Below, in pieces: positions 1 to 64,000 of a DNA stretch of 64,000 bases. Source of the DNA: a virus. How positions within the stretch are numbered: the first letter of the stretch is position 1; each line of letters starts with the position of its first letter. The DNA is taken from positions 1 through 64,000 of IMG/VR virus record IMGVR_UViG_3300005838_000623; one strand, 5' to 3'. Both the position numbers and the translations under genes were made by a program. A model generated the notes under the pieces. It did no database searches and was not told where the DNA came from. It saw only the letters and a list, made by a program, of their open reading frames with translations.

Positions 1-1455
1 AACATAGTCTTTACCGTCCTTTAACGTTTTAACTCGCTTGAAGTTACCCATATGACCACCTCGACTCTCAATACCACTACTGTCAACAATAGGTTCACGT
101 CCAAAATTCATCTCAGTAAGTAAATCATCATGATCCCAGTTATAATTCGTTAGTAAATCTGTTACAATCTTCTTATAGTCGTCCGGCAATATGGTTATAT
201 TAAAATGATTTGGCATATGCATTAGGTTCAAGTACCATAGATCAACGTTAATCGAGCGTATCCATTCGAAGATATCGGGTATACTCTTTATGTTCAATAG
301 GCTTATTGTACTGCATATCTCTGTAGTCATGTTAAGAAACTTATTGTCGCATAGGTAATTTATATTATAGTTAACTTCTTCCCACTTAGCACCGTACCGT
401 TGATACTCGAATTTGTCTCCAATATCGTCTATACTGAAGGACATTTTAACCCACTTAAAGTGTGGCCAAATTTCTTCTAATGCGTGTTTAGGCAGCTGTG
501 TACCATTGGTATTATAGTGTAGGTCAATATTTTTAGCATAGCCTTTGTCTATAGCTACCTGCAGGAAGTCAAAATGTTCTTGTATAAGCCATGATTCACC
601 CCCGGTAAACTCTAAATGTACTATATTCGGCAGTAATTCATCTGCTAAGTTGCGCCAAAAAGCATCATTCTCACGTGGCCAATTACCCAATTTTAATCTC
701 TTATACGACATAGTTCGTTTTAAATGTTCTTTTGGCACGTTCTCAAACTCGTATGCTATATCCATCTCATCCTGAGACCATTTAGAACTACTAGCACTAC
801 CGCATATTCGGCACTTCAAATTGCATATAGAGCCTAATTTTAAATCAAGATACTTCATTGAAGAATCAGTTACCTCGTCAATGAATATAGTATTACTAAC
901 GTCGGAATGTTGACAAAAAGTTTCTGCCCAATGTATACGTTTACTCTTTATACCGGCATCTTCTTCATCCCAACATTTTTTACATGAACGTGGCTTTTTA
1001 CCTGCCTTAAAGTCCGATCTCAACTGTTTCATATAGTTGGATTGGAATACTTCAGACAATGTTGAATTATTTAAATGCCATACAGTTGGAATTGTTGCAT
1101 GCATACCATGGTGCCAATAATAATTATTAGGGTGAACTTGAAGTTTCTCTATAGTCAAATCTTCTTGTGTTAATGGCCAGTGTTTTGGGTCGGCAAGCTC
1201 GGCTGGTAATTCATTTGCTGATATTACATTGTCTGGCATTGCCGCAATCTCTTGATCTTCAGGGGATAATTCACTTAGATCCTTAAAGATTGGATTCTCT
1301 GCCATACAGCATTGCTTACATTCTCCTGTTGCACTCGCTTCTAAATGCATGAATGGTAGATAGCATAGTGTAGGTACTGCTTTAAACGCTGGACTCTTTC
1401 TCGTGATAAACTCTATAGAGTCTTTTAAATTATTTTTTGCTGATGATTCGGTCAT
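1..1455 (-). CDS. Radical SAM protein with N-terminal SPASM-like Cys region (3' end outside window)
   Basis: An open frame of 485 codons begins at ATG 1455 and leaves the window at base 1 without a stop, so it is partial only because of the window edge. The radical SAM CxxxCxxC motif reads CNLKCRICG in the middle of the protein and should bind a 4Fe-4S cluster that cleaves S-adenosylmethionine. It is followed downstream by an EFTGGES segment, the usual GGE motif. An N-terminal Cys-rich region (C31, C46, C49, C50, then a later CKKC pair) resembles a SPASM/twitch auxiliary-cluster region placed before the core. GGGGA about 9 nt before ATG supports the start. It is the last visible member of a five-gene paralogous series and has its own sigma70-type promoter at 1587-1615. 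The substrate is unknown; a peptide or sugar target would both fit the neighbourhood. Confidence 0.85.
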   Translation of the reverse strand, partial: MTESSAKNNLKDSIEFITRKSPAFKAVPTLCYLPFMHLEASATGECKQCCMAENPIFKDLSELSPEDQEIAAMPDNVISANELPAELADPKHWPLTQEDLTIEKLQVHPNNYYWHHGMHATIPTVWHLNNSTLSEVFQSNYMKQLRSDFKAGKKPRSCKKCWDEEDAGIKSKRIHWAETFCQHSDVSNTIFIDEVTDSSMKYLDLKLGSICNLKCRICGSASSSKWSQDEMDIAYEFENVPKEHLKRTMSYKRLKLGNWPRENDAFWRNLADELLPNIVHLEFTGGESWLIQEHFDFLQVAIDKGYAKNIDLHYNTNGTQLPKHALEEIWPHFKWVKMSFSIDDIGDKFEYQRYGAKWEEVNYNINYLCDNKFLNMTTEICSTISLLNIKSIPDIFEWIRSINVDLWYLNLMHMPNHFNITILPDDYKKIVTDLLTNYNWDHDDLLTEMNFGREPIVDSSGIESRGGHMGNFKRVKTLKDGKDYV

Positions 1456-1481
1456 ATTAAAGATTTCCCCAGTAAGATCTA

Positions 1482-1553
1482 CTATAGTAAACCACTGTGT
1501 TTATTACTCTGTCGTATACGGTTCGGCATAGTCAACCATTCACTGGAAGCCAT
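1482..1553 (-). CDS. Possible 23-residue leader ORF before the radical SAM gene
   Basis: Inside the roughly 125-nt leader predicted between the sigma70 promoter (1587-1615) and ATG 1455 lies a short frame, ATG 1553 to TAG 1482, preceded closely by AGG. It would encode a 23-residue basic peptide beginning MASSEWLTMP. It could be a leader peptide, a small product or chance. Only its position supports it. Confidence 0.2.
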   Translation of the reverse strand: MASSEWLTMPNRIRQSNKHSGLL

Positions 1554-1586
1554 CCTATAGAGCGGGCTCTGTCGCAACGTTCTTAT

Positions 1587-1615
1587 ATTATAACATTGTA
1601 TAGTCATTATGTCAA
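1587..1615 (-). promoter_or_regulatory. Consensus sigma70 promoter for the leftmost radical SAM gene
   Basis: On the minus strand TTGACA (1615-1610) and TATAAT (1592-1587) are separated by exactly 17 bp, a perfect match to the bacterial sigma70 consensus. The -35 box overlaps the stop region of the upstream radical SAM gene (stop at 1607-1609). Predicted start of transcription is near 1580, giving a leader of about 125 nt. Confidence 0.85.
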
Positions 1616-2851
1616 CCCTTTAAACTCTGGAAAGGTATTACTGAATGATTCGTTACGGATGGAATCCATCTTGGCCGTTAATTTGATAAAGTCTTCTAAC
1701 AATGTAGGTATACTCGGTTGTTGAATAAAGTTTATAGCACTCTTATAACCATTGGTTGCTCTTTGCATTGAGTCGATAGGACTGATATAGTCGATATGTT
1801 TATAATACTTAGCTATAATCGCTTCCTTGTCTATATCTTTAAGATTGTCTATACGGTAGTAGGGTGGATTCATCAGTATGTTAATGTTGAAATCTTGTGC
1901 TTTAATTAAACCCTTATCGATCCACTCACGGTGAAAGTCTGGCATATGATACGAATTCAGTATACTCAACGTGCAACTAATGTAGAAGTCAACGTCTGGG
2001 CATACCCGTAACATCTTCTCACGATTGGACTCTATATCTCCCCATACTGTTTCCTTCCTTATATACTCTCCTCGTATACCCGAACCGTCTAATGAAGCAC
2101 CTATACTAACGGAGTCAAACTCTTTCCACATATCCAGTATACTCAATTGCTTATATTTGAGTTGCGAAAAATTGGTATTGTATATTAACTTAACGTCTGT
2201 TCGACCTTGCTTAATCAACTCCGCAATAATCTCCCAATGTGCGGCCATCATTAGGGGTTCTCCACCAGCGAAATATATCTGTTCTACGTATGGTATATGC
2301 CTTAAACATTCTTCTATATCCAGGTTACACTCAATTACTTTAGTATGATCAGGCTTACTACCGTGTAATGCCTCATAGTCTTGATACCAATTAGAGCTAA
2401 AGAGTGGACCACACGATCGGCAACGGAAGTTACATAGGTTACTAAACCGAACATCCCAGTATACTATCTCGAACGGTGGCTCTATAGAACGCGCCTTACT
2501 AACGTGATGACCGAAATGTTTATTAGCTGATACCCGGCCGCTCATAAAGCCATTCTTATCTTGTTCATAACACTTAGTACACTCTGGTAATGCTATACCG
2601 TTTATCATTTTACGTCTTACGTTTACCATATGGTCACTATGCCAAATCTCCTCTAGGGTATTGTCGTTAAGATTACCTATAGGCATATCCATATCAGACA
2701 TACAGCATAGGTGAACGGTAGAGTCTGGGTATGCGTGAGTATGAATCCACGGTAAGATACAGAACGTAGGGTTCTCCGTTAATACTAATTGTTCGTATCG
2801 TGGAAGGTCTTCTAGGTTAACCTTTACTGGTCGTTTATCGTTATAGTCCAT
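1607..2851 (-). CDS. Radical SAM protein, subfamily A (N-terminal SPASM-like region)
   Basis: This 414-residue protein has the radical SAM motif CNFRCRSC (C140, C144, C147) and the motif FAGGEPLMM. The first 100 residues contain FCILPW (C31), a CC pair (C49/C50), the phrase IGNLNDNTLEEIW and CTKC (C91/C94). This is the pattern of a SPASM auxiliary-cluster domain, normally found after the radical SAM core but here in front of it. It is closely similar over its whole length to the gene at 3753-5066, so the two are tandem paralogues. AAAGGAA lies about 13 nt before ATG. SPASM radical SAM enzymes usually modify peptides or proteins; the target here is unknown. Confidence 0.87.
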   Translation of the reverse strand: MDYNDKRPVKVNLEDLPRYEQLVLTENPTFCILPWIHTHAYPDSTVHLCCMSDMDMPIGNLNDNTLEEIWHSDHMVNVRRKMINGIALPECTKCYEQDKNGFMSGRVSANKHFGHHVSKARSIEPPFEIVYWDVRFSNLCNFRCRSCGPLFSSNWYQDYEALHGSKPDHTKVIECNLDIEECLRHIPYVEQIYFAGGEPLMMAAHWEIIAELIKQGRTDVKLIYNTNFSQLKYKQLSILDMWKEFDSVSIGASLDGSGIRGEYIRKETVWGDIESNREKMLRVCPDVDFYISCTLSILNSYHMPDFHREWIDKGLIKAQDFNINILMNPPYYRIDNLKDIDKEAIIAKYYKHIDYISPIDSMQRATNGYKSAINFIQQPSIPTLLEDFIKLTAKMDSIRNESFSNTFPEFKGLT

Positions 2852-2857
2852 AATTGA

Positions 2858-3094
2858 TTATATTCCTTTCGTTGAATAAAAGTTTATACGTTTAAACAAA
2901 ATAAAAAAGTTTTCAAAAACGTTGGGGCAATGTGACACAGAATAATATTTGGGCATGTTATGGCCCATGCATTTTTTTAGTCGCTCGAAATATTCTGCCC
3001 TATAGGAAAAATTTTTCTCTCGTTCGTGTAACGTAGAATCATCCGTCTCTGCGATCAATTGATATTTGCCAAATTCCTTCCCAACCTCTGCCAT
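2858..3094 (-). CDS. Small protein of unknown function
   Basis: A 78-residue frame rich in charged and aromatic residues, ending six bases before the radical SAM start at 2851. It overlaps the neighbouring 88-residue frame by 56 bases in a different frame, which is more than usual in this genome. Either one of the two has a later start (Met43 is possible here), or the two are one gene split by a frameshift. I recognise no domain or signal peptide. Confidence 0.45.
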   Translation of the reverse strand: MAEVGKEFGKYQLIAETDDSTLHEREKNFSYRAEYFERLKKCMGHNMPKYYSVSHCPNVFENFFILFKRINFYSTKGI

Positions 3095-3305
3095 AACTTA
3101 CTTCATGCCCGGCCGGGTTCCAATCTACAGGATAAAACAGTACCTGTGGAAATGATGGTGCTACTATAAAGGATCCTTCTAACCATTTACCATTTATTCT
3201 AACTAAAAATTTCTCACCCGGGTAATCTACATTCAACGTCATACGCTTTTGACCACTGTTGGATTTCAATAATACATCCAAGTTGATTGGGTACAGTGAT
3301 ATCAT
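3039..3305 (-). CDS. Small protein of unknown function
   Basis: An 88-residue frame with alternating hydrophobic and polar residues typical of a small beta-rich protein (for example KFLVRINGKWLEGSFIVAP). No clear Shine-Dalgarno sequence precedes ATG 3305. It lies in the same direction as the radical SAM genes. If the island makes a modified peptide, this frame and the neighbouring 78-residue frame are the only small non-secreted candidates for a substrate here, but no leader or core peptide features are visible. Function unknown. Confidence 0.5.
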   Translation of the reverse strand: MISLYPINLDVLLKSNSGQKRMTLNVDYPGEKFLVRINGKWLEGSFIVAPSFPQVLFYPVDWNPAGHEVSYGRGWEGIWQISIDRRDG

Positions 3306-3347
3306 GTTTAATTAAAGAATAGCAACATAATAAGTGGCTGAGAATTC

Positions 3348-3674
3348 TCAAAGAAGGGCACCATAAAACAAGGTACGTATAGAATATTGTCTATGATCAT
3401 ACGAGTATTTAGTGTGCTTACTGTTATGTTCATTCATAAATTCACGATACTCGTCAATCTTATTTTCATGCACACATGCAAGTCTAACCATTGCAACTTT
3501 ATTTTCAAATATAGTATTGAAACTTTCCAATACTTGTTGTTGAAATGCTGTATCCACTATTTGTGTTTCACATAAATCATTAGTTTCAAACGTAGTTACT
3601 TCATTAATAGTATACCAGTATTGAGGAAGTCCACTATTAAGGAGTACTACTATCATAGCAATAATATAAGTCAT
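3348..3674 (-). CDS. Small exported protein with two cysteines, unknown function
   Basis: A 108-residue protein whose first 15 or so residues (MTYIIAMIVVLLNSG) form a hydrophobic segment like a signal peptide or membrane anchor. The remainder is polar, with two cysteines (C35 and C67) about 32 residues apart, which could form a disulphide after export. AGGATCGGA just before the start is a plausible ribosome site. The layout (hydrophobic start, WY pair, two spaced Cys) resembles the 116-residue protein at 9277-9627. It sits between two radical SAM genes. Confidence 0.5.
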   Translation of the reverse strand: MTYIIAMIVVLLNSGLPQYWYTINEVTTFETNDLCETQIVDTAFQQQVLESFNTIFENKVAMVRLACVHENKIDEYREFMNEHNSKHTKYSYDHRQYSIRTLFYGALL

Positions 3675-3752
3675 GTTGTTCCGATCCTATATCTGTAGTG
3701 TATAAAATTTTCGCCAGACCAGGTATTCGGCTGGGTGTGACTCGGCGCCGCC

Positions 3753-5066
3753 CTACTCATTGTATAATTGCCCTAGTTCTGGGAATACTTCTAATAAGTT
3801 TTCGTTGCGATGCGTGTCGTATTTGTTTATTTCTTCTTTAAACTTCGGTAGTAAGTCTGTTCTGTCTTCGCTCATCATAAAGTTTATTGCGGCGTCAAAG
3901 CCGTTTGATGCTCGTTGAATATCATCTGTATCCTTAATATTATTTAAATGTTCTGTGTATAGTACTTTTATTTCTTCCTTCATCGTTGTTGGTAGTATAG
4001 TAGTTCTGTAGTAGTCGGGTCCTTGTAATATGTTTACGTGGAAGTCGAACACTTGTATTAATCCTTTATTGACCCAATCATTGTGAAAGTCTGGTAAGTG
4101 ATAAGCGTTTAATACTTGTAGCGTGGCACTTGGGAAGAAGTCTACATCAGGACATACTTGTAGCATTTCGGTTCTGTTGCGTTCTATTGTGTCCCAGTGT
4201 GTTCCTTTCCTGATGTATTCTGCTCGCTTTCCCATTCCGTCTAGAGATGCGCCTATGGAAACGTCTTCGAACTCTTTCCATACATCAAATACTAAGCGAC
4301 CTTTATACTTAACTTCACTAAAATTAGTGTTGTATATTAACTGTGTATCGAACTTCTTTCGTTTAACTAGTTCATCTATTAGTTTCCAATGCTCTTCCAT
4401 CATAAGAGGTTCGCCGCCAGCAAAGTATATCTTGTCCAAGTTATCTATGTATGGTTCTATCATTTCCCAGTTGGTGTGTTTGTTGCCTGTAGTGTATTCT
4501 ATTTTAAACGAAGTACCGCCATACATCTCATTAAGCTCTTTACCCCATACAGAACTAAATTGTGGTCCACACATGCGGCATTTAAAGTTACATTGATTGG
4601 TAAAACGTGTGTCCCAGTATATAATATTAGGCAACGAAGCACCATCATGTAGTGTGCCGTTTATTGTTTCTATAGCGTATGCGAAGTTTCTATTGCTTTC
4701 GTTACGTAATGAGTAGAAGCCATTACGTTCTTTCTCATAACAGTTAACACATTCTTTACACGGGATACCATTGAGCATGTTGTGTCGCATGGTACGATAT
4801 GGCGCATCATTCCATATATCTTCTACTGTGTCGTTACGTAAGTTGCCTACTGGTTCTTCGGAGACAGATATACAACATGGATAAGCTTCTCCAGTAGACG
4901 AACCATGTATGTGTATCCACGGCAGTATACAAAAGTGTTTGCTTTCCGTTAATAAATTATATTGTTTGGGTGTAAAAAATTCTACAGGTAATTGTTGTTT
5001 GTTCTTATCTAACAGTACTGTTTTGGAATCGTAAGGGTTGTCCTTACTTAAAAATCCCTTATCCAT
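3753..5066 (-). CDS. Radical SAM protein, subfamily A (tandem paralogue)
   Basis: This 437-residue protein carries CNFKCRMC (C159, C163, C166) and FAGGEPLMM. Its N-terminal SPASM-like region has C46, the CC pair C64/C65, VGNLRNDTVEDIW and C103/C106/C109. It is the full-length paralogue of 1607-2851; shared blocks include IYNTNFS, VSIGASLDG, AEYIRK or GEYIRK, and CPDVDF. Its start overlaps the end of the next radical SAM gene (5059) by 8 bases and lacks a strong ribosome site, so translation is probably coupled. Expected chemistry is SAM-dependent radical modification with one core and at least one auxiliary Fe-S cluster; substrate unknown. Confidence 0.88.
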   Translation of the reverse strand: MDKGFLSKDNPYDSKTVLLDKNKQQLPVEFFTPKQYNLLTESKHFCILPWIHIHGSSTGEAYPCCISVSEEPVGNLRNDTVEDIWNDAPYRTMRHNMLNGIPCKECVNCYEKERNGFYSLRNESNRNFAYAIETINGTLHDGASLPNIIYWDTRFTNQCNFKCRMCGPQFSSVWGKELNEMYGGTSFKIEYTTGNKHTNWEMIEPYIDNLDKIYFAGGEPLMMEEHWKLIDELVKRKKFDTQLIYNTNFSEVKYKGRLVFDVWKEFEDVSIGASLDGMGKRAEYIRKGTHWDTIERNRTEMLQVCPDVDFFPSATLQVLNAYHLPDFHNDWVNKGLIQVFDFHVNILQGPDYYRTTILPTTMKEEIKVLYTEHLNNIKDTDDIQRASNGFDAAINFMMSEDRTDLLPKFKEEINKYDTHRNENLLEVFPELGQLYNE

Positions 5067-6429
5067 TAGATAGTGTTCCGTACCATCGTTCTAAGTTAGG
5101 AAACGTCTGTATGAGGTTTTTGCCTCTACGTTCATCATATTGTCTATAAAAGTGATAGAAGTCATTCTCTAAAGCAGGTTGTTCAAACGTATCGCTGTGT
5201 GGTTTGTCTACTACATCTAAGTAGTCTATTAAACGGTTTATATGATTCTTTTCCATCTCATGCAAAAGCGGGTTATCAAAATTAAGTATTCGCCACAAAC
5301 TTAGGGTATAACGATAACTCGAGCGCAAGTATTTTGGTAGCACTAACGGTGATTGGAATGATGGAAAGCGTAATATGTTTAGAGTAAACGTTGGAAAATC
5401 CTCTCCGTACTCGCTCTTTAACAGCAGTACAAAGTCCAGGAACTTAGGTAACGAGTCTAAACATAAACTGTTTACAGTACACATCATATGAAAGCCTTCT
5501 AAGTTGCCTTCTTTGCACACACGATGGACGTTATTAACCCAAGTATCCCACTCTAACCCGTCTCTAATATACTCTGCTTGTGCGCCAAATGCTTCACAAG
5601 ATGTGTATAGATGTAAGTGGGGTACGTGTTGTGCGTTTTCTATAAAGCGATCTATTAGATCGTCTTTAGCACCTAAGTTAGAGTTAATAGCGAGCCGCAT
5701 ATCGGACTTCTTATTGGTAGTTCTAAACCAATCAAACAACTTCCATATCTCACCAGCCATCATAGGTTCACCACCAGTAATGCGTAGTTCGTCTAGTGTG
5801 TCGTGTAACTCTAACTCCCACCATTTCCAAAAGGCTTCTACGTATGGGTTAACTTCGTCGTGCTTGTATAACTGTGCTTCGTTGTGTTCGTGTGTAAAAT
5901 GGTTGCGTCCGTCTGACTTTAACTGTGTATACGCACCGTTGTTCTTTACATCTTTAACCCAAGAACTACTAAAGGCGGGATTGCAATAAGAGCAACTAAA
6001 ATTACAAGTCCTATCAAAGGCAATTTCCAATGTACGTAGAGCAAAATTCTCTGTAGGTTCTTCTTGTTTAACATGATATACGTCTTCCTCGTCGTATATA
6101 ACAGACTTATGGACACGATCAGAGATAGCGTCGGGTCCAATGTCTTCTATCTTCCAGCAATACTCACAGCCTGGTGGACGTTCGCCCGCAAGCATTTGTG
6201 TTCTATCCTGCTTCTTTTGCTGTGTGTTGTGTATAGCGGCAGGGTTTGTTGCTAGTTCTTTAATGTCTATCTTATGTGCTGGAGGGTGATGGCAACTAGT
6301 AGTCATACCACTCCCAAGCCATATGGTAGCATTGCGCCATTTAGCCATACAAAAGGATGGACTTACTGTGGTGTTAAGCCATCGCTTAATGTCTAAATCT
6401 GTTTCCCTACCCGGCGTTCTTAGCGTCAT
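5059..6429 (-). CDS. Radical SAM protein, subfamily B (His-containing N-terminal metal-site region)
   Basis: This 456-residue protein has CNFSCSYC (C142, C146, C149) and ITGGEPMM. Its N-terminal region differs from subfamily A: SFCMAKW (C27), then SCHHPPAHK (C46, H47, H48, H52) where subfamily A has CC, then CEYC (C88/C91). The block PPxHK is shared with the gene at 6758-8188, so a site normally all-Cys may have become Cys/His. The start overlaps the SufT-like gene by four bases (ATGA), placing both in one coupled operon. The C-terminal segment FYHFYRQYDERRGKN has a counterpart in the 6758 paralogue. Substrate unknown. Confidence 0.87.
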   Translation of the reverse strand: MTLRTPGRETDLDIKRWLNTTVSPSFCMAKWRNATIWLGSGMTTSCHHPPAHKIDIKELATNPAAIHNTQQKKQDRTQMLAGERPPGCEYCWKIEDIGPDAISDRVHKSVIYDEEDVYHVKQEEPTENFALRTLEIAFDRTCNFSCSYCNPAFSSSWVKDVKNNGAYTQLKSDGRNHFTHEHNEAQLYKHDEVNPYVEAFWKWWELELHDTLDELRITGGEPMMAGEIWKLFDWFRTTNKKSDMRLAINSNLGAKDDLIDRFIENAQHVPHLHLYTSCEAFGAQAEYIRDGLEWDTWVNNVHRVCKEGNLEGFHMMCTVNSLCLDSLPKFLDFVLLLKSEYGEDFPTFTLNILRFPSFQSPLVLPKYLRSSYRYTLSLWRILNFDNPLLHEMEKNHINRLIDYLDVVDKPHSDTFEQPALENDFYHFYRQYDERRGKNLIQTFPNLERWYGTLSNG

Positions 6430-6761
6430 AACATTCCCATTTCTAGTTTAGCATGTTCTGGTATCATCTCTGGCCCCCAAGTTGGGTCAAACGTCATATC
6501 TACTTTAATGTCATTGAGACCACCAACGTCACATGCCTCATTTACTTGTTGATATAACATGTCGCCAACAGGGCAAAACGGTGATGTTAACGTCATTGTT
6601 ACTGTTAAGTTTAAATCCTCAGTAATATCTATGTCATATATTAAACCTAAGTCGTATATATTGATATGTATTTCAGGATCATATATCTGTCGTAAGTTGT
6701 TTACTATTTGATCTACTATAGGATCAATGCCTTCTTCATATGTTGTTGCGTGTGTGTTCAT
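6426..6761 (-). CDS. SufT / MIP18 (DUF59) family Fe-S assembly protein
   Basis: A 111-residue protein with the DUF59 hallmarks in order: YDPEIHINIYDLGLIY near residues 27-42, SPFCPVGDML with the conserved Cys63, and a C-terminal DPTWGPEMIPEHAKLEMGM typical of SufT/PaaD-like proteins. The family helps deliver Fe-S clusters to client proteins. It overlaps the upstream and downstream radical SAM genes by four bases on each side, so it is made with them. The simplest reading is a dedicated assembly factor for these cluster-rich enzymes. Recognition is strong; the client assignment is inference from the operon. Confidence 0.88.
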   Translation of the reverse strand: MNTHATTYEEGIDPIVDQIVNNLRQIYDPEIHINIYDLGLIYDIDITEDLNLTVTMTLTSPFCPVGDMLYQQVNEACDVGGLNDIKVDMTFDPTWGPEMIPEHAKLEMGML

Positions 6762-8188
6762 AATTGTGCTAACCTCTTACATTCTTCCCACCAGTCTATC
6801 ATCTCTGGGAATGTTTCTATAAAGTTAGTGCCACGACGGGTGTCGTGCTCGTTAAAAAAGCGATAAAAGTCTGCTTTACAATTGTTTACATATACTGGAT
6901 CTAACTTACTACCTTCCTGCCACCATGCTAAGTCTCTATGCATACGTTGAATTTCATAATCTTTAAAGCCTTTAAAGCGAGATTTCTCGTCTTCCATGTT
7001 ATCTAACATCCAACATGTGTTCTCTTCGTGTATATCTTGGTATGGTTCAGGCAATAACTGTATGCTTTGCCAAGCAGGCTGTCGTAATAGCGGTGTATCA
7101 AACCATATACGTTGATAAGTTTCACTATATGCTTGTCGCAAACCGTGTATATAGCCTAATAACTTATCCATTCCTGTAATACTTAAATTGTTATATGTTA
7201 TAATAAACGTTAAAGAGTTTCTATACGGAACTTCCGTTAAGTATGTGTTGATATTATCGCACATCTTATTAAAGTCTAACCCATTACGTATATACTCGGC
7301 TTGTTCCAGCCAACTGTCTACACTAACGTATTGCATAAAGTGTTCTACTTTCTCTTCCAAGCATATGCGTTTAACTTTTTCTAAGTATTTGTCAAACAAT
7401 TTGTTGTCTACTGGACTAAAGTTACTTGTAACGTTTAAATGTAAGTCGCTTTTGGGATTGTCTATAATGTAATCAAATACTTTATGTGTATTTTTATCCA
7501 TCATAGGCTCACCACCAGTCATACGGAAATGCTTTAAGTCTTTATATAAGTCAGGCCACCACTCCCAAAACGCTTCTACATAAGGATTATACTTGCTGTG
7601 TGGTATGCAAGGGTTAATCTCAAAGTGTTCAGGTGCGTTATGTGGTTTAGATGTAGGCCAGGCACCGTGTTGTTTCATTTCTTTATCCCACGCAGTACTA
7701 AATTGCGGACTGCAATAACTACATTTTAAGTTACAGTTGTGGTTAAAGTTTACTTCTACATAACGCGGGTTCTTATCAGCATCCCAAGGAGCATTAACTA
7801 CTTCGTCAAAGTCCATTGCGGCCCACGGCTCACCACTTCTGTAATGCCTATCACTCATATGCCCAGTATCTTCTATGTTCCAACAGTACTGACACTCGCT
7901 AGGACGTACACCTTCTAGCATAAGTTTACGCATTTCTTTCTTATGTTGGGTGTTGTGTAGAGCAGACGGTGTGCCTAACTCCATTTTATGTAGTGGTGGG
8001 TGGTAACAACTGTTGTTTAATCCAGTTGGTAAATGTAAACTAACTTGGTTCCACTTTGCAAGACAAAAGGATGGTGATACAGAGTCTAACTGTACTTTAA
8101 TATCCTCGGCACTTCTATAGAAATCTGACTTAAACTTACCATCCTTAACTTCTATTTTGTCGCCCTTATTGTCTTTAAAAAGTTCCAT
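6758..8188 (-). CDS. Radical SAM protein, subfamily B
   Basis: This 476-residue protein has CNLKCSYC (C152, C156, C159) and MTGGEPMM. Its N-terminal region reads SFCLAKW (C42), SCYHPPLHK (C61, H63, H67) and CQYC (C99/C102), matching the paralogue at 5059-6429. A long C-terminal region rich in Trp and acidic residues ends with FYRFFNEHDTRRGTNF, a motif also present in the paralogue. It begins the coupled series 6758, 6426, 5059, 3753. The upstream small basic gene overlaps it or ends three bases before it, depending on reading frame (see 8152-8358). Confidence 0.87.
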   Translation of the reverse strand: MELFKDNKGDKIEVKDGKFKSDFYRSAEDIKVQLDSVSPSFCLAKWNQVSLHLPTGLNNSCYHPPLHKMELGTPSALHNTQHKKEMRKLMLEGVRPSECQYCWNIEDTGHMSDRHYRSGEPWAAMDFDEVVNAPWDADKNPRYVEVNFNHNCNLKCSYCSPQFSTAWDKEMKQHGAWPTSKPHNAPEHFEINPCIPHSKYNPYVEAFWEWWPDLYKDLKHFRMTGGEPMMDKNTHKVFDYIIDNPKSDLHLNVTSNFSPVDNKLFDKYLEKVKRICLEEKVEHFMQYVSVDSWLEQAEYIRNGLDFNKMCDNINTYLTEVPYRNSLTFIITYNNLSITGMDKLLGYIHGLRQAYSETYQRIWFDTPLLRQPAWQSIQLLPEPYQDIHEENTCWMLDNMEDEKSRFKGFKDYEIQRMHRDLAWWQEGSKLDPVYVNNCKADFYRFFNEHDTRRGTNFIETFPEMIDWWEECKRLAQL

Positions 8189-8358
8189 AGTTTACTTAGG
8201 CTTTTTCTTTTTCTTTGTTTTATCTTTACCTGGTTTGTCTCTACTTTTACTTTCCATCCTTGCCTCCCTTTTTTTCTAGTTGTATCAGTAGGTCCAAACT
8301 CTCCCATGCTTTTACCATGTAGTTTAGTTCTACTAAAGTTATAAAGGTCATGATTCAT
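8152..8358 (-). CDS. Small basic protein, possibly with a -1 frameshifted C-terminus
   Basis: A 68-residue, lysine-rich frame starting at ATG 8358, directly at the end of the glycosyltransferase-like gene, and running 37 bases into the next gene. A run of seven A residues (8275-8269, minus strand) is in the phase A AAA AAA, a known type of slippery heptamer. A -1 shift there would give an equally basic tail ending in KDKTKKKKKPK at stop 8192-8194, only three bases before ATG 8188, a more normal spacing. The shift could be programmed or an assembly error. Function unknown. Confidence 0.55.
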   Translation of the reverse strand: MNHDLYNFSRTKLHGKSMGEFGPTDTTRKKGRQGWKVKVETNQVKIKQRKRKSLSKLWNFLKTIRATK

Positions 8359-9284
8359 TACCAGCCTTCAATGCCGCGTATTACATCTAATTCTTGTATC
8401 ATTATATCATAGTTTGTGTGCTTGCTGTAATGTGTTTTAAAGAACTTACTTGCTTCAGCATCCATTTCGCATATAGGCATACCTAATTTGTTCTGTAATA
8501 TTTCTCCTATACGCTCTGCTTCATCCCATGGGTTTTGCATTTCGTATTCTCCATGATATATCTCATTGAGGTATGTAAAGTCTCTTACATTAATGTAATC
8601 CCAATCGGTAAGCATAGTTAAATATGTGCCTAACCGTGCGCCGTATATACTCCATATGCCGTGCTCAACATCGCGTCCTACAGTTTGCCATATACATAAG
8701 TTATCTAAGTTACGAGCGTGTATTTGTTGTTCAAATGTTTTTAAATCAGGTTTAGTTCCTTTGTTTAAAACCATCTTAACACCTTCTCTAAACCCAGCAC
8801 GCCATGCGTGTAATGCTGAACCATTTGGGTATGTTGTGCTATAGCAGTTATGCATTGGTCTGTAGTTGTCGTCAAAACAAAACTCTACTAATGTTTCATC
8901 AGAACCATCAGTGTTCTCATGTGTAGTCATGTTTAAAACAAAGTCCACAGGCCAACAACTTAACCCACCATTACCATACATTAGTCCGTTTATAATATTA
9001 CGACCCTTCCATCTAAACACACAATGTTTAGTAACATCATCCAATGTTAATTGTAAGTTAAAAAACTCTGGGTCGGGTAAGTTATCACCGTCTATTAAAA
9101 CAAATCGTCCTGAGGGAGAAGCTCTAGCCGCGGCCTTGTGTGCGGCATCTGATCCTTCTATACCATCAATGTGTATTGCCCATGGCACCATGTTTAGTAT
9201 CTTGGCCCAAAACTCATCCTTTTGTGGCTCATCGTATGTTAAGTATATGCAATCTAAGTCAGCAATGTCAACTATTTCAGTCAT
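8358..9284 (-). CDS. GT-A-type glycosyltransferase-like protein
   Basis: I place the start at ATG 9284, seven codons inside the longest frame, because GGAAGGA sits just upstream. That gives 308 residues. The N-terminal half has the layout of nucleotide-sugar transferases: CIYLTYDEP, then GRFVLIDGDNLPDPEFF with a DxD-type motif (D66 and D68), the usual metal and sugar-nucleotide site. Two other glycosyltransferase-like genes lie just upstream in the same direction, so the island probably alters a glycan or glycosylates a protein. The sugar and acceptor cannot be told from sequence. Confidence 0.6.
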   Translation of the reverse strand: MTEIVDIADLDCIYLTYDEPQKDEFWAKILNMVPWAIHIDGIEGSDAAHKAAARASPSGRFVLIDGDNLPDPEFFNLQLTLDDVTKHCVFRWKGRNIINGLMYGNGGLSCWPVDFVLNMTTHENTDGSDETLVEFCFDDNYRPMHNCYSTTYPNGSALHAWRAGFREGVKMVLNKGTKPDLKTFEQQIHARNLDNLCIWQTVGRDVEHGIWSIYGARLGTYLTMLTDWDYINVRDFTYLNEIYHGEYEMQNPWDEAERIGEILQNKLGMPICEMDAEASKFFKTHYSKHTNYDIMIQELDVIRGIEGW

Positions 9285-9627
9285 ATTCCTTCCTAAACAT
9301 ATCAAGACATATTCGATAGTTAATACATTTTACTAAGTGGTGGTGTCCGTTTGGATAAAATGAATTTGGCCGTGCCGCCAGGCCTGGCCATGACCGTCTT
9401 TGTTCGGATGTTCTCGCAAGTAATTCTTTTCTACATATAGCATCCATACGTAAATTAGGATTAAAGTTCTGGAATATACGATGTGTAGTCATTATATCTT
9501 GCGCCGCACCCCGACACTCTCCTTCCGAATGCATTCGTATTTGATACCAAACATCATTCTCACCTTGGTAATGTCCACTAAATGGACCTACACTCAACAT
9601 TATCATTAATAACCATGGTTCCCACAT
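9277..9627 (-). CDS. Small exported protein with two cysteines, unknown function
   Basis: A 116-residue protein with a hydrophobic N-terminus (PWLLMIMLSVGPFSG) like a signal peptide. It contains WYQI, then C38 and C65. AAGGAAATAAC precedes the start. It overlaps the glycosyltransferase-like start by eight bases. The arrangement resembles the 108-residue exported protein at 3348-3674, suggesting distant paralogues, though identity is low. Not recognised otherwise. Confidence 0.55.
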   Translation of the reverse strand: MWEPWLLMIMLSVGPFSGHYQGENDVWYQIRMHSEGECRGAAQDIMTTHRIFQNFNPNLRMDAICRKELLARTSEQRRSWPGLAARPNSFYPNGHHHLVKCINYRICLDMFRKEYD

Positions 9628-9637
9628 TGTTATTTCC

Positions 9638-9898
9638 TTAAGGGTAAATTACTCCAAACTTATCAGAGTCTTTAGTATTAAACTCCTTTTCAAATTTGTT
9701 TGCTTCTGCCCTTCGTTTGAACATTACTTTCACACCAGCGGCGTAGACAGTGTTATCTACTATATATTCATTTTCACAGTTTTTTTCACACCAAGTTTTT
9801 ACACTTCTGTAAATGCCAACTGCTTTTTTAAACTCGTTGTTTTCTATAATTTCCCCTGTGTCAGCTTCCCATGGGAATGTTGCATGTTTTGTTATCAT
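9638..9898 (-). CDS. Hypothetical protein (86 aa)
   Basis: An 86-residue soluble protein preceded by a good ribosome site (AGGAG). Its ATGA start overlaps the stop of the gene at 9895, so translation is coupled. Two close cysteines (WCEKNCENEY) and the phrase MFKRRAEANKFEKEF are visible, the latter reminiscent of small phage proteins that read host or viral amino-acid strings, but I cannot assign a family. Confidence 0.6.
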   Translation of the reverse strand: MITKHATFPWEADTGEIIENNEFKKAVGIYRSVKTWCEKNCENEYIVDNTVYAAGVKVMFKRRAEANKFEKEFNTKDSDKFGVIYP

Positions 9899-10308
9899 TT
9901 TTTCTCCTGTTGTAATTGATAATAATTTTCATCTTTATTGAATTTTACTTTATCAGCAGTAATAATTTCTTTAATAATCCTATGATCCTTGTCTGTAACA
10001 TATACGGGTAAATCTGGATCTAATTCTGTTGCGTGTGTTACTTTAGTATATTTTCTTAAACGGTTATATACGTCATGTTTAATTGGTTCTAACTTACCAT
10101 TAATTATTACCCAATCAGTAATGTGATTAGTGTCTAACCATTTAGAAGGGACTTTAATATGAAGACGGAACTCATCTACATATATGGATGCTTCATATAT
10201 AATGCCGTTATCATGATAATATAAGCAGTAATCTACTTTAGCAACTTCTAATTCTTCCTGTGATTCAATTGCTTCTATTAAATCATCTATTCCTTTAATC
10301 GTGCTCAT
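9895..10308 (-). CDS. Hypothetical protein (137 aa)
   Basis: A 137-residue protein with an acidic N-terminal helix (DDLIEAIESQEELEVAK), then alternating strands (YCLYYHDNGIIYEASIYVDE) and a mixed C-terminal half. It overlaps the glycosyltransferase-like gene upstream by 14 bases and the next gene by four, so it belongs to the same operon. No domain is recognised. Confidence 0.6.
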   Translation of the reverse strand: MSTIKGIDDLIEAIESQEELEVAKVDYCLYYHDNGIIYEASIYVDEFRLHIKVPSKWLDTNHITDWVIINGKLEPIKHDVYNRLRKYTKVTHATELDPDLPVYVTDKDHRIIKEIITADKVKFNKDENYYQLQQEKK

Positions 10309-11158
10309 AGTATTCTATTGTTTTATCTGCTAGGTACTCTTTACACTCTGCACCATGTACTGGATATATTTGCGGCTCTACGCCTAATATTAAACCAACG
10401 TCATCACTATACTCTATATTAATAATATCTTCTATCTCATGTTGCTCTGGCCAACCCAGTATGTTGTTTTTCATATGCACAAATGTTGGGTAGTCTAACA
10501 CATTATTTGTATGTGTATATTCTGCTTCTTGTAACACTAATGCTATTGCTAACGCAACATCAGTAGTAGGCTTTTCATCTCTACAATTTTTTAAACATTC
10601 AGATACTTCATCCCAATTTTTATAAACCCATTTAAGTGCTCTAAACAGTTTTAAACTTTCTTCTCCATAACGGAAGTACATAAACCCACTATAAGTGTTA
10701 GGTAAGTTGTTGATATCAAAGAGTTTTCTGTACTTGCGTGAGTTAGATATAGAACCGTCTAGTTTACGAACATTGGTCGCAATCATTACTTCCTGCTCAC
10801 GCATAAACGTCCACCAATGATCTATATTGCGTGTAAACACAATATCACAATCTAACTTAACTGTCTCTTTAAATGGTGTTATTGACCATGCTTTCCATTC
10901 ATTGCCTAACTTCCATGAGTCATCCTCACTATCATCGCCCCACGGAATGTCTACTACATAGTCAAATACTTTGTAATGCTTTTCTGTTAATTGTTCTTTA
11001 GTTGGTTTATCTACAGCGATGGCAAACTTGTTTATAGTTTGTGTTGCTTTTAGACTTAATCCACAGGCGTATGCTAGTTTTAAATAGTCAGTATCGTTGT
11101 TATTTTGAACAAATGTGAAGTACCCAATTTGTTCATTATGTTCCTTGATTCTTTTCAT
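10295..11158 (-). CDS. GT-A-type glycosyltransferase-like protein
   Basis: This 287-residue protein has the segment ITPFKETVKLDCDIVFTRN, with a DxD motif (D103, D105) preceded by a hydrophobic strand as in GT8-like enzymes. After it come an acceptor-domain-like region (PNTYSGFMYFRYG) and a late EKPTTDVALAIAL segment. The next gene upstream has the same layout (TPYEKTLLLDVDYLMF), so the two are paralogues. They overlap by 23 bases. Expected role is transfer of a sugar from a nucleotide donor; the acceptor is unknown. Confidence 0.62.
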   Translation of the reverse strand: MKRIKEHNEQIGYFTFVQNNNDTDYLKLAYACGLSLKATQTINKFAIAVDKPTKEQLTEKHYKVFDYVVDIPWGDDSEDDSWKLGNEWKAWSITPFKETVKLDCDIVFTRNIDHWWTFMREQEVMIATNVRKLDGSISNSRKYRKLFDINNLPNTYSGFMYFRYGEESLKLFRALKWVYKNWDEVSECLKNCRDEKPTTDVALAIALVLQEAEYTHTNNVLDYPTFVHMKNNILGWPEQHEIEDIINIEYSDDVGLILGVEPQIYPVHGAECKEYLADKTIEYYEHD

Positions 11159-12014
11159 ATGTCACATGCGTTTTTTGATTTGATATAACAGGTTGAAACA
11201 CATAATCTAATATCTCTTTAGCACAATTTATTATACTATGCTTGTTCATAATATGAATATTAGTATTTGTTATATAAGATACTTCTATTTTATTTTTATT
11301 TTCATATTCATATATTACACTAGTATCTGGTTTTACTCTAGTTAATGTGCTTTCTGAAGGGAGAGTAAACAAAGGACTCTGAAAATAACTATTACAGTTT
11401 AATAAATTATATGCAATACTTATAGCATAGTCATTTCTGTATGGGCCACTTCTGAAATTATATAAATTGTAATAATATTGATAGTTATCTCGTACTAACT
11501 TAACAAGATTAAAAAACTCCTTTGCTGTATTATTTTTAGTAAAATATAATACAGTTGCCCATAACATTGGAGTACTACTCCAGTGTAATAGTTTGTCATC
11601 TATAAAACTGTTTTTACCTGTAATGTCATAAACATTATTATGGCATATTAATTCTTGATCAGATTCAAATAGCCATTGCAACGAGTTATTAAACATAAGA
11701 TAATCTACGTCTAATAGTAATGTTTTTTCGTATGGGGTTAAATCATATGCGTGTGGGCGAGTTTTATTGTGCCAAGTAACTTCTTCTGTCTTACCATTAG
11801 GAATTCTAAAAGTGCGGTGGCCACTATCACCTGCCTCAACTATGATAACATCATCAAAAGGATGTCCTTCATCTATATTTTTATCAGTGACTAGGGTTAC
11901 ACCACAATGTGGTAAATGTTTTTTAACTAATAATGTACAGAGCTTAGCTAGTTCTGTATATTTTATTGATTCATTATTGTATGCAAACAATAATATGCCA
12001 TTTTCTGTGGCCAT
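11136..12014 (-). CDS. GT-A-type glycosyltransferase-like protein (paralogue)
   Basis: This 292-residue protein has LTPYEKTLLLDVDYLMFNN (DxD at D102/D104), then STPMLWATVLYF and a YRNDYAISIAYNLL segment matching the neighbouring paralogue. The C-terminal part is AT-rich and Asn/Lys-rich. Its start lies immediately beside the 116-residue gene at 12016, so both would be read from the promoter at 12374-12402. Substrate not known. Confidence 0.62.
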   Translation of the reverse strand: MATENGILLFAYNNESIKYTELAKLCTLLVKKHLPHCGVTLVTDKNIDEGHPFDDVIIVEAGDSGHRTFRIPNGKTEEVTWHNKTRPHAYDLTPYEKTLLLDVDYLMFNNSLQWLFESDQELICHNNVYDITGKNSFIDDKLLHWSSTPMLWATVLYFTKNNTAKEFFNLVKLVRDNYQYYYNLYNFRSGPYRNDYAISIAYNLLNCNSYFQSPLFTLPSESTLTRVKPDTSVIYEYENKNKIEVSYITNTNIHIMNKHSIINCAKEILDYVFQPVISNQKTHVTYEKNQGT

Positions 12015-12015
12015 C

Positions 12016-12366
12016 TTATAGCTGCTCGGGCTTTCGTATTCCCCTAATCTTGTTCATTTGTACCATATATTCGTTATTAACTTCATAATATCGTTGCCAT
12101 AATTTTTCACAAAATTCTTGTGAGTTTTCTATTAATATAGGATTATCATATGAATCTAATATTATTGTGGGATTTGCTTTTAAATCTGCTGATTGTGCTA
12201 TTTGTTGGCGTAACGAAAGCATTTCAGCAAATGTAATTAATTCTCTGGTTACTTTAAATAAACCGCTGTTATAGGGGAGGGATAATAAACCTAGAGTGGC
12301 TTCACGCATTGTTGCGTGGGCCACTTTTTGGTTAAACTTCTTTTTAACTGTATCTTTTACACTCAT
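12016..12366 (-). CDS. Hypothetical protein, first gene of the accessory operon
   Basis: A mostly helical 116-residue protein (TMREATLGLLSLP, ITFAEMLSLRQQIAQSADLKANP). It is the first gene after a perfect sigma70 promoter whose -10 box ends only seven bases before ATG, and no Shine-Dalgarno sequence is present, so its mRNA should be leaderless or nearly so. It heads the minus-strand series of glycosyltransferase and radical SAM genes. No family recognised. Confidence 0.65.
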   Translation of the reverse strand: MSVKDTVKKKFNQKVAHATMREATLGLLSLPYNSGLFKVTRELITFAEMLSLRQQIAQSADLKANPTIILDSYDNPILIENSQEFCEKLWQRYYEVNNEYMVQMNKIRGIRKPEQL

Positions 12367-12373
12367 ATATAAT

Positions 12374-12402
12374 ATTATACATGAATTCTTTCATTATGTC
12401 AA
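12374..12402 (-). promoter_or_regulatory. Consensus sigma70 promoter, leaderless configuration
   Basis: Minus-strand TTGACA (12402-12397), 17 bp, TATAAT (12379-12374), then exactly 7 nt to ATG 12366. The predicted transcription start falls within about one base of the initiation codon. It lies between the late structural block and the accessory island and would drive the whole island early. Confidence 0.87.
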
Positions 12403-12405
12403 CTA

Positions 12406-13320
12406 TTATGTTTGAGCAAAACTACCCACTAATGCATATGCAGGAGCTGCACTCCAACTAGCATTATTTAATTGAGTAGTATTGGGTGTTCTATGCGTAA
12501 TAGTATTAGTTACTGTACCATCGACGGTATCATTAAAGTCATCAGCTGCGGCGTCTGCCCACGTAATTTTCATAGTTACAACTTCGCCAACGTCTGCGTT
12601 ACTACCTTGTACGCCGTTAGATTTAGCTTCTACTAAAATATAACTTGCTGTATAAGGAGTAGTACCTTCAAACTGCTTAAATATTGTTTGATACGATGTT
12701 GTCATATCATAATAACCAATAGTTGTTGCTATGGTGCCTGGTGTTCCAGAACCACCTGACTTGGTTGTGCCCTGTGCGGCAAAAATAATTGTGCCACAAG
12801 CAGTTGCTAAAGCAGTCCATTCTGTGTTTTTAGTGTTACTGGTGCTAGTACTTTTAGCGAATGATAGTCGTGTTGAACCACCCGCATTGTAATAATATCT
12901 TACTGCATCAGCACTTGCAAATGTTAGTGTATATTCATGAATTGTTGTTACTGTCCAACTGCCTGCACCGCTACCAGTACTAGTAGTATCAGTGTAGTTG
13001 CCAGTATCAATATTCAATCTATTCGTGTTAATCAACGCCGTGTTTGCAGTTAATGCTGTAAATGCGCTAATTGTGTCGCCCGCACTGGGTGATGTGATCG
13101 ATGTTAGAGATGTGCCTTGGTGGGCCGCGGCCGTTGTCTCTCTTGCTAATAACGTAGACCATTGCGTGGCAGTTACAGTATCACCAATCGAAACATCAGC
13201 AATTGTGTTAGACTGGCCGTAGCCTTGGTCTCCACTGCCAGTGCCCCAGTTGGTGTTAAAATCTCCGCGAAAACTACTATAATGTGAAGCTAATATAGTA
13301 TCGCCAGTTGAGTATGCCAT
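12406..13320 (-). CDS. Virion structural protein, tail-fibre type
   Basis: A 304-residue Thr/Ser/Ala/Gly-rich, cysteine-poor protein of the type found in marine phage tail fibres (TGDTILASHYSSFRGDFN near the start). AGGAGAAAT before ATG 13320 supports the start. A late-type ACTAAATA box at 13407-13414 and a perfect 18-nt palindrome at 13382-13399 lie upstream. It is the last gene of the late minus-strand block; the following gene belongs to the early island. The C-terminal third is beta-rich and might be a receptor-contact or capping domain, which is inference. Confidence 0.65.
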   Translation of the reverse strand: MAYSTGDTILASHYSSFRGDFNTNWGTGSGDQGYGQSNTIADVSIGDTVTATQWSTLLARETTAAAHQGTSLTSITSPSAGDTISAFTALTANTALINTNRLNIDTGNYTDTTSTGSGAGSWTVTTIHEYTLTFASADAVRYYYNAGGSTRLSFAKSTSTSNTKNTEWTALATACGTIIFAAQGTTKSGGSGTPGTIATTIGYYDMTTSYQTIFKQFEGTTPYTASYILVEAKSNGVQGSNADVGEVVTMKITWADAAADDFNDTVDGTVTNTITHRTPNTTQLNNASWSAAPAYALVGSFAQT

Positions 13321-13381
13321 ATTCGATTTCTCCTAGGATTTATCTAAATTTAAATATCGTTTATATATAATTTCTCGAGAA

Positions 13382-13399
13382 ATGACTTTATAAAGTCAT
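13382..13399 (-). promoter_or_regulatory. 18-nt perfect palindrome in 5' leader
   Basis: ATGACTTTATAAAGTCAT is a perfect inverted repeat. A second, 14-nt palindrome (ATTTCTCGAGAAAT, 13370-13383) abuts it. On the minus strand it begins 8 nt after the late box 13407-13414, close to the expected mRNA 5' end, so it could form a 5' hairpin. Confidence 0.6.
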
Positions 13400-13406
13400 C
13401 TACACT

Positions 13407-13414
13407 TATTTAGT
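13407..13414 (-). promoter_or_regulatory. Late promoter box (ACTAAATA)
   Basis: The minus-strand ACTAAATA matches the TAAATA core of T4-type late promoters. The same ACTAAATA form precedes genes at 46042, 58642 and 34172 in this window. It would drive the 304-residue structural gene with a leader of about 80 nt. Confidence 0.5.
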
Positions 13415-13428
13415 ATAAATCGTTATAT

Positions 13429-14973
13429 TTAAACAACCCGCACTATGCAATTTACTAGTGTAACATGTGATTCTTCTTTATCAGTATCACTTTCTAAGGC
13501 GCGACCAATAACATTCCAGGAAGTACATTCTTCTTTAGTTGCCTTCCTTGCTGTACCATTACCTGCTGAAACTAATCTATCACCTTTTGTAATTGACCCT
13601 GTTACTTTAACTGGAACACGTCCTGATATTGCTACTGAAACACCATCTTGCTCACTATTCATTAAGTATGCTGGATACGAACTAACAACACCTAACACAT
13701 CTTCTGAAGCATCATTTTCACACATAGTAACTTCTTTTTTGCCACCAATTTGTAATACTGTTCCTGGATCATATGCATAATCTGCTGTAAAGTTTTCTGC
13801 CAAGTCAGCATATTTCGCTTGTGATGATATGCCTGTCATTGTAGCACAATGCATGTTAGCATATGAGTCAATTGTTACATTGCCTGCTGTAGAACCTGTT
13901 TCAGTTGTATTAACTGCGGCCCATTCGTCTGCTGTTTCATCCCAAAAGAAACCAGTATTAGTACTAGAGCCACGCTCTACTATTAGACCAGCATCAAATG
14001 CTGGGGTGCCAGTTACATTTTTAGCAACAACAATTAAAGGATCTTCTACAAGCAAATTATTTGTATTAAGTGTTGTAGTTGTACCACTTACCGTTAAATC
14101 ACCTGCGATAGTTACTGAGTTTGTTGAACCATCAATAGTAACAGAAGTTGCTGGTGAACCACCTTGGTTAATACCAAGTAGTATGTTACCATTACTTGTA
14201 ACATTTTTAATTGTTACATCATTACCAGATACACTCATTGACAAGTCTGAGTCAACACCAACGGTCATACCATTATCGTTGACAACACCTAGTGTTCCAC
14301 TTGTTGTGTCGTTAGCATTTGAACGCAAGTAATTTGCGGCCGCTACGCCACCCAATGCATCTGAGTCTGTTGCTGTGCCTTTGTACTTTGCACCTGAAAC
14401 GTTTGTACTTAAATTGTAGCCTGGACTTACTGTTGTAAATCCTGTAATAGCAACGTTTGGTGTAAAAACAGTATCTTTAGAAACAATTGCTACTAATGAA
14501 TCTGCTACATACATTTTTACTACTGTATGTGATACTGCTCCATTGTCTACTATTGAATCTACTATTGCACCACTAATTACACCACCCGAGTAACTAGGAC
14601 CGATAACGATCCAGGCACTACCATTATATGCTTTAAGCTGATCAGCAGTGGTGTCATACCATAAATCACCTTCTACTGGACTAGCTGGTTGTGTTGCCGA
14701 TGATGTAGTACCACCTGATTCTACCCAGGTTGTTCCATTGTATACTTTGAGTGCAGTATTAGTTGTGTCCCACCAGAGTGTTCCAGCTAGTGGTGTTGAC
14801 GGAGCGGATGAATTTGCAAAATTTTCTAATAATTTTACAAAGTTTTCATTTTGAATTTCACCATAACCGGCATAGTTTTTGCCGATCAGAGTCAAGTTAG
14901 TTGTTGTATCTAACGTGCCATCCGCTACGACCGCCAGAACTGCCCCACTTGTTTTATTTACAGTATATGCCAC
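13429..14973 (-). CDS. Tail-fibre protein with C-terminal peptidase-G2-like (IMC) domain
   Basis: A 514-residue modular virion protein. Residues 60-130 hold two copies of a short G-x-LW(W/Y)DTT..LKxYNG(T/S)xW module. Residues around 285-370 hold the marine-phage module GDLTVSGTTTTLNTNNLLVEDPLIVV...ERG.....FWDE. The last 130 residues (YADLAENF, YDPGTVLQIGG, GRVPVKVTG, GDRLVSAGNG) resemble the autoproteolytic C-terminal chaperone domain of phage tail spikes (peptidase G2/IMC type). That match is from motif memory. A TATAAATA late box lies at 15062-15069. Confidence 0.72.
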   Translation of the reverse strand: MAYTVNKTSGAVLAVVADGTLDTTTNLTLIGKNYAGYGEIQNENFVKLLENFANSSAPSTPLAGTLWWDTTNTALKVYNGTTWVESGGTTSSATQPASPVEGDLWYDTTADQLKAYNGSAWIVIGPSYSGGVISGAIVDSIVDNGAVSHTVVKMYVADSLVAIVSKDTVFTPNVAITGFTTVSPGYNLSTNVSGAKYKGTATDSDALGGVAAANYLRSNANDTTSGTLGVVNDNGMTVGVDSDLSMSVSGNDVTIKNVTSNGNILLGINQGGSPATSVTIDGSTNSVTIAGDLTVSGTTTTLNTNNLLVEDPLIVVAKNVTGTPAFDAGLIVERGSSTNTGFFWDETADEWAAVNTTETGSTAGNVTIDSYANMHCATMTGISSQAKYADLAENFTADYAYDPGTVLQIGGKKEVTMCENDASEDVLGVVSSYPAYLMNSEQDGVSVAISGRVPVKVTGSITKGDRLVSAGNGTARKATKEECTSWNVIGRALESDTDKEESHVTLVNCIVRVV

Positions 14974-15043
14974 GCTAATTCTCCTATTTAATCGATTAAA
15001 GTGTATACGGCCATCTCTTGGCCAATTATTGAATGCTTATAGC

Positions 15044-15061
15044 ATAATATACGTATATTAT
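15044..15061 (-). repeat. 18-nt perfect palindrome beside a late box
   Basis: ATAATATACGTATATTAT is a perfect inverted repeat directly abutting the TATAAATA box at 15062-15069. The predicted transcription start would fall inside it, so it may act as a DNA site rather than as an RNA hairpin. Confidence 0.5.
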
Positions 15062-15069
15062 TATTTATA
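15062..15069 (-). promoter_or_regulatory. T4-type late promoter box (TATAAATA)
   Basis: Exact T4 late consensus TATAAATA on the minus strand, 88 bases before ATG 14973, in the 164-base gap between two structural genes. Confidence 0.75.
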
Positions 15070-15137
15070 CCTAGACTAAAATAAACGCTTTTAAATTACA
15101 GAAAACGCCTATTTTGTTCTAAATCTATTTATGAATA

Positions 15138-15812
15138 TTAAGTAGCACTACTTAAATTTGTGAGTGTTTGAATTCTAACTGTATAATCTATTTGAATTAA
15201 GCGATTAAGTGATTTTTGCACTGGGTGAAATACTACATGTGTTAATAGGTTGCCTGTGGCGATACCACCTACTTCCCAACTTTTTAAACCCAATTCATCA
15301 AAAACATATGCTCCATCTAGTGCTGATGAGTTATCAAATGCTTCTTGCCCGGCTGGCTCTCCATAATCAAGCAAACAAGTTACTAAAATATCTGTATAAA
15401 TTGTGCCACTAGTATGGGTTATTGTCATTTTATTTCTTGTAGGATCTGTATTTGAGGAACTACTTCCATCAACTACTTTATAATAAGTTTTATTATACAA
15501 ATCCGAAGAGGCGCCTGAGTTATTGGCAGGCAAGTAAGTTATGATGCCAGTTGTTGATACTGATGTACCACCATTGCCGAAGTGCATTTCATGTATAAAT
15601 CCAGTAGTTTGGTTGGATATACTGTCTGCTAATGCTTTAGAAAAGTTTTCATAATGAATAGCGTTACGTTGTTCTACAAATACTTCGTCTGTGTCTGGGT
15701 CAAATATCTTAATAAACCCTTCAACATTTACGCCTGGAATTTCGTTAGGTTGCTTTTCTTCCATTTCTTCGTGCTCTTCGCTGGTGTCTTGCTTGATTTC
15801 GTTGTTGTCCAT
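15138..15812 (-). CDS. Virion structural protein, tail or baseplate associated
   Basis: A 224-residue protein with a very acidic, Gln/Glu-rich N-terminus (residues 1-25), then a Ser/Thr/Asn-rich beta-type body containing GFIKIFDPDTDEVFVEQRNAIHYENF, a phrase typical of marine phage fibre-attachment proteins. It lies 17 bases after the giant protein gene in the same direction. There is no Shine-Dalgarno sequence at normal distance; instead a GATAAATA late box ends six bases before ATG, which predicts a leaderless late mRNA. Probably a tail-fibre connector; the exact role is inferred from position. Confidence 0.65.
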   Translation of the reverse strand: MDNNEIKQDTSEEHEEMEEKQPNEIPGVNVEGFIKIFDPDTDEVFVEQRNAIHYENFSKALADSISNQTTGFIHEMHFGNGGTSVSTTGIITYLPANNSGASSDLYNKTYYKVVDGSSSSNTDPTRNKMTITHTSGTIYTDILVTCLLDYGEPAGQEAFDNSSALDGAYVFDELGLKSWEVGGIATGNLLTHVVFHPVQKSLNRLIQIDYTVRIQTLTNLSSAT

Positions 15813-15818
15813 CTGAAG

Positions 15819-15826
15819 TATTTATC
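15819..15826 (-). promoter_or_regulatory. Late promoter box (GATAAATA), leaderless configuration
   Basis: Minus-strand GATAAATA followed by CT, as in the extended T4 late consensus, ending 6 nt before ATG 15812. The predicted start site is at or next to the initiation codon. Confidence 0.5.
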
Positions 15827-15829
15827 CTA

Positions 15830-18800
15830 TTATATTACCTTGGGAGTTGATAGCGGTGCCTCTTTAAGGAACGTTACTTGTTTGGATGTTGCCATACCTA
15901 GTCCTAAACTGTTTGTGGCAGTTGATCCGCCTTGATCATACCAAACTTTAGTATGAACATCTGTGCCTGGTATTAATTGTTGTTTACTGCCATCTACTAC
16001 TTCACTTGCTGTAGCATGTGTAGCATGAGCACCTGTGCCCCATGTGCCACGACGTATTCTTTTTAGTTTGTTACCATCTATTTCCCAATATTCTATACGC
16101 TCGCCATTAATGAATATTACACCTGGCGTTGCTGTTGTTGGAACAGGCGTCAATAATTTAGTTGCGTCTGTTACGTTAATTTCTATATCTGTTAAAGCCA
16201 ATGCTGTAGACAATGTTGTTGTGTTTGCTGTTGCAATTCTATAGTAAGATGTTTTGTCAAACATATCCTTCCAAATTCTAAAAGCAATGCCATCTCGTTG
16301 TTCTGCTTTACGCATGCCGGTTACAGTAATCATATCTGTTGCTAATATACTACCAGCTGCTGGAGTCATTACTAAATTAGTACCAGTTATATAATAATCA
16401 TGGTTTGCAATTTGTGGTATGCCATTTAACCATACCCATACATAGTTTATATTTCTTTCTAATACCGATATATCATAAACTGGTGTTGAAATTGATACAC
16501 TAACATCACCTGCATATCCACTAGTATCAAAAATTATTGTATCAAATCTTTCTAAATGTAATAATGTTGCAACTGATGTGCCTTTTATTACAAGTGTTTT
16601 GCCTTTACTGTATCTTTGATTAGAGAATGATTGTACAAATAATTTGTCACCAGTAGTTATTGTTCCAGCAGTAACAGATACACCACTACCATTTTCAAGT
16701 ATAACTTGGTAATCATTTTGGATCCAATATTGACCATTTCTAATCGTAATTCCTATTTCTGCGCCTGTTGCAGGAATATTACCAACAGTAAATGTTATTT
16801 GGTCACGTGCAGGTGATCCACCAGTAAATGTATAATGTGTTGTAAGTGTTTGCAATACACCATCTACATGTACTTGAACATCAGCATCAGTTACTGATCC
16901 ATATGCAATAGTTGGATTAGCTGGACCATCATATACCGCTAATACTCCGTTACCTGTATAGTATTCTGTATCTGGTGGATTTAATCGTGTGTTGTTCAAA
17001 TATACAAATGCTTTTGCGGCATCAGGGCCAAATTCAAAGAAGTTATCCTGGCCATATGTATATGTGTAACTTGCAGGCCATGTTGGACTACCAGGAACTG
17101 TAATTGTTTGTTCTTCACTTTCAACTTTAACAAATGGTCTAATTGCTTCTATTTTGCCATCTGTTACAATAGCAGTTGCGGTTGCTGTGCCTGTAATTGC
17201 AACAGTTGGTGCTGATGTATATCCAGTACCTGCGTTTGTTACAATTAATCCACTTACCTTGCCTTCAGCATTAATAACTGCTGTAGCCGCCGCGTTAGCG
17301 CCGCCACCCCCACTAAATGTTACTGTTGGCGCTGATGTGTAGCCACTACCTGCATTTGTAATTGTTAATCCTGACTTATTAAATGTATGCACTCGTATAC
17401 GATCGTTATTTCCTGGTGCTGAAGCAAATGTTATTTTTGTTTTCTTATAATAACTTGATGCTGTCCATGTCGGAGCGTTTTCTATACCATTTACAGTTAT
17501 GTACAAGTATTGTGCATATTCATATGGTACATTCACAATAAACTGTGTTGTTGAAGTATCACCAATAAAGTCTTGTTTGGTTGATGTAACCGTATCACCA
17601 CCTGTTTCAATTAATACAAAATGTATTAATTGTCCTGCTGGTACAGGAGATACCATTGTTATAATATTCGTCTCCATATCAATAGTATAATTTGTTGTTA
17701 ATTTTTGTAATATTCTATCAATATATATTCCAACACCGGTAACATTTGTGGGTAATTTACCTTTAGAACTAAAATCATAAATTACAGCAGATCCATTACC
17801 TTCAAATGTATACTTTTTAATAGTAACACCAGTGTCTCGTGGTGATGGCATTTCGTATACTTTGATATCTAATGTATCAAATACACGACCAGGTACTTGT
17901 TCTTCTGGTGCGTGTGATGTATATTCTGTTACAAAACCATCACCATCTACAGCAACATTGGCAGGATCAATACCACCACTTGTACTAAAATCACCACCAC
18001 TTAGGTCAGTATCTACGCTTGATATAATTTTTACACCTTCTGGACTTATTTCAAAATCATCAAATTTTGATGAGGCATATGTTGCCCTGTCATAGCCAGG
18101 CTCCATATCAAATGTGGCACCAACTACCTTATTTGCTTTATATTGTAATCCAGAATCTGCTATAACAGCATCATATGTTGGAATGTTTGCTGTTTTATTA
18201 TCCCAGGTTTTTGTACTGCCGGTGCCTGTTTGTCCACCAGAGTAAAATAGTGTTAAGCGATCACTATGCTTTTTAGCGGCCGCTTCATGTGCTGTTTCCA
18301 ACTTATTGTAGGATGAGTATGAAACTGTTGCTGTTGCCGCGGCACTAGTACCACCGCCACCACTAAATGCTACGGTTGGTGCGGCAGTATATCCTGTGCC
18401 TTCTTGTTCTACGACAACTGCTGTTACTGCTCCACCGGAAATAACTGCTTTGGCACTTGCTCCACCACCTGTTGTATCTCCTGCGGCATTTGTTATTGTT
18501 ATCGTAGGTGCTGAGGTGTATCCACTGCCTCCAGCAGTTACGGCAATAGTTGTAACGTGTGATGGTGAATCAACACGATCAAACTTAATTGTTTCTTTAA
18601 TATCTCTTACTTTATAATTTTCTAAATTAACATAACCAGTTGCTCCACTACCACTACCACCTGAGATAATTACCTTCGGGGTAGTTACATATCCGGTACC
18701 AGCTGATGTTACGGTAATAGAATCTACCGTATCTAATCCAGGTGTTTTCATTACAGGAATAGCTGTAGCACCACTACCATCTCTGTGTGTGCCATCTTCT

Positions 18801-21800
18801 AGTGCTGAAATTCTAAAGTAACCATAATTTAAGTTACTTGGATCATTTTGTCTAAAAGTATATGTTGAACCTCTATATAGTGTAATATTGGGTCGTTCTA
18901 TACCATCAATATAAAAATCAGGACTACCTGTACTATCTAATACTACAGTTATAGCAAATATTTTGTTTTCATTAGGAGTTACTTTATCCTTAATTGTAAA
19001 TTTCCAACCCATATCTTTCCATTGAGTAGAATTTTGTTCAGTACCACTATAATACCATAATATATCTGGGGTATGCTCTGGTACAACAAGAACAGCATTA
19101 GCAGTGGCCGCACCAGGTATTGCTGACACAGAATATGAGTAACCTAATTCCCATTGCGCGCCACTTGAAATAGTAACTATTGGTAGTGATGCTGAAATTG
19201 CACTAAAATCATAACCAGTTGTGTCATGTCCAATAGAATCATATGTAGTTGTAGATGTAGTAGCATAATTACTGCCAGCAGTTAATACGTCAACACTGGT
19301 CACTTTCTTTGTATAATGATTATACCAATCAATCCAAGGTGTTGTAAGCATTCGAACATCGTCGTCCGCTTCATATACATTAGGTGATCTAAATAGTTTG
19401 TCTGTTGTATCATAATAACCTGGTAAATCAAAATCACTATTACCTATTTGTGGAAGTTCAGTATAATTGTAACGGAATACATGTTCTCTAATATTAGTTC
19501 TATATGGTTTCGCTTCATTAATATAATCTTTAATGCTATCTTCTATGTCATAACTGTAATTTACAAGTTCAGATAGTTTACGTACTGTTTGATTAATTGT
19601 TATAAAACTTGTCTTAAATGCCCAATCAACTCGCTGAGTTTGGTCATATAAAACATATTGAATTAATTCAAACCATAATTTATTAAATTCTATTGCTATT
19701 GAGCTTATAAACATTTCAGTATTCAAAGCATCTATAATATAATGAAGTTCTGTTAATGGTGTAGTTGTTGTATACAATGTTGTCTTAAATTTAATTGTAG
19801 CATTTTGTAGACCAATAACATCATATGTATCAGATGCAGTATTTGTATTCTTATATAATACCCATTTATTTTGTCCATCATTTAATACCTTAACTATATC
19901 GCCAAGTTTAGTGTCTAATTTTTTACGATCATTTTCTGTTGCAACCGTATAATCAACAATGGTATTAGCATTATAGCCAGTAGCATACCAGTCTATATAA
20001 TCCCAATATTTTGTTGTGTCATACTTTTGTTTCTTTTCAAAATTCCATCTATTTTCACTAGTATTCCACTGATATGTTGTCCAATAATTGCCTTTTGTTT
20101 CATCTTTTGTTATGAGTACTTTATAACCATTTGCAATTGTGCTTGTATTAATATAAGTTAGTTCAGTATATGTTGCTACGGTTTCACCGTAACCATATGT
20201 TGGTGCTTTTTCTGCTGATGAAATTTTTACTAGACTATAGTCTAATGCTATTTTATTTTTAGCAAATACGGTATTACAAAAGTTAACTAATACTTTAATA
20301 GCACCTAATCTATCAATAAACATACTTTGTCGTGGATATTCCATTATACCATAACGTGATCCAACATGCACGTTTAGATCTGGTACTAGGTTCTCTTTAG
20401 CATCTTTACCTGCTAAACTTTCTCCAAGTTTAGTAATTAGATAATTGTTTGGTTTGGACAGTGGGTTATTTGACTGAACTAATTGCCATTCTGTATGTAA
20501 AGGTATATCATTTTTAACAGTATCATATTCAATACTTAAAATAATATTATCAGCAGTTAAATTTGTCTGTAAGTTATGCCCAACAAACGCATTCGGCGCG
20601 GCAATACCTATATATTTTAATCCGTATTCTGTAGGATTTTTTAGTATTGTTGCGACAGTCTTTGCTGGCAATTTTCGTGTAGCGGCTGGAATAAAACTTT
20701 TTAATTCAAGTTCATTACCATACGCCGCAAATTTAATCTGTCCATTAGCGTCCAAATACGTTGTAGATACTTCTGGAACAGAAGTTTTGTTTTTAACCCA
20801 ATAATAATAGATTGGTTCTAAAGAATTTGTTGTAATATTATACTGCTGATATTCAACATATGCCGCATCGTTAGAGAATTTAGGCGTCCCGTCACCTCCA
20901 TTTATTACATATGATGATGGCAATGTATCACTTTCAACCCATTCGTATATATTAATTTGTGCACCGGGGAATAATTTACCCCAATTAAGTTTGCGATATT
21001 CCATATCACCCTGTTCGTAATCAATATATTTTGTATTGGTTAAATCCCACCATAATGTACCAACTTCATTTGGACCCCAGTGGTTATTTAGATCGTTAAC
21101 TACTGTTGTATCGGTTGTAATGTTATATACTGCTGGATCATATAACGTTTTAAAACTAATTTCCTCGTCAGCAATGCCTGGTATTTTACCTTTAATTGGA
21201 TCAATATAATCAATATAATCAATAAACGTATTAGATGATTTATCATATGTAATGACCTTATTAATAGTATTAATGTCTACCTTGTCATTTTGTGTACGTT
21301 TACTGTTCCATGAAATTTTGTTTAATTTGTTAGTCGCCTCCATAACAGAGCCAGTATTCTGTGTAAATTTCTTGACTGCTATCACTGATGTTGCAACTGG
21401 GATTACTGTAAATGTTACTGAGCTGTTTGGTGATGCATTATCACTACTATACTCTGATGTAAGCATTACCCTACCGTTCATTGTAATTTCTAAATCAGCA
21501 GTAGCAAATTGTCCTGTTAATGCATACGTCGATGCAATTCCATCCGCTGTTATTGTTTGTGTTGTATAATAATCGTCACCAGGAGCACCAATTAATGCTG
21601 TATTGCCAACCATTACTAAACCTGTGCCAAACTTATCATTCTTTCTACGTCCTGCCCAATCTACTCGCTGTATTAATGAATATGACAAATCAGTATTAAT
21701 ATCGTAAATTAATGCCGAACCAGAGTCTGCTTGTATATCAGAAATTATTGTATTCCCATTATCAAAAGTAGTAATGTTAGTGTCTAAAGACATAACAAAT

Positions 21801-24800
21801 TCACTAGAACTTGTCGGACTTCCGATTGTGATCATTGTTGCTGTATTATTAAATGCAATATGTTCACCATAATAAGCATTTTGCGGACCATCTGGGTGAC
21901 GCAATCCTGATTTATATGTGTATAGTGTTAGGCCGAATGCTGTAAACACTACATCACCATTCGTCGTGCCTGGACGTATTGTAAGTTTGGCATTAGCATC
22001 GGTTTTTGTACTAACAATTTTTAATTTATTATCACTTGTAGCAGATGCAGTTATGTGTGGAATTGCTTTTGTTGTGATATCACCTACTACATTAGATAAT
22101 GCTGTGCCAGTAAAGGTTACTTCAACATCATTAATGACGAGTTTATCACCAATACTCACAGTTGGATTGGCAACAGTACCAGTTATTATACCACTATGTT
22201 TGGCATCATCTATCCAGCATTCTACCTCACCAGAATTGGTTGCTGATACAGTTGAGTCTGTTACAACAATAAAGTCAGCGCCTGGTGAACCAATAGCAAT
22301 TATATGTCCGTCCACACCACACTCAACTTCCCTACCAAATTTCTCATTTAAATCTGTTACGTTGCTCTTAATATCTTGTATTTTAAAATAAGTATCGGTA
22401 GGTGTTTTACCCCAAACTTCGATAGCACCTGCTGATAATATTGTATTATCTGCTTTGTTTGGTTGTCCAATATATGCAATGGCACCATCATCACTTATAG
22501 CAACACTACGCCCAAAGTCTGTACCCGACACACCAGTAAATGTTTTAATGACACTATAGTAGTTTCCTTTCTTTATATGGATATTGTCAGTACCAGTTGG
22601 AGGAACAGTTATAAATGTAATTTGTGTAGCACTTAAAGTATAATCTAAAGCTTCAATCATAATTTGGCCATCTACAATTACAGTTAGTTCATTTGTGTTA
22701 CTATGTGTTGTTGTAGAAAATACAAACACATTAGTAGAATTGTCTCCATTAAAATATTCATTATTAGCAGTAACACCAGTGCTTAATTTATACATATATG
22801 CTTTAAGTTCACCTGGTGCACCTACTAATACGTATGTACCATTTTTACTTACAGCAACATCATAACCAAATAATCCGTTTGTTGTAGGACTTGATGAACG
22901 CATAATGTCAAATGGTTCGTATGTCTTGTCTGTTTTCTTTTTAAGTACGATAGCATAGCCTTCACCACTATTACTATTTGGAGCACTTGTTATAATATAG
23001 TCATCTGTGCTTGCCGTATCAAATTGCCAACCTGCCCAACCACTATTCTTCAATTTACTACCATCTATAACAGTATTGCTATATGTAAAATCTCCAGGTG
23101 TTAATGCAACTGTTAGTGCATTACTACCACCCGGATCTAATGGCACTGTGTCTGTTTCTAATGTTGGTATCTCTTTATATGTTGGTCCAATAATGTAAGG
23201 ATACACTACTGTTCCATCACTTTTAATTGTTAAGAAGTAAGCATAAGTTCCATCAGGATAATCTGGCGTTACACAGTAACGACCATTATGCTTATCTAAT
23301 GTACCTGCACTGGTAACAATACGATAATCTTGTATAAATGTTCCTACAGGATATTCTGTATATGTATAACCACGACCAGAAACTGGCTCTGGATAGGCTT
23401 TATATGTTGATGTCATACGTGTTGGCGTGGTTGTTGAATTTGTGGCAGTTGAGTAGCCAAATGGGCCATAGATTGGATAACCATCATATGCATAGCCTAG
23501 GATTTTGGAGTGCCCGTCAGTGTGCCTCCAGTGATCACCACTATAATTGGTGCCTTGATAATATGTATTTGCTTGATATACATGGTAATCCCATTGACTT
23601 AAAAATTTGCCGCTGTGGTAATGGTACTGATCATCTTCTTGCGGATGTCCATGTGAAGCATCCATACCAACTGCCGTTGCGTTTACTATACCGTTCCATT
23701 CAAATCCTGTTGGAGCAACACCCTTGGCTGGGCCATTATCGTTTGGTAGTGTTGCCGTTGCTGAAGGACTTGCAAATATAACGCCGTTTGCCGCAATACC
23801 AATACCACCTAGTGGTACAGTTACTTGTGGAGCTGCTGTAGTATTTGTTCCTACACGAGTTTTAAACGTATGTTTGTAATTGCGTGTTACAACTCTATTT
23901 GGATTTTTTCCATCTGCTGTGGGAAATGTTCCAAATGGTGCTGGGTGTGGTAATCCATCACTTTCTACTGTTAGTAAGTAACCTGAAGTACTTAATGTAC
24001 TTAATGTTTGTGATGTGATATCACTTACAAATATGCTTTTAACATCAAACACTGTAGCAACATCACGTGTCCATTGTTCAATATTACCTGCTGATGTTGT
24101 ATCATATACCGCACTAACTAATATTGTCGACAGGTCTTTATTGCCTGCGACACCTTGTCCAAATCCTGTATTAATTGTTTTACTATTAGGAAATAATTGT
24201 TTTCCTAATGTGTAAGGATCTTTCTTTTCAAGCATAGCCCATTTATTAGTACTATTATGATTATCAATCCAAGCATAGTCACCATCTTGCCAACCATATG
24301 TCGGTGATGTTCTATTGAGTAATGCAGAAGTAGTTGCATATCTGGAACTTTCTAATTTTAAAAATTCTCCAAAAGCAGGAAACGCGTCAACAGTGCCAGT
24401 AAGTTGAACAAATGCTATATTTTGTACGGTATTAGCATGTAATACTAAAGAATTGACACCAGTACTTGATAAGTTAGTTTTAACTTTATAAATTCCACTA
24501 TAGTCAGTACCATCAACTGCGTCAATAAATCGACGTAATATAATATAATCATTGGCTAATATGGTACCAACTGGATTTTTAAAACTTACTTTAATTTCAT
24601 TAATTGCTGGTGAAGAAATACTAGTTATGCTACCAAATGTTGCACTAATTCTATATACGTTCCAGTCATTTGAATTCTCTAGGTATGTTGATGGGTATGT
24701 AGTAGAATTTGCTACCCAAATTTTGTCTCCTATTTTAAAGGAATTCAAATATGTACTTTTAGCAGTGAGTTTTATAGCGTCATCGACACCAGTTACTACG

Positions 24801-27800
24801 TATTCTCCAGTTTGATATGAGCTTGGAGTCGTAAATACCGACTTAAACGAAACTACCATACCATTTGTTAAAGTTACAATAGATCCTGTTGTTGTAGTAT
24901 AAGATGATTTTCCAATTAGTTGGGTGGTTACATTTAATTGTTCGATGATAACTACTGCTACTTCTGGCACCCAATCCTCTAAACTTAATATTGTATGTTG
25001 TATGTCATCTAAGCGAGGATATCCGGCATCAGGCAAGTGGTCTCTTGTGCTAATATCTTCTGATAATTTTTTAAATATATTTTTATTAAACTGTCTTGGT
25101 TCTAATGGCTTTTGATATAAATCTTCAGGCCGATGAGTAATATTTGTATTCTTGTATTGTTCAGCAGTATTGATAACTTCAATTAATTCTGGATTATCAG
25201 TAAATTCATTTTCTTTTAATTTAAATTCAATTAATTGTGTACTTGCTACAGAACCATATTCACCAACTCTAAATGCCCATTCTTCGTATAAGTTAAGTGT
25301 GCTATCTATTGCTGGCAGTTTTGCTCTTAACAATTTATTAATAACAGATGAAGTTCCTTTTTCTTTAATAAATCCTTGGTAGAATTTCTTTTGTGCTACA
25401 TCATCAATTTGCAAATTTTCTAGGAACTTTCTCTTTTGGAAACCAATTAAGTTAGATGCTAAAGATGAGGTCTTAATAATACGCCCATCTTCTTCTATAT
25501 CATAATATCCCCTAAAATTATCTGCTTTAGAATCTAAATTGCTTAATAAACCATTGTTTACTTTTTCTAATTGTTTCCATTTACTATGATCAAATTTTTC
25601 TAATTCAATTAAATCATTAGGATTATGTGTTATTTTACTTGTGTAAAATTTACTTTTATATTTAATTATATCACCAATTTTGTAACTTGTATTCGCATCC
25701 CATTCATTTACAGAATCATCTAATAATACATATCCTGGTAATTGTTGTGTTCCATCCCATAACTCAGTTCTATATCCGATAAGTTTAATTCTATTTTGTC
25801 GACTGCCAGTCATTTGTGACCAAATAACATCTTTAAATACAGTCTCATTTTCAATAATTAACAGATGTTCTGTTTGTATTGGATTTAATTGAGCCGAATA
25901 TATACCATCAATTTCTGGACTAGCACTTAATTCAAAAACGTTATCTATACGACTATAAAATAAATCATTTACTATAATACGTTCCTTATTTTGGTTCAAT
26001 ACATTAGTTGGCAACATATTATTTGCTAATTTATCGATTTGTGATGATGTTAAATTTAATTTAATTTTATTACTACCAGCACTTAATGATATTAGCGATC
26101 CAACATTAAAATTACTCAAAGTCCAAAATAAAAACTCATTTGCTGTATTATTCCAATCTTCTATTAATCCAAAACTATTTGTTATGTTGTCAAACACAAA
26201 CCCTATATTTTCTAAATATCGTCCATAACTAATTAGAAAATCAAATGTTTCTTGAATTGAATTATATTCTTTGCCATATGGAATTGATACTGGTTCTGTT
26301 TCCCATTCATCATAACGTACCGCACCAATACCACCAGTTTTGGGTAACGCGTCTAATTTATAATAGTTGCCTCTATCTGTTTCCAGATCCGATGCTGTAA
26401 AATCAGCCGTTACCATGTAAAACTCATTACCAATTTTTATTACATCACCTGTTTTATATGATTGTCCTGTGAGATAATCAATAAATGCTGATTCTAAACC
26501 ACCAATAGACACATTTATTTTTTTATTAGTAGTGACTATACTTGGCAATATTTTAAAATGTGGTTGACTAGTGTTATATCCATTAATTTTATATCCATTA
26601 ATTGTTTTTTCAAGTATAACACCACTATAATTAACACTTTCGATAGGACTACTTTCCAGTAAATGTAAATTATAGTCTTCTTGTGGTATAAAAATATCTG
26701 TTGTAGATTTAGATGGAGATATTTGTTCTAATACAATCTTTAATTTGTCTTTGTCAGTAAATCCTGCCATTTTAACTGCTAGATTAAGATTTAAATGATT
26801 TAATTCCCAATTAAATTTTGTAGTACTAATACCTAACTGCTTTGCATAATCAATTATCCAGTTATTATAGCCTAATGTATAATCAACTGATAAGTCTGTA
26901 TTAACATATGAATTGGTTTTAACGCTATTAGGTACAATTGGTAAATTTGTTATTTTATCAATTTTATGTCCTATTGCGCTGGTTGATAACTTACTCGGAT
27001 CAAACATTAATTCAAAATATTTTGCTGGCTTTGTTAGTGCTAATAATAATTGTACAGCATATGGATAATAACTGGATCGGCGCCAAGCAGTTTCTGCTGG
27101 GCCGTGATCACCAATTGTAAAATTAGCCGCTAAATCAGTATCTATAGGACCAAGTATGCCAATGGCTTGTGGTGTTTTTAACTTACCAGTAGCATCTGTT
27201 GGAATATAATTAGCAACCATGCCGGTGCGTTTGTATTCATCATACGTGCCTGCCCTGCTACCACTTACAATTTTTCCTGCTTCTAAGTCTGCCCACAGCA
27301 CTAGGTTATCTCCAGTGTATGGAGCAGGACCGTATGTTGTTTCCCACCAACTTGGTTTAATAGTAAAGCCAAGCATTTCCCAAGGATGTGAATGTGGACG
27401 ATCTGTGTCGTAAAAATATTTATAAACGCCGCGCCAATATCCTGGCAATGCTTCCGTTCCGCCAAATCTGTCTTTTACTTGACTAAAATTCCAAGTAAAA
27501 TCATTAGTACCGGCATATACTGTATTTTTGGTATAATCAACATTAAAGTGATTTGCCCATTTTGAAAAATGCATTGCTAAAATATTATTATTTTGTGCTA
27601 ATGTATATGTTGTTGGTCTATATTTTGTCGGGAAGGTGTCCGTTAATTTAATTAAATCTATATCGTAAACTGCTTTTATATTATTATAAATTCGGTTCTC
27701 TAATTCTAATAATAAATTATCTCTATAGTCATTATATGCTGGTGTAATAGAACCGTCATGTCCTTGTATTACGTTAATAGCAACAGTATATGTATCATCA

Positions 27801-30373
27801 GAATATTTGCTTGGAACATATTTAGGATACAATCCTAATTTAGTTGGTGTTGGTGGTATAAAATTACCGCCAGTGTTTATATACTCAACAATTTTAATAA
27901 CGTCATTCTCTACTAATATAATATTGCTTGTTAAAGTTACAAACGGTGTTGTAGTAGAAAATATATAATCTTGGTCCTTTAATAACATTACATTATTTTT
28001 ATAAACTAATACTGCGGATTGTCCAGGAATTGTATCATTATATGTTGTGTTGAGCTCAAATTGTTTATTGTCAACATCAAATACAGTATATGATAGTGTT
28101 GTTGTGTCGGTTGAAAACGCCACCATGTCACTATCATAATATGGCATTGAATTACTTTTACCTGAAAACATTGTATGTAAAATATTATTAACATATTTTG
28201 AAGTATCTGTTAATTGTTCCATTTTAGCAGCTTGATTTAAGAATTGATTTTTAAATCTGTTGTACTCATTACTAGCATAATCTAGTGCTTGAAAAAAATT
28301 ATACTGTTTATTAGACAACATATAACCTGCCTTAAGCATACTGCCTGTATTTTGAACGACTTTGGTACCGAGTAATGCAATGTTTTCAATATCTCGTATA
28401 TTATTGTTACCCAAAGCTGCGCCAGAAAATTCTAAACTATTCTCAATACAACTGCTAATATGATCCCTAACTTGTCCTAATGTAAAATTAGTTGTGGTTA
28501 ACATACTATTGAGAGGATTATTGCTCAAGTTATTTGGTATTGTATAAAATTCACCACTAGTTAATTTTTCAATACTAGTATCAGTATGTACTTTAATAAC
28601 TAAAATATCACCAACTGTTAAATTATTTGTAAAGTTAACATATTGGAATCCAATGTCTGTTGTAATAAAATAATCTTTTGTTGTTGTACTTCCAGTACCT
28701 TTTTCTTTTAATTTACCATTTACTGTAACAATTAAATTCTTCGCATTAGTTTCTGCTCTTGGAACAGTTGTTACCTTAAACACTTTGTACTCGGAACCCA
28801 CGACAATAGTTTGTTGTATTAATTGCCTACTTTCAAATGGAGCTTTTATCCAATTAGAAAGTGTGGAATAAGTGGTTACGGCCGTATTCTTATGTAAAAA
28901 TCCTGTAGCAAGTCTTACAGATGTTGTAGTGCCTGCTATGGCATCAGATGTATATGAAAAACTATCTCTAACTAAATTATCATTAAAAATAATGTCACCA
29001 ATGTTGGTGAAGTTTTTATATGTTAGGGCAAACCCTAATTCTGTGTCAGCAATACCGGCACTGTTTACCGCATAACTAAAAATATTTGATCCAGCAAACG
29101 TGCTACTTGCGTATGTTGAAAAACTATTTCCGTTTTTATCAAATACGTCAAATAATGGTGCTTGGTTCAATCCAGTTTTTACTTGTCCTTTATTCCATTT
29201 GCTATTTTTATAATACCATTGTGTGCCTTTGTTAACAACACCTTGATTAACAATAATAGTATTATCAGTAACAGGGTCTGCTACTATAGTGTTTTTTTCT
29301 AAATGTATTACCTCGTTGCCACCAATGGTTACCATTTGTACGTCATATATATGACCATTAACTAATGGGTCAGTGTCGGAGGTGAAGATAACTTGTTGCC
29401 CAGCGGCTAATACAACACCGTCAATGTAACCACCAGGTTTGCCTTCTAATTCTGTAAAGGCATCAGTAAAAGTTGCATCAACTAAATCAACAGTTGTTAA
29501 TAATTTTGTGCCATAATCATATAGTTTAAGATCATTATCGAATTCTATAATAGGGCGTTTTGCTCTTACTGCTGAATCATGTACAGCAATACTTTTATTA
29601 TAAGTTGCTGTTATTTCAATAATTTCTTCATGGAACCAACGGTTGTTATTACTCCATTGGTTTCCATCTATAGCACCACGTTTAATGGTTAGATAATCTT
29701 TACTTAATGTAAATACGGCTGATTCTGGTGTATATAATTCACTTAACGGAATTAATCTAATACTGGTGCCTACGTCCGCAACAATATAGTCAATGTTTGC
29801 TTGTGTTGACGGCGTAACTGTGCCAGTAAATCGTACTTTAAGACCTGTTGAAAATTTTAATGTTTTAAGTCCATCTAAAGATATATATGTATAAGTTTTC
29901 TTCCCTACAATATCACTAATAGTAATCGGATCTGTAATGTCACATCTATCTGGACCTGATTGTAACCAATAGTATTTTGTGTAGTTAATAGTTTTATCAT
30001 AGTCAATTGGTGGTGACCACACTGTATATTCATTGCTGAATAATTTGTTATGATTATAATTATCACCACCTTCGGCTGCAATAGAGTTAACAATATCAAC
30101 ATATGTTGAGGCAAAATCATATTTTGTTTCAGATAATTCTTTTTTAATAGTAACTGCTGGTTCAAGTTGATAATTTAATCTATCGCTGTCTATTTCCACA
30201 ACATAACTATCTGTAGTTTTAAAGTTATCTACATCCCGTCTCCCAACAAACCCATTAATTACATCAACTGTTCCTGGTGATACTAATTGGTCTAATGTAG
30301 CATTTAAGAATTTTTTATTAACATCAGTTTGGAACTGTTGTGGTAATAAATTTACAGTTTTACGTATGGCCAT
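15830..30373 (-). CDS. Giant modular virion protein (4847 aa) with YHYH and FG-GAP-like regions
   Basis: One uninterrupted frame of 14.5 kb follows gp6 in the place held by wedge genes gp7, gp8 and gp10 in T4. The N-terminus (LLPQQFQTDVNKKFLNATLDQLVSPG) is typical of large marine T4-like baseplate proteins. Around residues 2150-2360 is a YHYH-type domain (DQYHYHSGKF; GYAYDGYPIYGPFGY). Residues about 2490-2930 contain at least five FG-GAP-like blades (for example FGYDVAVSKNGTYVLVGAPG and FGRSVAISDDG), suggesting a beta-propeller. C-terminal parts hold several GSGYTSAPTVTFSGGGG-type repeats and repeated VDGxxQ sandwich modules, then FINGERIEYWEIDGNKLKRI near the end. AGGAAATATT precedes ATG. 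Likely a baseplate or fibre-network scaffold. Confidence 0.8.
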   Translation of the reverse strand: MAIRKTVNLLPQQFQTDVNKKFLNATLDQLVSPGTVDVINGFVGRRDVDNFKTTDSYVVEIDSDRLNYQLEPAVTIKKELSETKYDFASTYVDIVNSIAAEGGDNYNHNKLFSNEYTVWSPPIDYDKTINYTKYYWLQSGPDRCDITDPITISDIVGKKTYTYISLDGLKTLKFSTGLKVRFTGTVTPSTQANIDYIVADVGTSIRLIPLSELYTPESAVFTLSKDYLTIKRGAIDGNQWSNNNRWFHEEIIEITATYNKSIAVHDSAVRAKRPIIEFDNDLKLYDYGTKLLTTVDLVDATFTDAFTELEGKPGGYIDGVVLAAGQQVIFTSDTDPLVNGHIYDVQMVTIGGNEVIHLEKNTIVADPVTDNTIIVNQGVVNKGTQWYYKNSKWNKGQVKTGLNQAPLFDVFDKNGNSFSTYASSTFAGSNIFSYAVNSAGIADTELGFALTYKNFTNIGDIIFNDNLVRDSFSYTSDAIAGTTTSVRLATGFLHKNTAVTTYSTLSNWIKAPFESRQLIQQTIVVGSEYKVFKVTTVPRAETNAKNLIVTVNGKLKEKGTGSTTTKDYFITTDIGFQYVNFTNNLTVGDILVIKVHTDTSIEKLTSGEFYTIPNNLSNNPLNSMLTTTNFTLGQVRDHISSCIENSLEFSGAALGNNNIRDIENIALLGTKVVQNTGSMLKAGYMLSNKQYNFFQALDYASNEYNRFKNQFLNQAAKMEQLTDTSKYVNNILHTMFSGKSNSMPYYDSDMVAFSTDTTTLSYTVFDVDNKQFELNTTYNDTIPGQSAVLVYKNNVMLLKDQDYIFSTTTPFVTLTSNIILVENDVIKIVEYINTGGNFIPPTPTKLGLYPKYVPSKYSDDTYTVAINVIQGHDGSITPAYNDYRDNLLLELENRIYNNIKAVYDIDLIKLTDTFPTKYRPTTYTLAQNNNILAMHFSKWANHFNVDYTKNTVYAGTNDFTWNFSQVKDRFGGTEALPGYWRGVYKYFYDTDRPHSHPWEMLGFTIKPSWWETTYGPAPYTGDNLVLWADLEAGKIVSGSRAGTYDEYKRTGMVANYIPTDATGKLKTPQAIGILGPIDTDLAANFTIGDHGPAETAWRRSSYYPYAVQLLLALTKPAKYFELMFDPSKLSTSAIGHKIDKITNLPIVPNSVKTNSYVNTDLSVDYTLGYNNWIIDYAKQLGISTTKFNWELNHLNLNLAVKMAGFTDKDKLKIVLEQISPSKSTTDIFIPQEDYNLHLLESSPIESVNYSGVILEKTINGYKINGYNTSQPHFKILPSIVTTNKKINVSIGGLESAFIDYLTGQSYKTGDVIKIGNEFYMVTADFTASDLETDRGNYYKLDALPKTGGIGAVRYDEWETEPVSIPYGKEYNSIQETFDFLISYGRYLENIGFVFDNITNSFGLIEDWNNTANEFLFWTLSNFNVGSLISLSAGSNKIKLNLTSSQIDKLANNMLPTNVLNQNKERIIVNDLFYSRIDNVFELSASPEIDGIYSAQLNPIQTEHLLIIENETVFKDVIWSQMTGSRQNRIKLIGYRTELWDGTQQLPGYVLLDDSVNEWDANTSYKIGDIIKYKSKFYTSKITHNPNDLIELEKFDHSKWKQLEKVNNGLLSNLDSKADNFRGYYDIEEDGRIIKTSSLASNLIGFQKRKFLENLQIDDVAQKKFYQGFIKEKGTSSVINKLLRAKLPAIDSTLNLYEEWAFRVGEYGSVASTQLIEFKLKENEFTDNPELIEVINTAEQYKNTNITHRPEDLYQKPLEPRQFNKNIFKKLSEDISTRDHLPDAGYPRLDDIQHTILSLEDWVPEVAVVIIEQLNVTTQLIGKSSYTTTTGSIVTLTNGMVVSFKSVFTTPSSYQTGEYVVTGVDDAIKLTAKSTYLNSFKIGDKIWVANSTTYPSTYLENSNDWNVYRISATFGSITSISSPAINEIKVSFKNPVGTILANDYIILRRFIDAVDGTDYSGIYKVKTNLSSTGVNSLVLHANTVQNIAFVQLTGTVDAFPAFGEFLKLESSRYATTSALLNRTSPTYGWQDGDYAWIDNHNSTNKWAMLEKKDPYTLGKQLFPNSKTINTGFGQGVAGNKDLSTILVSAVYDTTSAGNIEQWTRDVATVFDVKSIFVSDITSQTLSTLSTSGYLLTVESDGLPHPAPFGTFPTADGKNPNRVVTRNYKHTFKTRVGTNTTAAPQVTVPLGGIGIAANGVIFASPSATATLPNDNGPAKGVAPTGFEWNGIVNATAVGMDASHGHPQEDDQYHYHSGKFLSQWDYHVYQANTYYQGTNYSGDHWRHTDGHSKILGYAYDGYPIYGPFGYSTATNSTTTPTRMTSTYKAYPEPVSGRGYTYTEYPVGTFIQDYRIVTSAGTLDKHNGRYCVTPDYPDGTYAYFLTIKSDGTVVYPYIIGPTYKEIPTLETDTVPLDPGGSNALTVALTPGDFTYSNTVIDGSKLKNSGWAGWQFDTASTDDYIITSAPNSNSGEGYAIVLKKKTDKTYEPFDIMRSSSPTTNGLFGYDVAVSKNGTYVLVGAPGELKAYMYKLSTGVTANNEYFNGDNSTNVFVFSTTTHSNTNELTVIVDGQIMIEALDYTLSATQITFITVPPTGTDNIHIKKGNYYSVIKTFTGVSGTDFGRSVAISDDGAIAYIGQPNKADNTILSAGAIEVWGKTPTDTYFKIQDIKSNVTDLNEKFGREVECGVDGHIIAIGSPGADFIVVTDSTVSATNSGEVECWIDDAKHSGIITGTVANPTVSIGDKLVINDVEVTFTGTALSNVVGDITTKAIPHITASATSDNKLKIVSTKTDANAKLTIRPGTTNGDVVFTAFGLTLYTYKSGLRHPDGPQNAYYGEHIAFNNTATMITIGSPTSSSEFVMSLDTNITTFDNGNTIISDIQADSGSALIYDINTDLSYSLIQRVDWAGRRKNDKFGTGLVMVGNTALIGAPGDDYYTTQTITADGIASTYALTGQFATADLEITMNGRVMLTSEYSSDNASPNSSVTFTVIPVATSVIAVKKFTQNTGSVMEATNKLNKISWNSKRTQNDKVDINTINKVITYDKSSNTFIDYIDYIDPIKGKIPGIADEEISFKTLYDPAVYNITTDTTVVNDLNNHWGPNEVGTLWWDLTNTKYIDYEQGDMEYRKLNWGKLFPGAQINIYEWVESDTLPSSYVINGGDGTPKFSNDAAYVEYQQYNITTNSLEPIYYYWVKNKTSVPEVSTTYLDANGQIKFAAYGNELELKSFIPAATRKLPAKTVATILKNPTEYGLKYIGIAAPNAFVGHNLQTNLTADNIILSIEYDTVKNDIPLHTEWQLVQSNNPLSKPNNYLITKLGESLAGKDAKENLVPDLNVHVGSRYGIMEYPRQSMFIDRLGAIKVLVNFCNTVFAKNKIALDYSLVKISSAEKAPTYGYGETVATYTELTYINTSTIANGYKVLITKDETKGNYWTTYQWNTSENRWNFEKKQKYDTTKYWDYIDWYATGYNANTIVDYTVATENDRKKLDTKLGDIVKVLNDGQNKWVLYKNTNTASDTYDVIGLQNATIKFKTTLYTTTTPLTELHYIIDALNTEMFISSIAIEFNKLWFELIQYVLYDQTQRVDWAFKTSFITINQTVRKLSELVNYSYDIEDSIKDYINEAKPYRTNIREHVFRYNYTELPQIGNSDFDLPGYYDTTDKLFRSPNVYEADDDVRMLTTPWIDWYNHYTKKVTSVDVLTAGSNYATTSTTTYDSIGHDTTGYDFSAISASLPIVTISSGAQWELGYSYSVSAIPGAATANAVLVVPEHTPDILWYYSGTEQNSTQWKDMGWKFTIKDKVTPNENKIFAITVVLDSTGSPDFYIDGIERPNITLYRGSTYTFRQNDPSNLNYGYFRISALEDGTHRDGSGATAIPVMKTPGLDTVDSITVTSAGTGYVTTPKVIISGGSGSGATGYVNLENYKVRDIKETIKFDRVDSPSHVTTIAVTAGGSGYTSAPTITITNAAGDTTGGGASAKAVISGGAVTAVVVEQEGTGYTAAPTVAFSGGGGTSAAATATVSYSSYNKLETAHEAAAKKHSDRLTLFYSGGQTGTGSTKTWDNKTANIPTYDAVIADSGLQYKANKVVGATFDMEPGYDRATYASSKFDDFEISPEGVKIISSVDTDLSGGDFSTSGGIDPANVAVDGDGFVTEYTSHAPEEQVPGRVFDTLDIKVYEMPSPRDTGVTIKKYTFEGNGSAVIYDFSSKGKLPTNVTGVGIYIDRILQKLTTNYTIDMETNIITMVSPVPAGQLIHFVLIETGGDTVTSTKQDFIGDTSTTQFIVNVPYEYAQYLYITVNGIENAPTWTASSYYKKTKITFASAPGNNDRIRVHTFNKSGLTITNAGSGYTSAPTVTFSGGGGANAAATAVINAEGKVSGLIVTNAGTGYTSAPTVAITGTATATAIVTDGKIEAIRPFVKVESEEQTITVPGSPTWPASYTYTYGQDNFFEFGPDAAKAFVYLNNTRLNPPDTEYYTGNGVLAVYDGPANPTIAYGSVTDADVQVHVDGVLQTLTTHYTFTGGSPARDQITFTVGNIPATGAEIGITIRNGQYWIQNDYQVILENGSGVSVTAGTITTGDKLFVQSFSNQRYSKGKTLVIKGTSVATLLHLERFDTIIFDTSGYAGDVSVSISTPVYDISVLERNINYVWVWLNGIPQIANHDYYITGTNLVMTPAAGSILATDMITVTGMRKAEQRDGIAFRIWKDMFDKTSYYRIATANTTTLSTALALTDIEINVTDATKLLTPVPTTATPGVIFINGERIEYWEIDGNKLKRIRRGTWGTGAHATHATASEVVDGSKQQLIPGTDVHTKVWYDQGGSTATNSLGLGMATSKQVTFLKEAPLSTPKVI

Positions 30374-30381
30374 AATATTTC

Positions 30382-33300
30382 CTAACTAGTAACAATTGTG
30401 CCGCTTGCTCTAATCTTAGAAGCAGTTACAGCATCTATAATTTCTATATCTTCTACTTTAGCATCACTAATAAAAATTTCATTACTGTTGCTTTGTATTT
30501 CAAATAAACTACCAAAATTTTGGTTAGTGCCTTTAGGCACAATTAAAATAGTAGCAATATATGGAGTTAATTGATTATGGATATATGCTGATAATTCTGT
30601 AAAATAAAAAGTATCGCCAAAGTCCCAATTATTAATATTAAAATAGTCATTAATTGCTTTAATTGTTTGTGTTTTAATCTCAGTATCTGTTATAGTAGTA
30701 GCAGAATTTTTTACAATTTTAAATGATGCTTGCAATGTTGCATCTGACTTACTACCAAATAATGATTTATATTTTACTGGATGAAAAATAATTTCATCAC
30801 TTAACATTTTATAATCTAATAAATTATTAAACTGTGTACTTAATTCACTAGTAGTACTTGTGACAGGTGATATTATAACACCTGTATTGTCTTGAATGTA
30901 TGTTGTATAGGCATTACTATATGCTCTTGTTAATACGTACATGTCAATAATATTACTTAGGCCTGGGTTAATCCGCCTATCTGATGGTGAATTATGTTTG
31001 TAATTAAATTTAAGTGTTTTACGTCCAGTATATTCTTTATAATCTGTACTGACTAAAAACGTGCTATCAGTTTTATTAAACACTCTAAATGCTTTATCTG
31101 TAGTTAAGTAAATTACTTCCTTATCAGTAAACAATGTTGTAGAGGCCGCGGCTAATGCTGTTGCTGTGGCATATGTTACGTTAACTGTTTTGGCTGTTAA
31201 CTGAAATTGATCTGCTCCACTTGAAGTTGTAAATTTTTCAAGAAATACTAATTTATTATTTGGATTTACTGATGGGGCGACAACTAGTGTAAACTGATCT
31301 GGGTTGTCAGGGATGCCATCAGCATCACTATCCAAAAATGTTACTAGTACTCTGCGTGAATTGGTTGCGCCTGAAAATTCTGTATCCAATCCGTAAATTT
31401 GCCAAATGTGATCTCTATCCATTGCTGTAGAGGAATCAGGCCGGGCATTAATACCAAGTATATTAACTTGATCTGTGATTGTTTTTGCTGTGCGTGAATT
31501 ATAAATTTTAACGGAATCATCAAAGTAAAAACGTGTTTCCATGTCGCTTTCAATACTATACTTTAATCCTCTATATGTTGTTGTATACGTTGTTCCGTTG
31601 CTTTTAAGTTTAATTAACCAGCTTGAATCTTTTCGTAATCCAGTTGTATCACCAGCATACGCAAATGAGAAATCAGAAGTTATATCCATATCCGCCGCCA
31701 GTATAAGTATCCACGCTCTTGTTGTAGCATCAAAACGTAAACCAAATTCTTCATGATTAAAGATTTTAGTTAGCATTGCTGTTTCCATAGAGGATGGCAA
31801 ATCTGTTACAAACTGCGGAATAATTTCAGCAACTTCAGCACCGTCACCAATTAGTTCACTAATTGTTACAGGGCCCAGTCCTGTTGCTAAATTGCCTGCG
31901 CCACTGTTGTGTCCATCACCGGTTATACTTTTAATCATTGCCCAAATATTAGCAAACGTGCCCGGATCACCAACACTACCAGTATGTAAACTACCGTCTG
32001 ATTTAAAATACTTGCCACTTGGTGCGTTAAATTTTACTAGGGCATTTGCGGTCAAATACTTTCTGTTATCTGACGATGGCGCAGCTGCTCCTATAGGAAC
32101 TGATGCTCCTAAACTATTTTTAAAATATCCCGTGCTTGAATTAGTACTTGTGGTACTTTGTTCCCATGTTGTTACACTAGTTGTAATTCTGTCATATTTG
32201 TCAAAGTAATAATGTTTACTAGCAACGTTACGTAATACTGGTTCTATTTTGTCACGAATTACTCGTAATATATCCATCTCATTGGCAAATTCAAAGTCAA
32301 ATACATTAGAGAAAAATTCCCTAAACAATATACCGTCTGTACCAAATACATTGGTTGAAGAATATTTTGCTGTTGGGTCTACTACATCCAAGTACCGAGA
32401 AATACCACTTGATGTTCTGTTTGTTGCTTTTGCTTTAATAATATCATTAGTTGTAGTAATTGGAAAAATATTATAATCTTCTCCAGTTACCATGCGATTT
32501 TGAGTGTAGTAACTTTGCGGTGCTTTTATTCTAATATCATCTAGTGTTTCTCGTTGTGCAGAATTACTTATTAGTGTTTCTAAACTTAAAGTCATTGTTA
32601 AGGAATGTCTAATATTGTTTCTATTAATATATGCAATAATAAGTGTGACATTTTGTAAATCGTCTGTTTTAATAGTATAATTTAAGCCATTTCCTTTTCT
32701 AAAATATCCTCTATAATTCCCTCGTGGAATATCAGAAAAGATACCATCCCCAAATACATAAGAGATTTGATCATTTTCACGTGAGTTAACACTGTATAAA
32801 GTGCGGGTATCTCTTGCTAAACTATTATAGATAATATTATTACCACTAGATGCCGGAACTTGTGTCCACAATACAGATAGATCATTATTGTCATCTAATT
32901 CATATAACCAAGTATCGTCATTAGTAATATTACTTGTATTAACTAATACTTGCCTGTTAGGTAATGCATCATCTATAGTAAAATCAGCACTTTGTAATGA
33001 TCCTTCTTTAAAATATACAAAAAATCCGGTATTACTACTACCGTTGCCCTTTCCGTCGTTTTTATAAAGCATACTAAAAGGAGACACATTACTCGGCGCA
33101 TCTTCATAAACATATGGTTTGCCTTTAAATGTGGCATTCACCACCTCAAAGTTCATTGTAATACTATCAACTGATGAGTCAAATGGATATATTGGGAGTG
33201 TGCCTGCTGGTATATTAAGTTGGTATTGTTCAGTTTTAATGTCATTAATAGTGCTTGACATATTCGGTGTGCCAATTTTTTGTGTTGATACCATCGCCGC

Positions 33301-33783
33301 ATTTAGTAACAAATTAAATTGCTCTGTATAGTCAATATTATTAATATCATTCCAGGAGATCACTTTATTTGCTAAATTTTCACCATTGGAATCGTATACA
33401 TCTTCTGATGTAGTAATACTTTGTAGTTTTAAATATCCCGATGAATTTGTAGTACGTTTTGCATTGTAACTTACTAGCCTAGCTAATCGTAAAATACTTT
33501 CTCTACGTTCAGCAGTTGATAAAAAGTTTTCTCTAGAATTTAAATCTACTCGGTAACTAATATTTTGTCCCATGTATGCAATAAGGTCAATCAATGCTAC
33601 AAATTCTGAACTCTCAATAAAATCATTAAAATCTTCAGGATAATATTGTTTTAGATAATCAATCATTGATTTACGCAATGTCTCAAAATCATAACTCTCA
33701 AAGTCAGCATTGATAAAAGATTGATATAATACCTTCCAATCTTCTGCTTTGTATATTGTATTTTGTCTTGTTGTTAATGCCAT
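30382..33783 (-). CDS. gp6: Baseplate wedge protein gp6
   Basis: At 1133 residues this is longer than T4 gp6 (about 660). The N-terminal 130 residues are clearly gp6-like: SMIDYLKQYYPEDFNDFIESSEFVALIDLIAYMGQNISYRVDLNSRENFL, followed by AERRESILRLARLVSYNAKR. The gene follows gp25 with a one-base overlap (TAATG), the T4 order. In T4, gp6 dimers form the inner ring of the baseplate wedges. The C-terminal region (HPVKYKSLFG, AYIHNQLTPYIATILIVPKGTN) also fits. Extra central sequence rich in Thr/Asp may be an inserted decoration domain. Confidence 0.88.
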   Translation of the reverse strand: MALTTRQNTIYKAEDWKVLYQSFINADFESYDFETLRKSMIDYLKQYYPEDFNDFIESSEFVALIDLIAYMGQNISYRVDLNSRENFLSTAERRESILRLARLVSYNAKRTTNSSGYLKLQSITTSEDVYDSNGENLANKVISWNDINNIDYTEQFNLLLNAAMVSTQKIGTPNMSSTINDIKTEQYQLNIPAGTLPIYPFDSSVDSITMNFEVVNATFKGKPYVYEDAPSNVSPFSMLYKNDGKGNGSSNTGFFVYFKEGSLQSADFTIDDALPNRQVLVNTSNITNDDTWLYELDDNNDLSVLWTQVPASSGNNIIYNSLARDTRTLYSVNSRENDQISYVFGDGIFSDIPRGNYRGYFRKGNGLNYTIKTDDLQNVTLIIAYINRNNIRHSLTMTLSLETLISNSAQRETLDDIRIKAPQSYYTQNRMVTGEDYNIFPITTTNDIIKAKATNRTSSGISRYLDVVDPTAKYSSTNVFGTDGILFREFFSNVFDFEFANEMDILRVIRDKIEPVLRNVASKHYYFDKYDRITTSVTTWEQSTTSTNSSTGYFKNSLGASVPIGAAAPSSDNRKYLTANALVKFNAPSGKYFKSDGSLHTGSVGDPGTFANIWAMIKSITGDGHNSGAGNLATGLGPVTISELIGDGAEVAEIIPQFVTDLPSSMETAMLTKIFNHEEFGLRFDATTRAWILILAADMDITSDFSFAYAGDTTGLRKDSSWLIKLKSNGTTYTTTYRGLKYSIESDMETRFYFDDSVKIYNSRTAKTITDQVNILGINARPDSSTAMDRDHIWQIYGLDTEFSGATNSRRVLVTFLDSDADGIPDNPDQFTLVVAPSVNPNNKLVFLEKFTTSSGADQFQLTAKTVNVTYATATALAAASTTLFTDKEVIYLTTDKAFRVFNKTDSTFLVSTDYKEYTGRKTLKFNYKHNSPSDRRINPGLSNIIDMYVLTRAYSNAYTTYIQDNTGVIISPVTSTTSELSTQFNNLLDYKMLSDEIIFHPVKYKSLFGSKSDATLQASFKIVKNSATTITDTEIKTQTIKAINDYFNINNWDFGDTFYFTELSAYIHNQLTPYIATILIVPKGTNQNFGSLFEIQSNSNEIFISDAKVEDIEIIDAVTASKIRASGTIVTS

Positions 33784-34172
33784 TATGCTGTGCTCAGTGT
33801 TGCTTGTGTATTAGAAGTATTAAAGTCAAATAATAAATTTTGTACTATTTGATCAGGTATATATTTTAATTCTAATTGTATCATCATACCATTTTCATAT
33901 TGGTCAACCAATACACTTTCCGCTTCTATTCTTGGATCATATGATATAATTTCTTTTATATCATCTTCTATATTTTGTGCTTGTATGTCGGTTAATGGTT
34001 CATATAATGAATCCCAGATTATTGATCCAAATGTTGGATTAAATAATTTTTCTCCCTTGCGAATGTTAAAATGATTTAGTAAATCTTGTTTTGCAAGTTC
34101 AAATCCACTTAAAGTAAATGAATTAGAGAAATTTTTATTGTGAGTTGAAAACCCTTTATATCTTATCGCCAT
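33783..34172 (-). CDS. gp25: Baseplate wedge protein gp25
   Basis: A 129-residue protein with the gp25/lysozyme-like hallmark GEKLFNPTFGSIIWDSLYEP followed by DIKEIISYDPRIEAESV. In contractile systems it joins the wedge to the sheath-initiator ring. No Shine-Dalgarno sequence is present; an ACTAAATA late box ends six bases before ATG 34172, predicting a leaderless transcript. It lies between gp5 and gp6 as in T4-like marine phages. Confidence 0.9.
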   Translation of the reverse strand: MAIRYKGFSTHNKNFSNSFTLSGFELAKQDLLNHFNIRKGEKLFNPTFGSIIWDSLYEPLTDIQAQNIEDDIKEIISYDPRIEAESVLVDQYENGMMIQLELKYIPDQIVQNLLFDFNTSNTQATLSTA

Positions 34173-34178
34173 AATTAA

Positions 34179-34186
34179 TATTTAGT
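34179..34186 (-). promoter_or_regulatory. Late promoter box (ACTAAATA), leaderless configuration
   Basis: Minus-strand ACTAAATATTAAT, six bases from box end to the gp25 ATG. The same 13-base string ACTAAATATTAAT recurs upstream of the gene at 46042, which argues it is functional rather than random AT-rich sequence. Confidence 0.5.
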
Positions 34187-34215
34187 TATTTTAATAATAT
34201 GCTACTATATAGAAA

Positions 34216-35772
34216 CTATGTATATGTAGCAGCTGTGGGTTTTTCTGTAATATGTGGAGTAGTGCCAGCTTCGGGTGCCGTTGCTGTTTGGTGGCCACGT
34301 TCATCTGGTTCATGCATTGGAACACGTTGCATTGCTGATGTATACTCGTAAGTGCCATCTACCTTAAATGTTTTAGAAGTACTTTCTAAAGTAACCCACG
34401 GAGTTGCGTATAATGGTATATGAGATGCTTCTTCAGCAGGATTTCCTGCTTCTGTATTAAGTTTAATTGGATGTTCCTTCCCACCACCACTCTTAAGAAA
34501 TATACATGCTAATGATGTAACACTAATTGCCTCTTTACTAGTAACATTAAACCAATCTGTTGTTTTAATATTATATGTACCAGTAGTAGTTTGTTTCATA
34601 TTGCCATTAATAAAGAAATGAGCATGTCCCTTACCACTTACTGAACTTGGATTTGTTTCAACTCTTAAATTGTGTCCAGCAAGCATAACCAAATCCTCAC
34701 CAGATTGTATATGAACATTTTTATCTGCAAGTAAATTCATATTGCCTTCAGTATGCACACTAACATCTTGCTTACTAAAAATATCAATTTGTCCTGCGTT
34801 TGTCATCTCAACCCAGGCACTACCTGTAGCATTGCCTATATAGATAATACCATCTGTATCATTTAATAATATTTGATGACCAGTTCCAGTGCGTAAACGT
34901 ATAAGTTGACTTTCACCACTATTGTCACCATCATCCATAATAAAAGTGTGCCCGGTTTTACGTGACGATGGCCATTTATATCCACTATCGTCAACTTTAC
35001 TAACCAACCCTTGGGTTTGTTCTGGGCCGCCGGTATTTAATGGGCCTGGTGTGGAGATTCCAAATACGTTTGAAGGAGATTCTCGTTGAGCACCGGATGT
35101 TGACAGTCCTCTTGCATAATCACCTTGTAACCCTTGTTCTAATAGAGTGTCAATTAATGGGTGTACTGGACGTGGTATGTTGCCCCATGCTTGTGATGTC
35201 TTATGTCCAATTTTATTATACTCTGCTACTGGTACTTGTGCAGCTTTATCAGCAGATACTGCGCCTTTGCCAGCTGCTGAAAATAATTTTGCTTCAGTTG
35301 TTCTATCAGTTTTATGAAAAGTAGGACTTACAGGAATACCTGGAACCATATGTAACATGAAAGCATCTGGTATATAAGATATAATATATCCTTTCTCTCT
35401 ATCTCCCTCGACAAATATTACTAATACTTGGCTGTCAACATCAGGAGTTGGGAACCACATACCATATGATTTGGTAGTATTGTCATAACTCTCTGGTGTT
35501 GCTCCTTGAGCATTTGTTCTGCCATAATATGGCAATGCTAGATTGCATAATACTATATTTTCTATCAATTCATGTTTTTTTGCAGGATTAATTTCACTAG
35601 ATAAACGTTGGCCAACTAAAGCAGGTATATATACAGCAATTCGACCCATGCCGGTATCATCGCCATATCCTTTAACAATTCCTATATATGGACCAGCATT
35701 GGGATTAACTGATTTATTATGTTCGCCGGCCGGCTGGCGCGCCGGAAGGCCTGGACCTGTTGATGTTGCCAT
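34216..35772 (-). CDS. gp5: Baseplate central spike/hub protein gp5 (OB-fold, no lysozyme)
   Basis: A 518-residue protein. Residues 25-160 resemble the gp5/VgrG OB-fold (GPYIGIVKGYGDDTGMGRIAVYIPAL; MWFPTPDVDSQVLVIFVEGD; GYIISYIPDAFML). Residues about 265-370 are repetitive strands (SGESQLIRLRTGTGHQILLND, DIFSKQDVSVHTEGNMNLLAD), the beta-helix of the membrane-piercing spike. The T4 lysozyme domain is not seen, as in other marine relatives. Upstream neighbour is the large hub-like protein, downstream is gp25. Confidence 0.82.
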   Translation of the reverse strand: MATSTGPGLPARQPAGEHNKSVNPNAGPYIGIVKGYGDDTGMGRIAVYIPALVGQRLSSEINPAKKHELIENIVLCNLALPYYGRTNAQGATPESYDNTTKSYGMWFPTPDVDSQVLVIFVEGDREKGYIISYIPDAFMLHMVPGIPVSPTFHKTDRTTEAKLFSAAGKGAVSADKAAQVPVAEYNKIGHKTSQAWGNIPRPVHPLIDTLLEQGLQGDYARGLSTSGAQRESPSNVFGISTPGPLNTGGPEQTQGLVSKVDDSGYKWPSSRKTGHTFIMDDGDNSGESQLIRLRTGTGHQILLNDTDGIIYIGNATGSAWVEMTNAGQIDIFSKQDVSVHTEGNMNLLADKNVHIQSGEDLVMLAGHNLRVETNPSSVSGKGHAHFFINGNMKQTTTGTYNIKTTDWFNVTSKEAISVTSLACIFLKSGGGKEHPIKLNTEAGNPAEEASHIPLYATPWVTLESTSKTFKVDGTYEYTSAMQRVPMHEPDERGHQTATAPEAGTTPHITEKPTAATYT

Positions 35773-35781
35773 ATTATTTGC

Positions 35782-38700
35782 CTATCTGTCGATATCTGTA
35801 AAGTATCCGATTTGTTTCCAAGTGCGGGTAATATTACCATATTTACCATGCGTGTTTTGATTTTCTTTACTTGCTGAATTGCCGATATCAAATGCCGCTT
35901 TGCGATCAGCCGCCGCCTGGGATGAAATAATTTCTAATCTTTTTTGTTGCATTAATGAATCATTGGCTCGTACTAATCCTTGATCAACGGCATTATAATT
36001 ACTAGTGTTGGGATGTATTTCGGACCCAACCAATCCCAGTCCTTTCTTGCTAGATAATAAAATACGGCCAGCACCGTCTTGTATTACAACACCACTCGTA
36101 GTTACATTTGTTGCGACTGTTCTACCTTCCGCCGCCCTCCAAGCTGCTCCTTGTTGTGCTAATCTTTCTTGGCGAGAGGCAGCTACTGGTGATTTTTCAT
36201 TTAAAACTGGAGTCATTGTATCACTCATTCTAATACTAAAATTATCATGTGGATTAGCTCTGCCAGCAAATGTAGTAGTATCCACAGAGGTAGTAGCAAT
36301 ATTTTCTATACCAGCTCTCCTTGCTTCGGCTGCTCTAAACGCCACAGCATTTTTTGGATTATTATTTTGTATTGCATTTGTATTTGCATCCATAAAAGTA
36401 TCCTGTGCTCGAGATTCAACTGAGCCTCTACCACCTGAAAATGCATCAAAATTATCTACACCATCTACCGAACTGTTGTTTGCTTGCTCGTTTACTAAGG
36501 CATTTTTCTGATCAGGCAGGCTTGAAAAATCGTCAACAGGAGGCGTACCAAAAGCTGGTGCATTACCACTTGTTTCAATATCCATGCCTGACTTAATTCT
36601 GTTGTTTAACCAAGAAAAATCGTCTACTTCGGCATTGGACTTTAGGTCGTTTGGATCTTTATAACTTAATGGATTTGTTGCTTCACGAAATTGATTATAT
36701 TCTCGCGTCATATCCAAAGATTGCAAAAACTCACCATTATTAAAAGTATTCTTAACGGTCCAAACCCTGTAATAGCCACCTAATGTACTATTTTTAAATC
36801 TCTTATCACCTATATTAAAATCTGTTATGCCTGTTGCTTCATTTATATCTTCAGGTGTTCTATATACAAGGTATACATGACAGTCTGCTTGGTCACATAA
36901 TACTGCACCACTAGCAGGATCTACGGCCAGTTTTTTATTATTAGTGCAAACTTTATTCTTTGTTGTCATAGCAAGTATACCATCTTGCTGTAAATAAGCT
37001 GGATCGCCTATAATGTTTAATGTGGCACTCATCATATCAGAACCAACTTGCCTGTATAAGTTTTCCATTAAAGTGCCAGCAGCTTGTTGTACTCCTGTTG
37101 CGTTATTTGACTTTTTAAATTTGGCCTTCGCATCAGGATTTTGACCACCACCACTTGTCATATCATAACCTGCTTCTTGAGTTCCAGCTGGTGGCACGAT
37201 TGCAACAGATGTTGAGTCACTATCTCCGCTTTTATCGCTTGTACCCAGTCCCATCATTGCCATAAGGAATGAATTTTCAAATTTAATTTGTAAATCAAGA
37301 ATATCAAGATTTTGTCCCATATATTGATATTGATAGTTACGTGCAACTGGTGGCATATCACCATCACCAGGTTTTGCCGTAGCATCAGTAGCCACTGGGT
37401 CAGTTATTAAAAAAGGATCTATTTGTATAATAGTTGTAGAGGAATATGCGTTTCGTATATTATCATATTCATTTAATTTTTTAGCATATGTTATTTTCCA
37501 CCACTTTAATCCTGCGCTTGGATTTTTTAATACTCCCTTTTTACGTAAATCTTTAACAGCAGATGCTTCCATTGCAGCTATTGGATCATTTAATTGATCA
37601 GTAATGTAAGTACTGTCACGTAATAATTGCTCAAGTAATGACAAATATGATTGTCCGTTGTCGGCAATCACCCATCTTTCTTCACCATCAGTGCCAGTTC
37701 CAGTAAATCGGACATTTGTTTTGTGTTTATAAACTTTATCTGCTTCTTTTATCTTTACGCTTGCATGAGGCCCTGGTCGGCGCGTTGCACCTGTGTGTAT
37801 CATTGTTTGCTTGGCTACTTGTGGGGGTATAAATCCCTTTGCAATTTCAGGTGCGATAGAAAATTCTATTCTATCAGCAAATTCTTGTTTTGCCGGGGCG
37901 ATCACTTTCGGTTCACCAGTCCCAGAAGTTCCTCTTCCCGCAAAACTCCCTGTTGCGGCTTTTGAATTATCTAGGGTTAGTGCGTCCTGTTCTTTGCTAA
38001 ATGATTCTTTAATTTGGGTACAAAATTCCTCTATATTTTTTCCTGTTAATGTTTTCATATGCATTGCATTTGTTATGGGATTTTTCTTAACTACTGCCGA
38101 TGCTAAAAAATCTAATGCATAATTAGTACCACTCGCTGTTAAGTCAAAAGTCATACCAACTAATCTAACTGGAAGCCATCTTGTTGCTGGTTTAATTTTT
38201 GTGGGGTTGCCTGCCTCATCATATCCAGTAAACTCAATTTGAATTAATAAAGGTTTCTCTGTCCAATTTGGACCGTCTTCAGTTAATACTGATTCCATTC
38301 GTTCTAATAACGTAGTACCAAGTGGTTCAACCACTTCCATAGAACATTCAAATACGTTAGTAGCTCTAGTATTACCACTCATACCCATCATTGCTGTAGT
38401 TTGAAATGCCGCAATATAAAAATCTACATTAAATGCATTGTGCCGTCTTTCTGTTTGCACACCGCCACTAGCAAATAATACTTTAGTATTATTTGGCACC
38501 CAACCGTGCATCATTTGCCATGAACCGTTTTCCACCATTATATTATATTCTCGATTCGAATTAAATGACAGCACTGATATGTTATAAGTGTAATTGGCGT
38601 AATTGTGTAAAATATTATCAGGTGCTTCTGGTCCTTTTTTATTTTTTACTATAGTTTGCACACCAGAAATACTTTCTACACTATCAGAGGCACTTTTAGT

Positions 38701-38844
38701 TGCGCTTGTTGGTCCCCCTCGTCCAGAATGAACTGGTGACGTAGAACTAGTTGTGCCCGCGGTTGTTGAAGTAGATGAACTTGGTGTTGTAGTACTTGAT
38801 GTGGCGGATGTGGTATCTTTCTCACTGATCCTTATCAGGCCCAT
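35782..38844 (-). CDS. Baseplate hub-like structural protein
   Basis: This 1020-residue protein has a low-complexity Ser/Thr-rich start (residues 8-50). A structured core follows, with ITNAMHMKTLTGKNIEEFCTQIKESF, FLITDPVATD, YLVYRTPEDINEATG and LGGYYRVWTVKNTFNNGEFLQSLDMTREYNQF; the last is typical of tail hub proteins that bind the spike. The final 250 residues are rich in Asn, Ala and Ser and look disordered. It sits between gp53 and gp5, where the hub (gp27 in T4) would be expected in function. I infer hub; direct gp27 homology is not established. Confidence 0.6.
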   Translation of the reverse strand: MGLIRISEKDTTSATSSTTTPSSSTSTTAGTTSSTSPVHSGRGGPTSATKSASDSVESISGVQTIVKNKKGPEAPDNILHNYANYTYNISVLSFNSNREYNIMVENGSWQMMHGWVPNNTKVLFASGGVQTERRHNAFNVDFYIAAFQTTAMMGMSGNTRATNVFECSMEVVEPLGTTLLERMESVLTEDGPNWTEKPLLIQIEFTGYDEAGNPTKIKPATRWLPVRLVGMTFDLTASGTNYALDFLASAVVKKNPITNAMHMKTLTGKNIEEFCTQIKESFSKEQDALTLDNSKAATGSFAGRGTSGTGEPKVIAPAKQEFADRIEFSIAPEIAKGFIPPQVAKQTMIHTGATRRPGPHASVKIKEADKVYKHKTNVRFTGTGTDGEERWVIADNGQSYLSLLEQLLRDSTYITDQLNDPIAAMEASAVKDLRKKGVLKNPSAGLKWWKITYAKKLNEYDNIRNAYSSTTIIQIDPFLITDPVATDATAKPGDGDMPPVARNYQYQYMGQNLDILDLQIKFENSFLMAMMGLGTSDKSGDSDSTSVAIVPPAGTQEAGYDMTSGGGQNPDAKAKFKKSNNATGVQQAAGTLMENLYRQVGSDMMSATLNIIGDPAYLQQDGILAMTTKNKVCTNNKKLAVDPASGAVLCDQADCHVYLVYRTPEDINEATGITDFNIGDKRFKNSTLGGYYRVWTVKNTFNNGEFLQSLDMTREYNQFREATNPLSYKDPNDLKSNAEVDDFSWLNNRIKSGMDIETSGNAPAFGTPPVDDFSSLPDQKNALVNEQANNSSVDGVDNFDAFSGGRGSVESRAQDTFMDANTNAIQNNNPKNAVAFRAAEARRAGIENIATTSVDTTTFAGRANPHDNFSIRMSDTMTPVLNEKSPVAASRQERLAQQGAAWRAAEGRTVATNVTTSGVVIQDGAGRILLSSKKGLGLVGSEIHPNTSNYNAVDQGLVRANDSLMQQKRLEIISSQAAADRKAAFDIGNSASKENQNTHGKYGNITRTWKQIGYFTDIDR

Positions 38845-38845
38845 A

Positions 38846-39148
38846 TTAAATCTCCAAAGAATTTGTTAAGGTTGCTTGTTGTGGGAGATATATAGTTACG
38901 CCTGTTATAAAATCAAATACAGGATCTTTTAATACATCTGGATTACGCACAGCAAAAACCCACCATAAACCTGATTTACCATATAAATCATATGCTAATA
39001 AATCTGGTCTATTATTATACACAGGATCTATTTCATATATTAAGTCATCTTGCTCGGCATTAAAAGATCGCTTAGCCATTAATCCTAATTTATTGTTATT
39101 TCTAGGAGTAGTATAATATGGACTTGTTGAAGAATATTCACCAGCCAT
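38846..39148 (-). CDS. gp53: Baseplate wedge protein gp53
   Basis: A 100-residue protein carrying YDLYGKSGLWWVFAVRNPDVLKDPVFDFITGVTIYLP, the LysM-like signature of gp53 and related tail proteins (YG...LWW..A..N....DP..D...G..I.IP). In T4 gp53 locks adjacent wedges together around the hub. Its start overlaps the stop of gp48 by one base and it ends one base before the hub gene. Confidence 0.85.
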   Translation of the reverse strand: MAGEYSSTSPYYTTPRNNNKLGLMAKRSFNAEQDDLIYEIDPVYNNRPDLLAYDLYGKSGLWWVFAVRNPDVLKDPVFDFITGVTIYLPQQATLTNSLEI

Positions 39149-39870
39149 TAAATAAAGCCTCCTTGACTATCACTACCCAATAAAGAACCATCAGCAAAGT
39201 TTTTAAGACCAAATCGTTTTGCTGTAGCAGCTCTCGAGTATGCTGGTTTCAAGTTACAAGTAAGTGTAGTACTTGCTGGAACCATCGTTTTCCCATCACT
39301 TGTTGCTATATAATCAACAGTATTTGCCATATCTATTGTGAAGTTAGTAACAACTACAGGAACATTTTTAAAAATATGATCACCATATGCATTTAACCTT
39401 AACACTGGTGGTGGCGTTCCTGCTTTTGGATCTTGTCCAAAATACATTTTAGTAACTGTTCTCATAAAATGCAATGCGGCTCGAAACATATCTGCTTCTA
39501 CTTTGCTATTTGCTGTAAATGGACAAGTTATTTGTATTTCACCAATATTATGGCTTTCAAAAGCTGGATGATCATAATTAGAATGTGTTAATCCTGTTGA
39601 GCCATAACTTGCAGTTTGTTGTATGAAAATTATAGGAGTATATGGAAATATAATACCACCTGCATCTTGAAACTTTGTTGGAAACACAGGTCCTGTTATT
39701 AAGTCGGCTGCTCCAGAACCTACAGTGAGTTTTGTTCGCCAATCTCTTTGTTGTGTTGACGGAAATAAACTAACGGTTGGTGATGTTTGACTTCCAAAAA
39801 GAGAAGCACCAAACGGTATGTGTTTTGCAATCAAGTTTCCTAGTCTTGGTGATAGTCCACGTATAGCCAT
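39148..39870 (-). CDS. gp48: Baseplate tail-tube initiator protein, gp48-like
   Basis: A 240-residue protein with FPYTPIIFIQQTASYGSTGLTHSNYDHPAFESHNIGEIQITCPFTANSKVEADMFRAALHF, the conserved core of the tube-fold gp48/gp54 proteins of marine T4-like phages. These proteins sit on the hub and start polymerisation of the tail tube. AGGA lies seven bases before ATG and an AATAAATA late box is at 39894-39901. It is the first gene of the minus-strand baseplate operon. Choice of gp48 over gp54 is by general resemblance. Confidence 0.75.
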   Translation of the reverse strand: MAIRGLSPRLGNLIAKHIPFGASLFGSQTSPTVSLFPSTQQRDWRTKLTVGSGAADLITGPVFPTKFQDAGGIIFPYTPIIFIQQTASYGSTGLTHSNYDHPAFESHNIGEIQITCPFTANSKVEADMFRAALHFMRTVTKMYFGQDPKAGTPPPVLRLNAYGDHIFKNVPVVVTNFTIDMANTVDYIATSDGKTMVPASTTLTCNLKPAYSRAATAKRFGLKNFADGSLLGSDSQGGFI

Positions 39871-39893
39871 ATTTTTTTCCTAATTTATAACAT

Positions 39894-39901
39894 TATTTAT
39901 T
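39894..39901 (-). promoter_or_regulatory. Late promoter box for the baseplate operon (AATAAATA)
   Basis: Minus-strand AATAAATA, 24 bases before ATG 39870, in the 89-base divergent gap between gp48 and gp55. Confidence 0.6.
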
Positions 39902-39929
39902 TGACTTTTTAATATGCATGTATTATAAT
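39901..39929 (+). promoter_or_regulatory. Sigma70 promoter of gp55
   Basis: TTGACT (39901-39906), 17 bp, TATAAT (39924-39929): one mismatch from consensus. The predicted start is near 39936, giving a 24-base leader containing GGAG before ATG 39960. Confidence 0.8.
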
Positions 39930-39933
39930 ATAG

Positions 39934-39941
39934 TATAAATA
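39934..39941 (+). promoter_or_regulatory. Late promoter box overlapping the gp55 leader (TATAAATA)
   Basis: Exact late consensus, four bases after the sigma70 -10 box. The gene for the late sigma factor could thus be read first by host polymerase and later by its own product. The late start would fall around 39947, inside the ribosome site. Confidence 0.55.
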
Positions 39942-39959
39942 TGATGGAGCAAAACATTA

Positions 39960-40799
39960 ATGATATACTTACGAAACAAAGATATATTAGAAGAAATACA
40001 CAAATCAAAAATCAGTTATAGTAGTTATCTAACCTCAATCGACAAAGATTATGATCTAATTCTTCCTAATATAGAAAAAATAAACATACGTTCTGTTGCA
40101 CAAGCTAAACGAAATCGTGCCGCAAAAATAGCAAAAGAAAATCATGCTATTGCTACGGCGGAAAACACAAATAAAAAGAAAAAACCTAGACTAATAGATT
40201 ATCAATTTAATTGGAAAAAAGTACTAAAAGAAGATCTTGTATTTAGAATATCATCTTTTGAACACATACCACTACAACATGGACGGGTTAAAACACCCAA
40301 ATCTGTTGCAGATCATTATGAAAAATTACCTTTCCCGCCTTACCAGCACTTTCGTTTCGATGGCAATACTAAGGAAAGTGAATTAACGTGTGTTGGTAAA
40401 AGTCATTGGAAAGGTGACTTAGAAACAGGAGAATTTTGTAAAGATCATGGGGATATGACCGATACATTAGCACGAATGTTTATTAAACTATGTGATAGAT
40501 ACGGAACACGATCTAATTGGCGTGGTTATACATACAATGATGAGATGCGTGGTCAAGCAATATTACAACTAGTTCAAGTAGGATTATTGTTTGATGAAAG
40601 CAAAAGTCAAAATCCATTTGCTTATTATACAGCAATAATTACTAATTCCTTTACTAAAATTTTAAACACAGAGAAGAAAAATCAAAACATTCGTGATGAT
40701 ATTCTAGAAATGAATAACATGGCACCAAGTTATACGCGGCAAAATCAAAACTCACCCGCTCGCACAGTACCAGTACCAAGTAAACCAGTTACTACTTGA
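39960..40799 (+). CDS. gp55: Late-transcription sigma factor gp55
   Basis: A 279-residue protein. The region around residues 155-245 (MTDTLARMFIKLCDRYGTRSNWRGYTYNDEMRGQAILQLVQVGLLFDESKSQNPFAYYTAIITNSF) is the gp55/sigma-region-2-like core, including the NPFAYYT motif. gp55 binds host RNA polymerase and recognises TATAAATA-type boxes, many of which are present here. A charged N-terminal extension (KRNRAAKIAKENHA) precedes it. GGAGC about 10 bases before ATG supports the start. The stop codon lies inside the -35 box of the gp47 promoter. Confidence 0.88.
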   Translation: MIYLRNKDILEEIHKSKISYSSYLTSIDKDYDLILPNIEKINIRSVAQAKRNRAAKIAKENHAIATAENTNKKKKPRLIDYQFNWKKVLKEDLVFRISSFEHIPLQHGRVKTPKSVADHYEKLPFPPYQHFRFDGNTKESELTCVGKSHWKGDLETGEFCKDHGDMTDTLARMFIKLCDRYGTRSNWRGYTYNDEMRGQAILQLVQVGLLFDESKSQNPFAYYTAIITNSFTKILNTEKKNQNIRDDILEMNNMAPSYTRQNQNSPARTVPVPSKPVTT

Positions 40800-40824
40800 C
40801 AATTTACTTTAAGTGCGTTATAAT
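40796..40824 (+). promoter_or_regulatory. Consensus sigma70 promoter of gp47, leaderless configuration
   Basis: TTGACA (40796-40801), 17 bp, TATAAT (40819-40824), then 7 nt to ATG 40832. The layout is identical to the promoter at 12374-12402. Start of transcription should fall at or beside the initiation codon; no Shine-Dalgarno sequence is visible. Confidence 0.88.
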
Positions 40825-40831
40825 AATATAG

Positions 40832-41857
40832 ATGAGTACAGATAATTTATTCAATAAAATAGCAGTATGTACAGACATTCATTTTGGTAATAAAAGCAAC
40901 TCTTTAACACACAATAAAGATTGCGAAGATTTTGTAGATTGGTTCATAGCAACCGCACAAGAAAACAATTGCGAAACTGCCATATTTTTGGGAGACTGGC
41001 ACCATCATAGGGCCAGCATTAATGTCAGCACACTGAACTATAGCCTGCGTAGTTTGGAAAAACTAGGCACTTCGTTTGATAATTTTTATTTTATCACTGG
41101 CAATCACGACCTATATTATAGAGATAGGCGTGATCTCAATAGTGTAGAGTTTGCTAGTAGATTTAAAGGTATTACAATAGTAAATGAACCGTTTAATGCG
41201 GGAAATTGTGCTATTGTGCCTTGGCTTGTGGGTGATGATTACAAAAAACTAAAAAAAGTAAAAGCAAAATATATCTTTGGACATTTTGAATTACCACATT
41301 TCTATATGAATGCAATGATACAAATGCCCGAAACTAATGAATTACATGCTGAAGATATGCATAAAGCAGATTATGTTTTTAGCGGCCACTTTCATAAAAG
41401 ACAACAACGCAAGAATGTTGTATATGTAGGCAATTGTTTCCCACACAACTACAGTGATGCTTGGGATGATGATCGTGGGATGATGATGTTGGAGTGGGAT
41501 GGTGAGCCAGAGTTTGTTGCGTGGCCTGATGCACCATCATATAAAACATTAAAATTATCGCAGTTATTGGATGATCCTAGTAGCTATCTAACTGATAAAA
41601 CTTATGCTCGAGTTGTTATGGATATCGACATTTCTTATGAAGAGGCAAACTATGTTAAGGAAACATTTGCTGAACAATTTAAAATGCGTGAGTTAAGTTT
41701 ATTACCAGATAAAGAGAAACTAGATTTAGATATATTAAATGAAGATATAGAGTTAAATTTTGACAGCATTGACTCTATAGTTATAGACCAACTTTCTAAT
41801 ATTGAGAGTGAACATTACGATCCACAAATGCTACTAGACATATATAGGAGCATTTAA
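40832..41857 (+). CDS. gp47: Recombination endonuclease subunit gp47 (SbcD/Mre11-like)
   Basis: A 341-residue metallophosphoesterase with the motifs in order: CTDIHFGN (DxH), FLGDWHHHR (GDxxH), ITGNHD (GNHD), IFGHFE and FSGHFHKRQ (GHxH). With gp46 it forms the Mre11/Rad50-type complex that resects DNA ends for recombination-dependent replication. Its last base overlaps the gp46 ATG (TAATG), so the two are coupled. The promoter suggests host-polymerase, leaderless expression. Confidence 0.93.
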   Translation: MSTDNLFNKIAVCTDIHFGNKSNSLTHNKDCEDFVDWFIATAQENNCETAIFLGDWHHHRASINVSTLNYSLRSLEKLGTSFDNFYFITGNHDLYYRDRRDLNSVEFASRFKGITIVNEPFNAGNCAIVPWLVGDDYKKLKKVKAKYIFGHFELPHFYMNAMIQMPETNELHAEDMHKADYVFSGHFHKRQQRKNVVYVGNCFPHNYSDAWDDDRGMMMLEWDGEPEFVAWPDAPSYKTLKLSQLLDDPSSYLTDKTYARVVMDIDISYEEANYVKETFAEQFKMRELSLLPDKEKLDLDILNEDIELNFDSIDSIVIDQLSNIESEHYDPQMLLDIYRSI

Positions 41858-43614
41858 TGCTCGTCCTAAAGAATTTAACAGTTAAGAATTTTATGAGCGT
41901 GGGTAATCAAACCCAAGCAGTAAATCTAAACAGACAAGATCTCACATTAGTATTGGGTGAGAATTTGGACTTGGGTGGTGATGATGCAGGTGCTCGTAAT
42001 GGCACTGGAAAAACTACTATTGTTAATGCATTGAGTTATGTGTTGTATGGTTCAGCATTAACTAATATTAAAAAAGATAACCTCATAAACAAAACTAATG
42101 GTAAAAACATGTTAGTTACTGTTGAGTATGAGAAGGATGGTCAAGACTATCGTATAGAGCGTGGGAGACGGCCCGCTACATTAAAATATTTTAAGCAAGA
42201 TGAAGAAAGTTCAGCACAAGGTGAAAATAGGCAAACACAAGAAGAAATAGAACGAGATATAGGGTTGGGACATACTATATTCAAACATATAGTAGCACTT
42301 AATACATACACTGAACCATTTTTAGCGATGCGTGTTGCAGATCAACGCGAAGTAATTGAAGAACTATTGGGTATAACTTTGTTGAGCGAGAAGGCAGAAA
42401 GTTTAAGAGAAGTAGTTAAAGTAACCAAAGATAAAATAACTGAAGAAGAATACGCAATAAAAGGCATAATAAAAGCAAATGAAAGTATAGAGACAACAAT
42501 AAACAGTTTAAGATTAAAACAAAAAGTATGGGAAGAATCAAAAAATATAGAAATAGATAAACTAAACAATGCTATTGATAAATTAGTAGCGGTGAATATA
42601 GAGGATGAATTAGCATTACATACTAAAAAAGCAAATGTTGAAAAAATAGAATCTAAATTACGTAGTTATGAACGTGAGCGTAAAACATCAGAGAGTTCAT
42701 TAAAAAAGTATGAGAGAGAACTTAAAAATTATAATACTAATTTAGCGTCAGCGGAAGAGAAAAAATGTCATGCTTGTGGACAACCATTACATGATGAATT
42801 ACATCAAGAAATGCTTTTAGATATTAACACTGAAATAAATGAACATAAAAGCACAATAAAAAAGGAAAAGAAAAAATTAAAATCTATAACTAAAAAGATA
42901 GACGAAATAGACAATACAGATCTTGGAATAGAAACTTTTTATGAAACTATAGCAGATGCTTATAAACATGATTCAAGTTTAGAGTATTTAAAAAAGGAAT
43001 TAGCAGATAAAATAAAGTCAACTGATCCATTTAATAGCCAAATTGAAGATTTACAAGATTCAGTATTACAAGAAGTAAATTATGATAAATTAAATAAGAT
43101 AGTAAGATTACAAGAACACCAAGAGTTTTTATTGCGTTTGCTTGTTAATAAAGATTCATTTATACGCAAGCGTATTATAGACCAAAATTTGGCATTCTTG
43201 AATAAACGTTTAAGTTATTATTTAGATAGAATAGGATTACCACATACTGTGGAGTTCCAAAATGATTTAAGTGTTGAGATAATGGAATATGGACGAGACT
43301 TAGACTTTGATAATTTAAGCAGGGGCGAACGCAACAGACTTATATTAAGTTTAAGTTGGGCATTTAGAGATGTTTGGGAACATTTATATAGTAATATAAA
43401 TTTATTAATTATAGATGAATTAGTAGATAGTGGGATGGATACACTAGGATTAGAAGGTGCGATAAGCATACTTAAAAAAGTTTCTAGAGATAGACAGAAA
43501 AGTGTGTTCTTAATATCCCATAAAGATGAACTGGCGGGGCGTGTTCATAGCGTTTTGACAGTTACAAAAGAGAACGGATTCACAAATTACAGTGATGACG
43601 TGGAGATAATGTAA
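41857..43614 (+). CDS. gp46: Recombination endonuclease subunit gp46 (SbcC/Rad50-like)
   Basis: A 585-residue SMC-type ATPase: Walker A GARNGTGKTT near residues 47-56, long coiled coils, a CHACGQ zinc hook near the middle (about residue 307), signature NLSRGERNRL, Walker B NLLIIDELVDSGMD and H-loop LISHKDEL near the end. It works with gp47 in end resection. It is followed by a small basic DNA-binding-type gene. Confidence 0.93.
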   Translation: MLVLKNLTVKNFMSVGNQTQAVNLNRQDLTLVLGENLDLGGDDAGARNGTGKTTIVNALSYVLYGSALTNIKKDNLINKTNGKNMLVTVEYEKDGQDYRIERGRRPATLKYFKQDEESSAQGENRQTQEEIERDIGLGHTIFKHIVALNTYTEPFLAMRVADQREVIEELLGITLLSEKAESLREVVKVTKDKITEEEYAIKGIIKANESIETTINSLRLKQKVWEESKNIEIDKLNNAIDKLVAVNIEDELALHTKKANVEKIESKLRSYERERKTSESSLKKYERELKNYNTNLASAEEKKCHACGQPLHDELHQEMLLDINTEINEHKSTIKKEKKKLKSITKKIDEIDNTDLGIETFYETIADAYKHDSSLEYLKKELADKIKSTDPFNSQIEDLQDSVLQEVNYDKLNKIVRLQEHQEFLLRLLVNKDSFIRKRIIDQNLAFLNKRLSYYLDRIGLPHTVEFQNDLSVEIMEYGRDLDFDNLSRGERNRLILSLSWAFRDVWEHLYSNINLLIIDELVDSGMDTLGLEGAISILKKVSRDRQKSVFLISHKDELAGRVHSVLTVTKENGFTNYSDDVEIM

Positions 43615-43639
43615 ATACAAATACCAAAGGAGTATAGAG

Positions 43640-43819
43640 ATGTCGACAATACATGAGCAAATTTTAGATCAAGTAGACAGTTATTTGAAAGAATCAGCAA
43701 AATTCGAAGATAAAGGTGTAAAGGCGGCCGCCGCCCGTGCTCGTAAAGCACTAGGTGAAATAGGCAAACTATCTAAAGCACGTAGAGCAGAAATTCAAGA
43801 TAAGAAAAACTCTATGTAA
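43640..43819 (+). CDS. Small Hc1/histone-H1-like protein
   Basis: A 59-residue frame, MSTIHEQILDQVDSYLKESA at the start and then a basic Ala/Lys/Arg segment (KAAAARARKALGEIGKLSK). AGGAG sits nine bases upstream and the stop overlaps the next ATG by one base. The second half resembles the helical N-terminal part of Hc1-type DNA-binding proteins, found as a small conserved gene in marine T4-like phages. Role probably DNA binding; motif match only. Confidence 0.65.
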   Translation: MSTIHEQILDQVDSYLKESAKFEDKGVKAAAARARKALGEIGKLSKARRAEIQDKKNSM

Positions 43820-44406
43820 TGCCTAGTAAGCAAAAAATAAAAGGCGCCACGTGGGAACGAGATGTTGCAAAACATCTAACAGAATTATATGGTGAAACAT
43901 TTATTCGAGTTCCTCATAGTGGAGCTTACATCGGCGGATCAAACAAAGTACGTAAACAATACCTACATGAGGGAGTAATAAGAACCTTTAAAGGAGATAT
44001 TATTCCAGGGCCTAGTATGCCCTATTTAAATGTAGAATGTAAAGCATATAAAGATTTCCCCTTCCATCACTTGCTTACAGGTGATGCAAAATTATTAGAT
44101 GAATGGATTAATCAAGTATTAGATTCAGCAGATGAACATGACTTCAATATGTTAATAATGAAGTTTAATCGAAAAGGCAAATACGTAGCAATAGAAGACA
44201 AACATTTACATCATAGATTTAAAAGGCACATTAATTACAAAGGATGGAATTTTAGTGAATACGACCAATTCTGGAAACTAAATTCCAAAACAGTAAGATT
44301 ACAATCAGCGATAAAAAAAAGGCAAATTAAATATAATATGAAATCAATAACACAACCCACTTTTGGCTCCCATAGGCAAGTAAAAGAAACTAACATAGCA
44401 ACCTAA
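43819..44406 (+). CDS. PD-(D/E)XK nuclease, Holliday-junction-resolvase-like
   Basis: A 195-residue protein with the restriction-fold order: KGATWERDVAKHL (conserved E), FIRVPHSGAYIGG, FKGDIIPG (catalytic D) and LNVECKAYKDF (ECK). This is the arrangement of archaeal-type Hjc resolvases and related phage nucleases. It is coupled to the small basic gene and follows gp47/gp46, so a role in processing recombination or replication intermediates is likely. A restriction-like or packaging-related nuclease is an alternative. Confidence 0.75.
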   Translation: MPSKQKIKGATWERDVAKHLTELYGETFIRVPHSGAYIGGSNKVRKQYLHEGVIRTFKGDIIPGPSMPYLNVECKAYKDFPFHHLLTGDAKLLDEWINQVLDSADEHDFNMLIMKFNRKGKYVAIEDKHLHHRFKRHINYKGWNFSEYDQFWKLNSKTVRLQSAIKKRQIKYNMKSITQPTFGSHRQVKETNIAT

Positions 44407-44408
44407 AC

Positions 44409-44695
44409 GCAGTTAAGAGCTGCTCGCCTCGAGCACGTAGCATAGGCACGTGAGTACAAGAATTGGCGAAGTTGCAACCCAGGCTAAGGGCGCCAAAAGA
44501 TGTGGATACAAGAAAAAGAAACCACAACTATTTTAATGTTGATACTATAGCATTAAAGTAGTCCCGCTATGACGAAAGTCAGAAGTCTGAGGTAGGGGGT
44601 ACAGGGTAACCGCCTCCGTGCTAACGCAATCCTCAATAGTATATAATGAGTTAAACGATGGAAAAAGTACTCATGCTTCTCCTCACCAGGAGAAG
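44409..44695 (+). ncRNA. Candidate structured RNA in a 383-base gene-free stretch
   Basis: No credible coding frame occupies 44407-44789, and composition is visibly less AT-rich than nearby genes. It holds a series of inverted repeats: GCTCG/CGAGC at 44422-44434; CACGT/ACGTG at 44434-44452; TTGGCG/CGCCAA at 44463-44496 with nested CCC/GGG; a 12-bp helix of 44527-44538 with 44551-44562; GAC-GAAA-GTC, a GNRA tetraloop, at 44571-44580; GAGG/CCTC with a nested stem at 44589-44616; and CTTCTCCT/AGGAGAAG at 44676-44695. I could not match it to tRNA, tmRNA, RNase P or intron cores. Strand is assumed from flanking genes. Confidence 0.55.
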
Positions 44696-44725
44696 TGTGA
44701 ATAAAACTTCGGGAAAAAGATAACA

Positions 44726-44733
44726 AATAAATA
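44726..44733 (+). promoter_or_regulatory. Late promoter box (AATAAATA)
   Basis: Plus-strand AATAAATA between the structured region and the transferase gene. The predicted start near 44739 is two bases before the hairpin 44741-44780. Confidence 0.5.
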
Positions 44734-44740
44734 TTACTAA

Positions 44741-44789
44741 ACGTTCAAGGTTCGAATGTAATGAAGAACCAGTTGAACGTAGTTCAACT
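44741..44789 (+). promoter_or_regulatory. Two mutually exclusive hairpins at a start codon
   Basis: Hairpin 1 pairs ACGTTCAA-GGTTC (44741-44753) with GAACC-AG-TTGAACGT (44766-44780). Hairpin 2 pairs AGTTGAAC (44771-44778) with GTTCAACT (44782-44789), ending exactly before ATG 44790. They share the TTGAAC strand and cannot form together. No Shine-Dalgarno sequence is visible, so this may control initiation of the transferase. Confidence 0.5.
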
Positions 44790-45497
44790 ATGCAATATAC
44801 ATACGAAACACACTTCGGAAAACAAGAAACTCGAAATGTAATAATAAATTATGTAAGTTTACGCAACGTAGATCCACGGGAAGAATATCTAGCACTTGAA
44901 AAGGGATTTGCTTTAGATATTGTTAAAGGTAAAGAAGAATGGTTCATGTCGCGTAATACGCGAATTAAATTATCAGAAACAAATTATGATAAGTTAGATT
45001 GGCAGTTGGGGTTAGCATGGCATTCAAATATAAAAGAAATGCCTAGTATGTTTCAAAACATTTTAACAAAGTATATACATCATAATAATTTCAAAAACAT
45101 TTGGACTGTTAATGAAGATCATGATCGGTACCGATATATTTTATATTATCATAAAGGTAATATAGTGGCAATAACTAAAATGCTTCATTATCATCCACCA
45201 TTTCCATTTGCTGATCATGACATATTAGAAACAAACTTTTTTATATGGAATTATCATGAACCTGAATTACATTTAGGAACTCTGACATTGGAACATGAGA
45301 TTGCTTGGGCAAAAGAATTAGGTTTAAAGTATTTGTATACTGGTCCTGGATATGAGCAAAGTAGCATATACAAATCCAAATTCGACGGTTTTCAATGGTT
45401 TAACGGAATGGAATGGAGCACCGACGTGGAAAAGTATACACTACTTTGTCAACGGGATAGTAAAATACGGAGTTTTAAAGCGTATACTGAGATTTAA
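44790..45497 (+). CDS. ATE/GNAT-like transferase (arginyl-tRNA-protein transferase C-terminal type)
   Basis: A 235-residue protein whose last 80 residues (LGTLTLEHEIAWAKELGLKYLYTGPGY...YKSKFDGFQWFNGMEW) follow the pattern of the C-terminal GNAT-like domain of arginyl/leucyl-tRNA-protein transferases (LGTY...EI..A..LGL.YLY.GY...M.YK..F.P.E...G.W). Those enzymes add an amino acid from aminoacyl-tRNA to a protein N-terminus, marking it for degradation or altering it. The N-terminal Cys cluster of eukaryotic ATE1 is absent. An alternative is another GNAT acyltransferase. Its 3' end overlaps the convergent gene by four bases. Confidence 0.5.
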   Translation: MQYTYETHFGKQETRNVIINYVSLRNVDPREEYLALEKGFALDIVKGKEEWFMSRNTRIKLSETNYDKLDWQLGLAWHSNIKEMPSMFQNILTKYIHHNNFKNIWTVNEDHDRYRYILYYHKGNIVAITKMLHYHPPFPFADHDILETNFFIWNYHEPELHLGTLTLEHEIAWAKELGLKYLYTGPGYEQSSIYKSKFDGFQWFNGMEWSTDVEKYTLLCQRDSKIRSFKAYTEI

Positions 45498-46042
45498 TCA
45501 ATATACTTTTTAAATTCTTCTGGAGTGGATTCAAAGCGCCATAGTGTGACCCAACTTAAATGTTCTTTTGTCCAACTTTTGTAATAGTTTGTATTTTTTG
45601 CGAGTGCTAGTGATGCGGAATTTAAAACATCCAGCCTTGCCACTAGAAACAAAGCCGCTTTGCCGAAGTTTAGTTCTAAGCCTTCGTGCGTTTCAACGTT
45701 GTGTGGGTGATCATCTAATGCTACTAAATTCATAGGCATTAAGTAATCGTTGATTTCATCTGAAATCTTTGTATACTCCTCTGCGGAGTATCTTTCTGTA
45801 GGTGTAATTACTGCTAGAATTTCAACACCTTCGTCTGTCCAAGTATCACCAAACTCCTTTAACTTGTTAAACAAGTCGTCATAAACAATTTCAACTCTCA
45901 TTGTATTGTCTCTTAAAGCTGCTTGAGCATATGGACATGCTGGCAAATTGCCAAACTCTTTGTGCTTCTTGGCTACAAAGTTGTTGATCCAATCGTATAA
46001 AGCGTCGATGATTTTATTTTGTTCAATAATGTCATTTGTCAT
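45494..46042 (-). CDS. Conserved-looking protein of unknown function (182 aa)
   Basis: A 182-residue soluble protein with a strong ribosome site (AGGAGG) before ATG 46042. The segment FGNLPACPYAQAAL followed by VEIVYDDL and MNLVALDDHPHNV recalls DUF1415-like proteins (NLCPFA start), a weak resemblance only. It converges on the transferase gene and both genes stop at the same TTAA. An ACTAAATA late box and a perfect hairpin lie upstream. Confidence 0.65.
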   Translation of the reverse strand: MTNDIIEQNKIIDALYDWINNFVAKKHKEFGNLPACPYAQAALRDNTMRVEIVYDDLFNKLKEFGDTWTDEGVEILAVITPTERYSAEEYTKISDEINDYLMPMNLVALDDHPHNVETHEGLELNFGKAALFLVARLDVLNSASLALAKNTNYYKSWTKEHLSWVTLWRFESTPEEFKKYID

Positions 46043-46092
46043 TTTTTACCTCCTATGATCAGAATTATTGTGGGGATTTTACAGCGGGGTTT

Positions 46093-46108
46093 TACTACGG
46101 GTGTAGTA
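46093..46108 (-). promoter_or_regulatory. Perfect 5' hairpin (TACTAC-loop-GTAGTA)
   Basis: A six-bp inverted repeat with a four-base loop, four bases after the late box 46113-46120 in the direction of the gene at 46042, at the expected 5' end of its mRNA. Confidence 0.5.
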
Positions 46109-46112
46109 TTAA

Positions 46113-46120
46113 TATTTAGT
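46113..46120 (-). promoter_or_regulatory. Late promoter box (ACTAAATA)
   Basis: Minus-strand ACTAAATATTAAT, identical over 13 bases to the string before gp25. It would drive the 182-residue gene with a leader of about 65 bases. Confidence 0.5.
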
Positions 46121-46150
46121 CGTCCGGCACAATAGTAAAGTAAGTATGTT

Positions 46151-46363
46151 TTAGAAAAAAGGCATACCAGTGTCTTTTGTTGTTTTTAAATTTTCAGTAA
46201 TAATTTCATTAATTATTTTTCTATCTTTGAAAGAAGTGCCGTAGGCTTCCGTAATGGTTATACCGCCTCGCATATACCATGTTATTTTTAGAAGTTCTTG
46301 TTTTATGGCCCCTACTTCTTTCTCGTAATTGTCAATTAATGCAATTACGTCTTCATACCCCAT
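46151..46363 (-). CDS. Small baseplate-hub operon protein
   Basis: A 70-residue protein (MGYEDVIALIDNYEKEV..., then WYMRGGITITEAY and a terminal KDTGMPFF) directly after gp26. Small proteins with this WYMRGG and PFF pattern accompany gp26 in marine T4-like genomes. It may be a hub assembly factor (a gp51-like role), but that name is inference from position. Confidence 0.6.
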   Translation of the reverse strand: MGYEDVIALIDNYEKEVGAIKQELLKITWYMRGGITITEAYGTSFKDRKIINEIITENLKTTKDTGMPFF

Positions 46364-46374
46364 GGATAGAAGCC

Positions 46375-47220
46375 TTATACGAAAAAACTTGAATAATCAA
46401 ATAGTAATGGCATATTTGATTCGTGTTCACATTCAGGACATGTTATAACTACAGGAGCAAGTGCTGTTTTTTCTCGTATTGTTTCCAATGTAGCAGTAAT
46501 TTTATTAAACAATTTTATACTAGTGTTATTAACAAAATCTATTATTTCTTCTTTGTTTACAACAAGTTGTCCGTCTGGTAATTCTATACCATGGATTCCA
46601 GAAGTTATAGTACTAATATTAATATCAGTCATATTTTTAAGTATTTTATTATATATTTCTTTTACTTCGTCTGGATCCATACCCTCAGAATTAGATGCTA
46701 GTTGTATTGCTTGTTGTTCTTCAAAAGCTCTTCGTTGCAATAATGATAATTCTAAATAAGATAATGGTTTAATATGAACTTTTATTTCTCCATACGTGAT
46801 AATAGTAAGTTCATTATTGAATGTAATATTGCTTAATTTGTCAATGTATCCATCCAAATTTAATCCTACAACATGTTCATGATTGCATTCACCACATGTT
46901 TGTTCTATTTCCATTTGGTTACCATATGATGCTATACGTATTGCTATTAAAATGTAATCAACATCAGATGCTGGCATTGACCATGCATCTTTGATACTTG
47001 GAATACAACTTTGAATAACTTGCGCTACTGCCTCTCCAGATATTAACGCGTCTGGTGTTTTGATGATAATATCATCCTTTGCTGTCATTGGATATACTGG
47101 TACTTCTCCCGTTGCTGGCATCTCCAGCGTGCCTTCTGGATAAAATTGCCCTCCACTTGGTAATGTGATGTATATCTCTGGTTGCCTATAATATTGTATT
47201 AGGACACTATCTGTACTCAT
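46375..47220 (-). CDS. gp26: Baseplate hub assembly protein gp26-like
   Basis: A 281-residue protein with an N-terminal YYRQPEIYITLPSGGQFYPEG (typical of T4 gp26-family baseplate proteins), a CGEC pair (C109/C112) and a C-terminal CPEC (C261/C264) just before FDYSSFFV. The two Cys pairs could bind one zinc ion. The family is needed to assemble the central hub. It is divergent from the tape-measure gene, with overlapping late boxes between them. Confidence 0.78.
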   Translation of the reverse strand: MSTDSVLIQYYRQPEIYITLPSGGQFYPEGTLEMPATGEVPVYPMTAKDDIIIKTPDALISGEAVAQVIQSCIPSIKDAWSMPASDVDYILIAIRIASYGNQMEIEQTCGECNHEHVVGLNLDGYIDKLSNITFNNELTIITYGEIKVHIKPLSYLELSLLQRRAFEEQQAIQLASNSEGMDPDEVKEIYNKILKNMTDINISTITSGIHGIELPDGQLVVNKEEIIDFVNNTSIKLFNKITATLETIREKTALAPVVITCPECEHESNMPLLFDYSSFFV

Positions 47221-47242
47221 TCGAAACCCTCAAAATTTGATG

Positions 47243-47250
47243 TATAAATA
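47243..47250 (+). promoter_or_regulatory. Late promoter box (TATAAATA) for the tape-measure gene
   Basis: Exact late consensus in the divergent gap 47221-47298. A six-bp hairpin (ATTACA 47258-47263 with TGTAAT 47276-47281) begins eight bases after the box, near the expected mRNA start. Confidence 0.7.
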
Positions 47251-47264
47251 ATAACATATTACAA

Positions 47265-47272
47265 TATTTACC
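47265..47272 (-). promoter_or_regulatory. Late-type box (GGTAAATA) for gp26
   Basis: Minus-strand GGTAAATA lying inside the region transcribed from the plus-strand box at 47243-47250, so the two 5' ends would overlap by about 10-20 nt. The same GGTAAATA form precedes gp20. Confidence 0.35.
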
Positions 47273-47298
47273 CAATGTAATTAACTACGTATATTATT

Positions 47299-49785
47299 AT
47301 GGCATTAGATCCAGTAGAACAAGCGGCGATAAATCGAATAAACTCTTTATTTGCGAGTGTCGGTGCGGAAGCAGGCAATGCAGCTAGTAGATTAGGTGAC
47401 GTAGCACGAGCTGCAAGCGATGCATCTGGTGGCCTTGGTGGATTTGTATCTTCTCTTGGTAGTGCTAGTTCTGGCGTTACTGGTTCCACTAATAAAATGA
47501 CAAGTTCAATGAATGCAAGTGCTGGAAGTATTACGACTTCTGCCGGTATTCTTGCCGACGCATCTCAAAATATTATAGGAAAGATAGCATCTGCCGTATC
47601 TGGAGGAACTGCAAATTTTGCTGATGCTGGCGGACTAGCAACAGGTATGATGGGTGGCGTCACTAAAGCTTCGGGACTACTGGGTAAGAAATTCGCAGGA
47701 ATGGCCAAACCTTTAGCTGTAGTTGGTAAAGTCGCTGGTGTTTTAGGTACAGCCTTGGGCGCGGCCGCCAATTATAATAATGATTTATTACAAAATTGGC
47801 GTGGCTTAACTCGAACTGGTATATCATTACAAGGTGCGATGGAAGAAGTTGGTATAGCACAAGGCAAAGCAAATTTATCATTACACCAACTAAGTAGCCA
47901 TTTGAGTAGTAATAGTGAAGCATTTGCTGTGTTAGGTGGAACAGCAAGTGGTGGTGCTGAAGCATTTCTACAACTTCAGTCAACATTACAATCTGTAGAC
48001 CTTGGTTATGATAAATCCAGTAGATCTTTTAGGGAATCGTTAGAGACATTGGGTATTACTTCTGATGAAAGTGCTAGTCTTATTACTGATATGCTTGGAA
48101 GCCAAATGCTGGCAGCTAAATTTAGGAATCTAGATGAAAAATCCCAGGCTGAAAGTACTGCTGATTATATTATGAATTTAGATCAGTTATCCAAATTAAC
48201 TGGTAAAAGTAGAGAACAACTAGCACAAGAGCAAAAACAAATGGCCAATGATACTCAATTTCAAGCGGCTATGAATGGAAAATCCGCAGAAGAAATGGCT
48301 GCTATGCAAAGTGCAATGCAGAGAATTCAAGAGGTTGGCGGGCCAGCAGCTGTTGAAGCATTTAAAGCAAGACTAGCAGGCGTTGTTCCTGCAGGTAAAG
48401 AAGCACGGATGTTATTGGCAACACCAATGGGTAAAGTTGTTGAAGAAATGGCTGGAGAAATGGCCGGCGCATCCGGCGCTGATCAAATAGGCGGAATAGC
48501 CGACAGTTATACTAATGCGTTGGGTGAAGGTGCTAAACAATCACGTGATATGTTATTACCATTGGCTAAAGCAGGCGGATTAGTAGCAGGCGAGTTTAGT
48601 TCATTATTTGGTGTAATGAACAAAACTGTAATAAGAAATCAAGGATTAATTGACCAACAAGAAAAATTGACAGGAACTGTTGTTGATTTAAACATAGCGA
48701 TGCGAGCAATGTTAGATAGTGTATCTGGCACTAAAAGGGAAGATCCAACAGATCTAGATAGTGAGATAGTACAAGTTGGTTCAGATTTAACTAATACAGT
48801 TACTGAAGTGACAACATCATTGCAGGAAATTGTTAACTTCGTACAAGTAAAGTCTGCGGAACTTTCTAGGGATTATGTACCACCTGCACTTAAGGCGGCG
48901 ATGGGCGCATGGAATGGTGCAATGGCCCTGGGTGAAGAGGTTGGTGAATTTTTCGGCCAGAGTTGGGACATGCCTAGAAGCGCATATAATCGTGATGTAC
49001 GGAATGTAGAAGGCGATGCTCCCCCAACCCGGGCCAGAAGAGCCCAGGGCCCTACTAATGCGGAAGCTCCCCAGTTGGATAATGCCAATCAGGCAACGTT
49101 AGACGCTATTGACGCACTCACGGCTCAAAACGCCATCCGTCTTTCCCAGGGGAATCCCGCGTCTGACAAGGGTAGACTGGGTCAGGCAACCAGAGACGCT
49201 ATTGCCCCCGCTACAGAACAAACAAATATGCCCGTGGATCGCCTCGCGGAGATGCAGAATGCAGTTGGCCAGCAACTAATGAATACACTTAATGCATTAT
49301 CAGCTGATGAATTAATGAATGCTGACCAACTTCAGAAAATCCAACAACAGTTTATTGAACGAGAAGTTGCAGCTATTGAGAACTTAGGTTATACGATGAC
49401 GGACTCACAGACTATTACTTCACAAAAATTTGATGAACTTGTGAAAATATTTCAGAAAGCACAATATCAACAAATAACTGGTGCTAGTGACGCAGATGTT
49501 GACGCAATGCTTTCGACCGCACCTGGCGAGCAAATTGTCGATATTGCTAAAGTGTTAGGAAAGACAATCGAAGACAATAGAGCGGCGGAAGAATTAGTGA
49601 ATAGGAAATTATGGGTAGGCACTAGTAATCAAGATTTAGCAACGTTAATTGCTCAGTCTCAAAAAATATCCGCTGACAGGATTATTGAAGCTATTGAGAT
49701 GGCAGGCAAAGGTTCTCCTACACCGCGACCATCCAATAACGACATCGCCGGCAACGAATATGCAAAACAAGAAGGCGTCCGTTAA
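47299..49785 (+). CDS. Tail tape-measure protein (gp29-like role)
   Basis: An 828-residue protein with a Gly/Ala/Ser-rich hydrophobic first quarter (including VSGGTANFADAGGLATGMMGG and MAKPLAVVGKVAGVLG), then long helical heptad-like stretches, the normal make-up of a tape-measure protein. It lies between gp26 and the portal gene. Bases of about 48890-49260 are visibly richer in G/C, with codons such as GCC, CCC and CGC that are rare in the rest, as if this part was replaced by recombination. The name rests on composition and place, not on a domain. Confidence 0.7.
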   Translation: MALDPVEQAAINRINSLFASVGAEAGNAASRLGDVARAASDASGGLGGFVSSLGSASSGVTGSTNKMTSSMNASAGSITTSAGILADASQNIIGKIASAVSGGTANFADAGGLATGMMGGVTKASGLLGKKFAGMAKPLAVVGKVAGVLGTALGAAANYNNDLLQNWRGLTRTGISLQGAMEEVGIAQGKANLSLHQLSSHLSSNSEAFAVLGGTASGGAEAFLQLQSTLQSVDLGYDKSSRSFRESLETLGITSDESASLITDMLGSQMLAAKFRNLDEKSQAESTADYIMNLDQLSKLTGKSREQLAQEQKQMANDTQFQAAMNGKSAEEMAAMQSAMQRIQEVGGPAAVEAFKARLAGVVPAGKEARMLLATPMGKVVEEMAGEMAGASGADQIGGIADSYTNALGEGAKQSRDMLLPLAKAGGLVAGEFSSLFGVMNKTVIRNQGLIDQQEKLTGTVVDLNIAMRAMLDSVSGTKREDPTDLDSEIVQVGSDLTNTVTEVTTSLQEIVNFVQVKSAELSRDYVPPALKAAMGAWNGAMALGEEVGEFFGQSWDMPRSAYNRDVRNVEGDAPPTRARRAQGPTNAEAPQLDNANQATLDAIDALTAQNAIRLSQGNPASDKGRLGQATRDAIAPATEQTNMPVDRLAEMQNAVGQQLMNTLNALSADELMNADQLQKIQQQFIEREVAAIENLGYTMTDSQTITSQKFDELVKIFQKAQYQQITGASDADVDAMLSTAPGEQIVDIAKVLGKTIEDNRAAEELVNRKLWVGTSNQDLATLIAQSQKISADRIIEAIEMAGKGSPTPRPSNNDIAGNEYAKQEGVR

Positions 49786-49816
49786 ACCAAATTAAAATAA
49801 TAATAATATAAAATAG

Positions 49817-49824
49817 GGTAAATA
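49817..49824 (+). promoter_or_regulatory. Late-type box (GGTAAATA) before the portal gene
   Basis: GGTAAATA, 19 bases before ATG 49844, followed by GAGAG as a likely ribosome site. The core TAAATA is intact but the first bases differ from consensus. Confidence 0.4.
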
Positions 49825-49843
49825 GTAGTAGAGAGTAATTATA

Positions 49844-51520
49844 ATGACTTGGAAGAAATATTTTACACAGCCTAGCAATGTCGTTCCATTGCGTAATGGC
49901 ACACCAGATGTAGGTTTTAAAAACTACAGCTCAATATTACCTGAAGTATATTCAGGACATCCTAATCGTATTGAACGTTATGTTCAATATGATGGTATGG
50001 ATCAAGATAGTGAGGTTAATTCAGCACTAGATATTCTTGCTGAATTTTGTACACAAACCAATACGGAATCTGGCATTGCTTTCAAAGTTCATTACCATGA
50101 AGATGCTACAGATACTGAAGTAGATCTTTTACAATCACAATTACGACATTGGTATAACTTACAAGGGTTTGAGCGCAAAATATTTAAATTATTTCGTAAT
50201 GTATTAAAATATGGCGATCAACTTTTCATTAGAGATCCAGAAACGAAAAAATGGCACTTTGTAGATAGTGCTAAAGTAGAAAAGATTGTTGTTGATGAAA
50301 GTGCTGGCCGAGAAATTGAACAATATACAATTAGAGATATTGCTGTAAATTTTGAAACTTTAGCAGTTACTGAAAAAGATACCACAGGTAGTACCATTCC
50401 TAACTTAACTAACAGGCAAGGAAGTCCAACAAGTCAAACAATGGCAGATTCGGCAAAATATAGTTATGGTAAAAAGTCTGTTGCTGTAGATGCAAAGCAT
50501 ATTGTTCATATTAGTATGACAGAAGAAATGGATGGCAGTTGGCCATTTGGTAATAGTATTTTAGAAAATATTTTTAAAACTTATAAGCAAAAAGAATTGC
50601 TTGAAGATGCTATTATTATATACAGGGTACAACGAGCACCAGAGCGCAGAGTATTTTATATTGATGTAGGTAACATGCCGTCTCATATGGCTATGGGTTT
50701 TGTAGAGCGTGTTAAAAACGAAATACATCAACGTAGAATTCCTACTACAACTGGCGGTGGTACTAAAATGATGGATTCAACTTATAATCCATTGTCGATA
50801 ATGGAAGATTACTTTTTCCCACAAACAGGCGAGGGGCGTGGTAGTAAAGTTGAAACATTACCAGGTGGTGAGAACTTAGGCCAAATTGATGATTTAAAAT
50901 TCTTTACTAATAAAATGTATCGAGCATTACGTATTCCAAGTAGTTATTTACCATCAGGTCCAGATGAAGGTGTAGCAGGTTATACTGATGGTAGAGTTGG
51001 TACAGCATTAATACAAGAGTATAGATTTAATGAGTATTGTAAGAGATTGCAAACTATTATTGCTTCTGTTGTTGATGATGAGTTTAAATTATTCATAAAA
51101 TCACGTGGTATTAATATTGACAATAGCATTTTTGAAATTAAATTTAATGAGCCACAAAACTTTGCATCATATAGACAAGCAGAGTTGGATAATACAAAAA
51201 TTTCAGCATTTGCACAATTAGAGCAATTGCCATACTTGAGCAAACGTTTTATGATGGTGCGTTATTTAGGATTAACTGAAGAAGAATTGTTACAGAATAC
51301 TACAATGTGGCAAGAAGAAACAGGAAATTCACCTAGTGCTAATATTGAAGGTTCTGATATGAGATCAATTGGTATTACTCCAGGTGGATTAGAAAGTGAT
51401 ATGGGAATGGCAGAAATGCCTGAACTTCCAATGGAAGAAGGTATGGATGGAATGGAAGGTGAGGCAGGAATGACGCCCGGCGCACCTGAAGTAGCACCTA
51501 CAGAACCAACACCAGTTTAA
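49844..51520 (+). CDS. gp20: Portal vertex protein gp20
   Basis: A 558-residue protein with the gp20 run of motifs: YDGMDQDSEVNSALDILAEFCTQ, LRHWYNLQGFERKIFKLFRNVLKYGDQLFIRDPETKKWHFV, YRVQRAPERRVFYIDVGNMP, EDYFFPQTGEGRGSKVETLPGGENLGQIDDLKFF and RIPSSYL. Twelve copies form the channel through which DNA enters and to which the tail attaches. A Gly/Glu/Met-rich tail ends the protein. It starts the head-gene series 20-67-68-21-22-23. Confidence 0.95.
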   Translation: MTWKKYFTQPSNVVPLRNGTPDVGFKNYSSILPEVYSGHPNRIERYVQYDGMDQDSEVNSALDILAEFCTQTNTESGIAFKVHYHEDATDTEVDLLQSQLRHWYNLQGFERKIFKLFRNVLKYGDQLFIRDPETKKWHFVDSAKVEKIVVDESAGREIEQYTIRDIAVNFETLAVTEKDTTGSTIPNLTNRQGSPTSQTMADSAKYSYGKKSVAVDAKHIVHISMTEEMDGSWPFGNSILENIFKTYKQKELLEDAIIIYRVQRAPERRVFYIDVGNMPSHMAMGFVERVKNEIHQRRIPTTTGGGTKMMDSTYNPLSIMEDYFFPQTGEGRGSKVETLPGGENLGQIDDLKFFTNKMYRALRIPSSYLPSGPDEGVAGYTDGRVGTALIQEYRFNEYCKRLQTIIASVVDDEFKLFIKSRGINIDNSIFEIKFNEPQNFASYRQAELDNTKISAFAQLEQLPYLSKRFMMVRYLGLTEEELLQNTTMWQEETGNSPSANIEGSDMRSIGITPGGLESDMGMAEMPELPMEEGMDGMEGEAGMTPGAPEVAPTEPTPV

Positions 51521-51531
51521 TAAATACTAAT

Positions 51532-51777
51532 ATGCTTTTACTAGAGATTTTTACAGATATTGACATGAAAGAACCTGACACGGATGATAAGCATTCACGT
51601 TATGATCCTTCTGATGATCAAACTGTAATGAAAAAAGATGATACACGAAAAACTCGTTTAACATTAAAACAAATTAATAAAATTCGTCGAATGCAAGAAT
51701 TACGAACATCTGAACAATTAGAAGACGAAAAACAATATGCAATCCAATATGCCCCAGCACCAGCGGCACCTATGTAA
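51532..51777 (+). CDS. Small prohead-region protein (gp67-like position)
   Basis: An 81-residue highly charged protein with RLTLKQINKIRRMQELR near residue 45 and a terminal AIQYAPAPAAPM. Small proteins with this pattern lie between gp20 and the scaffold genes in marine T4-like phages. The name gp67 is by position only. No strong ribosome site is visible; coupling to gp20 is likely. Confidence 0.6.
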   Translation: MLLLEIFTDIDMKEPDTDDKHSRYDPSDDQTVMKKDDTRKTRLTLKQINKIRRMQELRTSEQLEDEKQYAIQYAPAPAAPM

Positions 51778-51894
51778 AATTACCCCTTTTCACTCATTTT
51801 ACCCCTATAATCAAGTATATTAGCAAATTATAATTAAATATAATTATATATTTGTAATTTGTACCTTTATGAAATAAAAAGGAGTGATTTCGCT

Positions 51895-52632
51895 ATGAGT
51901 AATAAATTTGAGCAGTTGCTCGATTATATCATCAACGAAGAGCAAGATAAAGCCAAAGAGCTTTTCCATGAAATTGTTGTGGATAAGTCTCGTGAGATTT
52001 ATGAAGGCTTGATTGATGAGCAAGATCTTGAAGCTATTGAAGAGGAAATTGAAGAAGTAGAAGAAGAAATTTCCGATAATGAAGTTGATGATTTTGTTAA
52101 TGATATTGAGAGCGACGAAGAAGGTATGTCACTAGAAGATGCTGGTGAAGACCTTGAAGACGTTATGGACATGGATGCCGATGCCGATGCAGAAGGCGAA
52201 GAAGAAATGTCCGATGAAGAAACAGATGAAAGGATTAGTGATCTAGAATCTGCATTTGATGATTTACAAGCAGAATTTGACAAGTTGATGGCAGAAGTTA
52301 GTGGTGAAGAAGGTGTCGAAGGTGAGGAAGAACTTGCACCTGAAGAAGACCTAGAATTTGAATCAGTTGAAACTGATGAAGAGCCAGTAGAAGAAGCCAA
52401 AGACGATGACGATGACAAAGAAGAAGTTACAGAAGACCTAACACCAGCACCAGCACCAGTAGGTGATAAGAGTGATAGTGGTTCAGGTCCAGTAGCAAGT
52501 AAGAACCCAATGGACGCAGGTGGTGCAAACGCATCAAACCTTGGATCTAGTAGTTCTGAGTCAGGCGCATCAGACCCAGCAGTACAAAAGGGTAAAATGT
52601 CACCAAAAGCTGAAGTAAAAAACAAGGCATAA
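51895..52632 (+). CDS. Acidic prohead core protein (gp68-like)
   Basis: I choose ATG 51895, not the upstream ATG 51859, because AAGGAG sits nine bases before it and the protein then begins MSNKFEQLLDYIINEEQDKA. The 245 residues continue with LFHEIVVDKSREIYEGLI, then a very acidic body (Glu/Asp-rich, with a short DADADA repeat) and an Ala/Ser/Gly-rich end. Marine T4-like phages have such a protein before the protease gene; it is probably an internal scaffold component removed by gp21. Confidence 0.7.
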   Translation: MSNKFEQLLDYIINEEQDKAKELFHEIVVDKSREIYEGLIDEQDLEAIEEEIEEVEEEISDNEVDDFVNDIESDEEGMSLEDAGEDLEDVMDMDADADAEGEEEMSDEETDERISDLESAFDDLQAEFDKLMAEVSGEEGVEGEEELAPEEDLEFESVETDEEPVEEAKDDDDDKEEVTEDLTPAPAPVGDKSDSGSGPVASKNPMDAGGANASNLGSSSSESGASDPAVQKGKMSPKAEVKNKA

Positions 52633-52638
52633 TTTAAG

Positions 52639-53262
52639 ATGACTTATCTAAAAGAACACTTGACATTTGACCAAGCACGTATGGTAACCGAGACTGATGC
52701 AGACGGCAAGGATTTATATATGAAGGGTATTTGTATTCAAGGTGGTGTAAAGAATGCAAACTCAAGAGTATATCCAGTCAATGAAATACAAGACGCCGTA
52801 TCAACATTAAATGAACAAATCAATCAAGGCATGTCCGTATTAGGTGAGGTTGACCATCCAGACGATCTTAAAGTTAATTTAGATCGTGTTTCCCACATGG
52901 TTACAGAAATGTGGATGGACGGACCCAATGGCTATGGAAAACTTAAAGTTCTTCCAACACCAATGGGTAATTTAGTCAAAACAATGCTAGAGTCAGGTGT
53001 TAAATTAGGAGTATCCTCCAGGGGTTCCGGAAATGTAAAGGAATCATCCGGAGATGTTTCAGAATTTGAAATAGTCACGATTGACGTCGTGGCACAACCA
53101 AGTGCTCCAGATGCATATCCAACAGCAATTTATGAAGGCCTTCTCAATATGAGAGGCGGCCATCAATTGTTAGGAGTAGCAGCTGAAGTACGTGAGAATC
53201 AACAGGCGCAAAAATATCTCAAAGAAGGGATTTTGCGTCTCATAAAGGACCTAAAAATTTAG
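52639..53262 (+). CDS. gp21: Prohead core protease gp21
   Basis: A 207-residue protein of the T4 prohead-protease family: GEVDHPDD (H73), GVSSRGSG (S126/S127) and VTIDVVAQPSAPDA (D149) give a His/Ser/Asp arrangement. NANSRVYP and RVSHMVTEMWMDG are also family motifs. It cleaves scaffold and capsid proteins after (L/I)xE during maturation. It follows the acidic core gene after six bases and precedes gp22. Confidence 0.92.
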   Translation: MTYLKEHLTFDQARMVTETDADGKDLYMKGICIQGGVKNANSRVYPVNEIQDAVSTLNEQINQGMSVLGEVDHPDDLKVNLDRVSHMVTEMWMDGPNGYGKLKVLPTPMGNLVKTMLESGVKLGVSSRGSGNVKESSGDVSEFEIVTIDVVAQPSAPDAYPTAIYEGLLNMRGGHQLLGVAAEVRENQQAQKYLKEGILRLIKDLKI

Positions 53263-53271
53263 GAGAGCATT

Positions 53272-54384
53272 ATGATAGAAGTATTCAAACCACTTATCGA
53301 CAATAACCTAATCTCAGAAGAAGCAAGAGATGAACTTCAGGAGGCTTGGGACACCAAGTTGACAGAAGCTGCTGAGCAAAACAAAGCGGAACTCCGTGAA
53401 GAGTTTGCACAGCGTTATGAGCATGATAAGGAAGCAATTGTCGAAGCCCTAGATACAATGGTTACAGATTCTCTAAAACAAGAAATCCAAGAATTTGTTG
53501 AGGATAAGCAAGCAGTAGTTGTTGAGCGAGTTGCATACAAGACAGCAATTGCAGAGCATGCCGATATGCTTAACACATTCGTAACAAAAAATCTAACAAA
53601 TGAAATGCAAGAGTTTCGCACAGACAGAGGTTCGCAGACTGAAGCATTTGGTAAGTTAGAGGATTTCGTAATCAAAGCATTAAGTGAAGAAATTGTCGAA
53701 TTCAATGAAGACAAACAAGACGTAATTGATACAAAAGTTAAGTTAGTATCTGAAGCGAAAGCAAGACTAGCAGAACTTAAGAAGACATTTATTGAGCGTG
53801 GTGCTAAGATGGTGGAAGAGACTGTCACCAAAACTATTAAGGGTGAGATGTCACAATTAAAAGAAGATATCCAAAGTGCTCGTGAGAACAACTTTGGACG
53901 TCAGCTATTTGAAGCATTTGCCGCCGAATATTCAAATTCATATATGAATGAGAAGACTGAAGTAGCAAAGCTAATGAAGCAACTTTCCGATAAGGAAAAC
54001 GAACTTGCGGAAGCAAGTAAAGAAGTAACAGAAAAAGATGCACTTGTAGAAGCAAGAGAGAGTGAGATCAGAATTATTAATGATCAAGCAAGCAGAAAAG
54101 AAGTTCTTTCAGAAATGCTTAACCCATTGGCTAAGGATAAGAAAGAAATTATGGAAAGTTTACTTGAATCAGTTCAAACTGATAAACTTAAAGCATCTTT
54201 CGACAAGTACCTGCCCGCAGTTATTAATGGCGATGGTAGTGGTATAAAACGCAAACTAACTGAGTCAGTAAAGAAAGAAGTTACCGGTGATCGTGAAATC
54301 AAACAAGAAACTCAACCAGAGAACGATATCACCACTTCTAACATTATTGATATCAAGAAGTTGGCGGGATTAGCAGTTAATTAA
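53272..54384 (+). CDS. gp22: Prohead core scaffold gp22
   Basis: A 370-residue, highly charged, coiled-coil protein (long Glu/Lys runs, for example DSLKQEIQEFVEDKQAV and FNEDKQDVIDTKVKL) with a good AGGAGAG ribosome site. It lies between protease gp21 and capsid gp23, the invariant place of the main scaffold. Internal (L/I)xE sites that gp21 could cut are frequent. Its likely role is to form the core on which gp23 assembles. Confidence 0.85.
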   Translation: MIEVFKPLIDNNLISEEARDELQEAWDTKLTEAAEQNKAELREEFAQRYEHDKEAIVEALDTMVTDSLKQEIQEFVEDKQAVVVERVAYKTAIAEHADMLNTFVTKNLTNEMQEFRTDRGSQTEAFGKLEDFVIKALSEEIVEFNEDKQDVIDTKVKLVSEAKARLAELKKTFIERGAKMVEETVTKTIKGEMSQLKEDIQSARENNFGRQLFEAFAAEYSNSYMNEKTEVAKLMKQLSDKENELAEASKEVTEKDALVEARESEIRIINDQASRKEVLSEMLNPLAKDKKEIMESLLESVQTDKLKASFDKYLPAVINGDGSGIKRKLTESVKKEVTGDREIKQETQPENDITTSNIIDIKKLAGLAVN

Positions 54385-54406
54385 TTAAAGAGTTTAGGAG
54401 ACACAA

Positions 54407-55573
54407 ATGTCAGAACTATTAACAGAACGTTGGGAAGAAACCAAAGAAGCCTTATGTGAAGGCCTTGAAGGTACGCAACGTAGCACAATGGCAGTAACTC
54501 TAGAGAATACAAAGCAGTATCTCTCAGAAGCTGCAACAGCAGGCGCGACTGCTTCAGGTAACATTGCTACACTAAACCGTGTAATTTTACCAGTAATCCG
54601 CCGTGTAATGCCATCAGTAATCGCTAACGATATCGTTGGTGTACAACCAATGGCAGGTCCAGTAGGACAAATTCACACATTAAGAGTACGTTATGCTGAT
54701 ACAAATAACGCAACAGGTACAGCAAATGACGTAACAGCTGGTGATGAAGCATTATCCCCATTCCAGATTGGTCAAGCCTATTCAGGCGATACAACCGCCG
54801 GATTGGGTGCAGCTACTTCAGCACTAGAAGGCGCCGCAGGTAACCGTCTAAGCATTCAAATCTTAAAGCAACCTGTAGAAGCAAAAACCAGAAAGCTATC
54901 CGCTCGCTGGACTTTTGAGTCTGCACAGGACGCAAATGCAATGCACGGTATCGATATGGAAGCAGAAATTATGAGTGCATTAGCACAAGAAATTACTGCT
55001 GAAATTGACCAAGAGATTCTTGGTTCACTTCGTGGTATTGCTTCAACTGGTTTTACTTTTGATCAGGCAGCAGTATCAGGTACAGCAACATACGTTGGTG
55101 ACGAACACGCAGCTCTAGCAGTTGTTATGAATCGCGCCGCTAACCGTATTGCACAACGCACACGTCGAGGCGCAGGTAACTGGGCAGTTGTTTCACCAGC
55201 TGCACTAACAGTGCTACAAAGCGCATCAACAAGTGCATTTGCACGTACAACAGAAGGTTCATTTGAAGCACCAACAAATCAAAAGATGGTTGGTACATTG
55301 AATGGCGCATTGAAAGTATATGTAGATACATACTCTGACGGTGCAACACTAGTTGGTTATAAGGGTTCAAGCGAGGCAGACGCCGCCGCATTCTATTGCC
55401 CATATATCCCACTAATGAGCTCCGGCACAGTACTAGACCCAGCAACTTTCGAACCAGTCGTAGGCTTCATGACACGTTATGGTTATGTCGCACTAACAAA
55501 TACTGCATCATCACTAGGTAATGCAGCTGACTACCTCGAGAGTATTACTATGTCTAACCTCTCATTCACATAA
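54407..55573 (+). CDS. gp23: Major capsid protein gp23
   Basis: A 388-residue protein with the gp23 signature TLNRVILPVIRRVMPSVIANDIVGVQPMAGPVGQIHTLRVRY, KTRKLSARWTFESAQDANAMHGIDMEAEIMSALAQEITAEIDQEIL and GNWAVVSPAALTVLQ. AGGAGACACAA precedes ATG. It is much shorter than the 521-residue T4 protein, so peripheral insertions are probably absent. YLSE|A at residues 38-42 is a plausible gp21 cleavage site for removal of the N-terminal delta region (inference). A strong terminator follows at 55592. Confidence 0.95.
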   Translation: MSELLTERWEETKEALCEGLEGTQRSTMAVTLENTKQYLSEAATAGATASGNIATLNRVILPVIRRVMPSVIANDIVGVQPMAGPVGQIHTLRVRYADTNNATGTANDVTAGDEALSPFQIGQAYSGDTTAGLGAATSALEGAAGNRLSIQILKQPVEAKTRKLSARWTFESAQDANAMHGIDMEAEIMSALAQEITAEIDQEILGSLRGIASTGFTFDQAAVSGTATYVGDEHAALAVVMNRAANRIAQRTRRGAGNWAVVSPAALTVLQSASTSAFARTTEGSFEAPTNQKMVGTLNGALKVYVDTYSDGATLVGYKGSSEADAAAFYCPYIPLMSSGTVLDPATFEPVVGFMTRYGYVALTNTASSLGNAADYLESITMSNLSFT

Positions 55574-55591
55574 GTTTATAACTTATTTGAC

Positions 55592-55624
55592 GAAGAAACC
55601 ACCCTATTGGGTGGTTTTTTCTTC
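55592..55624 (+). terminator. Intrinsic terminator after gp23
   Basis: AAACCACCC-TATT-GGGTGGTTTTTT: a GC-rich stem of at least nine bp followed by a T run, 18 bases after the gp23 stop codon. Confidence 0.9.
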
Positions 55625-55632
55625 TTGTAATA

Positions 55633-55640
55633 TATAAATA
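55633..55640 (+). promoter_or_regulatory. T4-type late promoter box (TATAAATA)
   Basis: Exact consensus, nine bases after the gp23 terminator and 27 bases before ATG 55668. Confidence 0.8.
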
Positions 55641-55667
55641 TAGGAAAGTCATTAAAGGAGATTTAAT

Positions 55668-56018
55668 ATGGCAACAGTAACAAGAACAAATCCAGCCGCA
55701 ACAACAACAGGTGTTGAAATGGTTGGTCCAGATCTAACATTTTTTACAATTGATTATATTGTGGCAGTAAACGGTTCAGCAGGCGCCGCTGGCGCACAAG
55801 CAGCTACATTGCGTATAATTAACACAATGCATACAATTGTTGCAGCCGGTCCATTGCATAACTCAAATACAGAGCAAACTTTCGCAATTGAGGGTCCTTT
55901 GTTTACCCCAACAGGTGGCACAACATTACAAGCACAAATTAGAGCATTAGGCACAGTAGATGGTGTTTCACTTGCAGGCGCAGTAGTAACAGTAAAAGAT
56001 TTAAGTATTGGAACATAA
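55668..56018 (+). CDS. Small virion structural protein
   Basis: A 116-residue Ala/Thr/Gly-rich beta-type protein without cysteine, made as a single-gene unit (late box, AAGGAG ribosome site, then its own terminator). Its place just after gp23 and its very strong expression signals suggest an abundant virion component such as a head decoration or tail protein. No family recognised. Confidence 0.65.
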   Translation: MATVTRTNPAATTTGVEMVGPDLTFFTIDYIVAVNGSAGAAGAQAATLRIINTMHTIVAAGPLHNSNTEQTFAIEGPLFTPTGGTTLQAQIRALGTVDGVSLAGAVVTVKDLSIGT

Positions 56019-56041
56019 TTAAAGTTATAAGTTTCAGGAAC

Positions 56042-56067
56042 AAACCACCCACTTTGGGTGGTTTTTT
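56042..56067 (+). terminator. Intrinsic terminator
   Basis: AAACCACCCA-CTT-TGGGTGGTTT then T residues. Nearly the same stem sequence as the gp23 terminator, suggesting duplication of the element. Confidence 0.88.
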
Positions 56068-56071
56068 CTTG

Positions 56072-56079
56072 GATAAATA
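56072..56079 (+). promoter_or_regulatory. Late promoter box (GATAAATA)
   Basis: GATAAATA followed after six bases by a CGTAGT/ACTACG hairpin (56086-56102), close to the expected mRNA start. The leader to ATG 56161 is about 75 bases and ends with AAGGAG. Confidence 0.65.
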
Positions 56080-56160
56080 CAAATGCGTAGTAATACACTA
56101 CGTTTATGGGGAACACCATCCCCGTAATCCATAGAATGGATAACCTTAAGGAGAAACAAA

Positions 56161-56784
56161 ATGGGAAGACCAATTAACAAAAAGCACATTGGTGACGGTG
56201 TAGGTAAAATTCAAGTCACCGCAGTACGATTCGCAGCCGGCGCAGAAGTAGCTGCCGCAACAGAAGCACATATTATTCAGCAAAAAGGAACTAAGAAGTT
56301 TAAAGTAACTGATGGTTCCAAAACTGAAGTAGTTACCCTAGTAAATAAGAGCCCAGGCTCATTAGCAGCTAGTGAAATGTGTATTAACGTTACAGACTCA
56401 CTTGGTGTATCAAAGCAGATCACAAAATTACGCAACAGAACCTTCCAAGTTGAAGGCACATCTAACGCAAAGTGGTCACGTTCTGCTACTGGTACTTCAT
56501 CAGCAGTTGAAAAAGTTATCACAGGCGCAACAGCCGCCAACCCTGTAGTAATTACAAGTAATGGTCATGGACTTGCAAATGGTACAAAAGTTTCTATCCG
56601 TGGTGTAGTAGGTATGGTAGAACTTAATGTTGAAACAGCATTTACTGTAGCATCCACAGCTACTAATACGTTTGCATTATCAGGTATTAACGGTTCTGCT
56701 TATACAGCATACACTTCGGGTGGTGTTGCAACAGCTGCCGCTGTAACTTCTGGTTCAATCGTAGTTGACGCACAAGTATCATAA
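56161..56784 (+). CDS. Virion structural protein
   Basis: A 207-residue Ala/Thr/Val-rich protein. Residues 120-175 contain NPVVITSNGHGLANGTKVSIRGVVGMVELN, a small beta-domain motif common in phage tail and fibre proteins, ending with a FALSGINGSAYTAYTSGG strand pair. It is a single-gene unit with its own late box and terminator. Exact place in the particle unknown. Confidence 0.65.
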   Translation: MGRPINKKHIGDGVGKIQVTAVRFAAGAEVAAATEAHIIQQKGTKKFKVTDGSKTEVVTLVNKSPGSLAASEMCINVTDSLGVSKQITKLRNRTFQVEGTSNAKWSRSATGTSSAVEKVITGATAANPVVITSNGHGLANGTKVSIRGVVGMVELNVETAFTVASTATNTFALSGINGSAYTAYTSGGVATAAAVTSGSIVVDAQVS

Positions 56785-56810
56785 ACTTTATAAAGTTAGT
56801 GATTTTGAAG

Positions 56811-56832
56811 AGGGGCCACGTGGCCCCTTTTC
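56811..56832 (+). terminator. Intrinsic terminator
   Basis: GGGGCCAC/GTGGCCCC perfect eight-bp stem (16-base palindrome) followed by TTTT, 27 bases after the stop codon. Confidence 0.88.
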
Positions 56833-56845
56833 TATTTAAAAATTG

Positions 56846-56853
56846 TATAAATA
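56846..56853 (+). promoter_or_regulatory. T4-type late promoter box (TATAAATA)
   Basis: Exact consensus, 24 bases before ATG 56878, directly after the preceding terminator. Confidence 0.8.
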
Positions 56854-56877
56854 ATATAACATTGGAAATAACGAAAT

Positions 56878-57756
56878 ATGGCTAGAAACCTTACGACAAG
56901 TGGTGATTATACAATTGATGCTGGTACAAATGATATTAAATTAACAGCATCTGATATTACAGTTACTGGTAATTTAGCAGTTACCGGCACAACCACTACT
57001 ATTACAACTACCAACACAGCAATAACAGATAATGTTATTGTTTTGAATAAAGATGAATCTGGTGCAGGTGTTACTGCAGGTACTGCTGGTGTAGAAATTG
57101 AACGTGGTTCAGTTGATAACGCATCAATTATTTGGAATGAAACGACTGATAAATTTAATTTAAAAGTAGGATCAGGATTAGCGGCGTTAGACGTACTTAA
57201 TGTTACCTCATCTGGTGGCTTAACAATAGGCGCAATTACTATCACATCTATATTAGATGAAGATAATATGGCAAGTGATAGTGCTGTAGCATTATCAACA
57301 CAACAAAGTATTAAAGCATATGTTGATACTACAGTTTCTGGCTCAGCTGGTGGTGCTAATACACAAGTTCAATATAATAGTTCAAGTGCATTTGCTGGTA
57401 ATTCTGCATTTACATTTAATAGTGGAACAGGAGCAGTAGGAATTACTGGACAATTAAATATAGATAATTTAAGAGCAGACGGCAATACTATTAGTTCAAC
57501 AGACACAAATGGTAACATTACACTTAGTCCTAATGGAACTGGAGTGATTACTTTGGGTAAAGCAGCTGATGTAAGCATCCAGTGTAATTTTGCAGACCAA
57601 GGTAGTGATCCAAGTGCTACAGCAACTAAGAATAAAATTTATTCTAAAGCACCAAGTGGTGGTGGTACAGGATTGTATTTTGTTAATAACACAACGAGTG
57701 GAGAAATGATAAGTAAAAGTAAAGCAATTGCTTTTTCTTTAGTATTTGGTGGATAA
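56878..57756 (+). CDS. Tail-fibre-type structural protein with shared marine-phage module
   Basis: A 292-residue protein. Residues 20-110 hold the module GNLAVTGTTTTITTTNTAITDNVIVLNKD...VEIERGSVDN..IIWNETTDKFNL, which also occurs in the genes at 13429 and 63603. Then come a DNMASDSAVALSTQQSIKAYVD segment, typical of phage fibre necks, and GNITLSPNGTGVITLGK. It begins a run of closely spaced structural genes (gaps of 1-4 bases). Confidence 0.7.
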   Translation: MARNLTTSGDYTIDAGTNDIKLTASDITVTGNLAVTGTTTTITTTNTAITDNVIVLNKDESGAGVTAGTAGVEIERGSVDNASIIWNETTDKFNLKVGSGLAALDVLNVTSSGGLTIGAITITSILDEDNMASDSAVALSTQQSIKAYVDTTVSGSAGGANTQVQYNSSSAFAGNSAFTFNSGTGAVGITGQLNIDNLRADGNTISSTDTNGNITLSPNGTGVITLGKAADVSIQCNFADQGSDPSATATKNKIYSKAPSGGGTGLYFVNNTTSGEMISKSKAIAFSLVFGG

Positions 57757-57759
57757 AAT

Positions 57760-58158
57760 ATGGCAGTCACAATAACAAACATAGTAAACGTAGCTTCAAC
57801 AGCAGTTTTTACGGCATCAGGTAGTGTTGCGGTTACAGATATAATAATATTTAATACAGATCCTCATGCAGATTCACATTTTCATTGGAAACTAAACTTA
57901 GTACCTAGTGGTGATGGTGTGACAGTTAATAATGTATTATTTAATTCAGGTGGTGGTGGTGCTCTTACAGTGCCAATTTTACCTGGATCTAGTATACATG
58001 TAAATACTGTTTCAGGTATGGTAGCAAATAAATGGCTACTTGCTAATGGTGATAAGTTTTATATTGATTTAGACGCCACATCTAATTCATCTGGAACCTG
58101 GTCAGGTTCTCCTGCTACAGTTCCAGTAAACGTATTTGTTAATTACATGAGCTTATAA
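57760..58158 (+). CDS. Small structural protein, fibre-associated
   Basis: A 132-residue beta-type protein (PHADSHFHWKLNLVPSGDGV; ILPGSSIHVNTVSGM) starting three bases after its neighbour and ending one base before the next gene, so it is translated by coupling. A small His-rich loop is visible. No family assigned. Confidence 0.6.
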   Translation: MAVTITNIVNVASTAVFTASGSVAVTDIIIFNTDPHADSHFHWKLNLVPSGDGVTVNNVLFNSGGGGALTVPILPGSSIHVNTVSGMVANKWLLANGDKFYIDLDATSNSSGTWSGSPATVPVNVFVNYMSL

Positions 58159-58159
58159 T

Positions 58160-58591
58160 ATGCCTTTTGATAGCACTAGACCAGAATACTTTCCACATTC
58201 TATTTTTAGATTAGCCGACACTAAAGGCATGGCTGTGCCTACAGGCACAACTGCTCAACGGCCGGTAGCTCCTATTTTAATTAATGGTGCAATAAGATAT
58301 AATTCTACTTTAAATGCTATAGAAGCATATATTAATGGTTCTTGGGGAACAATAAGATCAACAGGTACCTCAACTATTACTAAAGACACAGCAACTGGCA
58401 ATAATGTATTAACGGCATTTAATATGTTAAGTGCTAGTGTTGCTGATGAGAATAATGTTTTAATTTTTATTAATAACGTTTTTCAAGAAGCAGATGTAGC
58501 ATATACTATATCAGGAACTACTGTCACATTTACTTCCGCTCCTCCGAACACTCATAAAATAGTAGCATTGAGTGGATTTGATACCGTTTAA
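58160..58591 (+). CDS. Small structural protein built from two shared modules
   Basis: A 143-residue protein. Residues 27-65 match the GTTAQRP...G..RYNSTxxxxExYxNGSW module seen in the gene at 62085. Residues 77-140 match the GN.VLTAF......VLIFINNVFQEADVAYTISGTTVTFTSAPP sandwich module repeated in 62085 and in the giant protein. It is thus almost wholly made of exchangeable parts. Likely a fibre or adaptor component. Confidence 0.65.
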   Translation: MPFDSTRPEYFPHSIFRLADTKGMAVPTGTTAQRPVAPILINGAIRYNSTLNAIEAYINGSWGTIRSTGTSTITKDTATGNNVLTAFNMLSASVADENNVLIFINNVFQEADVAYTISGTTVTFTSAPPNTHKIVALSGFDTV

Positions 58592-58603
58592 TACTTTTAC
58601 CAA

Positions 58604-58611
58604 ACTAAATA
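58604..58611 (+). promoter_or_regulatory. Late promoter box (ACTAAATA)
   Basis: ACTAAATA 30 bases before ATG 58642, abutted by a GTATAA-AGTG-TTATAC inverted repeat at 58612-58627. CGGAG serves as ribosome site. Confidence 0.5.
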
Positions 58612-58641
58612 GTATAAAGTGTTATACAATCGGAGAATAGT

Positions 58642-61600
58642 ATGGCTATAGGTCGCGTTTCAGGCCCGATGTTACAAGCAAACCTTGAGCGTCAAGGTTC
58701 CAACCTAGCATTTGAGACTAATTTATTATATTTAGATGTTACTAATTCACGTATCGGTGTTGGTACAGCATCTCCAGGATTTTCTTTGGAAGTTGCAGGC
58801 GATGCTGAGATTGGTAATGTTGAAATAGACACAAATACTATTACAACAACAAACACTAATGGTAACTTGATATTAAATGCTAATGGTACAGGCACTATTG
58901 ATGTTTCAAGTAAAAAGATTACTAGTGTGGCCACTCCAACAGCAGGAACAGATGCCGCAAATAAAACATATGTAGATTCAGTAGTTGGTACAACTGATGG
59001 TATGGATCTTGATTTAGGTACTCCAACTGACAGTAGTTTAACAGTTGATGGTGCTTATTTAAATTGGCTTACAACTACAAAAGTTACAGATGCTATTGAT
59101 GATTTAAACGAAGTTACAGAAAATATTCGTAATGATACATTTGTTAAATCAACGTCATTTGTTGCAAACGTTACTTCTGGTGGTGCTGGTTTAGTAGTAA
59201 CTTTAACTATTACTACTGTTGGTAATCCTAATAGATATGATATTACTTGGGGTGATGGCAATAGTACAAATAACACATCAGATTCTACGCCAACACATAC
59301 CTATGCTACAAACGTAGGCTCACCATTTACTGTAACAGTTCGTGCTTATAATAATGGTGGAGCAGGATCTGGTAGTGAAGCAAGTTCTACAAGAACAAGC
59401 TACATTATAATTTATACAGCCAACCCAGTTGTAAGTTTTGCCGCATATGCCGCTTCCACAGGTGGCAGTCCAATTACATATTGGGATGACGGTGCAACTG
59501 TTTATTTTGATAATAACACAACAAATATTGGTGGAGCAACCATACAATATACTTGGGATTGGGGCGATAGTGAAAGTGACAATGTTATTTCAAGTGATAG
59601 TGCCGCAGGTGGTAGTGTTGGTGCTAGACTTGCTCATACATTTACAGCAAGCACGGAACAAGAACGAACTAGAACGGTTGAACTAACATTAGATGCACAT
59701 AATACTGCGGACCCATCACAAATACCTACTGATAGTAGTACTGCTCATAAGATTTATGATACACATACGCCAACAGTAGGATTAAGTGCTACAACAGGTA
59801 TAAACCAAGAAGGCACAAGTGGATTGCCAATAACATTTACTAATAACACAGAAGCAACTATTGGTAATTTTGCTACTTACGGACAACAATATGTTTATAC
59901 TTGGGGTGATGGCACAGCAAATACCACAGTAAACGTAGGTGTTGGAGGTTCAGGTGATACAGGTAATACTTTAGCACACACATTTGCATTAAGTGGAGCT
60001 AACCAAGCGGCTGGTAATGATGTAGATTATACTGGTAACTTACGAGTAACAAGTAGTCATTCAAGTAGTCCGTTTATAAGTGCTAACTTTACTGTACACG
60101 TAGAGCCCGATGTGCGTTGCAACATTGCGGCAACTGCGGTAACAATAAGTGACCGCTCAGGTGATAATCAATATGATTTGTACGATTTGACTGACTATAA
60201 TGGAAATAATAGAGCACTAGTAAGAGCAACTAATACATCACAAAATGCTGACAGTTATGTATATACTTGGAATGATGGTGACACTAATAATGTTACAGAA
60301 GATGGTTCAGCCGCGGGTAGTATTGGTGCTACATTAGATCACAGCTATGCTGGCGAATCTGCCGGCAACTATATTGTAAGTGTGTTAGCATCAGGCACTC
60401 CAGATTTAACAGCACAAACTGATACAGATGCTGACCAAACATTTACTATAAACGCAACTCCAGCCGCTCCAGGTAACTTGAGTGCAGAGTCACTTACATT
60501 GTCAGATTCATATCAAGGCTCAAGTCCAAAATTGTGTTCTGGTTTTGCTGATAATAGTACAAGTAATCCTTTAAGTGCTGGTGCAAGTTTAACAACAACT
60601 ACAGCAAGACGTTATACAAGTGGTACAATTGATACAAATAATGTTACTAATGCTTATAATGGCGGAGCAGGCACACTCACAGCCAAAGTTAATGGTGTAG
60701 ATAGAGGTAATAAAACATTTAGTTCAACATTAAATGAAAATGGAACGTTTACTTCACTTGTAGTATCTGACCAACGAGACGCCAACGATACTATTAGTTC
60801 ATCAACATACCCAACAGGTTTTTATCAAACATTTGATGCTAAAATTACACAAGCATTGGGTAGTTATACAGTAGGTGTTAATGATGAAAGATTAGAACAT
60901 AGTGCTACGGGTAACACAAATTATGTATCAGTTGTTTATGACGATATTACAGCAAGTCCAACAGTTGCCAACGTAGGCACATTGTCAGAAGGAACTGCTG
61001 GTACAAAACGATATATTTCGGGTGTTCCATATTATAACACAGGCAGTCCAACACTTAACTTGGCAGGTGTCCAAATTAGTAATTTAACTGGCCAAGCATA
61101 TAAAGATACTTCTTCAGTAGTTGAAGTTGATAGTGGAACAAATCAAGAAAGTACGTCAAGTAACGCATTTAGTAATCAAAATTACACATATGCGAACATT
61201 GATGGTGCCTCGACAATGTTAAGCAGTGGTATTCCCGTTGCTGATACTGGTGTTGCGTCAGCATATACTTTAGGCACATTATCCATACCAATTACGACAA
61301 GTAGTGTGCGAACTGTTGACCGAGCAAAAGTGCGTTGTAGTAATACTAACGGCACAACATCATATTCAAATATTGGCACTACAAATATTCAAGTACATAG
61401 ATCATCACAAAGTGGTATTGTTGAGCAGACTATTGTTGTAGCAGATGCGTTGGGCAATGGCACACATACAGATGACGGAAAACGAGTATTTAATTTTAGT
61501 GCGGCCACTACAGATAATCCTGCAGTTGTTAGTGCAACAAATTATTATACTAGCAGTTTATATAGTGAGAGTGCTGACCCAGGTGTGAGTGGAACTAAAG

Positions 61601-62085
61601 AAGCAACTATTAGACTTGGCGTAATGAAATATGATGTAACAAATTATAGTTCAGGTTACTTGCCAGTTGGCCCAGATCGTAGTGGTGATACAGGAGCACA
61701 ATATTATACTTTTGCTTTTCGTAGACAAGTTGTTAGTAACTTTGATCTTAATATTACTTCAGCAGGTATTGCTGGACTTTGGATAGCCGCTCCAGGTACT
61801 GATATTGATGATGCCAGTGGATTAAATGGCTGGATTGATGCAAGTACAACATATGGTGGTAGTGGTGTTCCTGGAAGTGATACAGGTAACGGTGGTAATG
61901 GTTCAGATGGTTGTGCATTTACTTCAGGTGATAGAATTGCCGCAAGCACAGCATTAAGTGGTGGTTACACAATGACATTAGGCTCAGAAAATATGTCTAA
62001 TGCTACAGCAAATGTTGTGTTAGTAAGAATAAAATTAACAACAGGCCAAAGTGTAACGGCTATTAGCGTAGGAGAAGCGAGCTAA
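58642..62085 (+). CDS. Large tail-fibre protein with PKD-like repeats
   Basis: A 1147-residue protein. The N-terminal 110 residues are a fibre-attachment type region (GRVSGPMLQANLERQGSNLAFETNLLYLDVTNSRIGVGT; TPTAGTDAANKTYVDSVVG). Residues of about 170-605 contain four PKD-like Ig repeats with W(G/N)DG or WDWGD cores (ITWGDGNST; YTWDWGDSES; YTWGDGTANT; YTWNDGDTNN). The C-terminal part is Ser/Thr/Gly-rich and ends in a more globular domain (SAGIAGLWIAAPGTDIDD), possibly the receptor-binding tip. Its last base overlaps the next ATG. Confidence 0.72.
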   Translation: MAIGRVSGPMLQANLERQGSNLAFETNLLYLDVTNSRIGVGTASPGFSLEVAGDAEIGNVEIDTNTITTTNTNGNLILNANGTGTIDVSSKKITSVATPTAGTDAANKTYVDSVVGTTDGMDLDLGTPTDSSLTVDGAYLNWLTTTKVTDAIDDLNEVTENIRNDTFVKSTSFVANVTSGGAGLVVTLTITTVGNPNRYDITWGDGNSTNNTSDSTPTHTYATNVGSPFTVTVRAYNNGGAGSGSEASSTRTSYIIIYTANPVVSFAAYAASTGGSPITYWDDGATVYFDNNTTNIGGATIQYTWDWGDSESDNVISSDSAAGGSVGARLAHTFTASTEQERTRTVELTLDAHNTADPSQIPTDSSTAHKIYDTHTPTVGLSATTGINQEGTSGLPITFTNNTEATIGNFATYGQQYVYTWGDGTANTTVNVGVGGSGDTGNTLAHTFALSGANQAAGNDVDYTGNLRVTSSHSSSPFISANFTVHVEPDVRCNIAATAVTISDRSGDNQYDLYDLTDYNGNNRALVRATNTSQNADSYVYTWNDGDTNNVTEDGSAAGSIGATLDHSYAGESAGNYIVSVLASGTPDLTAQTDTDADQTFTINATPAAPGNLSAESLTLSDSYQGSSPKLCSGFADNSTSNPLSAGASLTTTTARRYTSGTIDTNNVTNAYNGGAGTLTAKVNGVDRGNKTFSSTLNENGTFTSLVVSDQRDANDTISSSTYPTGFYQTFDAKITQALGSYTVGVNDERLEHSATGNTNYVSVVYDDITASPTVANVGTLSEGTAGTKRYISGVPYYNTGSPTLNLAGVQISNLTGQAYKDTSSVVEVDSGTNQESTSSNAFSNQNYTYANIDGASTMLSSGIPVADTGVASAYTLGTLSIPITTSSVRTVDRAKVRCSNTNGTTSYSNIGTTNIQVHRSSQSGIVEQTIVVADALGNGTHTDDGKRVFNFSAATTDNPAVVSATNYYTSSLYSESADPGVSGTKEATIRLGVMKYDVTNYSSGYLPVGPDRSGDTGAQYYTFAFRRQVVSNFDLNITSAGIAGLWIAAPGTDIDDASGLNGWIDASTTYGGSGVPGSDTGNGGNGSDGCAFTSGDRIAASTALSGGYTMTLGSENMSNATANVVLVRIKLTTGQSVTAISVGEAS

Positions 62086-63365
62086 TGCCCATTTCCGATA
62101 GCCAGAAAGTTGATTACCTTTGGAAAAAGATTGGTTACTCTGCTACTAAAACAGATACAAATACTGCTAAAAAAGCACCCAATGAAGCCATAGCAAGTCC
62201 GTTGCCATTACGTGGTGACAAAGTAATGAAAGATGCTGGAAGTATTCCAGCAGTTATGCCTGGTAGTAATGCATCTCCGGTAACAGTATATCTAACAACT
62301 GCTCCAGATGAATGTACTGTTGACGGTACTTCAGCCGCAAATAGAACTTGGAAAACTGGACTAACAGATTGGATTAGTCCTGAGTTTGGTTCAACCTACC
62401 AAGTTAAAGTTTATATTCATACTACTGGTAATCCGGGCTCAGCCGCATCAGGTGGTGACCAAGTGTTTGCTACTGGTTCCGGCAACAACGATGAATGGTT
62501 TTTTGATTACCAAAGTGGTGTATTACATTTTGTTGGTACAAACTTACCTAATGGTATTAGTTTTACTGGTAAAAGTTGTTATATAAGCGGTGCAAGATAC
62601 ACTGGCGAGTTTGGTGTTGGTGGTGATTTAGGCAATTTTACATTTGTTACTAACACTGTGTCAACAAGTGGTTCAAATGAGAACTTAATTGTTGATCCAA
62701 ATGGAACAGGTACGTTAGTTATATCAGCAACTAACTCAATGCGTCCTCCAATAGGCACAACAGCCCAACGTCCTGGTAGTCCAACTGCTGGTGATTTTCG
62801 TTATAACTCAACTGAAACTAAATTAGAATATTATAATGGATCTGCTTGGACTTTATTACAAGCATCTTCAAGTTCTACTATGACAAGTGAAACATTTACT
62901 GGTAATGGAGTTTTAACAGCATTTACTTTAGCAACTACACAAACAACAGCAAATGTCATTGTCAGTATTGAAGGTGCCATTCAACGACCAACAACTGCTT
63001 ATGCTGTAAGTGGCACTACCTTAACATTTACTGAAGTACCAGCAAATGGTGATGTAATTGAAGTAAGAAAAGTTAATACATTATCATCAGTTTCTTCACT
63101 TCAACTTTCAGATACAGATGGTGATACTGTAGTACAAGTTGAAGAATCAGGTGACGAAGATAAAATACGAATGGATACAGGAGGTACTGAACGAGTTGTT
63201 ATAGATAGCACAAAAATTGAAACAAAAGTACCTGTACAATTCCCTACATATACAACCACACAACGCAATGCATTATCAGGTGTAGCAGATGGTATGGTTA
63301 TTTACAATTCCACCACTAGTAAGTTCCAAGGACGAGCGGGTAGTTCTTGGATAGATTTCCACTAA
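62085..63365 (+). CDS. Tail-fibre-associated structural protein
   Basis: A 426-residue protein coupled to the PKD-repeat gene. The N-terminal 60 residues (SDSQKVDYLWKKIGYSATKTDTN) look like a docking region, followed by a beta-domain with DWISPEFGSTYQVKVYI. Residues 220-265 contain GTTAQRPGSPTAGDFRYNSTETKLEYYNGSAW, and residues about 270-330 the TFTGNGVLTAFTL...VIVSIEGAIQRP sandwich module. The end reads GMVIYNSTTSKFQGRAGSSW, a second copy of the NST-type module. Probably a distal or connector fibre piece. Confidence 0.7.
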   Translation: MPISDSQKVDYLWKKIGYSATKTDTNTAKKAPNEAIASPLPLRGDKVMKDAGSIPAVMPGSNASPVTVYLTTAPDECTVDGTSAANRTWKTGLTDWISPEFGSTYQVKVYIHTTGNPGSAASGGDQVFATGSGNNDEWFFDYQSGVLHFVGTNLPNGISFTGKSCYISGARYTGEFGVGGDLGNFTFVTNTVSTSGSNENLIVDPNGTGTLVISATNSMRPPIGTTAQRPGSPTAGDFRYNSTETKLEYYNGSAWTLLQASSSSTMTSETFTGNGVLTAFTLATTQTTANVIVSIEGAIQRPTTAYAVSGTTLTFTEVPANGDVIEVRKVNTLSSVSSLQLSDTDGDTVVQVEESGDEDKIRMDTGGTERVVIDSTKIETKVPVQFPTYTTTQRNALSGVADGMVIYNSTTSKFQGRAGSSWIDFH

Positions 63366-63427
63366 AATCTATATTCTACATACCTTCCATTAAGAAAAAA
63401 CTACTGCTACAATTTCTTAACCTACAC

Positions 63428-63435
63428 AATAAATA
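63428..63435 (+). promoter_or_regulatory. Late promoter box (AATAAATA)
   Basis: AATAAATA, followed 11 bases later by an 18-base perfect palindrome (63447-63464). It would give a leader of about 160 bases to ATG 63603. Confidence 0.5.
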
Positions 63436-63446
63436 CAATACTGCTG

Positions 63447-63464
63447 TATATGCTCGAGCATATA
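63447..63464 (+). promoter_or_regulatory. 18-nt perfect palindrome in 5' leader
   Basis: TATATGCTCGAGCATATA is a perfect inverted repeat near the predicted 5' end of the last transcript in the window. It is one of three 18-base palindromes next to late boxes. Confidence 0.55.
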
Positions 63465-63562
63465 TTTTGTATGATCTTTATTATCTACTATTAGAATAGA
63501 AGTAAAGGGGCCTTCAGAGTATAGAAGGTGTCATTCCACTATATGTATATACGGTATTTTAC

Positions 63563-63583
63563 AAGGTCTTAGCGGACCTTTTT
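63563..63583 (+). terminator. Terminator-like hairpin inside a gene leader
   Basis: AAGGTC-TTAGCG-GACCTT followed by TTT. It lies after the late box at 63428 and only about 20 bases before ATG 63603, so it is either the end of the upstream operon or an attenuator of the downstream gene. A further CCTTC/GAAGG hairpin is at 63511-63528. Confidence 0.6.
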
Positions 63584-63602
63584 AAGGAATGGAGAAAAAT
63601 AA

Positions 63603-64000
63603 ATGGCTTTAACTAGATTAGGAACAGATCAGATCGCTGATAGTGCTATTACTAACGCCAAGATCTCTGCTTCTGCCGATATTGCTGGCAGTAAGTTAGA
63701 AGATGATATGACGTATGGTAGTAACTTGACGGTTTCTGGTAACCTAGTAGTAAATGGTACAACTACAACAGTTGATACTACAAACATGTCTATTGAAGAT
63801 CCACTTTTAGTTTTTAGTTCAGGCGCAAGCGGTTCAGCATCTGTTGACGCTGGTTTTGTTGTAGAACGTGGTGATGATACAAACGTTGGTCTTATTTGGG
63901 ATGAATCTGCAGATAAGTTTAACTTTGTCACAACTAACGAAACTGGTAGTACAGCAGGCAACGTAACAGTCGCCGGTCAAGCAAACATCATTGCTGGTAA
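63603..64000 (+). CDS. Tail-fibre-type structural protein (3' end outside window)
   Basis: The frame opens at ATG 63603 after AAGGAATGGAG and is still open at the right edge. It begins MALTRLGTDQIADSAITNAK, a common start of marine phage fibre proteins. It then has GNLVVNGTTTTVDTTNMSIEDPLLVF...VVERGDD..GLIWDESADKFNF...NETGSTAGNVTV, a longer copy of the module in the genes at 13429 and 56878. Partial because of the window edge. Confidence 0.75.
   Translation, partial: MALTRLGTDQIADSAITNAKISASADIAGSKLEDDMTYGSNLTVSGNLVVNGTTTTVDTTNMSIEDPLLVFSSGASGSASVDAGFVVERGDDTNVGLIWDESADKFNFVTTNETGSTAGNVTVAGQANIIAG

Follow-up and report, generated by a model that had tools for sequence, protein, structure and literature searches.

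Marine T4-like phages that are rich in radical SAM genes and carry a DUF59-type gene (annotated paaD) were reported in 2017. One such viral genome, TARA_ERS488813_N000010, holds 12 radical SAM genes, paaD and an A-type carrier, which the excerpted text of the report reads as Fe–S metabolism genes in general (Nishimura et al. 2017, PMC5332604). That text describes neither an array of fixed order, nor a linkage to glycosyltransferases, nor a promoter, in contrast to the unit presented here. Radical SAM cassettes also occur in the host recognition cluster of pelagimyophages, a variable island in the structural region that includes tail fibres and GT8 glycosyltransferases (Zaragoza-Solas et al. 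2020, PMC7029224). Those cassettes differ between two genomes, whereas the radical SAM genes of the present, larger virus form an ordered unit that is deeply conserved. DUF59 proteins such as S. aureus SufT are Fe–S maturation factors under high demand (PMC4982691). The radical SAM proteins described below all belong to NF033640 (twitch domain-containing radical SAM protein; N_Twi_rSAM, NCBIfam), which NCBI models as a single family. Five orthologous classes can be distinguished within it here, and their genes form an operon of fixed order together with glycosyltransferase genes.

The window analysed comprises positions 1 to 64,000 of IMG/VR virus record IMGVR_UViG_3300005838_000623. Five N-twitch radical SAM enzymes are encoded on its minus strand: R5 (6758..8188; NF033640 score 307 bits), R4 (5059..6429; 315 bits), R3 (3753..5066; 386 bits), R2 (1607..2851; 375 bits) and R1 (1..1455; 295 bits), the 3' end of which lies outside the window. 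In the profile search all five scores (295–386 bits) were well above the curated cut-off of 170 bits, and the matches covered most or all of the profile. Each protein contains a CxxxCxxC motif (from R1 to R5, CNLKCRIC, CNFRCRSC, CNFKCRMC, CNFSCSYC and CNLKCSYC) and a GGE motif. The subgroup search proposed by an earlier note, made from the DNA letters, thus confirms its description of five such proteins on one strand. The 4–8-base overlaps that it noticed are equally real: R5 overlaps an intervening DUF59 gene by 4 nt, the DUF59 gene overlaps R4 by 4 nt and R4 overlaps R3 by 8 nt. A gap of ~900 bp that holds small ORFs separates R3 from R2, and R2 and R1 are 151 bp apart. Pairwise identity is 45% for R2/R3, 35% for R4/R5 and 22–26% for all other pairs. 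Purifying selection acts on R2–R5 (omega 0.07–0.17), in support of a multi-enzyme radical SAM set.

SPASM domain PF13186 matched the N-terminal region of R2 (residues 31–95) and R3 (residues 46–109). A weak profile match aligned the N-terminal cysteine region of R2 with the C-terminal region of BtrN, its auxiliary-cluster domain. In BtrN and the twitch-SPASM sugar enzymes the auxiliary domain follows the core, whereas in the array enzymes it precedes it, and the overall similarity is marginal. When an AF2 model of R5 (pLDDT 90.2) was searched with Foldseek, viperin, SkfB, anSME and SuiB were the top matches, and the probability was 1.00 for viperin, anSME, NifB and MoaA. On this model R5 has a radical SAM core fold near the SPASM enzymes. 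PDB profile searches with R5 and with a 379-aa downstream family returned no useful match.

The window edge accounts for the count of five, because the array runs on past it. A 322,647-base contig of the same virus (99.998% identical) contains 16 NF033640 matches in total. After the edge follow the rest of R1 (595 aa at full length), a divergent 417-aa member and R0b (435 aa), and then glutamine synthetase.

Comparison of 160 related viral loci revealed an ancestral unit of five distinct orthologous classes in the fixed order R5-R4-R2-R1-R0b, of which R5, R4, R2 and R1 are the first to fourth. R3 falls in a 5-member clade and is a lineage-specific, local duplicate of R2. All five classes were present in 93 loci (complete arrays); the order was kept in 89 of these, all 93 were encoded on one strand, and 245 of 384 gene junctions overlapped. 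Across these 93 loci median pair identity by class was 46–63% (R2 51%, R1 46%), and the twitch cysteines and three radical SAM cysteines were at least 99% conserved in every class. The R5 class comprised 129 sequences (support 0.98). At least 548 relatives of R4 were found in viral contigs, against only 9 in GTDB genomes, all of these in metagenome-assembled genomes. Among cultured phages only Vibrio phages K566 and K567 had homologues, and these were remote (about 22–24% identity). Their three radical SAM genes lie close together with one more on the other strand, in a 25-kb stretch that gave no match to glycosyltransferase, small-protein or DUF59 profiles. The array in the window is one copy of a five-enzyme set that recurs in fixed order, beside glycosyltransferases, in the ~100 aquatic phage sequences examined. 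This synteny may in part reflect the descent of a single tail-region lineage.

Upstream, the unit opens with the gene for a 116-aa protein; two or three glycosyltransferases of predicted GT-A type and a small conserved protein complete this part. In the window all of these lie on the minus strand, and their recurrence was counted over 111 arrays. Nearest to R5 is c0 (8358..9305), a glycosyltransferase-like protein of predicted GT-A fold found in 105 arrays. The top 50 Foldseek matches of its AF2 model (pLDDT 90.5) were mostly glycosyltransferases or sugar nucleotidyltransferases, at modest strength (best E 1.7e-3), and 7 of 22 c0 relatives gave weak GT2 Pfam matches. The GT8-like (glycogenin-like) protein c1 (10295..11158; 102/111) gave no significant Pfam match, but its profile matched glycogenin-1 over positions 4–109 (E 6.6e-6). 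The glycosyltransferase-like c2 (11136..12014; 101/111) is related to c1, as judged by BLAST cross-matches to c1 members. Between c0 and c1 lies the small protein of 137 aa (9895..10308), which has no Pfam match; a profile built from three clusters, one containing this gene, detected the family in 92 arrays, and a carrier or substrate role is possible. The apparent first gene of the unit, c4 (12016..12366; 92/111), encodes the conserved 116-aa protein, likewise devoid of significant Pfam matches. At its other end the unit often continues with a carbamoyltransferase (75/111) and SGNH-like proteins (SGNH hydrolases; 34/111 and 29/111). A literature search for phage radical SAM genes together with carbamoyltransferases returned nothing relevant.

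A perfect sigma-70 promoter-like site (TTGACA-17-TATAAT, 12/12; 12374..12402, minus strand) stands at the head of the unit, before the 116-aa gene. Its hexamers are conserved: among 86 relatives 31% had a site matching at least 11/12 positions and 55% at least 10/12, compared with 0% and 5% of shuffled sequences, and the 17-bp spacers were only 24% identical. The remaining 45% lacked a match of at least 10/12. A second perfect site of the same form (1587..1615, minus strand), 132 nt before R1, was not conserved in relatives. In many relatives a near-consensus site before the 116-aa gene points to expression that is early and separate from that of the tail genes, and the unit is probably transcribed early by host RNA polymerase from this predicted promoter. 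A sigma-70 consensus is in itself no proof of early expression.

With middling confidence we interpret the locus as this virus's copy of an operon that is conserved among aquatic T4-like (myovirus) phages, is largely specific to viruses and serves early glycan tailoring, with the DUF59 protein aiding Fe–S maturation. Host RNA polymerase would transcribe the unit early, running from the 116-aa protein, GT-A glycosyltransferases and small protein to the five N-twitch radical SAM enzymes and often on to the carbamoyltransferase and SGNH hydrolases. The glycosyltransferases would build glycan units, which the radical SAM enzymes would oxidise, dehydrate, epimerise or link. The target would be a host-surface glycan, resulting in receptor change or the exclusion of competing phages, or a glycan later put on the virion. 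A bolder form of the proposal, which we put forward tentatively, is a viral radical pathway in which five successive, almost virus-only enzymes and viral glycosyltransferases build a new, modified host-surface glycan early in infection, a means of superinfection exclusion or receptor editing that would be common in aquatic T4-like phages.

Alternatively, the array could be a peptide- or protein-tailoring set acting on virion proteins, either the tail fibres or the small conserved protein, with the glycosyltransferases glycosylating the same tail proteins. The unit lies on the same strand as, and just downstream of, baseplate, giant virion protein and tail-fibre-like genes, a location that would suit virion modification. 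The predicted fold of R5 is as near to the RiPP maturases SkfB and SuiB as to sugar enzymes, and is also near anSME, while the c0 model resembles the peptide S-glycosyltransferase SunS; the wide occurrence of the small protein family would likewise fit. However, a peptide bearing a repeated substrate motif was not observed, the carbamoyltransferase and sugar-enzyme partners fit glycans better, and in many relatives a separate promoter of sigma-70 type precedes the unit. Modification of a virion protein or small peptide, which the earlier note had offered beside a host surface glycan, gained no positive support: glycosyltransferases and sugar-tailoring enzymes are the conserved partners, and the unit appears to start at a host-type promoter of its own, separate from the tail genes. 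We consider this alternative rather unlikely.

The structural proximity of R5 to viperin, its top neighbour, raises the question of whether a small metabolite or nucleotide is made or altered, either for a viperin-like block of competing replication or to yield a modified nucleotide; the glycosyltransferases would then have no connection with these enzymes. All five proteins gave weak matches to the viperin model NF038283, but at no more than 32.5 bits against an equivalog cut-off of 180 bits. The array enzymes also possess an N-terminal twitch cluster, which viperin is not known to have. Together with the constant linkage to glycosyltransferases, this makes such a product improbable.

The DUF59/FeS_assembly_P gene between R5 and R4 (6426..6761, minus strand; 111 aa; omega 0.34) scored 55.3 bits against PF01883 (gathering cut-off 23.5 bits). 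It shares with S. aureus SufT the PF01883 domain, an invariant Cys and the DPE motif; DPE, TLT and Cys63 are invariant among its viral relatives. By sequence scores it nevertheless differs from SufT, falling below both TIGR02945 (SUF_assoc; 113.5 versus 143.4 bits) and TIGR03406 (SufT; 93.2 versus 202.6 bits), and it is embedded in a radical SAM operon. The earlier description of a canonical DUF59/SufT protein therefore stands as regards 'SufT-like', but not 'SufT', because these cut-offs were missed.

That this gene is a dedicated and required maturation factor, the strong form of the earlier proposal, is suggested by its stop/start codon overlaps with R5 and R4. In addition, of 16 large viral records that contain DUF59, 12 also encode radical SAM proteins of this kind, compared with 0 of 33 random records (drawn by a 15-base pattern and not matched for habitat). 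Where DUF59 is present in large array-bearing records, it never lies more than about 10 kb from the array. Array-linked DUF59 genes form several branches and occupy differing places around it, which suggests repeated recruitment. However, among 43 array-bearing records of 100 kb or more, only 6 have DUF59 and 37 lack it, and two of the latter hold as many as 15 and 16 radical SAM matches, so that it was rejected as a constant array partner. Array-bearing viruses with DUF59 did not have more radical SAM genes (median 6 with, 7 without). An A-type carrier as the usual substitute was also discarded, PF01521 being present in only 10 of 44 records; TARA_ERS488813_N000010 is described with such a carrier, whereas the 322-kb contig of the present virus has DUF59 and no PF01521 match was found in it. 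Most array-bearing phages must therefore rely on the host. SufT-like genes apart from radical SAM genes, named earlier as evidence against a link, were met only in small fragments such as the 7.6-kb contig L013. The association thus holds in one direction, and a strict requirement is quite unlikely. As part of the glycan-tailoring proposal, and with the same middling confidence, we regard DUF59 as an optional aid to Fe–S maturation that some lineages have acquired, where it would assist cluster loading.

Finally, a loose set of accessory genes with no joint pathway would suit an island known to be hypervariable (PMC7029224), as well as the coming and going of additional radical SAM genes and of methyltransferase and metabolic genes at the loci compared, but five classes kept in order at 46–63% median identity across 93 loci and under strong purifying selection make this very improbable.

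Radical SAM genes of marine phages are often listed singly as auxiliary metabolic genes. The five classes, their glycosyltransferases and their own host-type promoter instead constitute one testable pathway rather than a list, and this pathway does not depend on DUF59 as a necessary component. If surface sugars are indeed edited, unusual chemistry would enter phage–host and phage–phage competition among aquatic phages.

The virus is a jumbo phage, since its 92,695-base record, of which the window represents 64 kb, matched part of a 322,647-base contig at 99.998% identity over the full record length. Its baseplate, sheath, terminase and late sigma genes are of the T4 type. The minus strand of the window (15830-30373) encodes a virion protein of 4,847 aa that matches several PHROG structural families. 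Two more radical-SAM-like proteins are encoded in this record's tail region (L015:5282-8028). Both show CxxxCxxC or similar motifs and weak NF033640 matches, and one has a glycine-rich insert.

The earlier description of five radical SAM genes accompanied by a DUF59 gene was borne out, and all five proteins, with their conserved cysteines, scored well above the cut-off of the NF033640 profile. The embedded gene (6426-6761, minus strand), which the earlier note had called SufT-like, matched PF01883 but none of the SufT models at their cut-offs. Measured against the diverged homologous locus L012, omega was 0.07 for R5, 0.17 for R4, 0.10 for R3, 0.12 for R2 and 0.34 for DUF59, and these genes are under purifying selection. 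In the L012 array a methyltransferase (11675-12379) and an extra radical SAM gene (8937-10004) are inserted.

On the 322,647-base contig the array runs on with a full R1, a divergent member and R0b. Inserted metabolic genes follow (glutamine synthetase and ORFs resembling purC and purE by eye), and past these lie a 379-aa family, SGNH-like proteins and a carbamoyltransferase. In the stretch L035 the glutamine synthetase (14752-15807) and the next two genes, the purC- and purE-like ORFs, separate R0b from the remaining cluster.

Scans of viral contigs with two radical SAM queries returned at least 539 and at least 548 relatives. Most of the 160 loci fetched contained five or six radical SAM genes within about 20 kb. 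These loci were chosen as the top-scoring relatives of the window's own proteins and some are near-copies of one contig, which makes them a biased sample. In a tree of 718 proteins the radical SAM proteins resolved into classes. Among the 93 loci having all five classes, the order R5-R4-R2-R1-R0b was found in 89, all 93 kept the genes on one strand, and 245/384 gene junctions overlapped. Median identity within classes was 46-63%, and the order has thus been kept over long divergence. R3 of the window belongs to a small clade, has R2 as its nearest kin (45% identity) and is a local duplication. The array is accordingly a conserved unit of five classes with one duplicate added, rather than a set of random paralogues. 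Among about 85,000 cellular species genomes, R4-type proteins occurred on only nine contigs, all from metagenome-assembled genomes. The family is therefore largely viral, and the nine may be binned phage contigs.

Whole-record searches covered 43 array-bearing records of 100 kb or more and detected DUF59 in 6, never farther than about 10 kb from the array. These records showed no excess of radical SAM genes (median 6 vs 7 without DUF59). Conversely, among viral records of 25 kb or more, 12 of the 16 with DUF59 encoded an NF033640 protein over the cut-off, compared with 0 of 33 drawn at random; the p-value of 2e-8 overstates independence, because several of the DUF59 records are near relatives and the random sample was not habitat-matched. 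In a tree with weak support, array-linked DUF59 proteins were spread over several branches, and their genes vary in position around the array, which suggests repeated recruitment. The putative role of DUF59 here would be to aid Fe-S maturation.

Published work largely anticipates the earlier finding as stated. In a T4-like marine genome, Nishimura et al. 2017 (PMC5332604) reported paaD, which is a DUF59-type gene, alongside an A-type carrier and 12 radical SAM genes. In pelagimyophages, the host recognition island that bears the tail fibres was described as containing cassettes of radical SAM genes as well as GT8 glycosyltransferases (Zaragoza-Solas et al. 2020, PMC7029224). Within the parts of the literature covered by our searches we found no description of the five classes as one unit of fixed order, of its link to glycosyltransferases or of its promoter.

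Upstream of 111 arrays we found three glycosyltransferase-like proteins (in 101, 102 and 105), a 304-aa protein (92), a 116-aa protein (92) and a tail-fibre-like protein (75); downstream were the 379-aa family (81) and carbamoyltransferase (75). A small protein of 90-145 aa was present in 92 of the 111. Of the glycosyltransferase-like families, the c1 profile matched glycogenin, and the predicted fold of c0 (pLDDT 90.5) matched GT-A enzymes and nucleotidyltransferases with modest scores. A 1,204-aa protein elsewhere on the large contig (G002:164551-168165) has many BLAST matches to the c0 family.

Between the 304-aa and 116-aa genes the window has a perfect TTGACA-17-TATAAT (12402 to 12374, minus strand). 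Of 86 relatives, 31% had a site matching 11/12 positions or better before the 116-aa gene, and 55% had one matching 10/12 or better (shuffle controls, 0% and 5%); before any other gene family tested, sites of at least 11/12 reached at most 5%. With spacers only 24% identical, the hexamers have been conserved against a drifting background. Perfect sites number 18 on the 322,647-base contig, whereas three Markov controls gave 0-2. The simplest reading of these sequences is that the unit would form a separate, host-sigma-70 (early) transcription unit. Many near-perfect sites on this contig end only 7-8 bases 5' of an ATG (for example 23051-23079, 39059-39087, 110953-110981, 139375-139403, 201488-201516, 211140-211168, 247796-247824 and 287423-287451), and the one preceding the 116-aa gene in relatives often ends 5-7 bases 5' of the start. 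If those starts are right, the contig's promoters close to an ATG would yield leaderless transcripts.

The chief rival explanation, that the enzymes modify a virion protein or a peptide, is favoured by the position of the array and by similarity to RiPP maturases, seen in the predicted radical SAM fold of R5. We infer the time of expression, substrate and purpose of the unit as follows: most likely it would act early in infection to tailor a glycan, which is probably carried on the host surface, and each radical SAM class would carry out one step.

Follow-up and report, generated by a model that had tools for sequence, protein, structure and literature searches.

The analysed window is a stretch of 64,000 nucleotides of viral DNA (positions 1 to 64,000 of IMG/VR record IMGVR_UViG_3300005838_000623). 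Its minus strand carries orf116, a gene preceded at very short distance by a sigma70-type promoter and followed by a series of tightly packed genes:

12397–12402, minus strand: TTGACA, the –35 hexamer ahead of orf116, identical in every close relative
Between the two hexamers, minus strand: 17-nt spacer separating TTGACA from TATAAT
12374–12379, minus strand: TATAAT, the –10 hexamer ahead of orf116, likewise identical in every close relative
12373–12367, minus strand: ATTATAT, the seven-base gap ahead of the orf116 ATG
12364–12373, minus strand: ATTATAT plus the ATG (12366–12364), with the predicted transcription start at A 12366 or at most 2 nt before it
12016–12366, minus strand: orf116, encoding a 116-aa protein, predicted leaderless, with conserved M1 and N-terminus
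1607–12014, minus strand: genes that follow orf116, most of them overlapping or almost overlapping
1607–2851, 3753–5066, 5059–6429 and 6758–8188, minus strand: four twitch-domain radical-SAM enzymes (NF033640)

The initial annotation had described a TTGACA-17-TATAAT-7-ATG arrangement devoid of a ribosome site, and this layout was indeed found on the minus strand with the ATG at 12366. Both hexamers by which a sigma70 promoter was defined (TTGACA and TATAAT, 17 ± 1 nt apart and conserved) are present. No SD motif, taken as AGGA, GGAG or GAGG in the region from –18 to –3, was detected at orf116 or at gp47 (see below). Across the parent genome such motifs occur at ca. 42% of predicted starts versus 6% of internal ATGs, the former being an upper figure because the choice of starts there favoured SD motifs.

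No family for orf116 was found in PHROGs, Pfam or NCBIfam, and PDB sequences, searched with a profile, yielded insignificant matches only; its AlphaFold2 model had a mean pLDDT of 82. Each of the four radical-SAM genes matched NF033640 with E below 1e-90, and the gene order of the island is kept in G001 (the parent contig, see below), G002, G004 and G007, that of the four tandem radical-SAM genes in three relatives. The earlier placement of orf116 at the head of an island is supported, since it leads conserved and tightly packed genes that include the four radical-SAM enzymes.

The plus strand of the same window carries the gp47 locus, for which an identical promoter layout had been noted as well:

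39960–40799: gp55 homologue
40796–40831, plus strand: gp47 promoter, TTGACA-17-TATAAT-7 before the ATG
40796–40801 and 40819–40824, plus strand: TTGACA and TATAAT of this promoter, the latter followed by AATATAG
40832–41857, plus strand: gp47 (SbcD-like nuclease), predicted leaderless

Here, too, TTGACA-17-TATAAT-7-ATG was found, with a –35 hexamer that includes the TGA stop codon of gp55. A third perfect promoter (1615–1587, minus strand) was rejected as a leaderless case, as the next gene starts 131 nt further on. This promoter overlaps the end of a radical-SAM gene and is followed by a leader of ca. 125 nt, in which no unusual folding energy was observed (z 0.12).

Conservation of the orf116 start region was examined among 13 IMG/VR loci encoding full-length relatives, in lineages of 100, 79, 78, 70 and 68% protein identity. 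Every one of these lineages retains the two hexamers 17 nt apart, with 0 of 12 hexamer positions and 3 to 10 of 17 spacer positions changed. Looking for equal spacing in related genomes, as the initial annotation had suggested, revealed that relatives down to 68% identity retain a gap of 6–7 nt between TATAAT and ATG (7, 7, 7, 7 and 6 nt in the above order of lineages), and a distant relative of ca. 35% identity (L017) has a weaker promoter ca. 14 nt ahead of its ATG. For gp47, the gap is kept at 7 nt in relatives of 95–100% identity and amounts to 11, 12 or 15 nt, without SD motif, in those of 80% identity, while some relatives at 55–60% identity have SD-led starts.

The same comparison bears on the possibility that orf116 truly starts further inside, behind an mRNA leader of 40–60 nt, as in-frame start codons do occur within its first 60 nt (GTG at codon 15 and ATG at codon 20). 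However, M1 is invariant, and the protein sequence of the first 14 codons is conserved while the DNA carries synonymous changes; this speaks against an internal start. Moreover, ATG20 is replaced by AAG in all relatives examined, and GTG15 is not preceded by an SD motif. We consider such an internal start very unlikely.

The window lies in reversed orientation within IMGVR_UViG_3300025676_000713 (G001), an IMG/VR contig of 322,647 bp belonging to a marine T4-related jumbo phage in which gp55, gp47, gp46, a gp43-type polymerase and the TATAAATA late motif are present. With d denoting the number of nucleotides that separate a promoter motif (TATAAT or the late motif) from the ATG, 8 of the 18 perfect sigma70-type promoters in G001 have an ATG at d=6–7 that opens an ORF of at least 40 codons (Poisson p 2e-10; Poisson p-values given here assume site independence, and those of the clade records are not independent of one another, as the records are mutually related). 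No start of such an ORF follows any of the 18 promoters at d=1–5 or d=8–15, and control TATAAT sites in G001 lacking a –35 hexamer yielded 0 of 214 at d=6–7. Among near-perfect promoters (at most one mismatch), 12 of 54 are positioned at d=6–7, with d=6 occurring eight times and d=7 four times. The seven-base gap itself is thus not special in the parent genome, 6 nt being commoner at near-perfect promoters.

These counts also address whether a perfect promoter might simply have come to abut an ATG by chance in AT-rich DNA, given that the window has a GC content of 36% and that TATAAT is frequent in it. Three perfect TTGACA-N15-19-TATAAT promoters were observed in the window against 0.24 expected from shuffles (0 of 100 shuffles reached three), and neither the TATAAT-only control nor the permuted motifs described below showed a peak. 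Together with the spacing peak and the conservation, this statistically excludes coincidence, to which we attach next to no probability.

About 12–14 genes of the phage have a sigma70-type promoter 6–7 nt before their ATG. In G001 these are mainly replication and nucleotide genes; among the products are DNA polymerase, primase, gp47, a PD-(D/E)XK exonuclease, an IMP dehydrogenase/GMP reductase-like enzyme, a nucleoside deoxyribosyltransferase-like protein, dNMP kinase and ferredoxin, and a ThyX-type thymidylate synthase joins this class in the relatives G004 and G007. At perfect promoters in six clade records every start at d=6–7 is an ATG, and the few GTG or TTG cases go with weaker promoters. 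The layout is kept by orthologues of primase in four records, of DNA polymerase in four, and of the exonuclease in G001, G002 and G011 (48% identity) as well as in the Pseudomonas aeruginosa phage isolates PA5oct and Paride, where a perfect promoter lies 7 nt before the annotated ATG of the exonuclease without SD motif. Some orthologues have an SD motif instead, namely gp43 and gp47 of G010 and the exonuclease of the enterobacterial jumbo phages CBB, GAP32, 121Q and RaK2. Furthermore, gp47 and some other genes show gaps of 9–15 nt without SD motif in relatives of 56–80% identity, indicating that strict leaderlessness is not kept everywhere. In the smaller or more distant G007, G010, G011 and PA5oct, the sigma70 peak is weak or, taken alone, not significant.

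A second class, absent from the initial annotation, surfaced when the genes of the sigma70 class were checked for T4-type late promoters. The motif NATAAATA is followed by an ATG at d=5 at 21 of 100 sites in G001 (p 9e-19), at 21 of 111 in G011, at 9 of 50 in G002 and at 9 of 45 in the cultured Pelagibacter phage HTVC008M (p 5.5e-10). The class is small in PA5oct (5/145, p 2e-3), and the corresponding counts are 0/65 in T4 and 1/59 in the Synechococcus phage S-PM2. Seven motifs with permuted letters gave no peak at d=5 (0–2 of 125–299 sites). In total, about 21–25 genes of the phage have a gp55-type late promoter 5–6 nt before their ATG, with one example from the window being:

51519–51531, plus strand: late promoter AATAAATA, then CTAAT (5 nt), then the ATG at 51532
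51532–51777, plus strand: 81-aa gene, phrog_13986, predicted leaderless late gene

The d=5 spacing of this gene also occurs in its relatives of 88, 50 and 41% identity. The gene at window position 15812 (late motif, d=6) was omitted as ambiguous, as an AGGA overlaps its promoter. In HTVC008M, the annotated starts of the tape measure, baseplate wedge initiator, tube cap and DNA end protector genes are located exactly at d=5. This phage (NC_020484.1; loci L465–L475) has nine leaderless-type late genes, including a CsgF-like gene, which lie at annotated starts where checked.

Two further features of the window may be recorded. A single reading frame of 4847 codons (15830–30373) adjoins the structural genes, and an Rfam freshwater-2 RNA motif (56086–56163, 63.9 bits) ends on the start codon of a 207-aa gene at 56161.

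The base preferences of leadered promoters allow the transcription start to be predicted. Leadered sigma70 promoters of the same genomes favour T (0.59) at position 6 and A (0.62) at position 7 after TATAAT, and leadered late promoters favour A (0.63) at position 6 after the late motif, as they do in T4. Because the A of the leaderless ATGs falls on these favoured positions (d=6, or d=5 in the late class) or one base later (d=7), the A of the AUG is predicted to be the first base of the mRNA; for orf116, this prediction builds on the spacing and on the T6-A7/A8 preference of leadered promoters in the same clade. In addition, 64 of 69 late leaderless genes have a pyrimidine directly before the ATG, versus 243 of 544 genes with an SD motif (p 1e-15), which fits an RNA polymerase start site and is unlike an ordinary start codon.

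It could be argued that the promoters are real but that the ATGs are mainly translated from read-through transcripts, by re-initiation or 70S scanning. In agreement with this, upstream genes on the same strand stop 39 nt ahead of orf116 and 32 nt ahead of gp47, and the relatives with gaps of 9–15 nt without SD motif could be read likewise. Such coupling, however, predicts neither an ATG fixed at +1 of two promoter types nor the preceding pyrimidine, rendering translation from read-through transcripts improbable as the main route.

The leaderless class might also be real but merely reflect a background level common to all phages. Of 110 perfect promoters in IMG/VR loci that had been collected with a different spacing in view, six have d=6, and in an IMG/VR-wide comparison of spacings by how often the ATG opens an ORF of 40 codons or more, this was so for 90 of 130 ATGs at d=6 versus 31 of 120 at d=11, among the matches listed. 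Nevertheless, near-perfect promoters at d=6–7 number 12 of 54 in G001 versus 2 of 88 (p 2e-4) in T4 (0/8), S-PM2 (1/28) and PA5oct (1/52) combined, and the late class is absent in T4. This leaves a general background as a minor possibility. Pattern matches in SCTP-2, in S-PM2 and, in one case, in PA5oct were discounted for lying off annotated starts. The initial remark that leaderless early genes are uncommon in T4-like phages holds for T4 and S-PM2 at both promoter types, but neither for the present lineage nor for the late promoters of HTVC008M.

Taken together, we estimate a probability of roughly 0.8 that orf116 is transcribed from its sigma70 promoter as a leaderless mRNA, and that it is one of parallel sigma70 and late leaderless sets in this phage. 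With the ATG located where transcription should begin, the messages probably lack both leader and ribosome-binding site. The initial interpretation is thereby supported in part: its prediction of leaderless mRNA has strong support from the conservation, the genome-wide spacing peak and the start-site base preferences, and the scheme extends beyond early genes, as gp55-type late promoters show it too. From these sequence features we infer the actual 5′ ends, the leaderless translation and the early or late timing, the label "early" being taken from the promoter type, which is that of the host, and from what the other genes of the class do.

In the proposed mechanism, host RNA polymerase with sigma70 would recognise the orf116 promoter soon after infection, and the mRNA would begin at the A of the AUG or at most 2 bases before it. 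The 70S ribosome would then bind this 5′-terminal AUG directly with initiator tRNA, without need of an SD motif, and the downstream island genes might be translated off the same message via overlapping or adjacent cistrons, as their layout suggests. A more far-reaching and rather doubtful extension is a separate leaderless channel, in which, during infection, the phage itself or the state of its host would shift ribosomes or initiation factors so that translation would favour the leaderless early replication genes and late structural genes over host messages.

Leaderless mRNA itself is already known, and its translation is characterised by kasugamycin-tolerant, direct binding of the ribosome to the 5′-terminal AUG. 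In established systems, it is the 70S ribosome with initiator tRNA that does so, and lambda cI is the model leaderless mRNA of bacteria and phages (review PMC9031893). Like this group, the genes described here have no SD motif and a host sigma70-type promoter, and their AUG is predicted to lie at the 5′ end or directly beside it. Lambda cI is, however, the only phage example in that review, whereas the present case comprises dozens of predicted genes in one genome and in two promoter classes. In Lactococcus cremoris, leader lengths are bimodal with none of 4–14 nt (PMC10986495), similarly amounting to either no leader or a proper one with few or no intermediate lengths; that distribution was measured on RNA of a host transcriptome, whereas our spacings are predictions from the DNA of phages, with intermediate gaps in a few relatives. 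T4 has the same early (sigma70) and late (gp55, TATAAATA) promoter elements, but its late motif mostly lies 13–40 nt before the ATG and never at 5 nt (65 sites). The late TATG promoters of phiKZ, as cited in PMC5312081, likewise abut or contain an ATG sequence; there, the phage's own multisubunit RNA polymerase starts at the G of TATG, in contrast to the host-type and gp55-type promoters of the present phage. Phage transcripts frequently lack leaders, according to the same paper. Within the open-access literature searched, leaderless genes of T4-related phages turned up in no paper, and their systematic use by a T4-related lineage, at its sigma70-type as well as its late promoters, provisionally appears not to have been described there.

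To our knowledge, what is known of leaderless translation in phages comes mostly from a single gene, lambda cI. The present data, strongly backed by comparison among genomes, predict it for the genes of DNA polymerase, primase and exonuclease and for numerous structural genes, both in T4-related jumbo phages and in HTVC008M, a phage of Pelagibacter available in culture. Start codons in such genomes would then be annotated differently, and PA5oct and Paride in strain PAO1, together with HTVC008M in Pelagibacter, would offer cultured systems for measuring leaderless translation during infection. Finally, the occurrence of one and the same gene in SD-led and leaderless forms would reveal repeated evolutionary switching between the two.
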